DNA of 41,443 nt from a virus. This document shows positions 1 through 41,443 of the stretch, piece by piece (the first letter of the stretch is position 1; each line of letters opens with the position of its first letter). The stretch spans positions 1 to 41,443 of the IMG/VR virus record IMGVR_UViG_3300033156_000283; one strand, written 5' to 3'. Both the position numbers and the translations under genes were made by a program. Under the pieces are notes generated by a model. The model saw only the letters and a list, made by a program, of their open reading frames with translations, ran no database searches and was not told where the DNA came from.

Positions 1-39
1 TTTCTCTTGCTCTGCCTCCTCTTCTCTCCCCTCGAGGTC
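1..39. repeat. Terminal direct repeat, copy 1 (circular contig overlap)
   Basis: The first 39 bases are identical to 41405-41443. The repeat lies inside an open reading frame that continues correctly across the join, which is what an assembler overlap of a circular or circularly permuted molecule looks like. It is unlikely to be a biological terminal repeat because it sits in the middle of a gene and is very short. Confidence 0.95.
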
Positions 40-3000
40 TTCCCGCATGCCACGAATGTTTTCTTGCAACTTCTCGATCGGCTCGCGGTAAGCTTCCCGT
101 ATGGCCTGTATCTCCGCCTCCGAAGCACCCGCAGCTTGAGCTTCTTCAATAAGCCCGTTGAGCTCCTGTTGCAAGCTCTGCAGTTCACTCTCCGCTTCTC
201 CGATGAAGTGCTCAAGCTCCATGCTTGCCGCTTCTGCCGTGGCCGCCCACTCGCCCCACTGCTCCTCCTGCATCTCCTTATACAGTGCATGGAGTTCGTC
301 TTCTTCAGGTGGCACACTCAGGGCATTTTTGGCAATCACCATCATTGCCTCCATGTCCTGCTCTGTAGCCTTCACACCATCAACGACAGGCCATTCGCCC
401 GTCTCCATGTACCGGTCGTAATCCTTCCAGAAGCGCACCGGATCGCGCCACCATATCGTCGGCAACAGGTTGTCGGGCACAAAGCCCTCTTTCAACATCC
501 AGCGGCGCGTCTCTTTATGCTTCTGGTAGTCCGGGTGTTGCTTGACACTCTGGCGCCTGGACGGGCCGTAAAGCGCTTCACGCAACGTCTTGCGCTTGTC
601 ACGCAACACAGCACGTTGCGCCTTGTCCTGCGTCTTCTTCAGTTCTTCGCGTAACTGCTTATCGCGGTCAATCAACGGTTGACGGAAGTGACGCGCAGCA
701 CGACGCGCCTCCCGCAATACCTGTCGCAACTCGTCAAGATCCTGCGGAAGTTCTTGTGTCCTGGGTATGGGGTTAATCCGCACCGGTTCCGGCAACTGTT
801 GCATCGCATAGGCCACGGGATCCAGGTGCGCAAGCCCCTTCTCCTGTAGCTGCTCTATCTCCCTGCGTAGGGTCTGTATCCTTTCGCGATCCCTGGCCGC
901 CTCTCTCGGCAACTCGGCAAGGGTCTGCTCCAGTTGCTGCACCATGTAGTGCGCACCGGGTTCGTCTCTCTCCGCACCCGCCCTTGCTTCCTGTAGCTGC
1001 CTCTCAAGCTGTGCCTGCCTCTCTGGTATCCTGGCAAGATCCCGCTCAAGCGCCGCTATTTCTCTCTCGTAGTTCCGTATCGCGCGCGCCACGCGAACGT
1101 CCATGCCCTCTGGCACGCTTGCCAGGAAGGCTTGCTCTTCGAGGTCCTTCAACTGCTTGTCAAGTTCCAATAGGCGCAACCGGTGTTGGCTGTACTGTTC
1201 TCTTATCGCCTCTATCTGCGGGTCAATGACCTGCTTGGCTTCTTCCAGACTTGCGCCCTGCCGCTGTATCCGCAACCGCCACTCCTGCTCTTGGAGACGC
1301 TTTTGCTCGGCGCTTAGTCTGTTCATCTCCTCCCTTATCGCCGCTATGCGTTCCTCAAGGCTTGGCCCCTCCGGCGCAACTTCCGGTTGCCCCGCCACCT
1401 CGCGCGGCACTTCGGTACCAGGTATCTGCACTTCGCCTTCCCGCGGCAACTCCGGTATCGCCATACCCTCTTCTTCCAGGCTGCGCTGCCGCACTTCCGG
1501 TTCGCGGCCGTATACCCTCATCGGGCGGCCAAAGATGTCGTATTGCGTAGCCTCAGCGGCAAACCATTGACGCTCAGGCTGTTCTTCCTCTTCGGGGGCA
1601 ACAGGCTCCTCAATCGCCGGCGCTTCCGGTGCCGCAGGCGTGACCTCCTCCGTAACCGGCGCTTCAATCGGCGGTGCTTCCTCTGGCGCCGCTTCTTCTT
1701 CCGTGCCCTCCTCTATCCTCCGTATCTGTTCCTCTATTGCCTCGACCTCAGCGCGGGCCGCGGCTATCGCTTCCATAAGCCCTCTGCGCCGTGCCGCAGC
1801 ACCCATTGCTTCAGCCTGTCGCTTCATAGCCTCAAGCGCAACCGGCCGCACTTCTTTCGCCGCCGCCTCCAAGCGTTCCGCTACACGCGGCGCTTGACGC
1901 GCTACAAACTGCTCAAGCGCCGGGTTGCGTATACCCAACTCCTCAACCGTTCGCATCTCCGGCGCCAGAACGCCTGCTTCCGTGAGCGTATACCGCGGCA
2001 TCGCGCCACCGAACAACTCTACGCCTGCCTCCGTTTCCGGCAGAAGCGGCTCCGTTCGCCGCCCAGCATAAATCAGCGGCTTACCGAAGTAACTCACAAC
2101 AGGGGTCAGGTGACGACGGTATTCATCGAGGACGCGTTGCGTGAGTTCGCCCACCTTCTCAGGCGCAAGGTTCGGCGCTGCACCCTCTATAGCGCCTGCA
2201 ATCCGCTCACGCCACGCCTGTGTCGTGGACCTGTGGTAAGCCCGCAGGTTGCCAACGTCGAGGATCGGCTTCGCAGGTAGCTCTTCGACGGCGCGCTCCA
2301 TTGCCTTGGTGACAGCCTTCTGAATTCGGTCAGCGGCCTGCACCTCCAGCGCACGGCCCGCCGCATCAGTAAGGTAGACTTCGGCCGCACCACGCATCGC
2401 GCTCGACACGGCAGGTCTAACCGCCCGCCGCGCCATACGTGCCGCCGCCGGAGCACCAATCTCAATGCCGAACGAACCGAGGACGATGGGATCTGTAACG
2501 AGGTCTGCAATCAAGCCAGGGATGTCGGCACCTATTGACTTAGCCACCACACCCAGCTTGCCAAGCCAGCCAGCCTTCTGAAACTCTTCACGTCGCCTCT
2601 CATGTGGGTATATGCTCTTCGATATTTCAGCGCCGAGGGTGGGTGGTGCCGGCCCGTACTTCTCCGGGTACATGTGTTGCCGGATTATTTCCTTCTCACG
2701 TTCCCAGGTGAAGGGCGGTACTTCTTCACCACGCAACATTGCACGGCCGCGCCGCACGTACTCACCCAAGACCGGCCCCGTCCAGCCGACGTAGCGCTCG
2801 ACAGTCTCCGCCGGCTTCGTGGCTAACGTACCCCAAAGCTCCCTTGCGCGAGGCGAAACGGCCAACAGAGGTGCCGTAAGGTATGGTGGAGCAAACAACG
2901 AAAGCCTGCCCAAGGTTTCGTCCCACCACGGCCTCTGTTTCTCTTCCTCGTCTTCTGCCGCGGGCACAATAGGCGCCGTGACCGGCGTGGCATACCCCGG

Positions 3001-3045
3001 TCCTCGCAGTGCTTCTTGCCTCAGCTTGGATGGATCAAACGGCAT
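1..3045 (-). CDS. Giant ejection/internal virion protein, N-terminal part (continues at 41404)
   Basis: The frame opens at ATG 3045 (MPFDPSKLRQEAL) and has no stop down to base 1. In the circular molecule it continues in phase at 41404 and ends at 38186, giving about 2087 residues; this part supplies residues 1-1015. A segment at about residues 435-560 is rich in Glu, Pro and Ala, and residues about 575-815 are heavily charged heptad-like helix (long coiled coil). No lytic transglycosylase motif was found here. It is the last and largest gene after two other internal-protein candidates, and the start lies 7 bases after the stop of the preceding gene. Size, position and coiled-coil content fit phage internal/ejection proteins that form a DNA conduit across the envelope. 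The family is inferred and the open frame is seen directly. Confidence 0.85.
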   Translation of the reverse strand, partial: MPFDPSKLRQEALRGPGYATPVTAPIVPAAEDEEEKQRPWWDETLGRLSLFAPPYLTAPLLAVSPRARELWGTLATKPAETVERYVGWTGPVLGEYVRRGRAMLRGEEVPPFTWEREKEIIRQHMYPEKYGPAPPTLGAEISKSIYPHERRREEFQKAGWLGKLGVVAKSIGADIPGLIADLVTDPIVLGSFGIEIGAPAAARMARRAVRPAVSSAMRGAAEVYLTDAAGRALEVQAADRIQKAVTKAMERAVEELPAKPILDVGNLRAYHRSTTQAWRERIAGAIEGAAPNLAPEKVGELTQRVLDEYRRHLTPVVSYFGKPLIYAGRRTEPLLPETEAGVELFGGAMPRYTLTEAGVLAPEMRTVEELGIRNPALEQFVARQAPRVAERLEAAAKEVRPVALEAMKRQAEAMGAAARRRGLMEAIAAARAEVEAIEEQIRRIEEGTEEEAAPEEAPPIEAPVTEEVTPAAPEAPAIEEPVAPEEEEQPERQWFAAEATQYDIFGRPMRVYGREPEVRQRSLEEEGMAIPELPREGEVQIPGTEVPREVAGQPEVAPEGPSLEERIAAIREEMNRLSAEQKRLQEQEWRLRIQRQGASLEEAKQVIDPQIEAIREQYSQHRLRLLELDKQLKDLEEQAFLASVPEGMDVRVARAIRNYEREIAALERDLARIPERQAQLERQLQEARAGAERDEPGAHYMVQQLEQTLAELPREAARDRERIQTLRREIEQLQEKGLAHLDPVAYAMQQLPEPVRINPIPRTQELPQDLDELRQVLREARRAARHFRQPLIDRDKQLREELKKTQDKAQRAVLRDKRKTLREALYGPSRRQSVKQHPDYQKHKETRRWMLKEGFVPDNLLPTIWWRDPVRFWKDYDRYMETGEWPVVDGVKATEQDMEAMMVIAKNALSVPPEEDELHALYKEMQEEQWGEWAATAEAASMELEHFIGEAESELQSLQQELNGLIEEAQAAGASEAEIQAIREAYREPIEKLQENIRGMREDLEGREEEAEQEK

Positions 3046-3051
3046 AGCGCA

Positions 3052-4902
3052 TCACTTCACGTCAGCCAGCGGAACCCAGCCGGCAATGTTGGAACCACGC
3101 AACCGCACGGGCAACCAGCCCTGATATGGCGCACCCAACTGCACCAACTCTTGCCCTTTCTCTATCTTGGCCGCCGTCCGTTCTGTGCCATCATCGAAGC
3201 GCTTAATCGCCGTAGCCCGCCTCGCAACTACCCGTTGTGGCACGGCACCAGGCCGCCCCGTGGTACGCTGAAATGCATGCAGGTGCTTGAAGGTTGAAAC
3301 CGGCACCGGCTTTACAACCCTCTGCCCGTTCTCATTAGCGACGTACCACAGCTTGCCGTTGATTATGCCAAGCGCGTGCCCCATGTGCCCGTACCGTTCA
3401 CCGTTACGCCCAGGGAACTTCTCCCACACAAGCAAGGCACCAGGCGGTATGTCGTGCGGGTCGTCGCTCGTGATTTCACGATAACCGCGCTTTGGCAAAA
3501 CGTTGATGTAATCTTTAGCCGCACCCAAGCCCCACGGCTTGCCGGTCTCTACCGTCATGGCAGTGACGGCGCATCGGTTCGGCTCATACGGCACCTCAGG
3601 ATCCCAGTACCGATCAACGCCGGACGGGATGGGCACGTAGTCCGTGCCAACCCTTGCGTACCGATTACCTTGCTCGTCGCTTACAAGCGCAGGACCCTTT
3701 ACAGCAGGTTGCTGCGCCTGCGTTGTTCCGCTTGGTCCGGGCCTTCTTGGCCCTTGTTGAAGGGGACCACCCCCCGCCCGTTGCGCAGTTCCCTCGTATC
3801 TCATCGTGAATTCGCCCGGCCGCTCAGGCAACCCTTGATACTCGAAGATATGGCGCCGCTCCGGCGGCTCCTCAATTATGTACCGCTGAATAATCTCCCG
3901 TGGCGGCTCCGGTGGCAACGTGCCGTGCTCCCGGACATATTCCAGGGTGTCGAGCGCTACCTCCAAGTCCGTCAAGGCCTGCGTCAGCTTGGCGCGCAAC
4001 GTCGCCTCTTCAGTCGCGGCCCTCAGTGGCGCGGTCTTCCGCAGCCGATCCAGATCCAGCTTCTTTGCCTGTGCATTGATCTCCTGCAGGATGTTCTCCA
4101 GCTTTTGCGCCTCCTCCCGTAGCCCCAGAAGGTCCAGCTCTTTCGTCAACCGCTCCAACTTTAACGGGAACAGCTTCTTGTCCTGCTCGATCTGTTGCCT
4201 CGTTTGCTGAATCTGCAGGCGGGCAGCGTTAGTACGCAACTCGTGCTCACGCGCACGCCGCTGTTGTTCGGCCGCTTCTTGCGGCGTCATAGGCGGCGTC
4301 CAATATCGCACACCAGTCCGCGGGTCAAAGACGTACTGCGAACCGGCGGCCGGCAAGACCGCAGGCGCAAGCAGTTTAGCCAACTCCGGTCTTTCGGCAA
4401 TCTCTTGCGCGGTTAATGGGCGCGTAGGTGGCGTCGCCGTCAACGTTGGCCTTGTCGGCACCGGCCGCGGCGCGAAAATGGAACCCTCACGCGGCGTTAC
4501 AGGCACACTCACCAAGGGCGTCTGCCGCGCAGGCAACGGTTCGCGCATCTGTTCGGGAGAGAACAGGGGCGCAGGTGTAATCTCAGCCTGCCACGCCGCA
4601 CCAGGCACCAACTGTTGCGCTATTGCTCGTGCCGTCGGCGACGACGCATATGCGGCCGCCACCTGCGAAGGCAGGGCCGCCTCTGCCGCTCGCTGTTGCA
4701 CCTCCATGAGACGGGCAGGGTCCGTCATTCTGAGCCGCTCCGCCTGAAGCTCAAGACCCTTCCTCTGCAATTCCAACTGCTCTCGACGCAAGGCATTCTC
4801 AAACGCCTGCTGCTTCATCCGCTGAACCTGCAACTCGGCGTCCGCTTGTCCTTGGAAATAACCTTGTAGGGCCTGCAGTAGACCCTCTGCTAACGATGCC
4901 AT
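3052..4902 (-). CDS. Virion-associated peptidase/amidase: coiled coil, CHAP-like domain, SH3 tail
   Basis: 616 residues. Residues 1-75 and 210-330 are long charged helices. Residues 110-180 and 370-405 are Pro-rich linkers. Residues about 435-545 look like a CHAP or NlpC-type Cys-His hydrolase: Cys444 (PNRCAVTAMT), His506/His509 (YGHMGHALGI) and Asn524. Residues 557-616 resemble a bacterial SH3 domain ending in GWVPLADVK. Such a protein would cut peptidoglycan locally as DNA enters the cell. It lies in the internal-protein cluster, overlapping no gene and 7 bases before the giant gene, and far from the lysis cassette with its own NlpC-like enzyme. That position favours a virion component over an endolysin. 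Catalytic type is inferred from motif spacing. Confidence 0.75.
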   Translation of the reverse strand: MASLAEGLLQALQGYFQGQADAELQVQRMKQQAFENALRREQLELQRKGLELQAERLRMTDPARLMEVQQRAAEAALPSQVAAAYASSPTARAIAQQLVPGAAWQAEITPAPLFSPEQMREPLPARQTPLVSVPVTPREGSIFAPRPVPTRPTLTATPPTRPLTAQEIAERPELAKLLAPAVLPAAGSQYVFDPRTGVRYWTPPMTPQEAAEQQRRAREHELRTNAARLQIQQTRQQIEQDKKLFPLKLERLTKELDLLGLREEAQKLENILQEINAQAKKLDLDRLRKTAPLRAATEEATLRAKLTQALTDLEVALDTLEYVREHGTLPPEPPREIIQRYIIEEPPERRHIFEYQGLPERPGEFTMRYEGTAQRAGGGPLQQGPRRPGPSGTTQAQQPAVKGPALVSDEQGNRYARVGTDYVPIPSGVDRYWDPEVPYEPNRCAVTAMTVETGKPWGLGAAKDYINVLPKRGYREITSDDPHDIPPGALLVWEKFPGRNGERYGHMGHALGIINGKLWYVANENGQRVVKPVPVSTFKHLHAFQRTTGRPGAVPQRVVARRATAIKRFDDGTERTAAKIEKGQELVQLGAPYQGWLPVRLRGSNIAGWVPLADVK

Positions 4903-4908
4903 AATGCA

Positions 4909-5910
4909 CTACCCCCTCGGCGCCGGGCCTGCCGCCGCAACCGGATTGTAGCCTGCGTGACGTAAGCCATAATAGAAGGCGCCAGCCCTCAACGCGCTTC
5001 CGAGATAATCAGCCCAGCTTGGCTCCGCGGCTTTAAGTCGCCTGCCCTCTAATGCCGCCTGCAATGCTCGGTTCCGTGCCGCTTCGGCGGCGCTTGCGTA
5101 TAGACCGGCGGCCTGTTCTTGTGCCCGGCGTATCGCGGCCAGGTTCTGCTCCTCCAAGCCGCCAAGCAAGCCGGCCGTTGCAAGCATTCTCTGGCCTTCC
5201 AACTCAGCCAACGACTGGCCGTATATACCAGAGCGCAATAACCCGCGGCGGCCCAATGCCGCCGTTAGGGCCTCACGGGCATTGCGCGCTTGTGCGCCTA
5301 TGCCTGCCAAGCCACGGGAAACTGCTGCGCTGTATACGTCCAACGGCAACCCACCATAGCCCTGCAGAGACTGCATGATGTATGCGCGGTAAGCCTTCTC
5401 ACCCTCCGGCCACGTGGGCACCTCCCACGACGGCAACGACGAGAAGCCGGAGGTGTCCTTCTGCTTGTCCGACGTGTAGCGCTTCCACCACGACCGATAC
5501 ATCTGTGGTATCCGTCCCAGGCTTTGCCTGTTGCTAGCACCATACCCCTCCGTCCTGTACAGTAGCCTGTTCAGTTCTGCGCCGTAGCCTGTGCTCCCGC
5601 CGGGGCCGAGACCCAAGCCCAGACGCAGTGCGCCTACGCCGGGACCCAATCCCTGAGGCGGCGCCACGCCGCCAAGCTGATTCACTTCCTGCTGCGTCCG
5701 GCTCTGCCTTGCGGCCGGCAAGCTATACCCCACGCCCTCCTTCTTAAGGACCTTGGCAAGTGCTTCCGCAAAGCCCTGTTCATACGCTTGTTGCTTAAGC
5801 CACTCGTCAACCGGCGAAGGTTGGGGCACATACGTCGGCCGCGGCCGCCCTGAACGACCACCCAACAGGGTTCCAACTACACCAAGCGCCGTTGCCCATG
5901 GAAAAGCCAT
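4909..5910 (-). CDS. Internal virion/ejection protein candidate
   Basis: 333 residues. The N-terminus (MAFPWATALGVVGTLLGG) is hydrophobic and Gly-rich, as in many phage ejection proteins. The middle is Gly/Leu-rich (residues about 80-110) and residues about 195-300 form a long Ala-rich helix. No enzyme motif was recognised. SD AGGTGAT precedes ATG 5910. It sits directly upstream of the CHAP-containing protein and the giant protein, the order expected of a set of three ejection proteins. Role is inferred from position and composition. Confidence 0.65.
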   Translation of the reverse strand: MAFPWATALGVVGTLLGGRSGRPRPTYVPQPSPVDEWLKQQAYEQGFAEALAKVLKKEGVGYSLPAARQSRTQQEVNQLGGVAPPQGLGPGVGALRLGLGLGPGGSTGYGAELNRLLYRTEGYGASNRQSLGRIPQMYRSWWKRYTSDKQKDTSGFSSLPSWEVPTWPEGEKAYRAYIMQSLQGYGGLPLDVYSAAVSRGLAGIGAQARNAREALTAALGRRGLLRSGIYGQSLAELEGQRMLATAGLLGGLEEQNLAAIRRAQEQAAGLYASAAEAARNRALQAALEGRRLKAAEPSWADYLGSALRAGAFYYGLRHAGYNPVAAAGPAPRG

Positions 5911-5920
5911 TGTGCATCAC

Positions 5921-6220
5921 CTAACCCAATAACCCCGCGTCTTGCAGGTCTGCTATTAGTGTACCCAACACATCCGCAATTTCGTCAAGTGTTGTGGCGT
6001 CAGCGTCGAACGTGCGCTTCGTCGTCACATTCGACGTTGAATACTCTCCGCGCTTAAGGTCCGCAATCGCCGCGCTTATTGCCGACGACACATCATCAGG
6101 CGTTACAATCTGCGCCGGCAGGCGCGCGTACACATCCTTCGCGAAGCGCTCAAGTTGCACACTGTCAAGAAACCGCGCGAACGTTGGCCGTGGCGTTGAA
6201 GGCCGCCGCGTCATCGGCAT
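5921..6220 (-). CDS. Small structural-operon protein, unknown
   Basis: 99 residues, not recognised. The N-terminus is Pro/Arg-rich, followed by a mixed alpha/beta segment and an acidic, Leu-rich C-terminal helix (LDEIADVLGTLIADLQDAG). The ATG at 6220 overlaps the stop of the tail hub gene by one base (TGATG), indicating translational coupling. It lies between the tail hub and the ejection proteins, so a tail or internal-protein role is plausible. Confidence 0.7.
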   Translation of the reverse strand: MPMTRRPSTPRPTFARFLDSVQLERFAKDVYARLPAQIVTPDDVSSAISAAIADLKRGEYSTSNVTTKRTFDADATTLDEIADVLGTLIADLQDAGLLG

Positions 6221-8727
6221 CAGTTACCACCCCTTGCCGGCCGCCGGAAGAAGCGCACCCTGACCGCCCGTAATACAAAGTCTGGCACCGCACCTGTCGC
6301 CCGCAACGTTATCCATGCCGTGCTAAAAGCATTCGTCTTATACGAACCGTCATAGGCATAGCCCAATGGCACCCCCACAACGCCATTGCCCTGCGGCGCG
6401 TCCGGCGTCGTCTCCCAAGCGTTCGCCGGCGGCGTCGTTGACGTGCTACCGTCGTCGTTGATGAATACCTTGACATGGTCGGCCTCGACACCAGGGTTCG
6501 TCCATTCACCATCTACCCACACCTCCAACGGCATTATCTCCTCACCAGGTGCCGCCACGAGAGGCGGCAGGATTACATGCACCTCACCGCCGAACGTACC
6601 CAAAGACCCACCGTCTGCGTAATGCAAGAAGGCTCGGCCCGTGTCATAGACGAACAACTCGGGGTCCGGCATAAAGTACCCGAAGCTCAGCACGTGGCAC
6701 TGCTTGGCACCGTAGTTGAAAGCCTTCACAAACCCATACGGCGCACCACACAGCGCGTCCAGGGTCTCCCATGTCCACGTTGACGGCCGCCATACCCAAC
6801 TCAGCCCGCCAGCCGACACAATGTAAAACCGCCCGTCGTGGTACGTAATGCTGCTCACATAGGATAACGGTGCCAAGTCAACCGCTCCAAGGTGATTGAC
6901 AAGCACTTGTCGCACCGAAGCGCCGTCATAAAACCAAAGCCCCGTCGGGCTTGCCCAAAGCACACCATCGGGTCCAGCGGCCGCCATGCCGGTAGCCAGG
7001 CCACCAACGCTATCAGTTAGTTGCTGCAGGACGAAGTCATCCTCACTGTACCCAGTCAGTATCCAGACGGAGCTTTCCTTGATTATCACCAAGTGGTCGC
7101 CCCACGGCACCAAGTCTAGTATCGCAGAGGCGTCACCAACGCGAATGTAATTGTTTGCCGGCCAGTAATAAGGCTCATCCAACTCACTGTAGAAGAGGAC
7201 GTTCTCCAGCCCCTCCGTGTCGTATTCTGTATAGCTTCGCGAACTGCAACTGCAACCGCTCATCCACGCGCGGTTATGGTGCCATACGAGTATTTCGCCC
7301 CGCGGTGGCATTGCATGGTCAAAGGCGATCGCATCACCAAGCGCGGTCTCTGGTGTGTTGTCCACGAATGTCGTGGTGGTGTTGTCGTATATCGTCGCCA
7401 CATGCAAGAACGCAGGCCCTACTGCACCAGGCTCTGTTGACGACGTGTAGGCGCGGTAGATCTTCCGCCCCGTCACACCTGTTGGCCCCGGCGCAATGCC
7501 CTGCAGGCTTATCTTCTTGTCAGAGGACGTGAGGCGCACGTGCAGGACCTGCGACGGCATGCTCTCGTAGTTGTCGTTGAACCAGGTGTAGTAGTAAGAG
7601 TACGTGCCGCTTGGCAGTACCCCAGTGTCGAACGCCTGTTCGTGAATGTCGAAGTTCTCTACGTACCCGGAGATTGTCTCTGTATCTGTGCCGCCTTCAG
7701 CCGCACAGATGTACGCATAACGGTATGCATCCGATGAAACTGTATAGTTGGCTTGTGCCACTAACTGCGTCTTGTCAGCGTCGGAATAGACGTAGACTAT
7801 GAAGTTCGTACCGTAGCGCCCGATGTCCACGTAGTACGTCGTATTTAGCGACAGCGCGTAATTCACAACATTGCAGGCGTAGTGCGCCCCATTTATGCCT
7901 ATACCGACGCGAACGTTGCTACCGTCATAGTAGGCCGCCACCCAAAGCCCGGAAGACCAGCTTGCGGGCACCGTGGCGCCGTCGTTAGTGTAGCCCGCCA
8001 GGATGAGATACCCGCCAAGATCTGCGGCCGTGACTTGAAACTCCAGCGTATGAACGAAGTCTCCGAAGTGGTCTGCGCTGAAGTCTTTGTATAGGTACGC
8101 CGTTGCATTACCTGGCAGGTTTGTGGCTGTCACCTTGGTGTTGGGTGAGACATTCAGGTAGCCACCAGCATCTTCTTCCGTCCAGGTGGATAGGTCCTCA
8201 ACGCCCCCTACAAGGAGCGGCTTGCCCGTGGGTGTGGCAATGCCCACGTCCTCCAGCGTAGAGCCGTCCCAGCGCTTGGTAGCCATGCTTGGGTGTGCGA
8301 TGATGAGGTCTTCGCCACACTGCGCAAAGGCATAGCGGCCCGACGCGGGCAGGCTGCTGCCAATTGCGCTCCAACTTTCGGACGCAAACAACTCATACGC
8401 ATAGTTCCACTGCGTAGGCGAGGCGTTCTCCCAGTCCGTTTCCAGCTTGTACAACACACCGTCGCTGAAGGCCGCCAGTAATTGATTGTTGGTGCCGGTT
8501 CTGTACTCGTGAATACCCAGTAACGTCTTACCAGCGGCCGCAGACGGCCGGCTTATCCTAAACCTGTCCAGCCGCTTGCGGAGAACGCCTTCCGGCTCAA
8601 CGCGGACGCCACCAGCATACGCCACCTGGTCCTTCTCCATCAGGCGGGCATACAGGTTGTCCGCGCCAGCCTGGTAGGGGTTCGCTCCTCTTAGGAACCT
8701 GTCGAATATGACTTCCTCTACAGGCAT
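6220..8727 (-). CDS. Tail hub / tube-stabilising protein, P22 gp10-like, with inserted lectin-like domain
   Basis: 835 residues. Residues 1-170 and about 475-690 read as repeated beta-blades: DGVLYKLET, GDHLVIIKESSVWILTG, DGVLWASPTGLWFYDG. The stretch FYSELDEPYYWPANNYIRV is typical of short-tailed phage tail-hub or DNA-stabilisation proteins. Residues about 178-362 form a separate concanavalin/LamG-like jelly roll (YLYKDFSADHFGDF), followed by a fibronectin-type-III-like stretch at about 368-470. The C-terminus is beta-rich. The protein closes the tail after DNA packaging and may contact the host. Family assignment is by pattern and position, directly after three adaptor paralogues. Confidence 0.75.
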   Translation of the reverse strand: MPVEEVIFDRFLRGANPYQAGADNLYARLMEKDQVAYAGGVRVEPEGVLRKRLDRFRISRPSAAAGKTLLGIHEYRTGTNNQLLAAFSDGVLYKLETDWENASPTQWNYAYELFASESWSAIGSSLPASGRYAFAQCGEDLIIAHPSMATKRWDGSTLEDVGIATPTGKPLLVGGVEDLSTWTEEDAGGYLNVSPNTKVTATNLPGNATAYLYKDFSADHFGDFVHTLEFQVTAADLGGYLILAGYTNDGATVPASWSSGLWVAAYYDGSNVRVGIGINGAHYACNVVNYALSLNTTYYVDIGRYGTNFIVYVYSDADKTQLVAQANYTVSSDAYRYAYICAAEGGTDTETISGYVENFDIHEQAFDTGVLPSGTYSYYYTWFNDNYESMPSQVLHVRLTSSDKKISLQGIAPGPTGVTGRKIYRAYTSSTEPGAVGPAFLHVATIYDNTTTTFVDNTPETALGDAIAFDHAMPPRGEILVWHHNRAWMSGCSCSSRSYTEYDTEGLENVLFYSELDEPYYWPANNYIRVGDASAILDLVPWGDHLVIIKESSVWILTGYSEDDFVLQQLTDSVGGLATGMAAAGPDGVLWASPTGLWFYDGASVRQVLVNHLGAVDLAPLSYVSSITYHDGRFYIVSAGGLSWVWRPSTWTWETLDALCGAPYGFVKAFNYGAKQCHVLSFGYFMPDPELFVYDTGRAFLHYADGGSLGTFGGEVHVILPPLVAAPGEEIMPLEVWVDGEWTNPGVEADHVKVFINDDGSTSTTPPANAWETTPDAPQGNGVVGVPLGYAYDGSYKTNAFSTAWITLRATGAVPDFVLRAVRVRFFRRPARGGN

Positions 8728-8728
8728 C

Positions 8729-8935
8729 TCAACCCCTCAGAATAAGCTCTGCCAGGTATCCTTCGGCGTCGGCCCTGGCTTGTTCCTCTTGCTTATCTAT
8801 CGCCTCAAACCGCGCCAGGTTCTCGTAGAAGTCAGGCCCCGGCACGGCCTCATTCTGCCGACGGTGCGCTTCGCGTATCGCTTTAGCAGCACGCAACGCT
8901 TGCTTTGCCAACTTCTCTGGAACCGCCTTACCCAT
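8729..8935 (-). CDS. Small helical protein, unknown
   Basis: 68 residues, Ala/Lys/Glu-rich and almost entirely helical (LAKQALRAAKAIREAH; EAIDKQEEQARADAEGYLAELI). ATG 8935 overlaps the stop of the upstream gene (TAATG), and the stop lies one base before the tail hub start. It is probably a co-expressed structural or assembly protein. Nothing more specific can be seen. Confidence 0.7.
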   Translation of the reverse strand: MGKAVPEKLAKQALRAAKAIREAHRRQNEAVPGPDFYENLARFEAIDKQEEQARADAEGYLAELILRG

Positions 8936-9321
8936 TAGCTACCTCGCCTCCGTCGGCCAATGCGGCGCAGGGTAATAGCCAAGCAAGCCGCACGGTTGCC
9001 CTTGCGGCACTGCTCGCGTAGCCACTTCGGGTCAATGGTGCCGTCCTTGCGGATTGCACCCGCCCGTTGCGCCTGTGCACGCAACTTGCCGGGATGTTTG
9101 ATCGCCCTCTGTATCCACTTCTTGTCTCCTGCGCCACGGCCCTCGCTCAAGGCTGCCTTCAACGCTGCGTTTCGACGTGCCCTGTTTGCCATCATCTTCT
9201 GATACACCCCATTCACGCAACGCCAATAGGCGTCGCTGCCTTCTTTATACTTGCGAACGCAAAACGTCTTCGCTTCTTCCCAATACTTTTCGGTTCCCGG
9301 TTTGACAACTCCAGCCGGCAT
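8935..9321 (-). CDS. Basic Cys-containing protein of the head-tail operon, unknown
   Basis: 128 residues, strongly basic, ending in Arg-rich LRRIGRRRRGS. It has a Cys pair near residues 21 and 35 and another near residues 105 and 113. The stretch KKWIQRAIKHPGKLRAQAQ resembles short basic segments in small phage proteins that neighbour structural genes; the basis is memory of similar sequences, not a search. The ATG follows the stop of the third adaptor gene immediately. A DNA-binding or capsid-interior role is possible. Confidence 0.7.
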   Translation of the reverse strand: MPAGVVKPGTEKYWEEAKTFCVRKYKEGSDAYWRCVNGVYQKMMANRARRNAALKAALSEGRGAGDKKWIQRAIKHPGKLRAQAQRAGAIRKDGTIDPKWLREQCRKGNRAACLAITLRRIGRRRRGS

Positions 9322-9975
9322 TTACTTCACCTTCACCTTCACGTCTGTAGGCCGCTCGTCGGCCGCTTCAGTGTTTGCGTACCGCGCATTCACGTGGTCA
9401 ACCTGCTGCCGAAACAAGGCGGCAAACCGCTCTGCCACGTCAAACATGCCCGCTTGCTCATAGCACCTACTTACAACGTAGTCCAGCAGAAGGTTATGTA
9501 AGCCCTCCGGCAAGGCAGGATCCACGGCATCGCCAACTGCAGGTGGCTTGCATACGTACCACAACGCAAACTTGTCGCTACCGCTTTGCGTCACCGTGCC
9601 AACCTTGAAGCTGATATTGCCGGCATGTATCTGATAGAACGGCGTAGTCTCCGACGGCACGATAACGCTACTGTCACGCATTACGTCAGTCAGCCTCACG
9701 TCCCATCGCACAGCCGGCACGCCCTTGTACTCCACGTACCTGTCACGCACGAAATCGCTTGGCAGAGCGTAGTCTGATGTGCCCGCCACCAGCAAGGTCT
9801 CGACAACCTTCGTCGAAGCCCACAGGGCACCGTCGTTAAGCACGTGCACCAGCACCCCCTGCGCTTCGTCTATGAAGCTGTCAAGTTCAGCATCTGCCCA
9901 GCGGACGCCTTGGAGATCGCCCACCCTGTGCCGAACCGCAATCCTCAATGCTTTTGTGACGTCACCTGCAGCCAT
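9322..9975 (-). CDS. Head-to-tail adaptor protein, paralogue 3
   Basis: 217 residues. The N-terminus reads GDVTKALRIAVRHRVGD with WADAELDSFIDEAQ, then ALPSDFVRDRYVEY, and near the end FALWYVCKPPAVGDAVDPALPEGLH and LLDYVVSRCYEQAG. All these blocks have counterparts in the two genes upstream (9976-10611 and the C-terminal half of 10611-11717). The fold expected is the helical gp4-like connector/adaptor that extends the portal ring in short-tailed phages. ATG 9975 directly follows the previous stop (TAAATG). The basic tail DVKVKVK is unusual. Confidence 0.7.
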   Translation of the reverse strand: MAAGDVTKALRIAVRHRVGDLQGVRWADAELDSFIDEAQGVLVHVLNDGALWASTKVVETLLVAGTSDYALPSDFVRDRYVEYKGVPAVRWDVRLTDVMRDSSVIVPSETTPFYQIHAGNISFKVGTVTQSGSDKFALWYVCKPPAVGDAVDPALPEGLHNLLLDYVVSRCYEQAGMFDVAERFAALFRQQVDHVNARYANTEAADERPTDVKVKVK

Positions 9976-10611
9976 TTAATCACCCGGCCGAATGTCATGC
10001 TCCAGACCCGGCACATACCGGCTTGCTACTGCCGCCATGCACCGCTGAAACTGCGTAAGCAACCTATCTGCCTCTGCCCACTCAGTGCGGGCCTCGCGAC
10101 AACGCATAACGGCAAAGTCCACCATAGCTTCGTGGTACGCCGAAGACAACACCGGGTCCACGGTATCCGAAAGCGCAGGCGGAACCTTCACGTACAACAC
10201 CTTGTACGCCGCTGTCGAAGAAGGATCGCCCTGTTGGACTATCAACCGCACGCCGCCCGCCGTGGCCGAATAGAAGATGAAATAGTACGGGTTGGTGGCC
10301 GAAGGCGTCAGGTAGTTAAGCAAGTCTGCCTCTGCCACCGACCAGGGCTTTGCCTCAATTTCGTCATCACCCACAAGCACCAAGCGTTCCCTCCAGAAGT
10401 CAGAGGGTAACGCCGCCTCCGACGCCGTCAGGTTACCCGTGGCCGTCGCCGTTGCGCCAGGCAACGCGGCATCAGGAAGCATTGCGATAATGGCACGCTG
10501 CGCTTCAGTCAGATAGCTATAGAGCGCATCATCGGTAAAGCCATATTCCGAGGCTTTACCCAGACGCTCACGTACCTTATCGCGTAGCGCTTGTGTTGTT
10601 TCCCCTGCCAT
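9976..10611 (-). CDS. Head-to-tail adaptor protein, paralogue 2
   Basis: 211 residues from ATG 10611, which overlaps the preceding stop (TGATG). It shares with its downstream neighbour the blocks ETTQALRDKVRERLGK, FTDDALYSYLTEAQRAII, ALPSDFWRERLVLVG and YVKVPPALSDTVDPVLSSAY plus MVDFAVMRCREAR. These match the pattern of gp4-like portal adaptors: two long helices plus a small beta domain. The tandem arrangement suggests stacked rings between portal and tail hub. Confidence 0.7.
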   Translation of the reverse strand: MAGETTQALRDKVRERLGKASEYGFTDDALYSYLTEAQRAIIAMLPDAALPGATATATGNLTASEAALPSDFWRERLVLVGDDEIEAKPWSVAEADLLNYLTPSATNPYYFIFYSATAGGVRLIVQQGDPSSTAAYKVLYVKVPPALSDTVDPVLSSAYHEAMVDFAVMRCREARTEWAEADRLLTQFQRCMAAVASRYVPGLEHDIRPGD

Positions 10612-11717
10612 CAAATTGCCTCGCTGTTTATGGTGTTAGGACCCGCACGGTCTTCTGCCGCTCGGTTCCTATCTGTCCGAAGTTGTGCAAGCACCTTCTG
10701 CTCCATCTGCGCCGCCGTCCGCAGGTCACCAAACTCTCTGCAGGCATACGCTATCGCCAAGTCAACGATTAGCTGATGTTGCGCCGCAGGGAAGCCAGGC
10801 TTATCGTCGTCGTTAGACATATTGTCGGGTTCCAGCACCGCGTACAACCGCACCGTCTCATTAGCGGTATCGGGTGCCGGGTACAACGCCAAGGCATCAC
10901 CATACCGCATCCAGTACTCGGGTTCGCCCGAAGTCGAAGACTGCGCCCGCTTGTCTATGTACTCGTCCAGGCGCATTTCCTTCAGCCGCGTCACGTTGCC
11001 GTCAGTGTCTTCATACTCTACTTCCAGCACATCGCGGACACCCGTCGGCAAGCTATACTCGTACACGTCAACCTGCGTCGAGACTTCATAGGTGCCGCGC
11101 GGCCACGCCAACTCAGCCAGTATCGCTTGATACGCCGTGTTGATCCACTGCTCAATGAGTTGATCCGTGACGCGGTAGCGCCTCGCACCGAACATCTCCG
11201 GCAATATCGCGCGAAGCATGCTCTTAAGCTCCTTGTACGTCAGGCCGGCAGCACCAGTGAACGGCGACGTAGGCAACGACCAGACGCCAGCAGTCAGCGT
11301 CCGCGTAGTGTACTCCCACACTTCCTGCGCCGTGGCGCCCTGGCCGTATTCCTCCGAGAAGACATACTGATCCCAACTCATGCCCTGGTAGTCACCGCTG
11401 GGGACCTCGTACACCATCAGGTACGTTCGTTCGACACCGCCGTCAGCCGCCGATTGATCCCACTGATATGAGTAACTTCCGTCGCCGTTGTCGGTCAACG
11501 CTTGCTTGTGTTCCGCACCCAACGAGCCGTAGTTTGCCACGGCGTCCCACTCTTGGGCCACGAAGTCGTACCAAGCATCATCACTTGTACGACGTATCGC
11601 CACGGTAGGAGACAGGCCAACTACCGGGTTATTGCTTGGCGTATCCTCGTCCAACACCACAAGTGTCAGCGTGACCGTGCTGCCTGGCTCTGCGCCTATG
11701 ACCTGCACCCGGACCAC
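10611..11717 (-). CDS. Head-to-tail adaptor protein, paralogue 1, with N-terminal beta domain
   Basis: 368 residues starting at GTG 11717 right after the upstream stop. Residues 1-115 are beta-rich and Ig-like (STVTLTLVVLDED). Residues about 155-368 carry the same adaptor pattern as the next two genes: LTYKELKSMLRAILPEMFG, RVTDQLIEQWINTAYQAIL, YSLPTGVRDVLEVEY, RLYAVLEPDNMSNDDDKPGFP and LIVDLAIAYACREFGD. It is therefore an adaptor fused to an extra N-terminal domain. The SD before the GTG is weak, so expression probably depends on coupling with the upstream gene. Confidence 0.65.
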   Translation of the reverse strand: MVRVQVIGAEPGSTVTLTLVVLDEDTPSNNPVVGLSPTVAIRRTSDDAWYDFVAQEWDAVANYGSLGAEHKQALTDNGDGSYSYQWDQSAADGGVERTYLMVYEVPSGDYQGMSWDQYVFSEEYGQGATAQEVWEYTTRTLTAGVWSLPTSPFTGAAGLTYKELKSMLRAILPEMFGARRYRVTDQLIEQWINTAYQAILAELAWPRGTYEVSTQVDVYEYSLPTGVRDVLEVEYEDTDGNVTRLKEMRLDEYIDKRAQSSTSGEPEYWMRYGDALALYPAPDTANETVRLYAVLEPDNMSNDDDKPGFPAAQHQLIVDLAIAYACREFGDLRTAAQMEQKVLAQLRTDRNRAAEDRAGPNTINSEAI

Positions 11718-11933
11718 CTACCCAACCGGGATTACCTCCCAGTCTACCGTAATGCCGGTTGCCCGCACAATTAGCACGGGCATTACCGCACACCTATGCT
11801 TCTGCTCAATCTCTTCTTTGACGCGCCGAAACTCTTGTGCGCAAGCCTCCACGCGTTGCCTCTGCTCTTGCGCAAGAACTTCAGCCGCCTTCTGCGGATC
11901 AATCTGTGGCTTAGTTTGCTTTCGCTTTGCCAT
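11718..11933 (-). CDS. Small charged protein, unknown
   Basis: 71 residues from ATG 11933 (MAKRKQTKPQID), chosen because GGAGG lies 7 bases upstream; ATG 11936 is also possible. The first 45 residues are a charged helix with heptad character (AAEVLAQEQRQRVEACAQEF) and the last 25 are beta-like (VLIVRATGITVDWEVIPVG). Coupling to both neighbours points to a co-translated tail assembly protein. Not recognised. Confidence 0.65.
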   Translation of the reverse strand: MAKRKQTKPQIDPQKAAEVLAQEQRQRVEACAQEFRRVKEEIEQKHRCAVMPVLIVRATGITVDWEVIPVG

Positions 11934-11935
11934 CA

Positions 11936-12274
11936 TCAATCCTCCATTGCTTGTTCATTCAGCGCCTCTGCGTAGATCTGTTTCATCGCTGCGATAACCG
12001 CTGGGGCAAACTGAGTTTTCATAATGTTCGCAACAAGCACAGGCCCTACTCTAACGGGGCTCCACTTTCCGAGCTGTACTACCTTCCTGATTTCGCGGGT
12101 CCCACCGTCCTCTGTTACCGCCCGTGCCTTAAGGTGCAGGACGACAGGATAGTACCCTTCCTGTGGCTCCGACACCTCGCCCTCCGCCGTAGGCTCCGGC
12201 GTGATCGTGCCAGGAGCATTGACGGTAAACGACCCTCCAAGGTGCAAGTCTACGTACTGCGTTGCTTTGGGCAT
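11936..12274 (-). CDS. Small structural-operon protein, unknown
   Basis: 112 residues from ATG 12274, preceded by AGGAGG with 6-base spacing. The N-terminal half is beta-rich (VDLHLGGSFTVNAPG; EGYYPVVLHLKARAV) and the C-terminal half helical (FAPAVIAAMKQIYAEALNEQAMED). No family was recognised. It lies between the fibre-like protein and the adaptors. Confidence 0.7.
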   Translation of the reverse strand: MPKATQYVDLHLGGSFTVNAPGTITPEPTAEGEVSEPQEGYYPVVLHLKARAVTEDGGTREIRKVVQLGKWSPVRVGPVLVANIMKTQFAPAVIAAMKQIYAEALNEQAMED

Positions 12275-12290
12275 TTTTAACCTCCTGCGA

Positions 12291-13982
12291 TTACAGTACC
12301 GGCTCACCCAGCCGGTTCTTTGTATAACAGAATTGCACGGCAATCACGCGGGCATCCTCGCCGAGCGTATCAGCGGCGTCGTCGGCATCGCGGTAAAGCC
12401 GTATAGCCAACTCATCGCCGCGCTCCAAGTCGGCGGCCGATATGCCTGTCGTGAACGTAGTGCAGACTAGCTCCCCTGCGGCGTGATTTCCATCGCTGAC
12501 TTCGGTAATGGTGGTCGTGCTATCAGATATTGCCTCCCCGCACTTGATAGCCCGATACTCCAACCCCCACTTCACGGCACCGTTGTCGGCATTGTCGTGG
12601 AACCAGTACACGCTGACCGAGATGTCCGTGGTGTTATCCCAATCGCACGGTATCTCCACCTCAGCGTATGCCGATTCCTCCGTGCTATCATCAAAATCAA
12701 GGGTATAGAAAATCCCCTCGAATGTTTCGCCGGGATAGTTTGCCGCCGGTATCTTGAACCTCTTTGGGTCAAGCCGCATGAAGCCACGGACGCGAGCGTC
12801 GCCCGCCAAGGTCAACTCTCCATCCTCGGCGATTGCCAAGTAATCCGTGTCGGTGCCGAATTGTGCCGAAGCGGCGACGAACTTGTCGTCGGTCTGAAGT
12901 GTGTTAGCAGCCACACGGTAGAGGTTTGTGTCATAAGTGCCCGTCCCATCTCCGAAGGCAATGCCCTCCGCCGCTGTGGTGCCACCTTTCAGTGTGAGTC
13001 GCGAAGGCGGCGGGCCTGGGTTCACACCCAAGGACACGTATGCGGTGTCTCCATGAATGTTGATTCCCAGCCCCCCTGAACCAGTACCGAGGTTTACATC
13101 AGAATTGGTTCCCGTGTCCGAATAAATGCTAACACTATAGTTTAGCAATATATACTCATAGCCGCTCTTGCCACGTATCCTGCCCGTACCAATCAATTGC
13201 AAATCATCATCAGTAGCAAGCCGATTGGCAGATACACGGTAGAGGTTAGCATCACCGCCTAATGTCAGCACCCCATCACTATCAATGCTCGCCACTATCG
13301 CCCCGTCGCTGTCCCTAATCCGCCACTCCGTGCCGCCGGCGTTGTCAGGGAGTTGGAAGGCGAAGCCGGTGACGTAGCTATCTTGTGCATACCAGAGGAC
13401 TTCGTCGTTGGTATCGTCTACCTTCACCCGGTAGTAACGCCTATCTGAGGCGGCGCTAATCCAGCCGTAATGACCTATATGCGGATTCTGGCCGCTTGTA
13501 GCTTTTGTAGCTATACCGATATGGGGTGCACCATCGGTGCCACCGTAGCCTAATATAATTGCAGAACTGACCCCTTGGCCTATCCGGATTTCGGAGGTAT
13601 TAGCCTTCAGTGCCACTCCTAAGCTGTCGAAGACAATGGCGAAATAGCGATTACCTCCGCCATATACAGTTCTCCGACAGCCGTAGAAATAGTAGTAGGT
13701 GCTTCTGTCATCATCAATGCTGCTGTTGCCAAAATTGACTGTCCTATGCGCCCCTGTCGGCAAGTCGAACGTGAACGTGCTGGGCAGGTTCATTGTGGCC
13801 CCCGCCCCGAAGTTCAACCCCCCAAACGTTGGGGTTGCCCCCGTATGAATATCTTGAATAGTGTCAAGGGCATTGCCAACGAGGCGCAAGTTGGTAGCGT
13901 TGAATGCAAGACCAACCTGGTGGTCGCTTATAGTCACAGGCGGATCCGCCGTGTAAACAAGGCGGCGTACAATCTTAGCCAC
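12291..13982 (-). CDS. Tail fibre / receptor-binding-type protein
   Basis: 563 residues from GTG 13982, with SD AAGGGGTG 7 bases upstream. It is Gly/Thr/Asn/Asp-rich and beta-repetitive. A repeat typical of phage fibres occurs twice, as DANLYRVSANRLATDD and DTNLYRVAANTLQTDD, with further LTLGGDA and LTLAGDA turns. The last 150 residues (from about MRLDPKRFKIPAANY) form a separate beta domain (ISVSVYWFHDNADNGAVKWG), probably the tip. Such proteins trimerise and bind the host surface. There is no obvious chaperone motif. Its place upstream of the adaptors, not at the end of the operon, is unusual for a fibre. Confidence 0.65.
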   Translation of the reverse strand: MAKIVRRLVYTADPPVTISDHQVGLAFNATNLRLVGNALDTIQDIHTGATPTFGGLNFGAGATMNLPSTFTFDLPTGAHRTVNFGNSSIDDDRSTYYYFYGCRRTVYGGGNRYFAIVFDSLGVALKANTSEIRIGQGVSSAIILGYGGTDGAPHIGIATKATSGQNPHIGHYGWISAASDRRYYRVKVDDTNDEVLWYAQDSYVTGFAFQLPDNAGGTEWRIRDSDGAIVASIDSDGVLTLGGDANLYRVSANRLATDDDLQLIGTGRIRGKSGYEYILLNYSVSIYSDTGTNSDVNLGTGSGGLGINIHGDTAYVSLGVNPGPPPSRLTLKGGTTAAEGIAFGDGTGTYDTNLYRVAANTLQTDDKFVAASAQFGTDTDYLAIAEDGELTLAGDARVRGFMRLDPKRFKIPAANYPGETFEGIFYTLDFDDSTEESAYAEVEIPCDWDNTTDISVSVYWFHDNADNGAVKWGLEYRAIKCGEAISDSTTTITEVSDGNHAAGELVCTTFTTGISAADLERGDELAIRLYRDADDAADTLGEDARVIAVQFCYTKNRLGEPVL

Positions 13983-13995
13983 TACCGAACACCCC

Positions 13996-14772
13996 TTAGA
14001 CTACAGAAGCCACAAGATCCAGTGTGCAAGCATTATCCCCGTCGTTGGCAACATGCACCTTGATATACGGCCACGCACCACGGAATTCAAGCAGTGCCTC
14101 GCGCGCCTGGTCAGCAGTCCACGTCTTGACCTTTACGAGGTTCCCGCCGCTCGTGGACAGGTCACGGAAGTATGCATTGTACCAGTCTGTCCCGTCGTGG
14201 CTTACCAGTATTGAGAGGCTCACGCTTTCCGAACCTGTACCCACGTCCAGGTATACAGCAAGCTGAATGACGCGGTACGGAACCTGTCCAAGCACCCTAT
14301 CGTGGTGCCTCATCGTCACGATTTCGTAGTCGGCACTATTACCAGCCGCAATCGAGGCGCCATCAGCCAACTCGATTATCTTCCCGCGTCGCTCCAACGT
14401 ATCATCAACACCTTTCTTCCCAAGCAGTAAGTAATCTTCCAAAAGGTCATCAGTTGGCTCTCTATAGCCTATCTCAGCCAAGGTCGGTGCCGGCTCCGTT
14501 CCCGTACCAACGCTCCACGGGTTCGCCGGCAATTCAGCGTCCAGCGCACCGTAATACGGGTCACCCAAACTAGGCGTTGGTTCGGCCAGCAGCGTCGTAT
14601 TGAGCCGCCATACGTAGTATCCAGGCCCTACTGCCGCGAACGCCCTGTAGAGGTACCTCGTCGCATCACCAGACCCGTGTACGTAGTACGGTACTCCGTT
14701 GAACGTACCCGCCTCGTGGTAGTCGCCGTTGTAGCTATCGTCTCCGGCGCCGCTTACTTTCCAGATAGACAT
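13996..14772 (-). CDS. Beta-rich structural protein, fibre or capsid-fibre candidate
   Basis: 258 residues from ATG 14772 (MSIWKVSGAGDDSYNG), chosen because GGAGG lies just upstream; a TTG four codons earlier is less likely. The N-terminal third resembles a small beta carbohydrate-facing module (NGVPYYVHGSGDATRYLYRAF). The C-terminal half looks like a jelly-roll: VSLSILVSHDGTDWYNAYF, then WPYIKVHVANDGDNACTLDL. A helical linker (LLEDYLLLGKKGVDDTLERRG) lies between. It follows the capsid and decoration genes after a strong hairpin. Function is inferred only. Confidence 0.6.
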   Translation of the reverse strand: MSIWKVSGAGDDSYNGDYHEAGTFNGVPYYVHGSGDATRYLYRAFAAVGPGYYVWRLNTTLLAEPTPSLGDPYYGALDAELPANPWSVGTGTEPAPTLAEIGYREPTDDLLEDYLLLGKKGVDDTLERRGKIIELADGASIAAGNSADYEIVTMRHHDRVLGQVPYRVIQLAVYLDVGTGSESVSLSILVSHDGTDWYNAYFRDLSTSGGNLVKVKTWTADQAREALLEFRGAWPYIKVHVANDGDNACTLDLVASVV

Positions 14773-14790
14773 ACCTGCCTCCAATCAGCG

Positions 14791-14820
14791 GTGGGGCGGC
14801 CTGCGTGCGGGCCGCCCCAC
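14791..14820 (-). terminator. Strong hairpin between decoration candidate and fibre-like genes
   Basis: A perfect inverted repeat with 11-bp arms (GTGGGGCGGCC) and an 8-base loop lies just after the stop at 14826. No T-run follows on the minus strand, so it may be a leaky terminator or an mRNA-stabilising stem that keeps capsid mRNA abundant relative to downstream tail genes. Confidence 0.75.
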
Positions 14821-14825
14821 ATCAC

Positions 14826-15182
14826 TTAGCGCGGCATACTGGCGCGGTACCTCACCTGCTTGTCCGTTAAAGCGCCGGCATCATAGGGCGAATACTCGAC
14901 AACACTCAGCCCTATGATGTACTGCGTATCGGTAGCGCCGGCGCACTTGAACGCCACTTCGCCGATGGTATCGAGGTCATCAGGGTCAATCACCAGCTTA
15001 TACAGCGTCCCGTCAACCTTGCTTGCGGCACTACCGGCGGTGGCAGCAAACGCGCCACCCGCCTTGCTTACGGTGACAGTCTGCGCCTCATCGGTGCCGA
15101 CCTCGAAGTATATCGTGCGCCTGGCCGCGTTGGGCTCCTTGCGGCGCAGCGCCTTGTTCATCACCCTAAAGTTTGTAGCCAT
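14826..15182 (-). CDS. Capsid decoration/cement protein candidate
   Basis: 118 residues, located 15 bases after the major capsid gene. The N-terminus is basic (MATNFRVMNKALRRKEPNAARR). The rest is beta-strand-rich with Thr/Val/Ala (TIYFEVGTDEAQTVTVSKAGG; DTQYIIGLSVVEYSPYD). SD GAGGGGTG precedes the ATG. Size and position directly after the capsid gene, and before a strong hairpin that would cap a high-abundance transcript, fit a head decoration protein. No specific family was recognised. Confidence 0.6.
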   Translation of the reverse strand: MATNFRVMNKALRRKEPNAARRTIYFEVGTDEAQTVTVSKAGGAFAATAGSAASKVDGTLYKLVIDPDDLDTIGEVAFKCAGATDTQYIIGLSVVEYSPYDAGALTDKQVRYRASMPR

Positions 15183-15197
15183 GTAGCGTCACCCCTC

Positions 15198-16259
15198 TTA
15201 GGACGGTATATCTACCTGACCAGGCTGGAATACGGACGGGTCTTGAGTGATGTCAATGTTGAAGACCCGACAGTGAGCTCGCCGCGAAGTGCCCACGAAG
15301 TTGCCCCAGAACCTCAGGTAATTGACCATGTTAAACGAGTCAATGGGCTTCTGCCAACCGCGCCACTCCATGTTGACTGACGGGACGTACCCAAGCTGCA
15401 GGTAATCCCAGTCAATCATGAAGACCTCATAGCCCTTCGCATTGGCGCGGGAGCTTTGCCCTTCGACCCAAGCTGCTCCGGGACAATCGCGGTCTTGCAC
15501 GAACGGAACGTCGCGGATCCAGAAGGTGGGGAACCCCCACTTCACGACGCGGTGATTAGCATATGCCACCTTCGCCATCAGGTAGTCGTTTGTGGAGATC
15601 TGCGCCTTCAATACGCGCCACAATTCGGGCTTGCAGAAGGCGATATCCAGTGTGCCGCTGGTGGTCATCTGCGTGGTGTCTATGCAGAGCTCCATATTCT
15701 CCAGCGACGGTGATACTGCGGTGGCATAGCTATCCTCGCCATCCATCACGTGGGGCTTCCACCAAGTGTAGGTGGAGGGATCAAGCCCACCCCATGTCGC
15801 GGTGTCGTCGAGGATTGTGGACAGACCAGTAATTTCGGGGGGGTCGGCCGAACCGTCTCCGGTGTAGAGCTCGGCATTGAGGTCATCGCGGGCAACTTTG
15901 ACTACGTTGTCAATATGGACCTTGACGAAGTCCAGCAACGCAAGGCCGGCCTGCTCCTTGATGTCCTGCTCGTAAAGCACCAAGGGCCACGCAACCTCAG
16001 CCGGCGTAAACTTACCGCGGGTTGCAATCTGGCTCGCGGCGCTCAAGCTGAACGTGGTGCCCCGCTTGGTGTGCACGGCGCTGGTAGCCTTCCCGTATTC
16101 AAGCAGAGGCTCCCAGTCTCGTCCGCGCATGGGGGTTAGGTGACGCTTCGCCTCCAAGAGGGTCGGCGTCCCCACGAAGATTTGGTCAACGAGGACCTTC
16201 GACGTATACGACGCGGTTATCGCATCAAACGTCGAGGCACTTGGTATAGTCTCAGCCAT
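15198..16259 (-). CDS. Major capsid protein, HK97-fold type
   Basis: 353 residues, about the usual length for a non-cleaved HK97-fold coat protein. The N-terminal arm (ASTFDAITASYTSKVLVDQIF) leads into an E-loop-like region (residues about 45-80), a long helix with LLDFVKVHIDNVVKVARDDLNAELY, and a C-terminal beta region. The conserved feel of SLENMELCIDTTQ and KPELWRVLKAQISTNDYLMAKV fits capsid P-domain helices. It follows a scaffold-like gene with no protease gene nearby. The SD AGGAGGTG lies 8 bases before ATG 16259 but within a long hairpin (16261-16299). Confidence 0.8.
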   Translation of the reverse strand: MAETIPSASTFDAITASYTSKVLVDQIFVGTPTLLEAKRHLTPMRGRDWEPLLEYGKATSAVHTKRGTTFSLSAASQIATRGKFTPAEVAWPLVLYEQDIKEQAGLALLDFVKVHIDNVVKVARDDLNAELYTGDGSADPPEITGLSTILDDTATWGGLDPSTYTWWKPHVMDGEDSYATAVSPSLENMELCIDTTQMTTSGTLDIAFCKPELWRVLKAQISTNDYLMAKVAYANHRVVKWGFPTFWIRDVPFVQDRDCPGAAWVEGQSSRANAKGYEVFMIDWDYLQLGYVPSVNMEWRGWQKPIDSFNMVNYLRFWGNFVGTSRRAHCRVFNIDITQDPSVFQPGQVDIPS

Positions 16260-16260
16260 C

Positions 16261-16299
16261 TTTCGACACCTCCTGCGTTATCGCGTAGGAGTGCCGAAA
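16261..16299 (-). promoter_or_regulatory. Capsid mRNA leader hairpin that pairs with its Shine-Dalgarno
   Basis: The 5' leader of the capsid gene can fold into a stem of about 15 pairs. Outer UUUCG/CGAAA and CA/UG segments join through a G-U pair, and an inner CUCCU pairs with AGGAG of the SD (complement of 16269-16274). One base is bulged, one pair is mismatched, and the loop is near 16278-16283. The start codon at 16259 lies directly after the stem. It may control ribosome access or protect the mRNA end. Confidence 0.6.
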
Positions 16300-16305
16300 C
16301 CTGCC

Positions 16306-17304
16306 TTACGCCAGGCCGAGAAGCTGTCGAATACGCGGGTCGCGCTTCTGGACGTTCACCACGTCGTCAAGCGTCTTCGGTTCCTCGCCTTGCGGCTTCT
16401 CCGTCGGCGTGCTTGGACCTTGCGGCAGTGACGTGGCCGCAGAGCGTCGCTGCTGCTTCTGTTGCTTTCGCGCTGTCTCCGTACCCTTGCGGTACTTCTC
16501 CAGAAGCTTGGGTCCTTGCACCGCCATGTATGCTTTCTTGATGGTGTCGGGACCCTGGTACCACCCGGTCCGCCGGAGATAGTCAAACACCTTCTCGTAG
16601 ACCTCCGGCTCGTTGATGTCCGGGTACTCTTCGGCAAGTTCGTCAGCTTGTCGGATTAGCTCCTGCATCAGCGTTTGCCGCTGCTGGTCAAGGATCTGGC
16701 TTTCGAGTTGGCCGATCCGCTGCTCAAGCTCGGCGGCAACAGCGTTTGACAGGTCAATGGCGTTAGGTTCGCGCCCGTAGGTTGTGCGGAACCACTGCGC
16801 CCATGCCTCCGGCTGCTGACGTGCGCTCGGCGGTTGCCCCGCCGCAGGCGCCACTGCTGGCGCCGGTCCTGCCGCCGGGGCCGCAGTAGATGGCGCTTGG
16901 GCACGTTGCGCCTCAAGCTCTGCCTCCAACGCCTCCAAAGCGGCTTCGCGGGCTTCGATCAGCTCCCGCTGGCGGGCAAGTTCCTGCATCTCCTTTGTAA
17001 ACTTTGCCCTTCGGAGCTGCCCTTCGACAAGCGCCCTGAGACCGTCTTCTGTCTGAGCAAGCTTCTTCGCAAGCTCGACGGCCTCATCGGCCGAGAGTTC
17101 ATCCCATTCCACCTCATCCGGGTGCGGTAGCGCTTGTTCGGACCCTTCAGCGTCCGAGTGCTCGTCCTCCGCGTGTCCGGCGGTGTCTGGCTCCGGCGGC
17201 ACGCCTTGGTCGAGTTCGGCCTCCGAGTGTCCACTCAAGGCTGCCCTGATGGCATCCTCGTACGTGGGTTCATCGGCCGAGTGTTCGCCTTGGTCTGGTG
17301 CCAC
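16306..17304 (-). CDS. Scaffolding protein
   Basis: 332 residues from GTG 17304, with AGGAGG 8 bases upstream. The first 75 residues are very acidic (Asp/Glu/Ser/His-rich). Residues about 85-145 form a charged coiled coil (QRELIEAREAALEALEAEL), followed by a Pro/Ala linker and a second helical region (VAAELEQRIGQLESQILDQQ). The C-terminus is basic then short-helical (RDPRIRQLLGLA), as in scaffold proteins whose tail touches the coat protein. It lies directly upstream of the capsid gene. A near-consensus promoter lies in the gap before it. Confidence 0.8.
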   Translation of the reverse strand: MAPDQGEHSADEPTYEDAIRAALSGHSEAELDQGVPPEPDTAGHAEDEHSDAEGSEQALPHPDEVEWDELSADEAVELAKKLAQTEDGLRALVEGQLRRAKFTKEMQELARQRELIEAREAALEALEAELEAQRAQAPSTAAPAAGPAPAVAPAAGQPPSARQQPEAWAQWFRTTYGREPNAIDLSNAVAAELEQRIGQLESQILDQQRQTLMQELIRQADELAEEYPDINEPEVYEKVFDYLRRTGWYQGPDTIKKAYMAVQGPKLLEKYRKGTETARKQQKQQRRSAATSLPQGPSTPTEKPQGEEPKTLDDVVNVQKRDPRIRQLLGLA

Positions 17305-17358
17305 GCTTGGGGCCTCCTTTCAACGGCTATCGTTTCCGGGCTAACGCCCGTTGCAAGC

Positions 17359-17388
17359 CCTATACCACAAGAACACTACTTCTGTCAA
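17359..17388 (-). promoter_or_regulatory. Sigma70-type promoter before the scaffold-capsid genes
   Basis: On the minus strand TTGACA (complement of 17383-17388) is followed after 18 bases by TATAGG (complement of 17359-17364) within the sequence TTGTGGTATAGG. The portal stop codon overlaps the -35 box. The promoter would boost scaffold and capsid expression. A small CGGGC/GCCCG hairpin lies in the leader just downstream (about 17339-17352). Confidence 0.7.
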
Positions 17389-19196
17389 GTTTCCTCTTGC
17401 ATGAGTTGCGCCACCAGGCGTTGCTGTTCGGGTGTCAGTGTCGAAATGAAGTCTTCGGCAATCTTCGGATCCACGCGGTTCGCAAGTATCTCACCAAGCA
17501 GGCGGAATTGCTCCGGCGTCATCGTCTCGTTCAACGCCCGCGCAATCTCAATCCGCGAAGGCGTAGGCTGTTGACCGACTATCTGTTCGCCCGCCTCGCG
17601 ACCCGCCTGTTGTGCCTGTGCCTGTTGTTGCGCCCGCTGTACAACCTCGTCGCGGTACTTGAAGTTTACCGCCTTCAGCAACGCCGGCACGTCTATCGCG
17701 CCCATCTGCGCAAGCTGTATCGCCAACTGTGCCTGCGCCGCCGCCGACAACGGCAAGTCACCCGACGGCTGCACAACGACACGGTACGGTATCGGCACAA
17801 CTTCCATAATCGGCTCGCCATCCTCATTGTATTCGCCGGTCTCCTGCGGTACGCCAAGCATATCCGGGCTAATCCGCACCCTTGCACCCACGCCGTCACG
17901 CACAACGGGCACCATTCGCTCCTCGGCGTACCAGCGCTGCATCGTCTCGAGGACGGTCTGCCCAACCTCCATCCAGGTGTGTGCCCAGAAGCGCAAAGGT
18001 CCTGTCAAGCGCGTTGTGGCAGTCTGCTGAAGCTGTTGGACAAGAATGCCCGACGCCGCCGCAGAAGGCGGTTCACCACGGTTTACATCCTGCACGCCGC
18101 CCACGATGTCGAAGTGCCGCCGATCCCAGTCGATCGCCTGAAACATCTGCGGCGTCAATTGCGGCCCCTCAAGCGGACGTATGCCTGTTCCGGGGTGTAC
18201 CCTATGCACCTGCCCAGGCACAATCCGGGTCAGCTTGGATTGCCAGTCATCCGTGTACCACGCCGGCGGCGCAGTATACCGTTGGTGGGTGTTGATCCGC
18301 GTCAGACGCTTGTTTATATCGCGCTGTATCGGAATAAGCGCCGCAAACGGACTGGTAGACCAAAAGCGATTGATTGTCGGTTCTGCAGGGAAGAAGAATA
18401 CGGGGAAGCGCTTGCCAGGCGTCGGGTTATCGCCGTCAAACAACACCTGCCTGCCCGTGTAAATCATCAGCTTGTCGCCAAACTCGTGGTAGACTTCCCA
18501 AACCTCGACGCGCTTGGACTTGGGTGGTTCGTTTATGTCGTCGCGCGTGTCCGCCAAATAACCGCTGGAGCCGGCACTGACGTATTCCGCCTTGTCGAGG
18601 TCAATCTTCTCCATTTCCCCCTCACCGTTAAAAATCCGCTCCGCGGCTTCCTCCGAATAAACGTTACGCAAGGCTATGAATTCGCATTGATCCACGCGCC
18701 GCGCCGCAGGATCCGGGAATACCGTCATCGGGTCAACGGCTTCAAGCGCCACATCATCCAACAGCGGGTTCCAGTAAACTTTGATGACGCCCGTTCCCGT
18801 CACCCGCGCTTGCGTCACCATCTTCCAGTATTCCAACGCAACCCCGCGGCACTCCGACCAAGCACGTAGATATTCCGTCAAAGCCTGCGCATTCTCGTCG
18901 TTTGCGTCGTCTGTTGCCACCACGTACCACTGTTCCAGCGCCTGGACAAGCAACGCCACGTAGGTGTTCGTCGAGGAATACAGGAAGTTGGTCACCGTGG
19001 CGTCTTTCTTCTGTTCGTCGTTGGGGATTTCTTCCTTGAGGTTGGCTAATTGCTTGTCGGTGTCGTAGTATTGCCAGTAAGTCTGCCAGTCACTGTGCAG
19101 TTGCTGAACCGCCTGCCTGGCGTCATACACCTTGTCCTGCAAAACCTGAAGGCGGTCTTCCTGCTTAGGCTTACCACGCAGCCCAGGTATTCTCAT
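17385..19196 (-). CDS. Portal protein
   Basis: 603 residues, a usual size for podovirus or P22-like portals. Helical N-terminus (LQVLQDKVYDARQAVQQLHSD), then WKMVTQARVTGTGVIKVYWN and AVDPMTVFPDPAARRVDQCEF, motifs typical of portals. RDINKRLTRINTHQRY lies in the central helical crown/stem, and a Gln/Ala-rich C-terminal helix bundle (residues about 500-603) would form the crown. The dodecameric ring is the DNA channel and terminase dock. The start overlaps the end of the large terminase gene by 26 bases; SD GAGGAG lies 9 bases before the ATG. Confidence 0.85.
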   Translation of the reverse strand: MRIPGLRGKPKQEDRLQVLQDKVYDARQAVQQLHSDWQTYWQYYDTDKQLANLKEEIPNDEQKKDATVTNFLYSSTNTYVALLVQALEQWYVVATDDANDENAQALTEYLRAWSECRGVALEYWKMVTQARVTGTGVIKVYWNPLLDDVALEAVDPMTVFPDPAARRVDQCEFIALRNVYSEEAAERIFNGEGEMEKIDLDKAEYVSAGSSGYLADTRDDINEPPKSKRVEVWEVYHEFGDKLMIYTGRQVLFDGDNPTPGKRFPVFFFPAEPTINRFWSTSPFAALIPIQRDINKRLTRINTHQRYTAPPAWYTDDWQSKLTRIVPGQVHRVHPGTGIRPLEGPQLTPQMFQAIDWDRRHFDIVGGVQDVNRGEPPSAAASGILVQQLQQTATTRLTGPLRFWAHTWMEVGQTVLETMQRWYAEERMVPVVRDGVGARVRISPDMLGVPQETGEYNEDGEPIMEVVPIPYRVVVQPSGDLPLSAAAQAQLAIQLAQMGAIDVPALLKAVNFKYRDEVVQRAQQQAQAQQAGREAGEQIVGQQPTPSRIEIARALNETMTPEQFRLLGEILANRVDPKIAEDFISTLTPEQQRLVAQLMQEET

Positions 19197-20817
19197 TCTG
19201 CAACATCTCCTCGTAGCTTCCCGGCGTTATCTCGCTCAACTTATACCCAACCGGCACGTCAGCTATGACAGCCGGCACCGGCCCCCGCGTCTCTTCTACC
19301 GCATTCGCATCTTCTCCCACATAACCATACTTCAGCGCCACTTCCGCTGCCCTGCACACCGCATCCAACTCGTCCGTATCCTTGCTGAACGGAAAGGAAG
19401 CCAATTGCTTTTCGTATTCACCGCCACGCAATTCATGCGCGTGTATCACCCGGCCGCGTTGGTACCGCGTAAGCAAAACTTGCCGTATTCGTGTCTCCTT
19501 CCCGCCACCCGTCAATTCTTCAATCATCGGATATGTACCGCGCTCTTCCGCTATTTCTTCAATATTCTGCCGCGTCGTATGCCCTATAGACCCGTACATC
19601 TCAACGCCCCAGGCTTCCACGCCTTCCTCTTGGCTTATATCAAACGCCATTTCCACGAATTCTGCTTCACGCGAAAAACCGCCCCAACTGCCAAGCACGT
19701 AAAGCCGCCTGTCAGCATCTATCCCCACCAAGCCAAGGCCAGGGTGGCTTGTGCCCGTACCAGACGCCGGATCAAGCCCCAAGTAAAGCGTCATAGGCGG
19801 CATGTCTTCCCGCGCCATATACCGCACCATGTTCATGTCAAACCGATCGTCGCCGCGCACCGACGTGTCAAGCATATATTGCAAAGCGCCAAACCGCGGA
19901 TCAACAACGCGCCGCATTTCACGCTGAAAACGCGCGTCATTCCAGTTTTCAGGGTCCACGTACACGCCGTTGTCTACAATCTCAATCCGCCCCGATTGAT
20001 TTATACGCGCGTAACCGCGCACCGGTTGCACGAACAAGTCAAGATCACGCGGATAATAGTGTTGAATAACGTATTGCCACACGTCATAATCCGCGTAGAA
20101 CGTGCCCCAAATAAGCAATTCATCAGTATTAATCGTCGGGAACAGCGCCCTAAACTTCGCACAAAGTTCTTCTTGCGCTTGCCGCGACAGGAAATTCGCA
20201 TCGTTCACCCAGTCGTCAATATCAATACCCGCAACGTGCCGCCCCGTTTGCGGTTGCGATACCGTCCGCAACTCAAACGTCGGGCCGCCCTTCGTCCGCC
20301 CGCGTATCGTCTTTTGCGTCTTATCCCAAGATCCCGCCGCCGGCGCCATGTACGGGTACAACCGCAAAAGCACAGGGTTCCGTTCGCAATGCCGCCCCAT
20401 CTCCTTGAACCGCGCTTCCCCAAGCTTCGCATCGCTGTAAATGTGAATGTGGTCGTACGTCTCCGGTTCTTGCACCGCGCGCCACAACGCACGCGCAAGC
20501 GACATCGTCGTCTTGAACGCACCCCTGTAATACGCATGAAATTGCGGCTTCTTCACATTAGTCAGCCGCTTGCACACTTCCCAATGAAATCCACCAGGCC
20601 CCGAAAGCCTGTCATACCCCAACACAAACATCGTGAAGAAGTGCAAGCTGCGCTTCCCAAGCGCCGCATACACTGCAACCTCTTCACTCGTCAGGTTCCA
20701 AGGCTCCCTCGTCAGCCTCTCCAGATCCCACTTCCAATTCGGCCATTTTCTCTTCAGCAGTTTCTCGTAATACTCTTTCGATTTCTGGTATCCCGGTCGC
20801 GGCGCCTTCCGCTTCAA
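19171..20817 (-). CDS. terL: Terminase large subunit (packaging ATPase-nuclease)
   Basis: Up to 548 residues. A variant Walker A is RGAFKTT (residues about 98-104), Walker B is GIDIDDW (residues about 198-203), and the RNase H-like nuclease begins with YLGLDPASGTG in the C-terminal half. The enzyme pumps DNA into the prohead through the portal and cuts it. The 20817 start is a TTG with a weak SD, and it overlaps the upstream gene by 134 bases. A later start (for example the GTG near residue 49) would lose the conserved-looking FFTMFVLGYDRLSGPGG approach only in part. The start is therefore uncertain and the family is not. Confidence 0.85.
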   Translation of the reverse strand: MKRKAPRPGYQKSKEYYEKLLKRKWPNWKWDLERLTREPWNLTSEEVAVYAALGKRSLHFFTMFVLGYDRLSGPGGFHWEVCKRLTNVKKPQFHAYYRGAFKTTMSLARALWRAVQEPETYDHIHIYSDAKLGEARFKEMGRHCERNPVLLRLYPYMAPAAGSWDKTQKTIRGRTKGGPTFELRTVSQPQTGRHVAGIDIDDWVNDANFLSRQAQEELCAKFRALFPTINTDELLIWGTFYADYDVWQYVIQHYYPRDLDLFVQPVRGYARINQSGRIEIVDNGVYVDPENWNDARFQREMRRVVDPRFGALQYMLDTSVRGDDRFDMNMVRYMAREDMPPMTLYLGLDPASGTGTSHPGLGLVGIDADRRLYVLGSWGGFSREAEFVEMAFDISQEEGVEAWGVEMYGSIGHTTRQNIEEIAEERGTYPMIEELTGGGKETRIRQVLLTRYQRGRVIHAHELRGGEYEKQLASFPFSKDTDELDAVCRAAEVALKYGYVGEDANAVEETRGPVPAVIADVPVGYKLSEITPGSYEEMLQNENTWAAW

Positions 20818-20989
20818 CAGACTTCACCGCCCTTGTCTCCGCATCTCTCTGCTGAAAAATTATCTTCATCAAGTACACCTTGTCCCGCCACCTCACATCC
20901 TCAGACGCAAGCGCCTGCGTCGCAAGCTTCCACGCTTGCTCATACAACTCCGCACTCATCTTCATGTACTTCTGCCTCTCAGGATCCAT
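20684..20989 (-). CDS. terS: Terminase small subunit candidate
   Basis: 101 residues from ATG 20989 (MDPERQKYMKMSAELYEQ), with GGAGG 7 bases upstream. It is helical and charged, with an acidic C-terminus (EVGSGEADEGALEPDE) as in many small terminases. It is the first gene of the structural operon, directly before terL and beside the long non-coding region where a packaging site would be expected. No clear HTH is visible, so the call rests on position, size and composition. The last 134 bases also encode the N-terminus of TerL in another frame. Confidence 0.5.
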   Translation of the reverse strand: MDPERQKYMKMSAELYEQAWKLATQALASEDVRWRDKVYLMKIIFQQRDAETRAVKSVEAEGAATGIPEIERVLRETAEEKMAELEVGSGEADEGALEPDE

Positions 20990-21023
20990 CACCAACCCTC
21001 CCCTCTTATGTTAACCTCCTACT

Positions 21024-21072
21024 TAGTAACTACTACTTATAGTTAAGCACTTAGTTACTATATAAGCACTAG
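21024..21072. repeat. AT-rich repeat cluster in the terminase leader
   Basis: TAGTAACTA (21024-21032) and TAGTTACTA (21052-21060) form a 9-bp inverted repeat. AAGCACTTA (21045-21053) and AAGCACTAG (21064-21072) are near-direct repeats. AAGCACTTA occurs again at 29830-29838 among the repeats inside the replication gene. The cluster lies in the 5' leader of the structural operon, between promoter and small terminase, where it could bind a regulator or the replication initiator. Confidence 0.55.
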
Positions 21073-21169
21073 CTTAATATAGCAGGAGGGGCCAGCCAAC
21101 ACTCAGACCCCAGCTAATCCCCTTTCTCTATTGTCTCGGTCGGGCGGTCTGACCCCACCTGCACTAACA

Positions 21170-21198
21170 GCTTTACCACGTTACTGCGCTCCTGTCAA
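21170..21198 (-). promoter_or_regulatory. Candidate promoter of the structural operon
   Basis: On the minus strand TTGACA (complement of 21193-21198) is followed after 17 bases by TAAAGC (complement of 21170-21175) within CGTGGTAAAGC. The -35 is perfect and the -10 is weak, but the sequence shares the TTGACAG start and GTGGTA element with the promoters at 17359 and 34831. Transcription would start about 180 bases before the small terminase gene. Confidence 0.5.
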
Positions 21199-21565
21199 GC
21201 TACGAATGCCCGCAGACGGCCCTTTTCCCCAAAATTTTGCAATTTTTTTATTTTGATCGTGGGCAAACTAAGACGGTGGTGGAATGGAGGTGGGATTGGG
21301 ATTGGAAGTCCCCCCCGCCCCCGCGGGCACGCCCGCACGCGCGCGAAAGAGCCTCTATATGCTATATAGTGCTATATACTACTACGCGCACGCGCGCGCG
21401 ACTAGGAGTAATTACTACGAGGAGGCTACTGCAACTACGCGCGCACACGAGGGCCGCCTGGTGCCCAAGCCCGCTTGGTGGCCGACCGCCACGCCAGCAG
21501 CTTGAAAATCGGCATCTACTTCGCTTTTTGGCGTCTTTCACCCAACCCCGCCGAAATGCCGCCTA

Positions 21566-21599
21566 TCTTGTACGCATTTCATACGAAATGCGTACAAGA
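21566..21599. repeat. 34-bp palindrome, 15-bp perfect arms
   Basis: TCTTGTACGCATTTC (21566-21580) is the exact reverse complement of 21585-21599, with a 4-base centre (ATAC). No T-run follows on either strand, so it is not an ordinary terminator. A dimeric regulator site, recombination or partition site, packaging signal or cruciform are possible. It is the longest perfect inverted repeat noticed in the window. Confidence 0.85.
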
Positions 21600-21748
21600 C
21601 CCCTGTAGGCTGCCCATCAGGCCATCCAGGCCCCACAGGCCCGCTGCGCCCAGCACTACCCCAGGCCCGCCCCGCAGATCCGCCCACCCGGACGCTCAGC
21701 TTGCCCCTGCAGGCCCACCAAGCCCCCATCGGCTCCCCATCGCCCGCC

Positions 21749-21792
21749 CACGCGCGCACGCGTATATGCACACGCGCACGCATACGCGCATG
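21749..21792. other. 44-bp strictly alternating pyrimidine-purine tract (Z-DNA-prone)
   Basis: Every base from 21749 to 21792 alternates pyrimidine and purine, mostly CG, CA and TG steps with a short TATAT centre. A shorter tract of the same kind (17 bases) lies at 21384-21400. Such DNA can flip to the left-handed form under negative supercoiling, for example between divergent promoters, which is where it lies. Confidence 0.75.
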
Positions 21793-22096
21793 GAGTTCGG
21801 GCCGCCCATACCTGCCCCGCCGGCCCCCGGCTCACATCACCAGCTAGCCGCCGGCTCCCCGGCCCACCAGCTAACCTGCCGGCCGGCTCAAGGCATCTTG
21901 ACGAATGCCACCGGTGGCAGGTCCCGCATGCCCGCTTGCCCCCAGGTCCCACAGGCTATCTGCCTACATAGCTATATGCACTGCTTAATGCCACCCTCAC
22001 CCCCCTATAGTCCCCCCTCTCCCTCCGCTGGCTGGCTTGAGGATACTTTGAGCATGCTTTGCGCTGAGCTTGGGAGGAATTGCCCGCCCGGCGTGG

Positions 22097-22187
22097 TAAT
22101 ATATAGCCTGGAGGCCGCGAGAAAAAAATTTTGAAAAAAGCGGAACCTTTCCAGGCCCCCGGACGTCTAATACTCTGGAGGCCGCGA
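22097..22187 (+). promoter_or_regulatory. Plus-operon promoter/operator region with duplicated 13-bp box
   Basis: CTGGAGGCCGCGA occurs at 22108-22120 and 22175-22187. Each copy lies just after a -10-like hexamer: TAATAT (22097-22102, in CGTGGTAATAT) and TAATAC (22168-22173). An A/T tract lies between (22121-22138). No good -35 is seen for either, so the promoters may rely on the extended -10 or an activator. The boxes would cover the transcription starts, as operators do. The first gene of the operon begins at 22212. Confidence 0.5.
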
Positions 22188-22211
22188 AAACACCAACGAG
22201 GAGGGAACCCA

Positions 22212-22433
22212 ATGAACCGCGTAACCCCAGAAGCCAAGGCCCGTAAGCTGATTTTGCTTGGCCGAGCCAGCTACATTGACCCCGCAGCCATCGGCAACCG
22301 CAAGGTCGAGGACTTGGCCGGCCAGATCGCCGACGCCATCATGGCGTTGGCCGACTATGCCGAGGCTGGCAATCCGCACGCCGTGGACATTCTGCGCGCA
22401 ATCGGGGTCGAGCTTGACCCTGACACCCAATAA
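22212..22433 (+). CDS. Small acidic protein, first gene of plus operon, unknown
   Basis: 73 residues from ATG 22212, with GAGGAGG 8 bases upstream; an in-frame TTG at 22131 has no SD and lies in the regulatory region. The product is helical: residues 1-20 basic, then VEDLAGQIADAIMALADYAE and AVDILRAIGVELDPD. Not recognised. It opens a run of twelve small genes that probably act early in infection. Confidence 0.75.
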   Translation: MNRVTPEAKARKLILLGRASYIDPAAIGNRKVEDLAGQIADAIMALADYAEAGNPHAVDILRAIGVELDPDTQ

Positions 22434-22453
22434 CCCACGAGGAGGGACACACC

Positions 22454-22684
22454 ATGACCACCGCCATGCTTCCCCTAACCGAACGAGAGGAGAGGCGGCT
22501 GGCCGAGGTCGTAATCAGTCACCGCTTGCGGCTGTACTCACCCGGCTGGCGCCTCGAGACCGCCCCTGTAGTGTGGTGTATCGTGGACGCCAACGGCATC
22601 ACCATCGCCACCGGGACGCACAAGAGGCTGATTGACTGGGTAGACGGATTTCGCTGTGGCGTATTGTCCGCCCAAGAGGGATAA
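22454..22684 (+). CDS. Small plus-operon protein, unknown
   Basis: 76 residues. A basic helical N-terminus (TEREERRLAEVVISHRLRLY) is followed by a beta-rich C-terminus (APVVWCIVDANGITIATGTHKRLIDW). GAGGAGGG precedes the ATG after a 20-base gap from the previous gene. No family was recognised. Confidence 0.75.
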   Translation: MTTAMLPLTEREERRLAEVVISHRLRLYSPGWRLETAPVVWCIVDANGITIATGTHKRLIDWVDGFRCGVLSAQEG

Positions 22685-22740
22685 CGAGGGGCAGGCGCCC
22701 GCCTGCCCCACACCATCACCATCACGAGGAGGGAGAAAAC

Positions 22741-23175
22741 ATGACGTTTGACGCCATGAAGGAGCTGACGCCCAAAGAGGCAATCCAGGCTATTATCACG
22801 GAGGCGGCCCGCAAGGGTACTGACGCATTGATCCCTGCGGCCCTACTGCGGGCCGCTTGCTACCCCCCACGGCCCGAGCCGTCACCAGGCTGGGGCCGGG
22901 AGCCAGTGCCGCGTGACTTCCCCATCAAGTTTCAGATGCACGACGGCCGCAAGGCCGAACTGACGCGCAACAAGCTTATCGTCGAAGGAGAGGTCTTGGG
23001 TCCCGACGACCTAGTGCCGCCGCCACCAGGTGCGCCATTGCCGTGGCTGACGGCACCCGTGAAGGACCTGGTGCTGGACGCGGCCGAACGCCGCCGCAAG
23101 CTGACGGAACCCGACAGAATAATCGAGCTGCCCGATTTGTGGGCTGAGCGCCTGCGGGGCTGGCCCGAAGAATAG
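22741..23175 (+). CDS. Plus-operon protein with Pro-rich middle, unknown
   Basis: 144 residues. The N-terminal 45 residues are helical (TPKEAIQAIITEAARKG; IPAALLRAACYPP). A Pro-rich stretch, a short beta segment (IKFQMHDGRKAELTRNKLIVEGEVLG) and a second Pro-rich stretch follow, then a charged helical tail. SD GAGGAGGG. Its end is followed by a strong hairpin and a change to more AT-rich genes. Function unknown. Confidence 0.75.
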   Translation: MTFDAMKELTPKEAIQAIITEAARKGTDALIPAALLRAACYPPRPEPSPGWGREPVPRDFPIKFQMHDGRKAELTRNKLIVEGEVLGPDDLVPPPPGAPLPWLTAPVKDLVLDAAERRRKLTEPDRIIELPDLWAERLRGWPEE

Positions 23176-23184
23176 ACTGAGTTT

Positions 23185-23212
23185 GGGGCCGTAGGTTCGG
23201 GCCTGCGGCCCC
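23185..23212. terminator. Intercistronic hairpin in plus operon
   Basis: GGGGCCG (23185-23191) pairs with CGGCCCC (23206-23212), extended by a G-T pair and AGG/CCT, for a stem of about 11 pairs and a 6-base loop. It lies after the stop at 23175 and before the SD of the next gene, with no T-run. Partial termination or mRNA processing is possible. Confidence 0.55.
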
Positions 23213-23243
23213 CCCAAAAACCCCAAAGGAGGAGGGCTAAACA

Positions 23244-23783
23244 ATGAGAGAAACGGTACAACTGATTCACGCACTCGAATTTAATGATTGGCAAGCATTG
23301 CTGAACGACGAAACAATAAAAACAGTAAAAGACTGCTATGACCGCGGCATGATTCTTGAGGCTTACGTTGACCTGCATGATACAGGTATGTGGCCCGTGG
23401 TAACCGCCTGCGTAGAGTTAATTGCACTGGACGTGTGGGAAGGCTACCATAAGGAAGTTGAGGGAGGAGTGCTTGCTAGTTCTCAGCTAGTGCTGGCCTG
23501 CAAGGCTAACCTAGAAACCCTCGATATCAACTCTCCAACACTGGAGATGCTAAGGAACATGACCGTTGCAGATACTATTGTAATGGAGGATAGTTACTAC
23601 CCTCCAGTAAAACGAATGATAGACTACGTAGGCGTCGGTATTATATGCCCGTACAGGGCTAATGGTGAGGACGCGCTTACCGCCGTGAAAGGATGGTTGT
23701 CCTCACTAATAGAAAGTGACTGGTTTCTGGAAATAGTGGATAATTGGGCTATCAAGGTGACGGAAACTATAGAAGACGAATAG
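23244..23783 (+). CDS. Plus-operon acidic protein, more AT-rich DNA, unknown
   Basis: 179 residues, acidic and mostly helical, with two hydrophobic stretches too short or polar for clear membrane segments (VVTACVELIALDVWEG; MIDYVGVGIICPY). The C-terminal part (GWLSSLIESDWFLEIVDNWAI) recalls the ending of the two downstream paralogues, but only loosely. Codons use more A and T (ATA, AAT, GAA, TTA) than the rest of the genome, suggesting recent acquisition together with the next gene. SD GGAGGAGGG. Confidence 0.75.
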   Translation: MRETVQLIHALEFNDWQALLNDETIKTVKDCYDRGMILEAYVDLHDTGMWPVVTACVELIALDVWEGYHKEVEGGVLASSQLVLACKANLETLDINSPTLEMLRNMTVADTIVMEDSYYPPVKRMIDYVGVGIICPYRANGEDALTAVKGWLSSLIESDWFLEIVDNWAIKVTETIEDE

Positions 23784-23827
23784 AAAAAGGAACACACAAT
23801 AGGAAAACCTGAAAGGAGTGTCTACCG

Positions 23828-24073
23828 ATGAGGTTAACCGCTAATCAAGAAGAAATAGTCATACCGTGGATAACATTCCTGCGTGACAACATCGGCGACG
23901 ATTGGCACATTGAAGAGGATACAGACGAACTGCGCCTCGTGCGCATACACCAAGACTTGGGCGGTGTACGAGAGGTAATATGCACGTCGCGCCGTCGGCC
24001 GACATTCGTTGAATATGTACGGCTATTTGGATATGGTGTCGCGTGTGCCCTTCACGATAAGGCAAAAGAGTGA
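23828..24073 (+). CDS. Small plus-operon protein, unknown
   Basis: 81 residues, acidic in the middle (GDDWHIEEDTDELRLVRI), with a basic turn (TSRRRPTFVEYVRLFGYG). SD AAAGGAGTG. Base composition is AT-richer than the flanking genes, like its upstream neighbour. The stop overlaps a GTG (24070) that opens a frame through the structured spacer into the next gene. Not recognised. Confidence 0.75.
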   Translation: MRLTANQEEIVIPWITFLRDNIGDDWHIEEDTDELRLVRIHQDLGGVREVICTSRRRPTFVEYVRLFGYGVACALHDKAKE

Positions 24074-24246
24074 GCAAAGAGGACATCGAGAAGGTGGCCC
24101 GCCTGCGGGGGGTTACGGGGCTACCGCTAACGGTACAGTGGGCGTACGGCGGGCCGGGAGCAGGCTCAGGCCGAAGCACAATAACGGAGTTCGGGGGGCG
24201 CGGGCTACCCTGTGCCCCCCCACCATACCAAACAGGAGGGATAACA
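24074..24246 (+). other. Structured spacer in plus operon (possible regulatory RNA)
   Basis: This 173-base gap can fold extensively. GGCCCGCC (24096-24103) pairs with GGCGGGCC (24148-24155) and encloses TACCG/CGGTA (24122-24135). A 12-pair stem runs from GGGGGGC at 24193 to GCCCCCC ending at 24220, with a 4-base loop (24205-24208) and two G-U pairs. The next gene's SD follows 14 bases later. A GTG at 24070 keeps an open frame through the spacer, so it could instead code a 59-residue N-terminal extension of the next protein; its Gly/Pro-rich latter half argues against that. Confidence 0.5.
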
Positions 24247-24747
24247 ATGAGAATAGCAACCGAGGAAAAAATTGGCCTGTTGGAAGAAAAAGCCCGCGAG
24301 GCCATCTCGGAGTGGCTTCGCCAGATATGGGAGGAGCCCCCGGATATAAACTGGGATGCATTGCTGGGCACCCTTCTGGATGTTTTCGCCCCGCCAGGAC
24401 GGCGGGACGATGCGGATGACTTCTGGGATAGGTGCTTCTGGGGCTGCTGGCAAATGTGGGATCGGTTGGAACTGTCGATCCTGCATTGGGATGATCACCG
24501 CCTGATCCTGCGGGCGGGCTGGGACTTGGCACCTGACGAGGCCCCCGAGCCCTTTTATGACGGGGTAGACTACCTCGTCTACAACCGGGCCACGCGCGAT
24601 GTGATGTACATCGCCGAGGCCGAGGCCGCGGGTTTGCGGCCCCGGGCGTGGGTCGGTAGGATGGGGCTGGACGCCCGGCCGCAGGAGGCTATCGGAGCTT
24701 GGCTGGCGCGTTGCGCCGGTCGTTGGGCGGATTGGGTGGAAGAATAA
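24247..24747 (+). CDS. Trp-rich plus-operon protein, paralogue A, unknown
   Basis: 166 residues from ATG 24247, with AGGAGGG upstream. It has about fifteen Trp residues, is acidic, and begins with a helix (EKAREAISEWLRQIWEE). The blocks DYLVYNRATRDVMYIAE and EAIGAWLARCAGRWADWVEE correspond to EVLIYHAPTRTIARFAG and DIVAAWLAASAEGWSCCVED of the next gene, so the two are diverged duplicates. No known family recognised. An alternative GTG start at 24070 would add 59 residues. Confidence 0.75.
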   Translation: MRIATEEKIGLLEEKAREAISEWLRQIWEEPPDINWDALLGTLLDVFAPPGRRDDADDFWDRCFWGCWQMWDRLELSILHWDDHRLILRAGWDLAPDEAPEPFYDGVDYLVYNRATRDVMYIAEAEAAGLRPRAWVGRMGLDARPQEAIGAWLARCAGRWADWVEE

Positions 24748-24768
24748 CCACAATCACAAGGAGGGAGA

Positions 24769-25284
24769 ATGATGGGCGCACGGCTGGAGAAGGACACTTT
24801 AGAACAGATTACGGGGTGGCTTCGGCGGTTGTGGCCCGAAGCGGAGGTGTGGGGCTGGGCAGTGGAGGAATTGCTGCAGCAGGTGTTCTGTGAATACTCA
24901 TCGCCAAGCGGATATATGGAGCGGGTGGCGGCGGCGGTGCCCGAAATGGCAGGCCGCCTGGAGAGCCTGGAGCAGGTGCTGGACGACGAGCACGGTTTGT
25001 GCCACATTTGGCAGGTCACGTGGGGCTTGGGACGCGATGTGGGCGATCACCAGATAGTAGGTAAAGAAGTCCTGATCTATCACGCGCCCACCAGAACGAT
25101 AGCACGGTTCGCGGGTGATACTGACGATGGTATACCAATATGGTACCAAGACAAACTGCCATCTACCCAGCAGTTTCACGTGCACGACATCGTGGCGGCG
25201 TGGCTGGCCGCTTCGGCAGAGGGCTGGTCATGCTGCGTAGAAGACGACGAACCCGAAGAAGACGAGGACGAGTTGGCAAGCTAA
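24769..25284 (+). CDS. Trp-rich plus-operon protein, paralogue B, unknown
   Basis: 171 residues, starting at ATG 24769 or the adjacent ATG 24772, after AAGGAGGG. Helical N-terminus (LEQITGWLRRLWPEAEVWG), central QVTWGLGRDVGDHQIVGKEV, then the two blocks shared with the upstream paralogue and a very acidic tail (DDEPEEDEDELAS). Acidic, DNA-mimic-like composition is common in phage inhibitors of host defences, but that is only a suggestion here. Function unknown. Confidence 0.75.
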   Translation: MMGARLEKDTLEQITGWLRRLWPEAEVWGWAVEELLQQVFCEYSSPSGYMERVAAAVPEMAGRLESLEQVLDDEHGLCHIWQVTWGLGRDVGDHQIVGKEVLIYHAPTRTIARFAGDTDDGIPIWYQDKLPSTQQFHVHDIVAAWLAASAEGWSCCVEDDEPEEDEDELAS

Positions 25285-25306
25285 TGACCCGAGAGGAGGG
25301 CTAACA

Positions 25307-25690
25307 ATGCAGGAGTACGAGCGTTTTGCGGATGCATTTCGGGAGGATGGGCTACGGAGGGCAGCGGAGGGGTTGCAGGAGTGGTTTGACCAGGCTTTCA
25401 TCACGCACCTGGGGCACGAGGAGGTGGACGGCCCGCATGGCCGACGGGAGCACTTTCAGCTACGGATGCTACCGTTAGAGGATGGTGCCGAGGAGCGGAT
25501 CGTCAACCTGTGGCTGGTGCCACCGGGTGACGATGCGGCCGATATCGAGGGCCAGGGGCATTTTGTGCCTATGACACCGGAGCGTGACCGGGAGGCCGTG
25601 CTGTTTCATTGGCTGCGGTACCTGGGATGTGTGCACGACAACCTGATGTACCTGCTATGTGTGGGCGAGCCCGCACCTGCAGGTACATGA
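25307..25690 (+). CDS. Acidic plus-operon protein, unknown
   Basis: 127 residues. Helical N-terminus (FREDGLRRAAEGLQEWFDQAF), an acidic and His-containing middle (GHEEVDGPHGRREHF), a beta-like segment (IVNLWLVPPGDDAADIEG) and a helical end (AVLFHWLRYLGCVHDNLMYL). SD GAGAGGAGGG. The overall order resembles the two preceding paralogues but without clear block matches. Not recognised. Confidence 0.7.
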   Translation: MQEYERFADAFREDGLRRAAEGLQEWFDQAFITHLGHEEVDGPHGRREHFQLRMLPLEDGAEERIVNLWLVPPGDDAADIEGQGHFVPMTPERDREAVLFHWLRYLGCVHDNLMYLLCVGEPAPAGT

Positions 25691-25726
25691 CGAGCGAGGA
25701 GAGAAAAAGAAACAGGAGGGATTGTG

Positions 25727-25912
25727 ATGCCAAAGCCAAGGCAGATCTACGTCGTGCAGTACAAGGGGCAACAGTTTCGGTTTCAGGTGGACAGGATTGC
25801 CCGCGTGCGAAGTGGCGCCGTGCTTGCGTTCGGCAGGCGCTTGGACAACGGCCGGGAGATGGGGATCCCGGTGAGCAAATATGCCACCTGGCAGAAGACA
25901 TGGAGGAGGTGA
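25727..25912 (+). CDS. Small basic plus-operon protein, unknown
   Basis: 61 residues from ATG 25727, with CAGGAGGG upstream. Basic and beta-rich: RQIYVVQYKGQQFRFQVDRI, then SGAVLAFGRRLDNGREMG. It might be a small SH3-like or RNA/DNA-binding barrel. It is the only clearly basic product among these genes. Function unknown. Confidence 0.7.
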   Translation: MPKPRQIYVVQYKGQQFRFQVDRIARVRSGAVLAFGRRLDNGREMGIPVSKYATWQKTWRR

Positions 25913-25917
25913 TAAGC

Positions 25918-26340
25918 ATGAAGCCTGTTGGCCCTCCGCGTGAGGTAGTCAACGACCGTGCTGTTCGGGCGTTGTTGGAGCGTGGCTGGTACGTAGGGGT
26001 GTGGCAAGGGGGCGACAGCACGGCGCGGCTGTATGTCGTCGAGATACGGGATCGGCGGCGGGAATTGGTGGCAACGGCGTACCTGGTGGAGGTGGCACTG
26101 AAGGCAGAGGCGCCACCGGTTGAAGCTGCGGCGTGGGTGATTGTGCCACCAGATTGGCTGCAGTCGTTGCAGATCCCCGTGGCGGGGCGTAGGGAGCGAC
26201 TGCTGGACGATTTCATCGTGGCGTTGTGTGGGGCGTGGGCGGAGGACGAGGAGATCAACGGGTGCGAACTTGCCGGTCGGCTGGCGGCGGCATTCCCGCA
26301 GGCTATCAGCACGGCCGGCACAAAGAGAAGGGAGGGTTGA
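25918..26340 (+). CDS. Plus-operon protein, unknown
   Basis: 140 residues from ATG 25918, with GGAGGAGGTG upstream, 5 bases after the previous stop. Residues 10-65 are alpha/beta (AVRALLERGWYVGVWQGGD; RLYVVEIRDRRRELVATAYL). Residues 75-125 are helical (PPDWLQSLQIPVAGRRERLL; VALCGAWAEDEEINGCEL). The WYVGVWQGG and ATAYLV strands suggest a compact alpha/beta domain. Not recognised. Confidence 0.75.
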   Translation: MKPVGPPREVVNDRAVRALLERGWYVGVWQGGDSTARLYVVEIRDRRRELVATAYLVEVALKAEAPPVEAAAWVIVPPDWLQSLQIPVAGRRERLLDDFIVALCGAWAEDEEINGCELAGRLAAAFPQAISTAGTKRREG

Positions 26341-26342
26341 CG

Positions 26343-26792
26343 ATGGTAGTGGAACACGTCTACCGAGTGGAGGCTGACGCCGAGGGTGGGCGCTATTCCA
26401 TAGAGCGGCTCATCAAGGCGTTGGCCGACGACTGGGGAATGGTGGCTGACACGCAGGGTGCAGTCCGCGGGGCGCTGAAGGACGGGCTAACCGAAGGGGT
26501 AGCGATGGATATTTACGCCTGTAAGATTGCAGGTCCTTTGAGCGAAGTCGTGCAGGCCACCATGAAGCGGACGGAGCCTGCGGCCGACGGTGAAGAGCCG
26601 GACACATGGTGCACAGGCACGCTGTGGGTACGGCCGCACGATACCGGGATGGTGGTGGGCATCATGATGTGGCGCGATACATCAGCAGGCGACGACGCAG
26701 ACGCTTATCGGCTCATATCAGCGGGCGATACGCCTTGGGGATCTGTGTTGGCCGCTCAGCTGGTGGTAACGGCACATAAGACCCACTTGTGA
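26343..26792 (+). CDS. Plus-operon protein, unknown
   Basis: 149 residues, 2 bases after the previous stop, with SD GGGAGGG overlapping that gene's end. Helical N-terminal half (YSIERLIKALADDWGMVAD; LSEVVQATMKRTEPAADG) and beta-rich C-terminal half (CTGTLWVRPHDTGMVVGIMM), ending LAAQLVVTAHKTHL. Not recognised. Confidence 0.75.
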   Translation: MVVEHVYRVEADAEGGRYSIERLIKALADDWGMVADTQGAVRGALKDGLTEGVAMDIYACKIAGPLSEVVQATMKRTEPAADGEEPDTWCTGTLWVRPHDTGMVVGIMMWRDTSAGDDADAYRLISAGDTPWGSVLAAQLVVTAHKTHL

Positions 26793-26806
26793 AAGGAGGC
26801 TGTTTC

Positions 26807-27244
26807 ATGCGCTTCGTAACGGAACAACTGGAAAACCTGGACGGGATACACAGGGTGTTGGTGAAAGGCACAACGACGGACGTCCTGATAAGCCATTGCC
26901 CAGGGGGGCAGTGGTGGATTGCTTGGCACGGCGAGTTGAAGGTGCAGGTAGATGAGGGCTACGTTGCCTTGGCTTTGGCTGAACACCTAGCGGGCAACGT
27001 AATAGAGTACGTTGTCGAGCCTTACCCTTCAGCTACTGAGGAGTTTATCAAGCAGGGCCATGTCATGGAACACGACCTTGCGACAATCAAGCCTGTGCCA
27101 GAGGGCGAGGGCTATGTAGTGGACATTCCGGCTGTAAACTTGAGCCTGCGGGTGGAGAGCTTCGGCACCTGCCGGCAGGTCATTTGTGCCATCGTGCACG
27201 CGATCCAAGATGGGTTGTTTCGGGTTGATACACCCGACGAGTGA
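26807..27244 (+). CDS. Last plus-operon protein, unknown
   Basis: 145 residues from ATG 26807, with AAAGGAGG upstream. Mixed alpha/beta: GIHRVLVKGTTTDVLISHC, WWIAWHGELKVQVDEGYVAL, VVDIPAVNLSLRVESFG and a C-terminal helix (CRQVICAIVHAIQDGLF). A hairpin terminator follows 18 bases after the stop. Not recognised. Confidence 0.75.
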   Translation: MRFVTEQLENLDGIHRVLVKGTTTDVLISHCPGGQWWIAWHGELKVQVDEGYVALALAEHLAGNVIEYVVEPYPSATEEFIKQGHVMEHDLATIKPVPEGEGYVVDIPAVNLSLRVESFGTCRQVICAIVHAIQDGLFRVDTPDE

Positions 27245-27521
27245 TCCCCACGGGTAAAGAACGACAAGGCCCGCGGCTGGGTAGACCGCGGGCCTTGTCT
27301 TGTGCCACGGGTGGGGGCTTCATAGCGGAACAGAGCATCTCGTTTCCCCCGGTTAAGTTGTTAGGTGTGTTGGTGCCCCTATTCACCCCCCTTTTTGGCG
27401 ATTTTGCGATAAACGGCCATTAAGGCCCCTCTGAGCGTTCGGAACCCCGATCGGGTACTTACCCCTTCGGAGGGGGCGGGTCGCGCAAAATAGCCCGCTT
27501 CTCGTCCATTCTACAAGCATC
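27245..27521. other. Convergent intergenic region
   Basis: This gap separates the ends of the plus operon and the minus replication operon. Besides the 14-bp hairpin it holds a perfect 10-bp palindrome CCCGATCGGG (27446-27455) and CCCCT/AGGGG at 27462-27475, which could form a small terminator hairpin for the minus operon. No gene is seen. Confidence 0.6.
27263..27299. terminator. Terminator hairpin ending the plus operon
   Basis: GACAAGGCCCGCGG (27263-27276) is exactly complementary to 27286-27299, a 14-bp perfect stem with a 9-base loop. The plus strand continues TTGTG, a weak T-run. It lies between converging operons and could stop transcription from both sides. Confidence 0.85.
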
Positions 27522-27845
27522 CTAATCGCTTTGGTCAAACTGCGCATGCTTCCACCAGGTAGTGACGGCTAGGGTGGCGTACCGCAAGCATTCCTGGACG
27601 GTCAGGTGTTTGCCGGCCCGAACGTGCTTCATAATGGCATCCATTGCCGCGTCCTCAAGCATACGCGGTAACTGGTGCAGGATGAGCGGCAATTGATCCA
27701 AGACTGCCCGTTGCGCGGCCATGCGGGCCAATGCGCGGGTTTTCTCGGACGGCGGGTCGGGCTTAAGTTCGAACTTTGAGCTGGTGGTATGCGGTTTGAC
27801 TGTTGTGTTGCTAGCCACTACCAAGTCTTCGGTGGTCAGGCGCAT
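27522..27845 (-). CDS. Last gene of replication operon, unknown
   Basis: 107 residues. The N-terminal 35 residues look disordered (TVKPHTTSSKFELKPDPPSEK); the rest is helical (ALARMAAQRAVLDQLPLILHQ; LRYATLAVTTWWKHAQF). It follows the RuvC-like gene by 15 bases and ends the operon. A DNA-binding or regulatory role is possible but no HTH is clear. Not recognised. Confidence 0.7.
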   Translation of the reverse strand: MRLTTEDLVVASNTTVKPHTTSSKFELKPDPPSEKTRALARMAAQRAVLDQLPLILHQLPRMLEDAAMDAIMKHVRAGKHLTVQECLRYATLAVTTWWKHAQFDQSD

Positions 27846-27860
27846 TCTGGTGATACCCCC

Positions 27861-28562
27861 TTATGCTTGCCACAACGGTTGTAGTTTTTCAACGCCCCGG
27901 ACGTAGCCAGTGAGGCGGCGGCCACCTTCGAGGCGGTAAGCACACCAGTCTAACAGCATGTTGCCCATCAGGCACGCTTCAACAACGTGCTGGTCGTCAA
28001 TGGCCGCAAGGGGCTGCGGGTACTTGCCTGCTTCGATATTCGACTGAACTCTACGCCAGTATTCTGCTTCGTCCGGGCGGCCGCCTCCCGTCACCCACAA
28101 CTTCAGGTAGACAGGGTTTACCTCGAAGACGAACGGACGCAAGCGGGCGGTGTACAGGGTGGCTTCCAGTACATGCACCAGGCGTTCCAGCTTGTGGCCC
28201 CTGCTGCGGTCGAACGGCCGCTCGATTGCCACGAACAGCGCATCTTCGCAGATCTTGGCTATCCTTCGGCTAACGTATTCCAGGAACGGCCAATCCCGCA
28301 ATGTCTTGCCGCTCACGTTGGGTGTCAAGCGCAGGTATCGTTGCCCATCTGCGCGGCATATGCCCATGTGCCTGGTGCCCGGATCAATGCCCCACACTTT
28401 ATCGGGCGGCGGGATAAGCGACGGCGGCTCGGCAGGCTCAACCTCGACGTAGTCGGCGTTGCGCTTCGCGCCACACCACGGGCAAGCCTCCTCTCCCTTG
28501 CGAATTGTGAACTGCTTGCACTTGTCACACCAAGCCTTGAGGTCGTGCTCGTTGATAATCAT
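27861..28562 (-). CDS. RuvC-like Holliday junction resolvase with N-terminal zinc ribbon
   Basis: 233 residues. Residues 12-30 hold two Cys pairs (CDKC and CPWC), a zinc-ribbon pattern. The RNase H-like core follows: Asp60 in WGIDPGTRHMGIC, Glu114 in FVAIERPF, and Asp189/Asp190 in AIDDQHVVEACLMG, in the order and spacing of RuvC-type nucleases. The enzyme would cut branched DNA during recombination-linked replication and before packaging. Its ATG overlaps the preceding stop (ATGA), with GAGGAGGG upstream. The zinc ribbon is an addition to the bacterial RuvC layout and may recognise DNA. Confidence 0.8.
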   Translation of the reverse strand: MIINEHDLKAWCDKCKQFTIRKGEEACPWCGAKRNADYVEVEPAEPPSLIPPPDKVWGIDPGTRHMGICRADGQRYLRLTPNVSGKTLRDWPFLEYVSRRIAKICEDALFVAIERPFDRSRGHKLERLVHVLEATLYTARLRPFVFEVNPVYLKLWVTGGGRPDEAEYWRRVQSNIEAGKYPQPLAAIDDQHVVEACLMGNMLLDWCAYRLEGGRRLTGYVRGVEKLQPLWQA

Positions 28563-29275
28563 GTGACACCCTCCTCAATTTCTGTGGCTGCGGCGAACGG
28601 ATCCTCTGTTGCCATCAATTCTTGGCGGTGACGGTCAGCAAACAACGGGCAGCCCCATGTGTTCGCCAGCGGGCAATCCATCTCCTGCGCTTCGAACAAG
28701 ACGCGGCCCTCACAATGCTGCCCTTGTCGTGCCGGGCACATCGGCGGCAGGCGGTTTTCGTCGCAATGCCACAAGAGGCGTTGCTCACGCGTTGCGCCAA
28801 TCTGCCGGCGGAGGTCCTTCACAAGCTCCACTTCAGCAGATATGCCCTTCCGCAAGCCCAAGGCGCGGACGCGCTTCGCCGGTGTCATCGAGGGCAGGCT
28901 GTTCAGCGGCGGCAACTCGTCTAACATCTTCTCGGCCGCTTTCACCCAACGGTCGAAGTCCTTCGGCGGCAGGGTAGCTACCCACTGCTGTGCCAGGGAA
29001 TACGACGGTTCGGGCTTAGCGTTCTGTGCCCACACGCGCCAGTCAAGATCCCCACGCTCTGCTTTGACTTCTCCCACGCGCTTCAAGGCATCTTCAATCA
29101 CGGCAGGTTCAAACAAGCCCTTCAGCGCCTTGCGGGCGGCAGACGGGCAATCTGCCACCTGCACGGCTAGGTTCATAGCGATGTGTAGCTGCTGGTGGTA
29201 TTCCCGTTCCTGTTGTTCGGCGGCTTGTTGTTGTGCCCACTCAGCGGCTGTCCGCCTGCGCGGCTGCGAAGCCAT
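28559..29275 (-). CDS. Replication-region protein with C-terminal Cys cluster, unknown
   Basis: 238 residues from ATG 29275 (an ATG at 29293 is also possible). Residues 1-35 are Gln/Ala/Arg-rich helix. The middle is helical (SAARKALKGLFEPAVIEDAL; FDRWVKAAEKMLDELPPL). Residues about 185-220 carry five Cys (WHCDENRLPPMCPARQG; HCEGRV; DCPLANTWGCPLF), a likely zinc or iron-sulphur site. It follows the initiator gene, where helicase-loader or primase-related genes often lie, but there is no Walker motif. Role unknown. Confidence 0.7.
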   Translation of the reverse strand: MASQPRRRTAAEWAQQQAAEQQEREYHQQLHIAMNLAVQVADCPSAARKALKGLFEPAVIEDALKRVGEVKAERGDLDWRVWAQNAKPEPSYSLAQQWVATLPPKDFDRWVKAAEKMLDELPPLNSLPSMTPAKRVRALGLRKGISAEVELVKDLRRQIGATREQRLLWHCDENRLPPMCPARQGQHCEGRVLFEAQEMDCPLANTWGCPLFADRHRQELMATEDPFAAATEIEEGVT

Positions 29276-30332
29276 ACCGTTGCTTCCTCGCATGACTGCG
29301 TCCCGCCTTTTTCACGTAGTTGGGGTTCGGCACGCCCGCCCGGTTTGCAATTCGCAGGCCCTCGATAAAGGCTTCAGGCCCGATTTCATCACAAACGGCG
29401 GCTAATGCTTGTAATTCGCTGACCTCACGGCCAAGCGTAATCGTGCCGGACTTATTCTCCGCTCCGCAATTGTCCAGGTAGACGTTGAGGTCGGGGAACC
29501 AGTCCTCCGGGAAGTAAGCCCAGGCTTCCCGAAGGGCGGCGTCAATGTCTGATTGCCGGTAAGAGTACGGAGATCTCTTGCGTGGTCGTGGCTGTGCCGG
29601 CGGTGAACTCGTCAGCACTTCTGCGTGACCCATTTCGGGCAAGCGCGGTTGGCCTCGTGGGGGGTTAATTTTTTCATTCGCCGGCCCCCGAAGGCTTTTA
29701 TATGAAAGCCTGAGGGGGCTATACCCGGTGGTGGTGCTGTGGATACTAGTGCTAGTACGGCACTTACTACTGCTTTTGCACTCACTAGAGGAGGTGCTGT
29801 GGCTACTAGTATAGCACTCACTAGTATTAAAGCACTTACTAGAGGAGGTGCTGTGGATCCCCCCAGTAATGTAAGTATGAGCCTTCATACTAGTAGGGGC
29901 GGGGTCGGCGGCGGGGGTAGTATGCTTATTCAACCACACATCGGGCTGTTGCTGTTTAGTTTTTAAACTACCGCTGGTATCACCATTAAACCAGGGTGGT
30001 TTATCGGTTGAACCAGCTTTAGGCTGTTCGGCGGGCTTCTCGTCGTCCCACGCCAGGCTGTAGCGGGTAGTCCTGTGGGCACCGCCTTCTGTCATGTTGC
30101 GCTGACGGCGCAGTATACCTGCTTCCTCCAGGCGCCGCGCGGCACGTACGACGGATACCCTGCACAAACCTGTCTGTTCCATCAAGTCACTGAGTGAGAG
30201 ATCAACCGGCTGACGTTGCCATCCACACTGTGCAGCGGCCACGGCCAAGAAAACACGTAGCTCCGCTTTGCTCAGCTTTGGCACGAAGTCCATTATCGAG
30301 GCAGGAAGGACGATAACATTCGGTCGTTCCAT
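29241..30332 (-). CDS. Replication initiator (lambda O-type), winged-helix N-terminus, origin inside the gene
   Basis: 363 residues from ATG 30332 (a GTG one codon earlier is possible). Residues 15-80 form a winged helix-turn-helix (KLSKAELRVFLAVAAAQ; SDLMEQTGLCRVSVVRAARR; LEEAGILRR) like those of lambdoid O-type initiators. Residues about 160-200 are oddly rich in Ser, Thr and Cys (SSECYTSSH type), encoded by DNA full of direct repeats, as expected if the origin lies inside the gene. Residues 245-363 form a C-terminal alpha domain (YRQSDIDAALREAWAYFP), probably contacting the helicase or its loader. The start overlaps the previous stop (TGATG). Confidence 0.65.
   Translation of the reverse strand: MERPNVIVLPASIMDFVPKLSKAELRVFLAVAAAQCGWQRQPVDLSLSDLMEQTGLCRVSVVRAARRLEEAGILRRQRNMTEGGAHRTTRYSLAWDDEKPAEQPKAGSTDKPPWFNGDTSGSLKTKQQQPDVWLNKHTTPAADPAPTSMKAHTYITGGIHSTSSSKCFNTSECYTSSHSTSSSECKSSSKCRTSTSIHSTTTGYSPLRLSYKSLRGPANEKINPPRGQPRLPEMGHAEVLTSSPPAQPRPRKRSPYSYRQSDIDAALREAWAYFPEDWFPDLNVYLDNCGAENKSGTITLGREVSELQALAAVCDEIGPEAFIEGLRIANRAGVPNPNYVKKAGRSHARKQRYGFAAAQADSR
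29733..29856. repeat. Iterons within initiator gene: candidate replication origin
   Basis: GCACTYACTA followed by G or C occurs at 29760-29770, 29779-29789, 29814-29824 and 29832-29842. GGTGCTGTGG occurs at 29733-29742, 29793-29802 and 29847-29856, with spacings of 60 and 54; the first two copies continue to TACTAGT. Together these are nested direct repeats in the plus direction. The protein they encode is low-complexity Ser/Thr/Cys, so selection seems to act on DNA. An AT-rich segment lies about 100 bases away. This matches the lambda arrangement of iterons inside O. Confidence 0.65.
29957..30003. other. AT-rich segment with short palindromes beside the iterons
   Basis: TAGTTTTTAAACTA (29957-29970) and TAAACCA/TGGTTTA (29987-30003, 3-base centre) lie in an A/T-rich patch about 100 bases from the iterons within the initiator gene. 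An easily melted element beside initiator sites is what an origin needs. It could also be coincidence of coding sequence. Confidence 0.4.
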
Positions 30333-30448
30333 CACACACCACGCTCCTTGTCAATGTGGCCGGCGGCTATGACTGTTGCAACCGCCAAGATCCCCAGAAT
30401 TACAAAGCCAATCAGCAGTATGCCAATCGCACACCAGGCTATTGTCAT
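30332..30448 (-). CDS. 38-residue single-span membrane protein
   Basis: 38 residues or fewer from ATG 30448, with AGGAGG 9 bases upstream. Residues 2-30 are one continuous hydrophobic segment (WCAIGILLIGFVILGILAVA), followed by a short charged tail (GHIDKERGV). It overlaps the 79-residue gene in another frame by 98 bases, and its stop overlaps the initiator start (TGATG). A holin-like, immunity or signalling micro-protein is possible. Confidence 0.6.
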   Translation of the reverse strand: MTIAWCAIGILLIGFVILGILAVATVIAAGHIDKERGV

Positions 30449-30590
30449 CGTTGGACACCTCCTGCTCACACTCAAACTTTGCTTCTTCGGCCATCCTCCA
30501 TATCTGCCACGTGCGCTTGCGGGCACCAAGCAGTATCGCTTGGCTAAAGCGGCCGGTGATCATTCGGCTTTCGCTGTCATTCTTCGTCAT
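30351..30590 (-). CDS. 79-residue protein coupled to methyltransferase gene, unknown
   Basis: The ATG overlaps the methyltransferase stop (ATGA) and GGTGGAGG lies 7 bases upstream inside that gene. Residues 1-45 look natural: charged, with GRFSQAILLGARKRTWQIW and an acidic AEEAKFECEQE. The last 32 residues, which share DNA with the membrane micro-protein, are Cys/Ser/Asp-rich and look less constrained. The product may be a small DNA-binding or regulatory protein. Not recognised. Confidence 0.5.
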   Translation of the reverse strand: MTKNDSESRMITGRFSQAILLGARKRTWQIWRMAEEAKFECEQEVSNDDNSLVCDWHTADWLCNSGDLGGCNSHSRRPH

Positions 30591-31705
30591 GGCGACGCCT
30601 CCACGGGCATCAGCCGAAAACGACGTTGCCCGTATCGGATGTTCGGCGTAACTGATTCGTAAGTCTTTCTCGCAACCAACATCAGTAGCGCCTCAAAAAT
30701 TATCAGAGCAAACCGCGGAGGTACCGCCATGCCAATCTGCCTTCTAACACTCTGTCGCGTGCCCTCAAACACGAACCAATCCGGGAACGTCTGCAGGCGT
30801 GCAAGTTCGCGGTTGCTGAGAGCGCGTGGCTGAGACCAGTGGTAAACATGGGTGCCTCCTCCGCCGCTTCCCGTTATAGTGTACGCGGGCACGTCAGGAC
30901 ACAGCCGCCGATATATTTGACTTATTTTCGCTCCTTTAACATTTAGGCTTAGGTGTGCCGGTATACGAGCCGTGAAGGCATTCTCTCCAGGCCTAATGTA
31001 CTTCAAACGCTCTGCAACACGGGGGGACTGCTCTGTGAACTCATGATTGGGCGCATTGGAGGGAATGGGCGGTTCCTCAATCGCCTTGCGTGCCGAGTTG
31101 TCAATGTTGGCGTATGGCGCCGGCGAAGGAACCTTAAATTTTGTGCCTAAGTCATTCCTGACGCCCACAATGACCACTCTATGCCTGATCTGTGGCACGC
31201 CGTACTCCTCCATCTTGTACAGGTGGGTTGTCAGCGTGTATCCAGCATCGGCGAAGTCTTCCAGTATCACCTGAAGCGCCTCGCCGTTGTTCGCCTTAAT
31301 CAGCCCCTTTACGTTCTCGGCCACGAAGAAAGCCGGCTGGAAATAGGTGAGCGCCTTGGTACAATAAGTATAAAGCGCACCGTATTCCCCCTTGAGGCCC
31401 TTCCGTCCTGCTCGTATGACGCTGAAATCGTTGCAGGGGAAACCGAAGGCCAAAACGTCAACCTCCGATATATCGCGTAACCGCCGGAAATCCAGCTTCC
31501 TGATGTCCTCACATATCACCGCCTCCGGCCTGTCAGGTACTAGGTTCCTGCGATACGTTTGACAAGCGTCTTTATCCCAGTCCGTTGCCCAGGCTATCTC
31601 ATAACTGTAGCTATGCCCACGCCAATGCAACCGAGCCGACAATGCCCCGAGGCCGATACCGCCACAGCCACAGAATAGTTCGCCAAGCTTGAAAGGCTCA
31701 CCCAT
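30587..31705 (-). CDS. DNA (cytosine-5) methyltransferase
   Basis: 372 residues with the ordered motifs of C5 methyltransferases: motif I LGELFCGCGGIGLGA (residues 7-21), catalytic PC at residues 90-91 in FGFPCNDFS, ENV at 130-132, QIRHR at 172-176, and C-terminal RELARLQTFPD and QIGMAVPP. The enzyme transfers a methyl group from S-adenosylmethionine to cytosine C5 in a specific site. The target domain lies between about residues 200 and 290 and its site cannot be read. With no restriction enzyme gene nearby it is probably an orphan enzyme protecting phage DNA or marking the origin next door. Its start overlaps the 3D-domain gene. Confidence 0.9.
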   Translation of the reverse strand: MGEPFKLGELFCGCGGIGLGALSARLHWRGHSYSYEIAWATDWDKDACQTYRRNLVPDRPEAVICEDIRKLDFRRLRDISEVDVLAFGFPCNDFSVIRAGRKGLKGEYGALYTYCTKALTYFQPAFFVAENVKGLIKANNGEALQVILEDFADAGYTLTTHLYKMEEYGVPQIRHRVVIVGVRNDLGTKFKVPSPAPYANIDNSARKAIEEPPIPSNAPNHEFTEQSPRVAERLKYIRPGENAFTARIPAHLSLNVKGAKISQIYRRLCPDVPAYTITGSGGGGTHVYHWSQPRALSNRELARLQTFPDWFVFEGTRQSVRRQIGMAVPPRFALIIFEALLMLVARKTYESVTPNIRYGQRRFRLMPVEASP

Positions 31706-32210
31706 CGTTTATCACTGCGTACAGACGGAAATCCGTCACCATCCGAAGGCTCTCGTCGTCCGTCCAAAGATCAATCCACAGGTCCGCGCCCTTGCGCTTT
31801 GCTACCCTGTCGTTGCGGCGTGCCCCGCGGTCGAGCACCTGCCGCATTTCACCAGGGTAGACCCAAACGTAGGCGCCCATCGGTATCTCGTTCGCGGCCG
31901 CCACGCGCTTACTGACGGGTGCGCCGCTTGCGGTCTGCTTGCCGCTGTAGAAACCTTCCCCTGGGGTGTAGTGCGTCACCCAAGCGACGCCGGCGACGCG
32001 GATACCCTGCTCCAGCCCCAGCTTGTAGGCTTCCAGCTTCCACTCGGGCACCTCCCCGAACTCGCCCGCGAGGGCCTTCAACGCGCACCTGCGGAACGGG
32101 TCCGGCTCATCCTGCCAGACACGCGGGCTTTGCGCAGGCACAGGCGCCAGTGCCACGTTAGCCAGGAAGCACAAGCCCAACAGGTATAGCCCGACATCCA
32201 TGCTATCCAT
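31698..32210 (-). CDS. Secreted 3D-domain (double-psi barrel) cell-wall protein
   Basis: 170 residues from ATG 32210, with AGGAGGG upstream. An N-terminal hydrophobic signal (VGLYLLGLCFLANVALAP, then PAQS) suggests export. Residues about 85-165 resemble the 3D domain of MltA/YabE-type wall enzymes: GKQTASGAPVSKRVAAANEI, PMGAYVWVYPG, DRGARRND and ADLWIDLWTDD. Asp residues in DRG and DLWID would be catalytic in the MltA type. Its place among replication and methylation genes rather than lysis genes is odd and suggests early wall modification, superinfection exclusion, or an auxiliary lysis role. Confidence 0.65.
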   Translation of the reverse strand: MDSMDVGLYLLGLCFLANVALAPVPAQSPRVWQDEPDPFRRCALKALAGEFGEVPEWKLEAYKLGLEQGIRVAGVAWVTHYTPGEGFYSGKQTASGAPVSKRVAAANEIPMGAYVWVYPGEMRQVLDRGARRNDRVAKRKGADLWIDLWTDDESLRMVTDFRLYAVINDG

Positions 32211-32514
32211 CGTCGGCGCCCTCCTGTTCGCAGTGCTCCTCGATGAGGTCAAGCAGAATGTCAGGCCAACACTTCACAAGTGCCGTTGCAAGCTCCAATG
32301 CATCATATCTATCGAAGCCGTAGAAACAGAAGTCGTACACGGTCTCCTTGGTGCGGAAAGATAGCTCCAGCACCCTATGCTTCTCGCCCTTTGTGTCAGT
32401 CATAATCCGCGCCTTGGCGGAGGTCGAGTGTTCCAGGAATATCAGGTCTTTCGCCTTCCTCCCAGGCTTGTTTGTGCCGAGGTCTATTGCTATACGAAGT
32501 GCATTCGTCTCCAT
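32203..32514 (-). CDS. Small acidic alpha/beta protein, unknown
   Basis: 103 residues with AAGGAGG upstream. Basic N-terminal half (GTNKPGRKAKDLIFLEHS; DTKGEKHRVLELSFRTKE), then YDFCFYGFDRYDALELATAL and an acidic tail (LDLIEEHCEQEGADDG). The last part, with a helix following an aromatic strand, matches loosely the C-terminal half of the next-upstream small gene (FTNEDAKTIVDALTKFYPSL), so the two may be paralogues. Not recognised. Confidence 0.75.
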   Translation of the reverse strand: METNALRIAIDLGTNKPGRKAKDLIFLEHSTSAKARIMTDTKGEKHRVLELSFRTKETVYDFCFYGFDRYDALELATALVKCWPDILLDLIEEHCEQEGADDG

Positions 32515-32516
32515 TG

Positions 32517-32771
32517 TTATTCCTCCTTTTTAATGCCGGCTCCGGCTTTGTCGCCATTGCCCTTAAGGCTTGGGTAAAACTTTGTGAGTGCATCAACTAT
32601 GGTCTTAGCATCCTCATTAGTGAAGTCCACAAACTTCAGAATACACAAATTCCCATCACGCTCTACCGAGATGATAAGCATGGCGTATTCATCTGGAGTA
32701 TTCTCTAGGAAAGTCTGCACCTCTGCCCGAAGCTCTACATTTGGCGATAGGTACAGCGTTTGATCCATCAT
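32517..32771 (-). CDS. Small alpha/beta protein, unknown
   Basis: 84 residues from ATG 32771, chosen because AGGAGG lies 8 bases upstream. Reads LYLSPNVELRAEVQTFLENT, YAMLIISVERDGNLCILKFV, then a C-terminal helix (NEDAKTIVDALTKFYPSL) and Lys/Gly-rich end. Ends two bases before the next gene. A sequence of 12 bases at its end (32534-32545) recurs before its start (32791-32802). Function unknown. Confidence 0.7.
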   Translation of the reverse strand: MMDQTLYLSPNVELRAEVQTFLENTPDEYAMLIISVERDGNLCILKFVDFTNEDAKTIVDALTKFYPSLKGNGDKAGAGIKKEE

Positions 32772-32931
32772 GTCCATCGCCTCCTTGTGGTGCCGGCTCC
32801 GGTGGGGAGGGATCGGGCAGGAGGGAAGCCCGCACACCGGAGCCGGCGGATGCCGCAGGTAGGCAGGACCCCGGAGGAGGGAGGAGGAGGTTGGAGCCGC
32901 GAGAAAGGGTCCTACCTCCCCTGCGACACCA
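32772..32931 (-). other. Non-coding gap with long inverted repeat after recT
   Basis: GCCGGCTCCGGTG (32792-32804) is the exact reverse complement of 32835-32847, a 13-bp inverted repeat with 30 bases between. Purine-rich GGAGG repeats lie at 32870-32892, and AGGTAGG...GGACCC (near 32858-32873) can pair imperfectly with GGGTCCTACCT (near 32907-32918). No gene is seen. It would form a structured mRNA segment and may reduce read-through from recT. Confidence 0.6.
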
Positions 32932-33846
32932 CTACTCTAATAGCGCAGGCTGACCCTCCTTGGCTTCATACGCCGCCCGCGCCACTGCTTGCATACCAGC
33001 AATACCAAGTTCCTTCCACTTTCTCTCACCCAAGCCCGCCTTCTTCTTAACCTCGTCCATCTCCGGCCGAGAATAGCCAAGCTGAGTGAGCAGGTCGTAC
33101 AGCGCCGTGAGGCTTGTAATCTCCTCTGGCCGTGGGGTAGAAGGTGGCGGTTCGGCCTCTGCTTCTGCCGGGGTGTTGTGGTCGTCATCTTCAGGCGTCC
33201 CTGTTGCGAAGTCAGCTTCTATGACTTCGTCTGCAGTTTCTGTTGCCGTCTCTACTGCTTCGGCCTCTTCGATTACCACCGCCACCTTCTCCCTGTCGGC
33301 CTCCGGCACGTCTATCGGTATAGGCTGCGCCGGGAAAGCCGCCTGTAGCGCCCGCTTCTCTGCGGTCTTCAACAACGCCTGCTTGTACGTGGCGTCGTTG
33401 TGTTCGGGCCGGCGCTTCACCTCGCCGGTCAGCACTTCGACGACAATCGGGTGCTCAACGTCCTTCAGGTAGACCTCTGCGCAGGCACCTGCCACGTCTT
33501 CCATCTTCGCAGTAATCGGCAGGCGTTGCCCATCCTCCCCAATGAGGTACCGTTTAATGCCATCGAAGCGTTCTGACTTGTGGGCTAACATTCGGTAGTA
33601 TTCACGGTTCAGGTACGCTTGCCCACGGGGGCCGCTTTCCCGGCTGTCAAACGGCAGAATGTTGCAATGCAGACCGGGAATTGCGCCCAGTGTGTTGCAT
33701 GTCATAATCCACAAGCGCACGTCCTGCTCCGGTACATCTTTCCCGCTCTTGGTCTTGGGCACCAACCGCTGCATCACTTCTTGCAGTGAATACCTGCGAA
33801 TACCGCCCAACGCGTCGCGCACAATTAGCTTCTCATCGCTACTCAT
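32932..33846 (-). CDS. recT: RecT-family single-strand annealing protein
   Basis: 304 residues from ATG 33846, preferred over ATG 33855 because the SD GGAGG is 10 bases from it and only one base from the other. The core (residues about 15-190) reads VRLWIMTCNTLGAIPGLHCN, GQAYLNREYYRMLAHKSERF and YKQALLKTAEKRALQAAFPA, the last being a typical RecT/ERF-type end of core. Residues 200-255 are acidic and probably disordered. The last 60 residues form a helical domain that may bind SSB or partners. It anneals single strands made by the nuclease encoded directly upstream, overlapping by 8 bases. Confidence 0.8.
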   Translation of the reverse strand: MSSDEKLIVRDALGGIRRYSLQEVMQRLVPKTKSGKDVPEQDVRLWIMTCNTLGAIPGLHCNILPFDSRESGPRGQAYLNREYYRMLAHKSERFDGIKRYLIGEDGQRLPITAKMEDVAGACAEVYLKDVEHPIVVEVLTGEVKRRPEHNDATYKQALLKTAEKRALQAAFPAQPIPIDVPEADREKVAVVIEEAEAVETATETADEVIEADFATGTPEDDDHNTPAEAEAEPPPSTPRPEEITSLTALYDLLTQLGYSRPEMDEVKKKAGLGERKWKELGIAGMQAVARAAYEAKEGQPALLE

Positions 33847-34807
33847 CGTAGTCATCCCTCCGCTTGATCTTGACAGTCAAAGTCTCAACGTCGCGTTCTG
33901 GTTGCGCCTTGTAGTGGCGCACCTGAATCTTCTTCTCAACTACCACGGGGCCAACCCACAAGCGGTTATGCTCCGTTGCCTCTGCCACCTTGCGCAGGTG
34001 GCGGCGGGCTGCCTCATGCTCACGCGCCGCCTCTTCGGTCTCGATGTACCGCCGTGCCAGCGCCACAATCTTCGGTTCAAACACCATGCCCTCACTATCC
34101 ATCTCCAGGCTTTCTAGGGGTTCGCAAATATGTGCAAAGTCGCAGTGGTCGCATACGTCGGGGTCGTAAGGAATACGTGCAGGTGGCTCTTCCATCTCCA
34201 GGTGCTCATACACCGTCTCCGCCCGCTTGAGAACGCTTTCGGCGTACTCGTAATCAAGCTCCACGGGCAAAGGATACAACTGCCCGCTCTTCTTATCAAC
34301 CATCACGAGCACTCCGTATTCTCGTTCTGCTTGCAACAGATAAAGTTGCAATTGCGCGGGCACCTGTCGTAGCCAAGGCTGACGCGCCCGCAGGAAGTCA
34401 CGCCAGCTTTGCGCCTGTTCCGCCTGGTACGTATACCCCTTGATTTCCAGGGGAACAGGCTCATCGCCTATTTCGTTGCCGGAGATCCATCCGTCAATGT
34501 GGCCGGTGATCTTGCCATTGCGGACCTTCAACTCGAAGGACTGCTGTTGGCCGGTGACGGAGTATCCAGCGCTGCGGAGGTCCTCGATAGCAATCTCCTC
34601 AAACTTGCGCCCAAGTGCGAAGATTGCCATCTGTTCGGCGGTGGGTGGGTGGCGTTGTTGCCAATCGTGGACTTGGTAGTAGAGGTTGCGGTCACAAGGC
34701 CAAAAGCCACTTGCCCGAAGGCAGTGTTGGGGAGTAACCTTGGCCTCCTCCCGCTTGCGGTCGAGGACGCGCTCTCGAATGCGCTTGACCGCTTCTTCAA
34801 ACTCCAT
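33839..34807 (-). CDS. Cas4/RecB-like PD-(D/E)XK nuclease with Fe-S cysteines
   Basis: 322 residues. Nuclease residues in order: Asp105 in GHIDGW, Glu121 and Lys123 in PLEIKGY, and Gln152 in AQLQLYLLQ. Cys29 or Cys38 near the N-terminus and Cys219, Cys222 and Cys228 (CDHCDFAHIC) would hold a 4Fe-4S cluster as in Cas4 and AddB. The protein resects double-stranded ends to make substrate for the RecT-like protein encoded next. It is the first gene behind a strong promoter; ATG 34807 follows AAAGGAGGGG. Not CRISPR-linked: no cas1 or array is present. Confidence 0.8.
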   Translation of the reverse strand: MEFEEAVKRIRERVLDRKREEAKVTPQHCLRASGFWPCDRNLYYQVHDWQQRHPPTAEQMAIFALGRKFEEIAIEDLRSAGYSVTGQQQSFELKVRNGKITGHIDGWISGNEIGDEPVPLEIKGYTYQAEQAQSWRDFLRARQPWLRQVPAQLQLYLLQAEREYGVLVMVDKKSGQLYPLPVELDYEYAESVLKRAETVYEHLEMEEPPARIPYDPDVCDHCDFAHICEPLESLEMDSEGMVFEPKIVALARRYIETEEAAREHEAARRHLRKVAEATEHNRLWVGPVVVEKKIQVRHYKAQPERDVETLTVKIKRRDDYDE

Positions 34808-34830
34808 TGCTTTCCCCTCCTTTCGTGGGT

Positions 34831-34859
34831 ATCATACCACACCCGCGCAAGCCTGTCAA
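34831..34859 (-). promoter_or_regulatory. Near-consensus sigma70 promoter of recombination/replication operon
   Basis: On the minus strand TTGACA (complement of 34854-34859), a 17-base spacer and TATGAT (complement of 34831-34836) preceded by TGTGG. This is the best promoter in the window. It lies in the 72-base gap between endolysin and nuclease genes, with an A/T run (34870-34881) upstream at the end of the endolysin gene. Confidence 0.8.
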
Positions 34860-34879
34860 TCCCTCTTGCAAAATTTTTT

Positions 34880-35449
34880 TTACTCCCGCGGACGAATGTA
34901 CAGCTTGCCCTGGTCGGCCAGGTGATCCACCACCTCATACTGCCCAGGCGGTGGCAATTCACCTTCCGCCAGCACGCGGTTTTCGGGCAAAAGCACAACC
35001 TTCAACTGACGCTCCGAGGGCAGGACGGCGTAGTACCCGCTCACCAGGTGTTCCACCTCGGCCAGGGGCGTAATTACGGTGCCAGGCCCCCAGCGCCTGC
35101 TTGATGTGTTGTGGGCGATAATGCCACCCAAGAAGATACCTATGTGCCCGTGCCGGTGCCGGGTCTTGTTCATGCAGATAATGTCTCCCGGCTCTGGCTC
35201 CGCAGTCTCTTTCCGCGCCGCCTTCAACTTTGCTTCGCAGGCCCGCGCGTCAGGTGCGGCAAACTCCCACGAAAACGCAGGCAGACCCATCGCCGCCTCA
35301 TGTACCTGCCGTACAAAGCGGGTACAGTACCCACACTTCGCAGTGTCAAACAGGACACCACTCTCCATAACGTACCGGTGCCCCGCCGCATGTGCTACTG
35401 CCACGCGCTTTGCAATCCTTGCCACGTCACCCTTCGTTGCCATCTCCAT
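34880..35449 (-). CDS. Endolysin candidate, NlpC/P60-like cysteine peptidase/amidase
   Basis: 189 residues from ATG 35449 (or 35443). The likely catalytic Cys is Cys42 in CGYCTRFVRQVHEAA, and His102 in RHRHGHIGIFLGG is the base, with His113/Asn114 (IAHNTS) as possible third residue. The stretch PEPGDIICMN before the His is typical of NlpC/P60 and CHAP folds. The last 50 residues (LPENRVLAEGELPPPGQYEVV) form a separate small domain, perhaps wall-binding. It ends the lysis region. No signal peptide, so release would need a holin. The start overlaps the upstream gene by 23 bases. Confidence 0.65.
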   Translation of the reverse strand: MEMATKGDVARIAKRVAVAHAAGHRYVMESGVLFDTAKCGYCTRFVRQVHEAAMGLPAFSWEFAAPDARACEAKLKAARKETAEPEPGDIICMNKTRHRHGHIGIFLGGIIAHNTSSRRWGPGTVITPLAEVEHLVSGYYAVLPSERQLKVVLLPENRVLAEGELPPPGQYEVVDHLADQGKLYIRPRE

Positions 35450-35975
35450 CACCCCTTGGGGGTATCTCCTCCAAGGAATAGAATATCCGCAAGCGCGAAC
35501 GCTTGGCAACACTATGCTCAATCTGCGCCCCGTTGGACTGTTCCCAACCAGGCAACATGAGAATACCGTGACACAACCGCAGCCACACCAAGTCGGTGTC
35601 CAGGTAGACATCTGCGTCAATATCCGGGAAATCGTGCTCAAAGCCCGCTGTCATGCTGTGGGGACAGAAAGGCACGTGGCCCCGCCGGTAGATCTCCGCG
35701 GCGGCCTCCCGCGCCCGCCGGATGTTTGCGCGTTTCTCCTGCGGCGTCGGCGCCGTGTACGGCCCCGCAACGTATATCCGCATTCGTGGCACGTCGTCCA
35801 TCAACGGAAGCATAAACGCCAACCGCGCCACGGCGTCAATGACTTCGTCCACCGCCTCCCAGTATCCGCGCACAAGCCCATACTGCAGGCCCTCGTCTCC
35901 GTATTTCTCGTCGGCGTCTATGACGCGTTGCCTCAATCTGTCATGCAATCTCTGTAGAAGCGCCAATTCGCGCAC
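35427..35975 (-). CDS. Nucleoside 2-deoxyribosyltransferase-like / DUF4406-like protein
   Basis: 182 residues from GTG 35975. Residues 1-55 are a helical segment (LHDRLRQRVIDADEKYGDEG; AVDEVIDAVARL) that resembles MazG-like or four-helix domains. Residues 65-170 follow the deoxyribosyltransferase pattern: RIYVAGPYTAP, AAEIYRRGHVPFCPHS, YLDTDLVWLRLCHGILMLPG and WEQSNGAQIEHSVAK. Known relatives exchange bases on deoxynucleosides or hydrolyse nucleotides. A two-domain nucleotide-handling enzyme is therefore likely, perhaps for nucleotide salvage or modified bases. It lies oddly between lysis-type genes. Confidence 0.65.
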   Translation of the reverse strand: MRELALLQRLHDRLRQRVIDADEKYGDEGLQYGLVRGYWEAVDEVIDAVARLAFMLPLMDDVPRMRIYVAGPYTAPTPQEKRANIRRAREAAAEIYRRGHVPFCPHSMTAGFEHDFPDIDADVYLDTDLVWLRLCHGILMLPGWEQSNGAQIEHSVAKRSRLRIFYSLEEIPPRGDGDGNEG

Positions 35976-35977
35976 GT

Positions 35978-37027
35978 TTAATCCCCTCTCAAGTATCGCA
36001 GATACTCACACCCCAGCCAGAAGTCGAGGGTTATCCAAGGCGGCCGCTTGTGCGGCCACAATATGCACACAGGGTTTGCAATTCGAACCGAAGGGTCTTC
36101 AGGTTGATAACCCAGGCTTTTGGCGTAGGGGTCCTCAAGCTTGAAGGTTCCAGACTGTACAAACACTCCTACCCTCTCACGCTCAAACTGATAGCTAATC
36201 GCCGGCATGTGTTTGTCAGCCGTGACCACAATGTCGGCATCGCCATGCTCACGCGCCAAGCGCTTGGCGGCGGCCGTGGCGTCGTATATCGAGGAGCCTC
36301 GATACCTGTGCCACATCAATATGTCGTAGTGTGCCTTGCCCACCTGCAGGGAAAGGCGCCCGCCCGCACCCAGGTACACACACTCTCCTTTGCGGCCGAA
36401 GTACTCTGCACTGTCAAAGTCAGACACCCTCGTCTCGAAATGCTCGTGTTGGCCGCCAGTTACTGCAAGCATTCGCGGCGCCAGCTGCTTCATCAACCAC
36501 GCTACAATTCGCTTCTGATACCGCGGCCGCAATAACTGCTCATACCGGCCAGTCTCGTGTGACAATGCAACGAAGTTGTCTACCAGATCTCCGTTGCAAC
36601 ACACAAACATGGCCGGCGTGTCAAGTATGCCGTCAATCACGGACTTCAGTATGGCGTGCCAGGTGCCGGCGTTGCCAACATGCCAATCGGACGTGAAACA
36701 GATACCAATCGGCCTGTCGGTCTCAATCGTGATGTCGGCGTAATGCCGCTCGGTACTTCCCCGGCGTTGCCAGTCTTCCCACGATACCACCTCTTCCCAG
36801 AATTGCTCTTCCCAGCCTTCGGGCGGCTCAATGTCCTGCCCGAACGACACCACAGGATCGCCTTTCGCGGGAAGTCCCTCCTGCTTAGCTTGGTGGTACC
36901 GGTAATGAGCGGTAGTGTGGGGGATGCCAAGCAAACGCGCAGCCTTGCGCAGACCATACCGATCGGCCAGTTGGACAAGCTGTGCGTCGTCAATGTCCTT
37001 GCGCCTTGGACGGCCAGGCCCAGGCAT
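35978..37027 (-). CDS. HTH-metallophosphoesterase fusion
   Basis: 349 residues. Residues 15-50 form a homeodomain-like HTH (DDAQLVQLADRYGLRKAARL, GIPHTTAHYRYHQAK). Residues 108-275 hold the calcineurin-like phosphoesterase signature: D114 and H116 (FTSDWHVG), D147 in NGDLVDNF, H194 in GGQHEHFE, H240 in MWHRYRG and H273 in TADKHMP. All expected metal ligands appear present. Relatives include phosphodiesterases and nucleases of the Mre11/SbcD type. The HTH suggests action on DNA. It may be a nuclease in DNA processing or a transcription-linked enzyme. SD GGAGG before ATG 37027. Confidence 0.7.
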   Translation of the reverse strand: MPGPGRPRRKDIDDAQLVQLADRYGLRKAARLLGIPHTTAHYRYHQAKQEGLPAKGDPVVSFGQDIEPPEGWEEQFWEEVVSWEDWQRRGSTERHYADITIETDRPIGICFTSDWHVGNAGTWHAILKSVIDGILDTPAMFVCCNGDLVDNFVALSHETGRYEQLLRPRYQKRIVAWLMKQLAPRMLAVTGGQHEHFETRVSDFDSAEYFGRKGECVYLGAGGRLSLQVGKAHYDILMWHRYRGSSIYDATAAAKRLAREHGDADIVVTADKHMPAISYQFERERVGVFVQSGTFKLEDPYAKSLGYQPEDPSVRIANPVCILWPHKRPPWITLDFWLGCEYLRYLRGD

Positions 37028-37028
37028 A

Positions 37029-37220
37029 CTATCGCCTCCGGGTTAGTAATAACCCAATCGCCCACCCCAACCACAGCAACAGGCCGCCACATATCGCCCA
37101 AGCGAATTGTCTCGCTTTCTCCCGTGACGTGGGGCTAAAGTAACCACGGACGTACAGGAAGACGTACCAGGCAACCCCTGCTGCCAGCCAAGCGGCGAGT
37201 ATCGCCCAGCCTACCTTCAT
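37029..37220 (-). CDS. Small two-span membrane protein (holin/antiholin candidate)
   Basis: 63 residues with two hydrophobic spans (WAILAAWLAAGVAWYVFLYV; FAWAICGGLLLWLGWAIGLL), a charged loop between them and a basic RRR end. The ATG overlaps the preceding stop (TGATG). The topology fits class II holins. Which of the membrane proteins here is the holin cannot be decided from sequence. Confidence 0.6.
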   Translation of the reverse strand: MKVGWAILAAWLAAGVAWYVFLYVRGYFSPTSREKARQFAWAICGGLLLWLGWAIGLLLTRRR

Positions 37221-37633
37221 CAGAACCTCACACTCACAACCGAGAGGCGAAGGTAAACACCTGGCCGTATCGCTCTGTTGCCTGCCTCATAAAGCACTGC
37301 AGTACCCAAGGCACAGCGCTTTACGAGGTCCTGCACAGGGACAAGGGGATACAGCCACTTCTCAAACCGCAATACATCTCCGATAGGCGCCAAGTCCGTA
37401 CTCAACCCCGCGCCCAATTCGCCCTCCGCTTCCAGCGCGTCCAGGTACAGGCGATACCCTTTCACCTCAGCAATCTGCCACGACAGATTGAGGGTCGGCG
37501 TCACAACCCCTTCACCAGCCCAATAGCCCGTAACCGAACCTTCGTCCGGCACAAGCGCATTCCAATCAACCGCACAAGCCTGAGAAACTACAAGCAACGG
37601 CAACAACACAACAAGCACAATTGTAAAGCGCAT
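37220..37633 (-). CDS. Secreted beta-rich protein of the lysis region
   Basis: 137 residues from ATG 37633 with GGAGG upstream. The N-terminal signal peptide is clear (MRFTIVLVVLLPLLVVSQACA, best cut after ACA; the Cys is not in a good lipobox). The mature part is beta-rich, with a pair of Cys lost except for one near residue 103. It ends in VYLRLSVVSVRF, a terminal-Phe strand reminiscent of outer-membrane proteins. A spanin-like or envelope-localised role fits its position beside holin candidates and would suggest a two-membrane host. Not recognised. Confidence 0.6.
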   Translation of the reverse strand: MRFTIVLVVLLPLLVVSQACAVDWNALVPDEGSVTGYWAGEGVVTPTLNLSWQIAEVKGYRLYLDALEAEGELGAGLSTDLAPIGDVLRFEKWLYPLVPVQDLVKRCALGTAVLYEAGNRAIRPGVYLRLSVVSVRF

Positions 37634-37634
37634 G

Positions 37635-37928
37635 TTACCTCCCACCTTTCCGTAAATCGGCTACGTACTTAAACAGCCACTGATAGGTGAACTCGACACC
37701 CATCATCGCCGTCCAGAACAGTCGCCACCACTCCTGCAACGTCATCTCACCATCGGGCACCCAAGCGTTGAATATGGCGCCCACGCCCACCAACGCCACC
37801 GCAACACAGCGCAAGAAGCACGCACTTGTCTCTAACAATCGCTTGGCACGCCCCCACTTCAACAGCTCCAAAAGCAGTGTCGTAACGAGGACCAATACCG
37901 CTTGCCGAACCGCCGGGTCTTCAAACAT
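37635..37928 (-). CDS. Holin candidate
   Basis: 97 residues with AGGAGGTG upstream. Two hydrophobic spans: residues about 7-23 (RQAVLVLVTTLLLELLKW) and about 36-54 (FLRCVAVALVGVGAIFNAW). A third amphipathic stretch (LFWTAMMGVEFTYQWLFKYV) is followed by a basic end (DLRKGGR). Size, spans and location directly after the coiled-coil/TM protein and near the endolysin suit a holin. Confidence 0.6.
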   Translation of the reverse strand: MFEDPAVRQAVLVLVTTLLLELLKWGRAKRLLETSACFLRCVAVALVGVGAIFNAWVPDGEMTLQEWWRLFWTAMMGVEFTYQWLFKYVADLRKGGR

Positions 37929-37952
37929 TTTCTACACCTCCTGGTACATATT

Positions 37953-38186
37953 TTACACACGCTGTATGAGAATGTGAAGTATCTCACTGACGAAAGCCCC
38001 GACACCGGCAGACAAGGGCAGCCAAAGGACAGTGAACCGCCCCTGCCACGACGCCATCGTTTGCTGTAATACGCTGACTTGTTCCGTGAGCCTACGAATG
38101 TCCTCTCGGAGAAGGCGTACGTCTTCGGCGCGCGCGTCCAACTGAGCCTTTATGCTGCCGATCTCCTCACGGATTTCGCCGTCCAT
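37953..38186 (-). CDS. Coiled-coil protein with C-terminal membrane anchor (lysis accessory)
   Basis: 77 residues. Residues 1-47 are a heptad-rich helix (GSIKAQLDARAEDVRLLRED, RRLTEQVSVLQQTM) and residues 52-75 a hydrophobic segment (LWLPLSAGVGAFVSEILHIL). This is the layout of XhlA-type haemolysin/holin accessory proteins. The ATG overlaps the giant gene's stop (TGATG), so it is translated directly after it. Role inferred from layout and neighbours. Confidence 0.65.
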   Translation of the reverse strand: MDGEIREEIGSIKAQLDARAEDVRLLREDIRRLTEQVSVLQQTMASWQGRFTVLWLPLSAGVGAFVSEILHILIQRV

Positions 38187-41100
38187 CAGCCTTCGCCCCC
38201 CTTCTCCTGTCGTTCGCGCAATGTCTGCCGACGCCTCAACTGCTCAACGCGCTGCTCCAACTCCTTCAAGCCCTGTTCGCTGCCCCAGTACCCAGCCTCT
38301 TCCCCTTTGCGCAACGCCTCCTTCGTCATCTGCAAAAGTCGTTCCGTCTGCTCCAGGTTCAGATTGATAAGCAACTGGTGCATGGTGGTAGGATAGTACG
38401 AGAAGCCCAAGCGCGTGATCCACTCAAGGCGTCGGTACATCTCCGCTTTCTCTGCCTCATAACGAGCCGCAAGCCACTGCCCAGCGGCCTTGCGGTCGTT
38501 GGGGTCAACGCCATCTGCCATCATCTCTTCCGCAAACATCTTCGCGTACTGTGGGATCTTGGTGCCGCGTTCCCAGTTATACATCCACTCCGGCGCCCTG
38601 GTGCGCTCCGGCCGTTCTACAACCCGCATACCCAAGACGCGCCCAGTAACACGTGCTTCACGATACCAAGGCGAGATAATCGGCATGGTCTCCAGGAATG
38701 TACGCAGCGGTTGCCCCCACGGGTGCTCTTTCGTGAAGGTCTGCGGCCAGCGCCGCAGGAACCCGAACGGCGGCACCATAGCCTGCACAAACTCACCGGT
38801 GGGGTCTTCGAGGAATTGCCGCCACTGCGAAGGCTCTTCCCAAGGTGGTATACGCAAGCGCACGTACACCACGTAATCGCCGTCAACCGCCTTAAGTACA
38901 CTGCCTTCGGGTGGCCGTGCATTCACCAGCACCACAGGGAAGCTGTTCCACCGAATAGGCTTCCATTCGGCCGTCATCCAGGGTGGCTTACCCGCAATGA
39001 GGACGTAACGCGTCAGGGGGTCATAACCTTGCGCCTGTTCAAACTTCTTGTGTGCCTCATAAGCCAACACCGCCCAGCCAGGCCGTTGCTTCGCAAGACG
39101 TGCAAACTGGAATATGCGCTGTCGGCGGTAGCGGTAGAAGAACCACAAGTTCTGCAGCCAAGTATCAATCGGCGCCGAACCGCCTGCGCTGTAGTCCACA
39201 ACCGTCTCCCGAACGATACGCGCGGCCGTCTCTGCGCTGTCGCCCATTTCCATTCGCGCTATGAAGGCCAAGACCCTGCCTATGTCGTCCCAGCCAAACA
39301 ATGCACTGGTAAGCACCTGGCTTGCTTCTGCCGCTTCCGCAGGCGGCAACTTAAAGGCTTGCAGGATACGCGCCACAAAGCCCGATGTCTCAACGCGCTT
39401 CGCATAACCTACCGACGCGCCTATGATGTTGTACTTGCGGATAAGCTGAGCATACCTCTGCGCCTTCTTACGGGAAAACGCGGCGCTTTTCGGAATGTTC
39501 TCTGCAATCTCCGCCATGCGCTTGCGGACCCGCGCCGCAAACCCTTCGGGCGGAAGCAACGAGAAGTCTTCAGCCGCCAATTCACCCAAGGACGCCACCA
39601 CGTACCGCACGGCCCGCGACAACGCCGGCAAGTCTGCGTACACGCCAGCCAACCCCAGGTTGACAAGCTGTTCGCTTATGTTGGCAACGAGGAAGCGCAC
39701 CGTCGCCAACGTGAACATCTTCAGCGGACGGAGCCAGTCACGGAATACTGCAAGCGCAGGACTGACGCGCTGTATGAGACTATTCGCAAGCACCCGACGA
39801 ATTATATCCGCCTGCCGTGGCGTCACCAGGCGGGCGCTGTCTATGTCGCCTTCCTTCACCAGCACCTTGCCGTGGATCTCCGGCGGCCGAGCACCCAAGC
39901 GCCAGGCTTGCATTACCCAGTCATCGCCATACTGTGCCCGCAATTCGCCTACCGTTGGGCAGAACTCCCGCAGGAAGTCCACGACGGCTTTGTGTAGCAT
40001 CACAGACTTATACTGCGCCGCGTAGCCAAACGTCTGCGCCTCCACATCATAGCTCCACAACAAGCCCGCAAGCTCCAACGGCAACTCCTCAATCGGTTGC
40101 CACTCTTCCGGCAAATGCAGGCCCAACTCAGCCTGCAAGGGAACCTCCATCGGCAACGGCATCTCACCCGCAGCTTCTGGTCGGACAGCCCGCGTCTTAA
40201 TCTCCGCGGCGCGGAACAGCTTCGTCTCACCAGAGGCATATTGCCGCTTCATCGTGACAGCTTGTTGCGCCAAGCGTTGCAACAACCCCGAAGGCGCCAT
40301 GCCCTCAAGCAACGCCAGGAACTCTTCGGGTGTCATACCCGCAAGCCCAAACTGCGGCACGTAGTCGGGCAGCCACCCCATCTCCTTGACCTCTTCACCC
40401 GTGTACTCGGCAATGAATGCTTGCACATCGTCGTAAGCCTGCTTGATAGACATCGTGAAGCCTTTTTCGCCGTCGTACACTGCGCGGAAGACTTCGGGTA
40501 TACCGCGGACGGCACGCCACATCCTGCGAAGGTGGACGGGCAGCTTGCGTTCGTCAACCCGCCCCTTCTCATCCAAGAAGCGGCTCACATCTACCATCCG
40601 CTCTTCACCAGGCTCGAACCGCTTCCCCGTCTCGTCCCTACCAGCGCGGGTTATCATCACTTCAAGCTGCCCGGCCTCATCTCTACCAACCACCGTGCCA
40701 GGCTCACGGTAGGGTCCTTCCTCGCCAGGCCGCAACGGACGCCGTGAGCTTTGAATTGCCGCCCAGATCGCCGCCCGATCCTGCAAGTCCGGGATATTCG
40801 ACAGCCACGCCATGACACTGGCAGTCAACCGGTTCGCGTTTGCCTCCGCTTCGCTAATTCTGTTGCGCCACCAGTGTTGTTGCTCTGATGGCAAACCCCA
40901 GAACATGTTGAACAAGTTACCTATACGCCCACCTGCTGCTGATACTTTGTCAACAAAGCTTCGTGGCGTATTCTCGATAAGCACCCGCTCTTTCATTAGC
41001 CGATCGAATGTCGTCATCGTCTCGGCTATAGGCGCTTCCTGGTATCGCTCAAGCTCGGCCTCAAGCTTGCGAACCTTCTCAAGTGCCTGCGCTTGGAAGA

Positions 41101-41443
41101 CCAACAGCCACCGCTTCTTCGTCTCCGCGTCTACCGTGCCACCAGCCTGCTCCACTGCCTCCGTAACCGTCTCCAAGCGCTCAAGCGGCGACTGTTCCTC
41201 CGTGATTTCGGGCTTGACTTCCTCCGGGGCCGGCCGCTTGGCCGCAATCTGTTCTGCAAGTCCAGGCTCGCGCATTGCGACGTATTCCTGCGCCGCCCGC
41301 ACCTGCTCGCGCAACCGTCGCAACTCTTCCGTAATCTCCCAACGACTCATCCTTTCGGGTGCTTTGCGGCGATTGCGGAACAGCCCCGGGTACTTCTGCT
41401 CCTTTTTCTCTTGCTCTGCCTCCTCTTCTCTCCCCTCGAGGTC
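38186..41443 (-). CDS. Giant ejection/internal virion protein, C-terminal part (starts at 3045 across the join)
   Basis: The frame is open from 41443 to the stop at 38186 and is in phase with base 1; the ATG at 41350 is only an internal Met (residue about 1034 of 2087). Bases 41405-41443 duplicate 1-39. The start of this part is coiled coil (EELRRLREQVRAAQEYVAMR). The middle and end have amphipathic and aromatic-rich stretches (RFLVANISEQLVNLGLAGVY; LQNLWFFYRYRRQRIFQF), with VRETVVDYSAGG (about residue 1748) recalling the C-terminal part of other huge phage ejection proteins. No protease or glycosidase motif was seen. Predicted to enter the cell envelope with DNA. Confidence 0.85.
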   Translation of the reverse strand, partial: DLEGREEEAEQEKKEQKYPGLFRNRRKAPERMSRWEITEELRRLREQVRAAQEYVAMREPGLAEQIAAKRPAPEEVKPEITEEQSPLERLETVTEAVEQAGGTVDAETKKRWLLVFQAQALEKVRKLEAELERYQEAPIAETMTTFDRLMKERVLIENTPRSFVDKVSAAGGRIGNLFNMFWGLPSEQQHWWRNRISEAEANANRLTASVMAWLSNIPDLQDRAAIWAAIQSSRRPLRPGEEGPYREPGTVVGRDEAGQLEVMITRAGRDETGKRFEPGEERMVDVSRFLDEKGRVDERKLPVHLRRMWRAVRGIPEVFRAVYDGEKGFTMSIKQAYDDVQAFIAEYTGEEVKEMGWLPDYVPQFGLAGMTPEEFLALLEGMAPSGLLQRLAQQAVTMKRQYASGETKLFRAAEIKTRAVRPEAAGEMPLPMEVPLQAELGLHLPEEWQPIEELPLELAGLLWSYDVEAQTFGYAAQYKSVMLHKAVVDFLREFCPTVGELRAQYGDDWVMQAWRLGARPPEIHGKVLVKEGDIDSARLVTPRQADIIRRVLANSLIQRVSPALAVFRDWLRPLKMFTLATVRFLVANISEQLVNLGLAGVYADLPALSRAVRYVVASLGELAAEDFSLLPPEGFAARVRKRMAEIAENIPKSAAFSRKKAQRYAQLIRKYNIIGASVGYAKRVETSGFVARILQAFKLPPAEAAEASQVLTSALFGWDDIGRVLAFIARMEMGDSAETAARIVRETVVDYSAGGSAPIDTWLQNLWFFYRYRRQRIFQFARLAKQRPGWAVLAYEAHKKFEQAQGYDPLTRYVLIAGKPPWMTAEWKPIRWNSFPVVLVNARPPEGSVLKAVDGDYVVYVRLRIPPWEEPSQWRQFLEDPTGEFVQAMVPPFGFLRRWPQTFTKEHPWGQPLRTFLETMPIISPWYREARVTGRVLGMRVVERPERTRAPEWMYNWERGTKIPQYAKMFAEEMMADGVDPNDRKAAGQWLAARYEAEKAEMYRRLEWITRLGFSYYPTTMHQLLINLNLEQTERLLQMTKEALRKGEEAGYWGSEQGLKELEQRVEQLRRRQTLRERQEKGGEG
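41405..41443. repeat. Terminal direct repeat, copy 2 (circular contig overlap)
   Basis: This is the second copy of the 39-base end repeat, identical to positions 1-39. Removing one copy gives a circle of 41,404 bp. Confidence 0.95.

Follow-up and report, generated by a model that had tools for sequence, protein, structure and literature searches.

Orphan operons of early type are very numerous in phages, and new anti-defence proteins and host inhibitors have previously been discovered in early gene sets of this kind. A described case is the early unit PE1 of SPP1, a 44-kb tailed phage, in which ORFs 46-53 are short, dispensable and of unknown function, and for which the authors propose a role in host takeover (PMC6316719). 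Here we describe a plus-strand operon of twelve small genes, g1 to g12, which, like PE1, would be one early polycistronic unit of short ORFs. The two differ in that several SPP1 products have transmembrane segments, whereas transmembrane-like stretches were found in 0 of the 12 operon products (they are present in the three small minus-strand proteins compared). No sequence relation between the operon and the SPP1 unit was found, SPP1 itself having had no separate comparison. On balance, we consider it probable that the operon is a single early accessory transcription unit of a tailed phage, encoding small soluble proteins that act on the host. It would then add one more case to the well-known class of phage early accessory operons, a real finding but of an ordinary kind.

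The window, by which we mean the whole stretch of DNA analysed, is one entire virus record of 41,443 bases. Because 39 identical bases are common to both ends and a minus-strand reading frame continues over the joined ends, the record most likely represents a complete phage genome of about 41.4 kb, assembled as a circle. All recognisable genes lie on the minus strand, except for the twelve at 22212-27244. The minus strand encodes the terminase large subunit, the portal, the major head protein and an internal virion protein, as well as a C5 methyltransferase, a RecT/Bet-like annealing protein, a Cas4-type exonuclease, a RuvC-like resolvase, an O-like replication protein, a CHAP-domain protein and a DUF4406 protein. 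By its position and coding score, the minus-strand gene at 20684-20989 is likely to be that of the terminase small subunit (TerS). No integrase or lysogeny repressor was recognised among the genes examined.

The operon genes were evaluated with a codon-usage model trained on the long minus-strand genes. Genome-wide, 133 plus-strand ORFs with a length of 60 aa or more were scored; just 11 of them had a coding score above that of their antisense frames, every one within the operon, in agreement with the preliminary description, in which this was the only plus-strand block of the genome. The score was positive in the correct frame for 11 of the 12 operon genes and about zero for g2, which is called on the basis of its Shine-Dalgarno sequence and its fit within the operon. 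Long antisense ORFs inside the block were rejected as non-coding by the same score. An alternative g6 start at the upstream GTG 24070 was also rejected, as the extension scores non-coding (-0.12) and is absent from g7, leaving 24247 as the best start. All twelve genes begin with ATG (Table 1), and each ATG has AGGAGG, AAGGAG or GGGAGGG ~4-11 nt upstream. The strong Shine-Dalgarno sequences noted in the preliminary description are thus near-consensus in 12 of 12 genes, but they are only modestly stronger than in the remaining genome when the minus-strand starts are chosen fairly. The compact spacing reported there was confirmed, with intergenic gaps of 2-173 nt, nine of the 11 being shorter than 60 nt. 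From this layout we infer that the twelve genes are co-transcribed as one unit with its own signals, the promoter being putative.

Table 1. Coordinates of the operon genes and of the associated sequence features
Feature	Coordinates	Strand	Properties
Divergent control region, TerS (minus) / g1 (plus)	20990..22211		non-coding; 1222 nt, longest gap in the genome; no gene-like frame on either strand
Perfect inverted repeat	21566..21599		34 nt, 15-bp arms, 4-nt centre; z -9.2
Leader/promoter-like repeat, copy 1	22103..22123	+	ATAGCCTGGAGGCCGCGAGAA; repeat family D4
Leader/promoter-like repeat, copy 2	22170..22190	+	ATACTCTGGAGGCCGCGAAAA; repeat family D4
g1	22212..22433	+	73 aa, pI 4.9, orphan
g2	22454..22684	+	76 aa, orphan; lowest coding score among the twelve
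GC-rich hairpin after g2	22686..22711	+	no U-tract; exceeds shuffles, fraction 0.003 (uncorrected for number of gaps)
g3	22741..23175	+	144 aa, orphan
GC-rich hairpin after g3, left edge of low-GC segment	23185..23212	+	no U-tract; shuffle fraction 0.04 (uncorrected for number of gaps)
g4	23244..23783	+	179 aa, net charge -20, GC 46%
g5	23828..24073	+	81 aa, GC 50%
GC-rich stem-loop in g5-g6 gap, right of low-GC segment	24190..24221	+	approximate ends, G-U pairs included
g6	24247..24747	+	166 aa, 7.8% Trp, net charge -15; g7 paralogue
g7	24772..25284	+	170 aa, 5.3% Trp, net charge -23; g6 paralogue
g8	25307..25690	+	127 aa, net charge -14, orphan
g9	25727..25912	+	61 aa, pI 11.7, sole basic product
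g10	25918..26340	+	140 aa, orphan
g11	26343..26792	+	149 aa, orphan
g12	26807..27244	+	145 aa, orphan
Strong terminator-like stem-loop, common to operon and convergent minus-strand unit	27263..27299		z -4.5 plus, -6.2 minus

The operon had also been credited with a control region of its own. There is indeed an upstream region and an end signal (Table 1), but a sigma-70 scan of the upstream region yielded no clear promoter. The two 21-nt leader copies directly 5' of g1 have CTGGAGGCCGCGA(G/A)AA in common and could serve as tandem promoters or as sites for a regulator. The perfect inverted repeat farther upstream is a possible regulator site or cruciform, and no second copy of its arm was found in the genome. 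The size of this repeat resembles that of a recombinase site; no recombinase was recognised among the genes examined.

The preliminary description presented most of the products as acidic and Trp-rich, and all of them as uncharacterised, with no resemblance to replication, structure or lysis proteins. Their acidity is evident, with a pI below 5.5 in 10 of 12 products, compared with 17 of 37 minus-strand proteins (Mann-Whitney p = 0.03). Tryptophan enrichment holds for the products taken as a sum (3.6% vs 2.2%, p = 0.0016), but g6 and g7 carry the excess; when these two are left out, p = 0.22. The strongly basic g9 is a possible nucleic-acid binder. Nothing above chance was obtained for any product in Pfam, PHROGs, NCBIfam or PADLOC, nor was a homologue found among PDB sequences, in 72,556 plasmids or in 50,697 phage records, where there were two matches at E 0.7. 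The lack of characterised relatives thus stands, and the profile searches proposed with the preliminary description revealed no match to a structural or metabolic family. We regard as noise a cyanophage structural protein matched across g8 and g9 (E 0.7), a cyclic bacteriocin model matched by g2 (E 0.006, far under the cut-off), and weak Pfam/PHROG matches of g7 to PspB and of g8 to PAS_4; every Rfam match fell far under the gathering score. Viral contigs scanned with g7, g6 plus g7, g12 or the doubled leader motif yielded no relative, and genome contigs scanned with g4 or the portal yielded none either; single-protein scans of this kind reach close relatives only. No toxin or antitoxin family was matched by any operon product. 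Likewise, no known anti-defence protein was matched by sequence in Pfam, NCBIfam, PHROGs or the PDB, libraries which cover only some anti-defence families; PADLOC is a list of defence rather than anti-defence proteins, and its blank says little on the latter. Missing homologues are, in any case, no evidence of function.

Judged by their sequences, g6 and g7 are tandem paralogues derived from one tandem duplication. They align by BLASTP with E 9.5e-7 over 160 columns and form the single clear outlier among 190 pairs in a shuffle test (p 2.8e-6). A suspected paralogy of g2 and g5, 30% identical in a forced alignment, was rejected, this pair not being among the outliers of the same test. A model of g6 built from the two-sequence alignment (pLDDT 70, pTM 0.60) predicts three helices, five strands and a final helix. 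Structure searches with this model gave no convincing match, the best values being E 0.18 (PDB) and 0.04 (viral models) with Foldseek and Z 4.8 with VIA-align, a blank that does not prove a new fold. In being small, soluble and negatively charged, g7 resembles the anti-restriction proteins that act as DNA mimics, such as T7 Ocr: 34 of its 170 residues are acidic and 11 basic, the corresponding numbers for g6 being 34 and 19 of 166. Ocr has 116 aa and 6 basic residues, and its residue counts give a charge density of about -0.24 per residue, clearly stronger than the net -0.14 of g7 (PMC4872106). Further differences are that no sequence match was found and that the g6 model is of a mixed alpha/beta type without a good fold match. 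Going by negative charge, the most specific function that we would guess at for g7, g6 and g4 is that of a DNA-mimic inhibitor, but all three fall well short of Ocr in charge density.

The second distinctive part of the operon is g4-g5, which has a GC content of 47%, 4 SD lower than the genome mean of 58% (SD 2.8), and constitutes the lowest-GC 830-nt window in the genome; the remaining ten operon genes have no such shift. GC-rich stem-loops stand on both sides of the segment, one in the g3-g4 gap and one in the g5-g6 gap. The latter was not reached by the strict hairpin scan, and the gap as a whole is not above shuffles (z -0.06). Since no U-tract stands behind any of the three gap hairpins (g2-g3, g3-g4 and g5-g6), these are more likely to be mRNA stabilising or processing elements than terminators. 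A low-GC segment of two genes, bracketed by hairpins inside a unit of higher GC, recalls the phage morons. Unlike morons, the segment has no recognised promoter of its own, none being apparent between the left hairpin and g4. Its flanking stem-loops lack U-tracts. The composition suggests that the operon grew in a mosaic, moron-like fashion, although the GC shift by itself does not prove that g4-g5 was inserted. A single-sequence model of g4 is all-helical and of low confidence (pLDDT 55), too poor for a fold search.

Searches with the portal and terminase found relatives of the virus at about 30-39% identity, plus weaker ones. Operon homologues were detected in 0 of eight distantly related virus records searched whole, and the fetched loci of relatives gave no significant match to the operon products. 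Most of these records are fragments and eight are few, so this absence is a weak hint that the operon products might be poorly conserved even among the relatives of the virus. The largest close relative, a 41,253-nt record comprising loci L016, L017 and L018, has in L016/L018 a terminase-divergent arm with Rad52-like, primase-helicase-like, nuclease and other DNA-metabolism genes, as read from their translations. As that arm holds replication genes, the position of the operon corresponds to the early arm of the relative, and the operon plausibly occupies an early position. Early expression would be in keeping with the arrangement of the operon as a divergent unit that has ends of its own, and the analogy with this arm lends it some slight weight; the replication genes of the present genome are on the minus strand and outside the operon, so early timing is argued by analogy only.

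If the operon is an early accessory unit, transcription would start within the upstream control region early after DNA entry, and the products would bind host proteins and thereby inhibit or redirect them. Their action would come at the onset of infection, as host shut-off, redirected host machinery or counter-defence, and the hairpins after g2, g3 and g5 would modulate or shield parts of the mRNA, besides possibly marking points of cassette addition. No homologue, fold or motif tying any product to a host target was found; the anti-defence or host-takeover role suggested in the preliminary description is reasonable as a starting assumption and is our best guess, but the sequences gave no positive evidence for it. 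That the operon is specifically an anti-defence island, with several products each blocking one bacterial immune system, is a narrower proposal that we hold to be possible but rather doubtful. It accords with the grouping of small orphans, soluble and acidic, in a single unit that seems to have been assembled from cassettes, and with the tendency of first-entering regions to gather anti-defence genes, as these cluster in the leading region of plasmids (PMC11541004); against it, the library and PDB searches matched no known anti-defence protein. Our confidence in this proposal overlaps with that in the early accessory unit, because the former is a special case of the latter. A bolder form, in which an anti-defence or takeover island consists entirely of new families, g6/g7 founds an inhibitor family duplicated for two host targets, and the hairpin-bracketed stretches are exchange slots, strikes us as unlikely.

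Two other explanations were weighed. The operon might be an accessory unit of moron type which helps the infected cell or opposes competing phages through superinfection exclusion or toxin-antitoxin functions, with its own signals and independent of the lytic clock. The upstream region, the end signal and the hairpin-bracketed low-GC g4-g5 would suit such a unit, but there is neither a recognised integrase or lysogeny repressor among the genes examined nor a toxin/antitoxin family match, and the products are devoid of the transmembrane segments that are usual in superinfection-exclusion proteins; we therefore judge it improbable. Far less credible still is that the operon encodes late proteins, made from the opposite strand, with an auxiliary virion, scaffold or assembly role. 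The operon does adjoin the terminase genes, but the head and packaging genes are on the minus strand and no structural PHROG was matched, the cyanophage match of g8-g9 being noise. Should the twelve genes indeed be early, the operon would offer a compact protein set from a phage lineage that is deeply divergent. An experimenter could begin with the duplicated pair g6/g7 or with the g4-g5 segment between its hairpins, g6/g7 being the most testable part.

Several observations concern the remainder of the genome and its relatives. Among recorded phages, the portal finds no match and the terminase a single one, in an Arthronema virus at 21% identity. In contrast to these two proteins, which are almost without relatives there, the C5 methyltransferase (30587-31705) is about 60% identical to that of a human-faecal phage contig and 33% identical to those of Thermus phages P23-45/P74-26. 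A related terminase of 819 aa (L004:167-2626) matches that of the window except for a break of about 290 residues, which looks like an intein or a comparable insertion. In the closest relative, L010, a DNA methyltransferase-like gene (2747-3469) lies between the terminase and portal genes, a place where the window has none. The adjacent virion genes 9322-9975 and 9976-10614 are tandem paralogues (BLASTP E 3e-30), both with counterparts in L010, and a third virion gene, 10611-11717, is weakly related to them. Finally, a GC-rich hairpin of 11 pairs (14791-14820) directly follows the major head protein gene and the small gene behind it.
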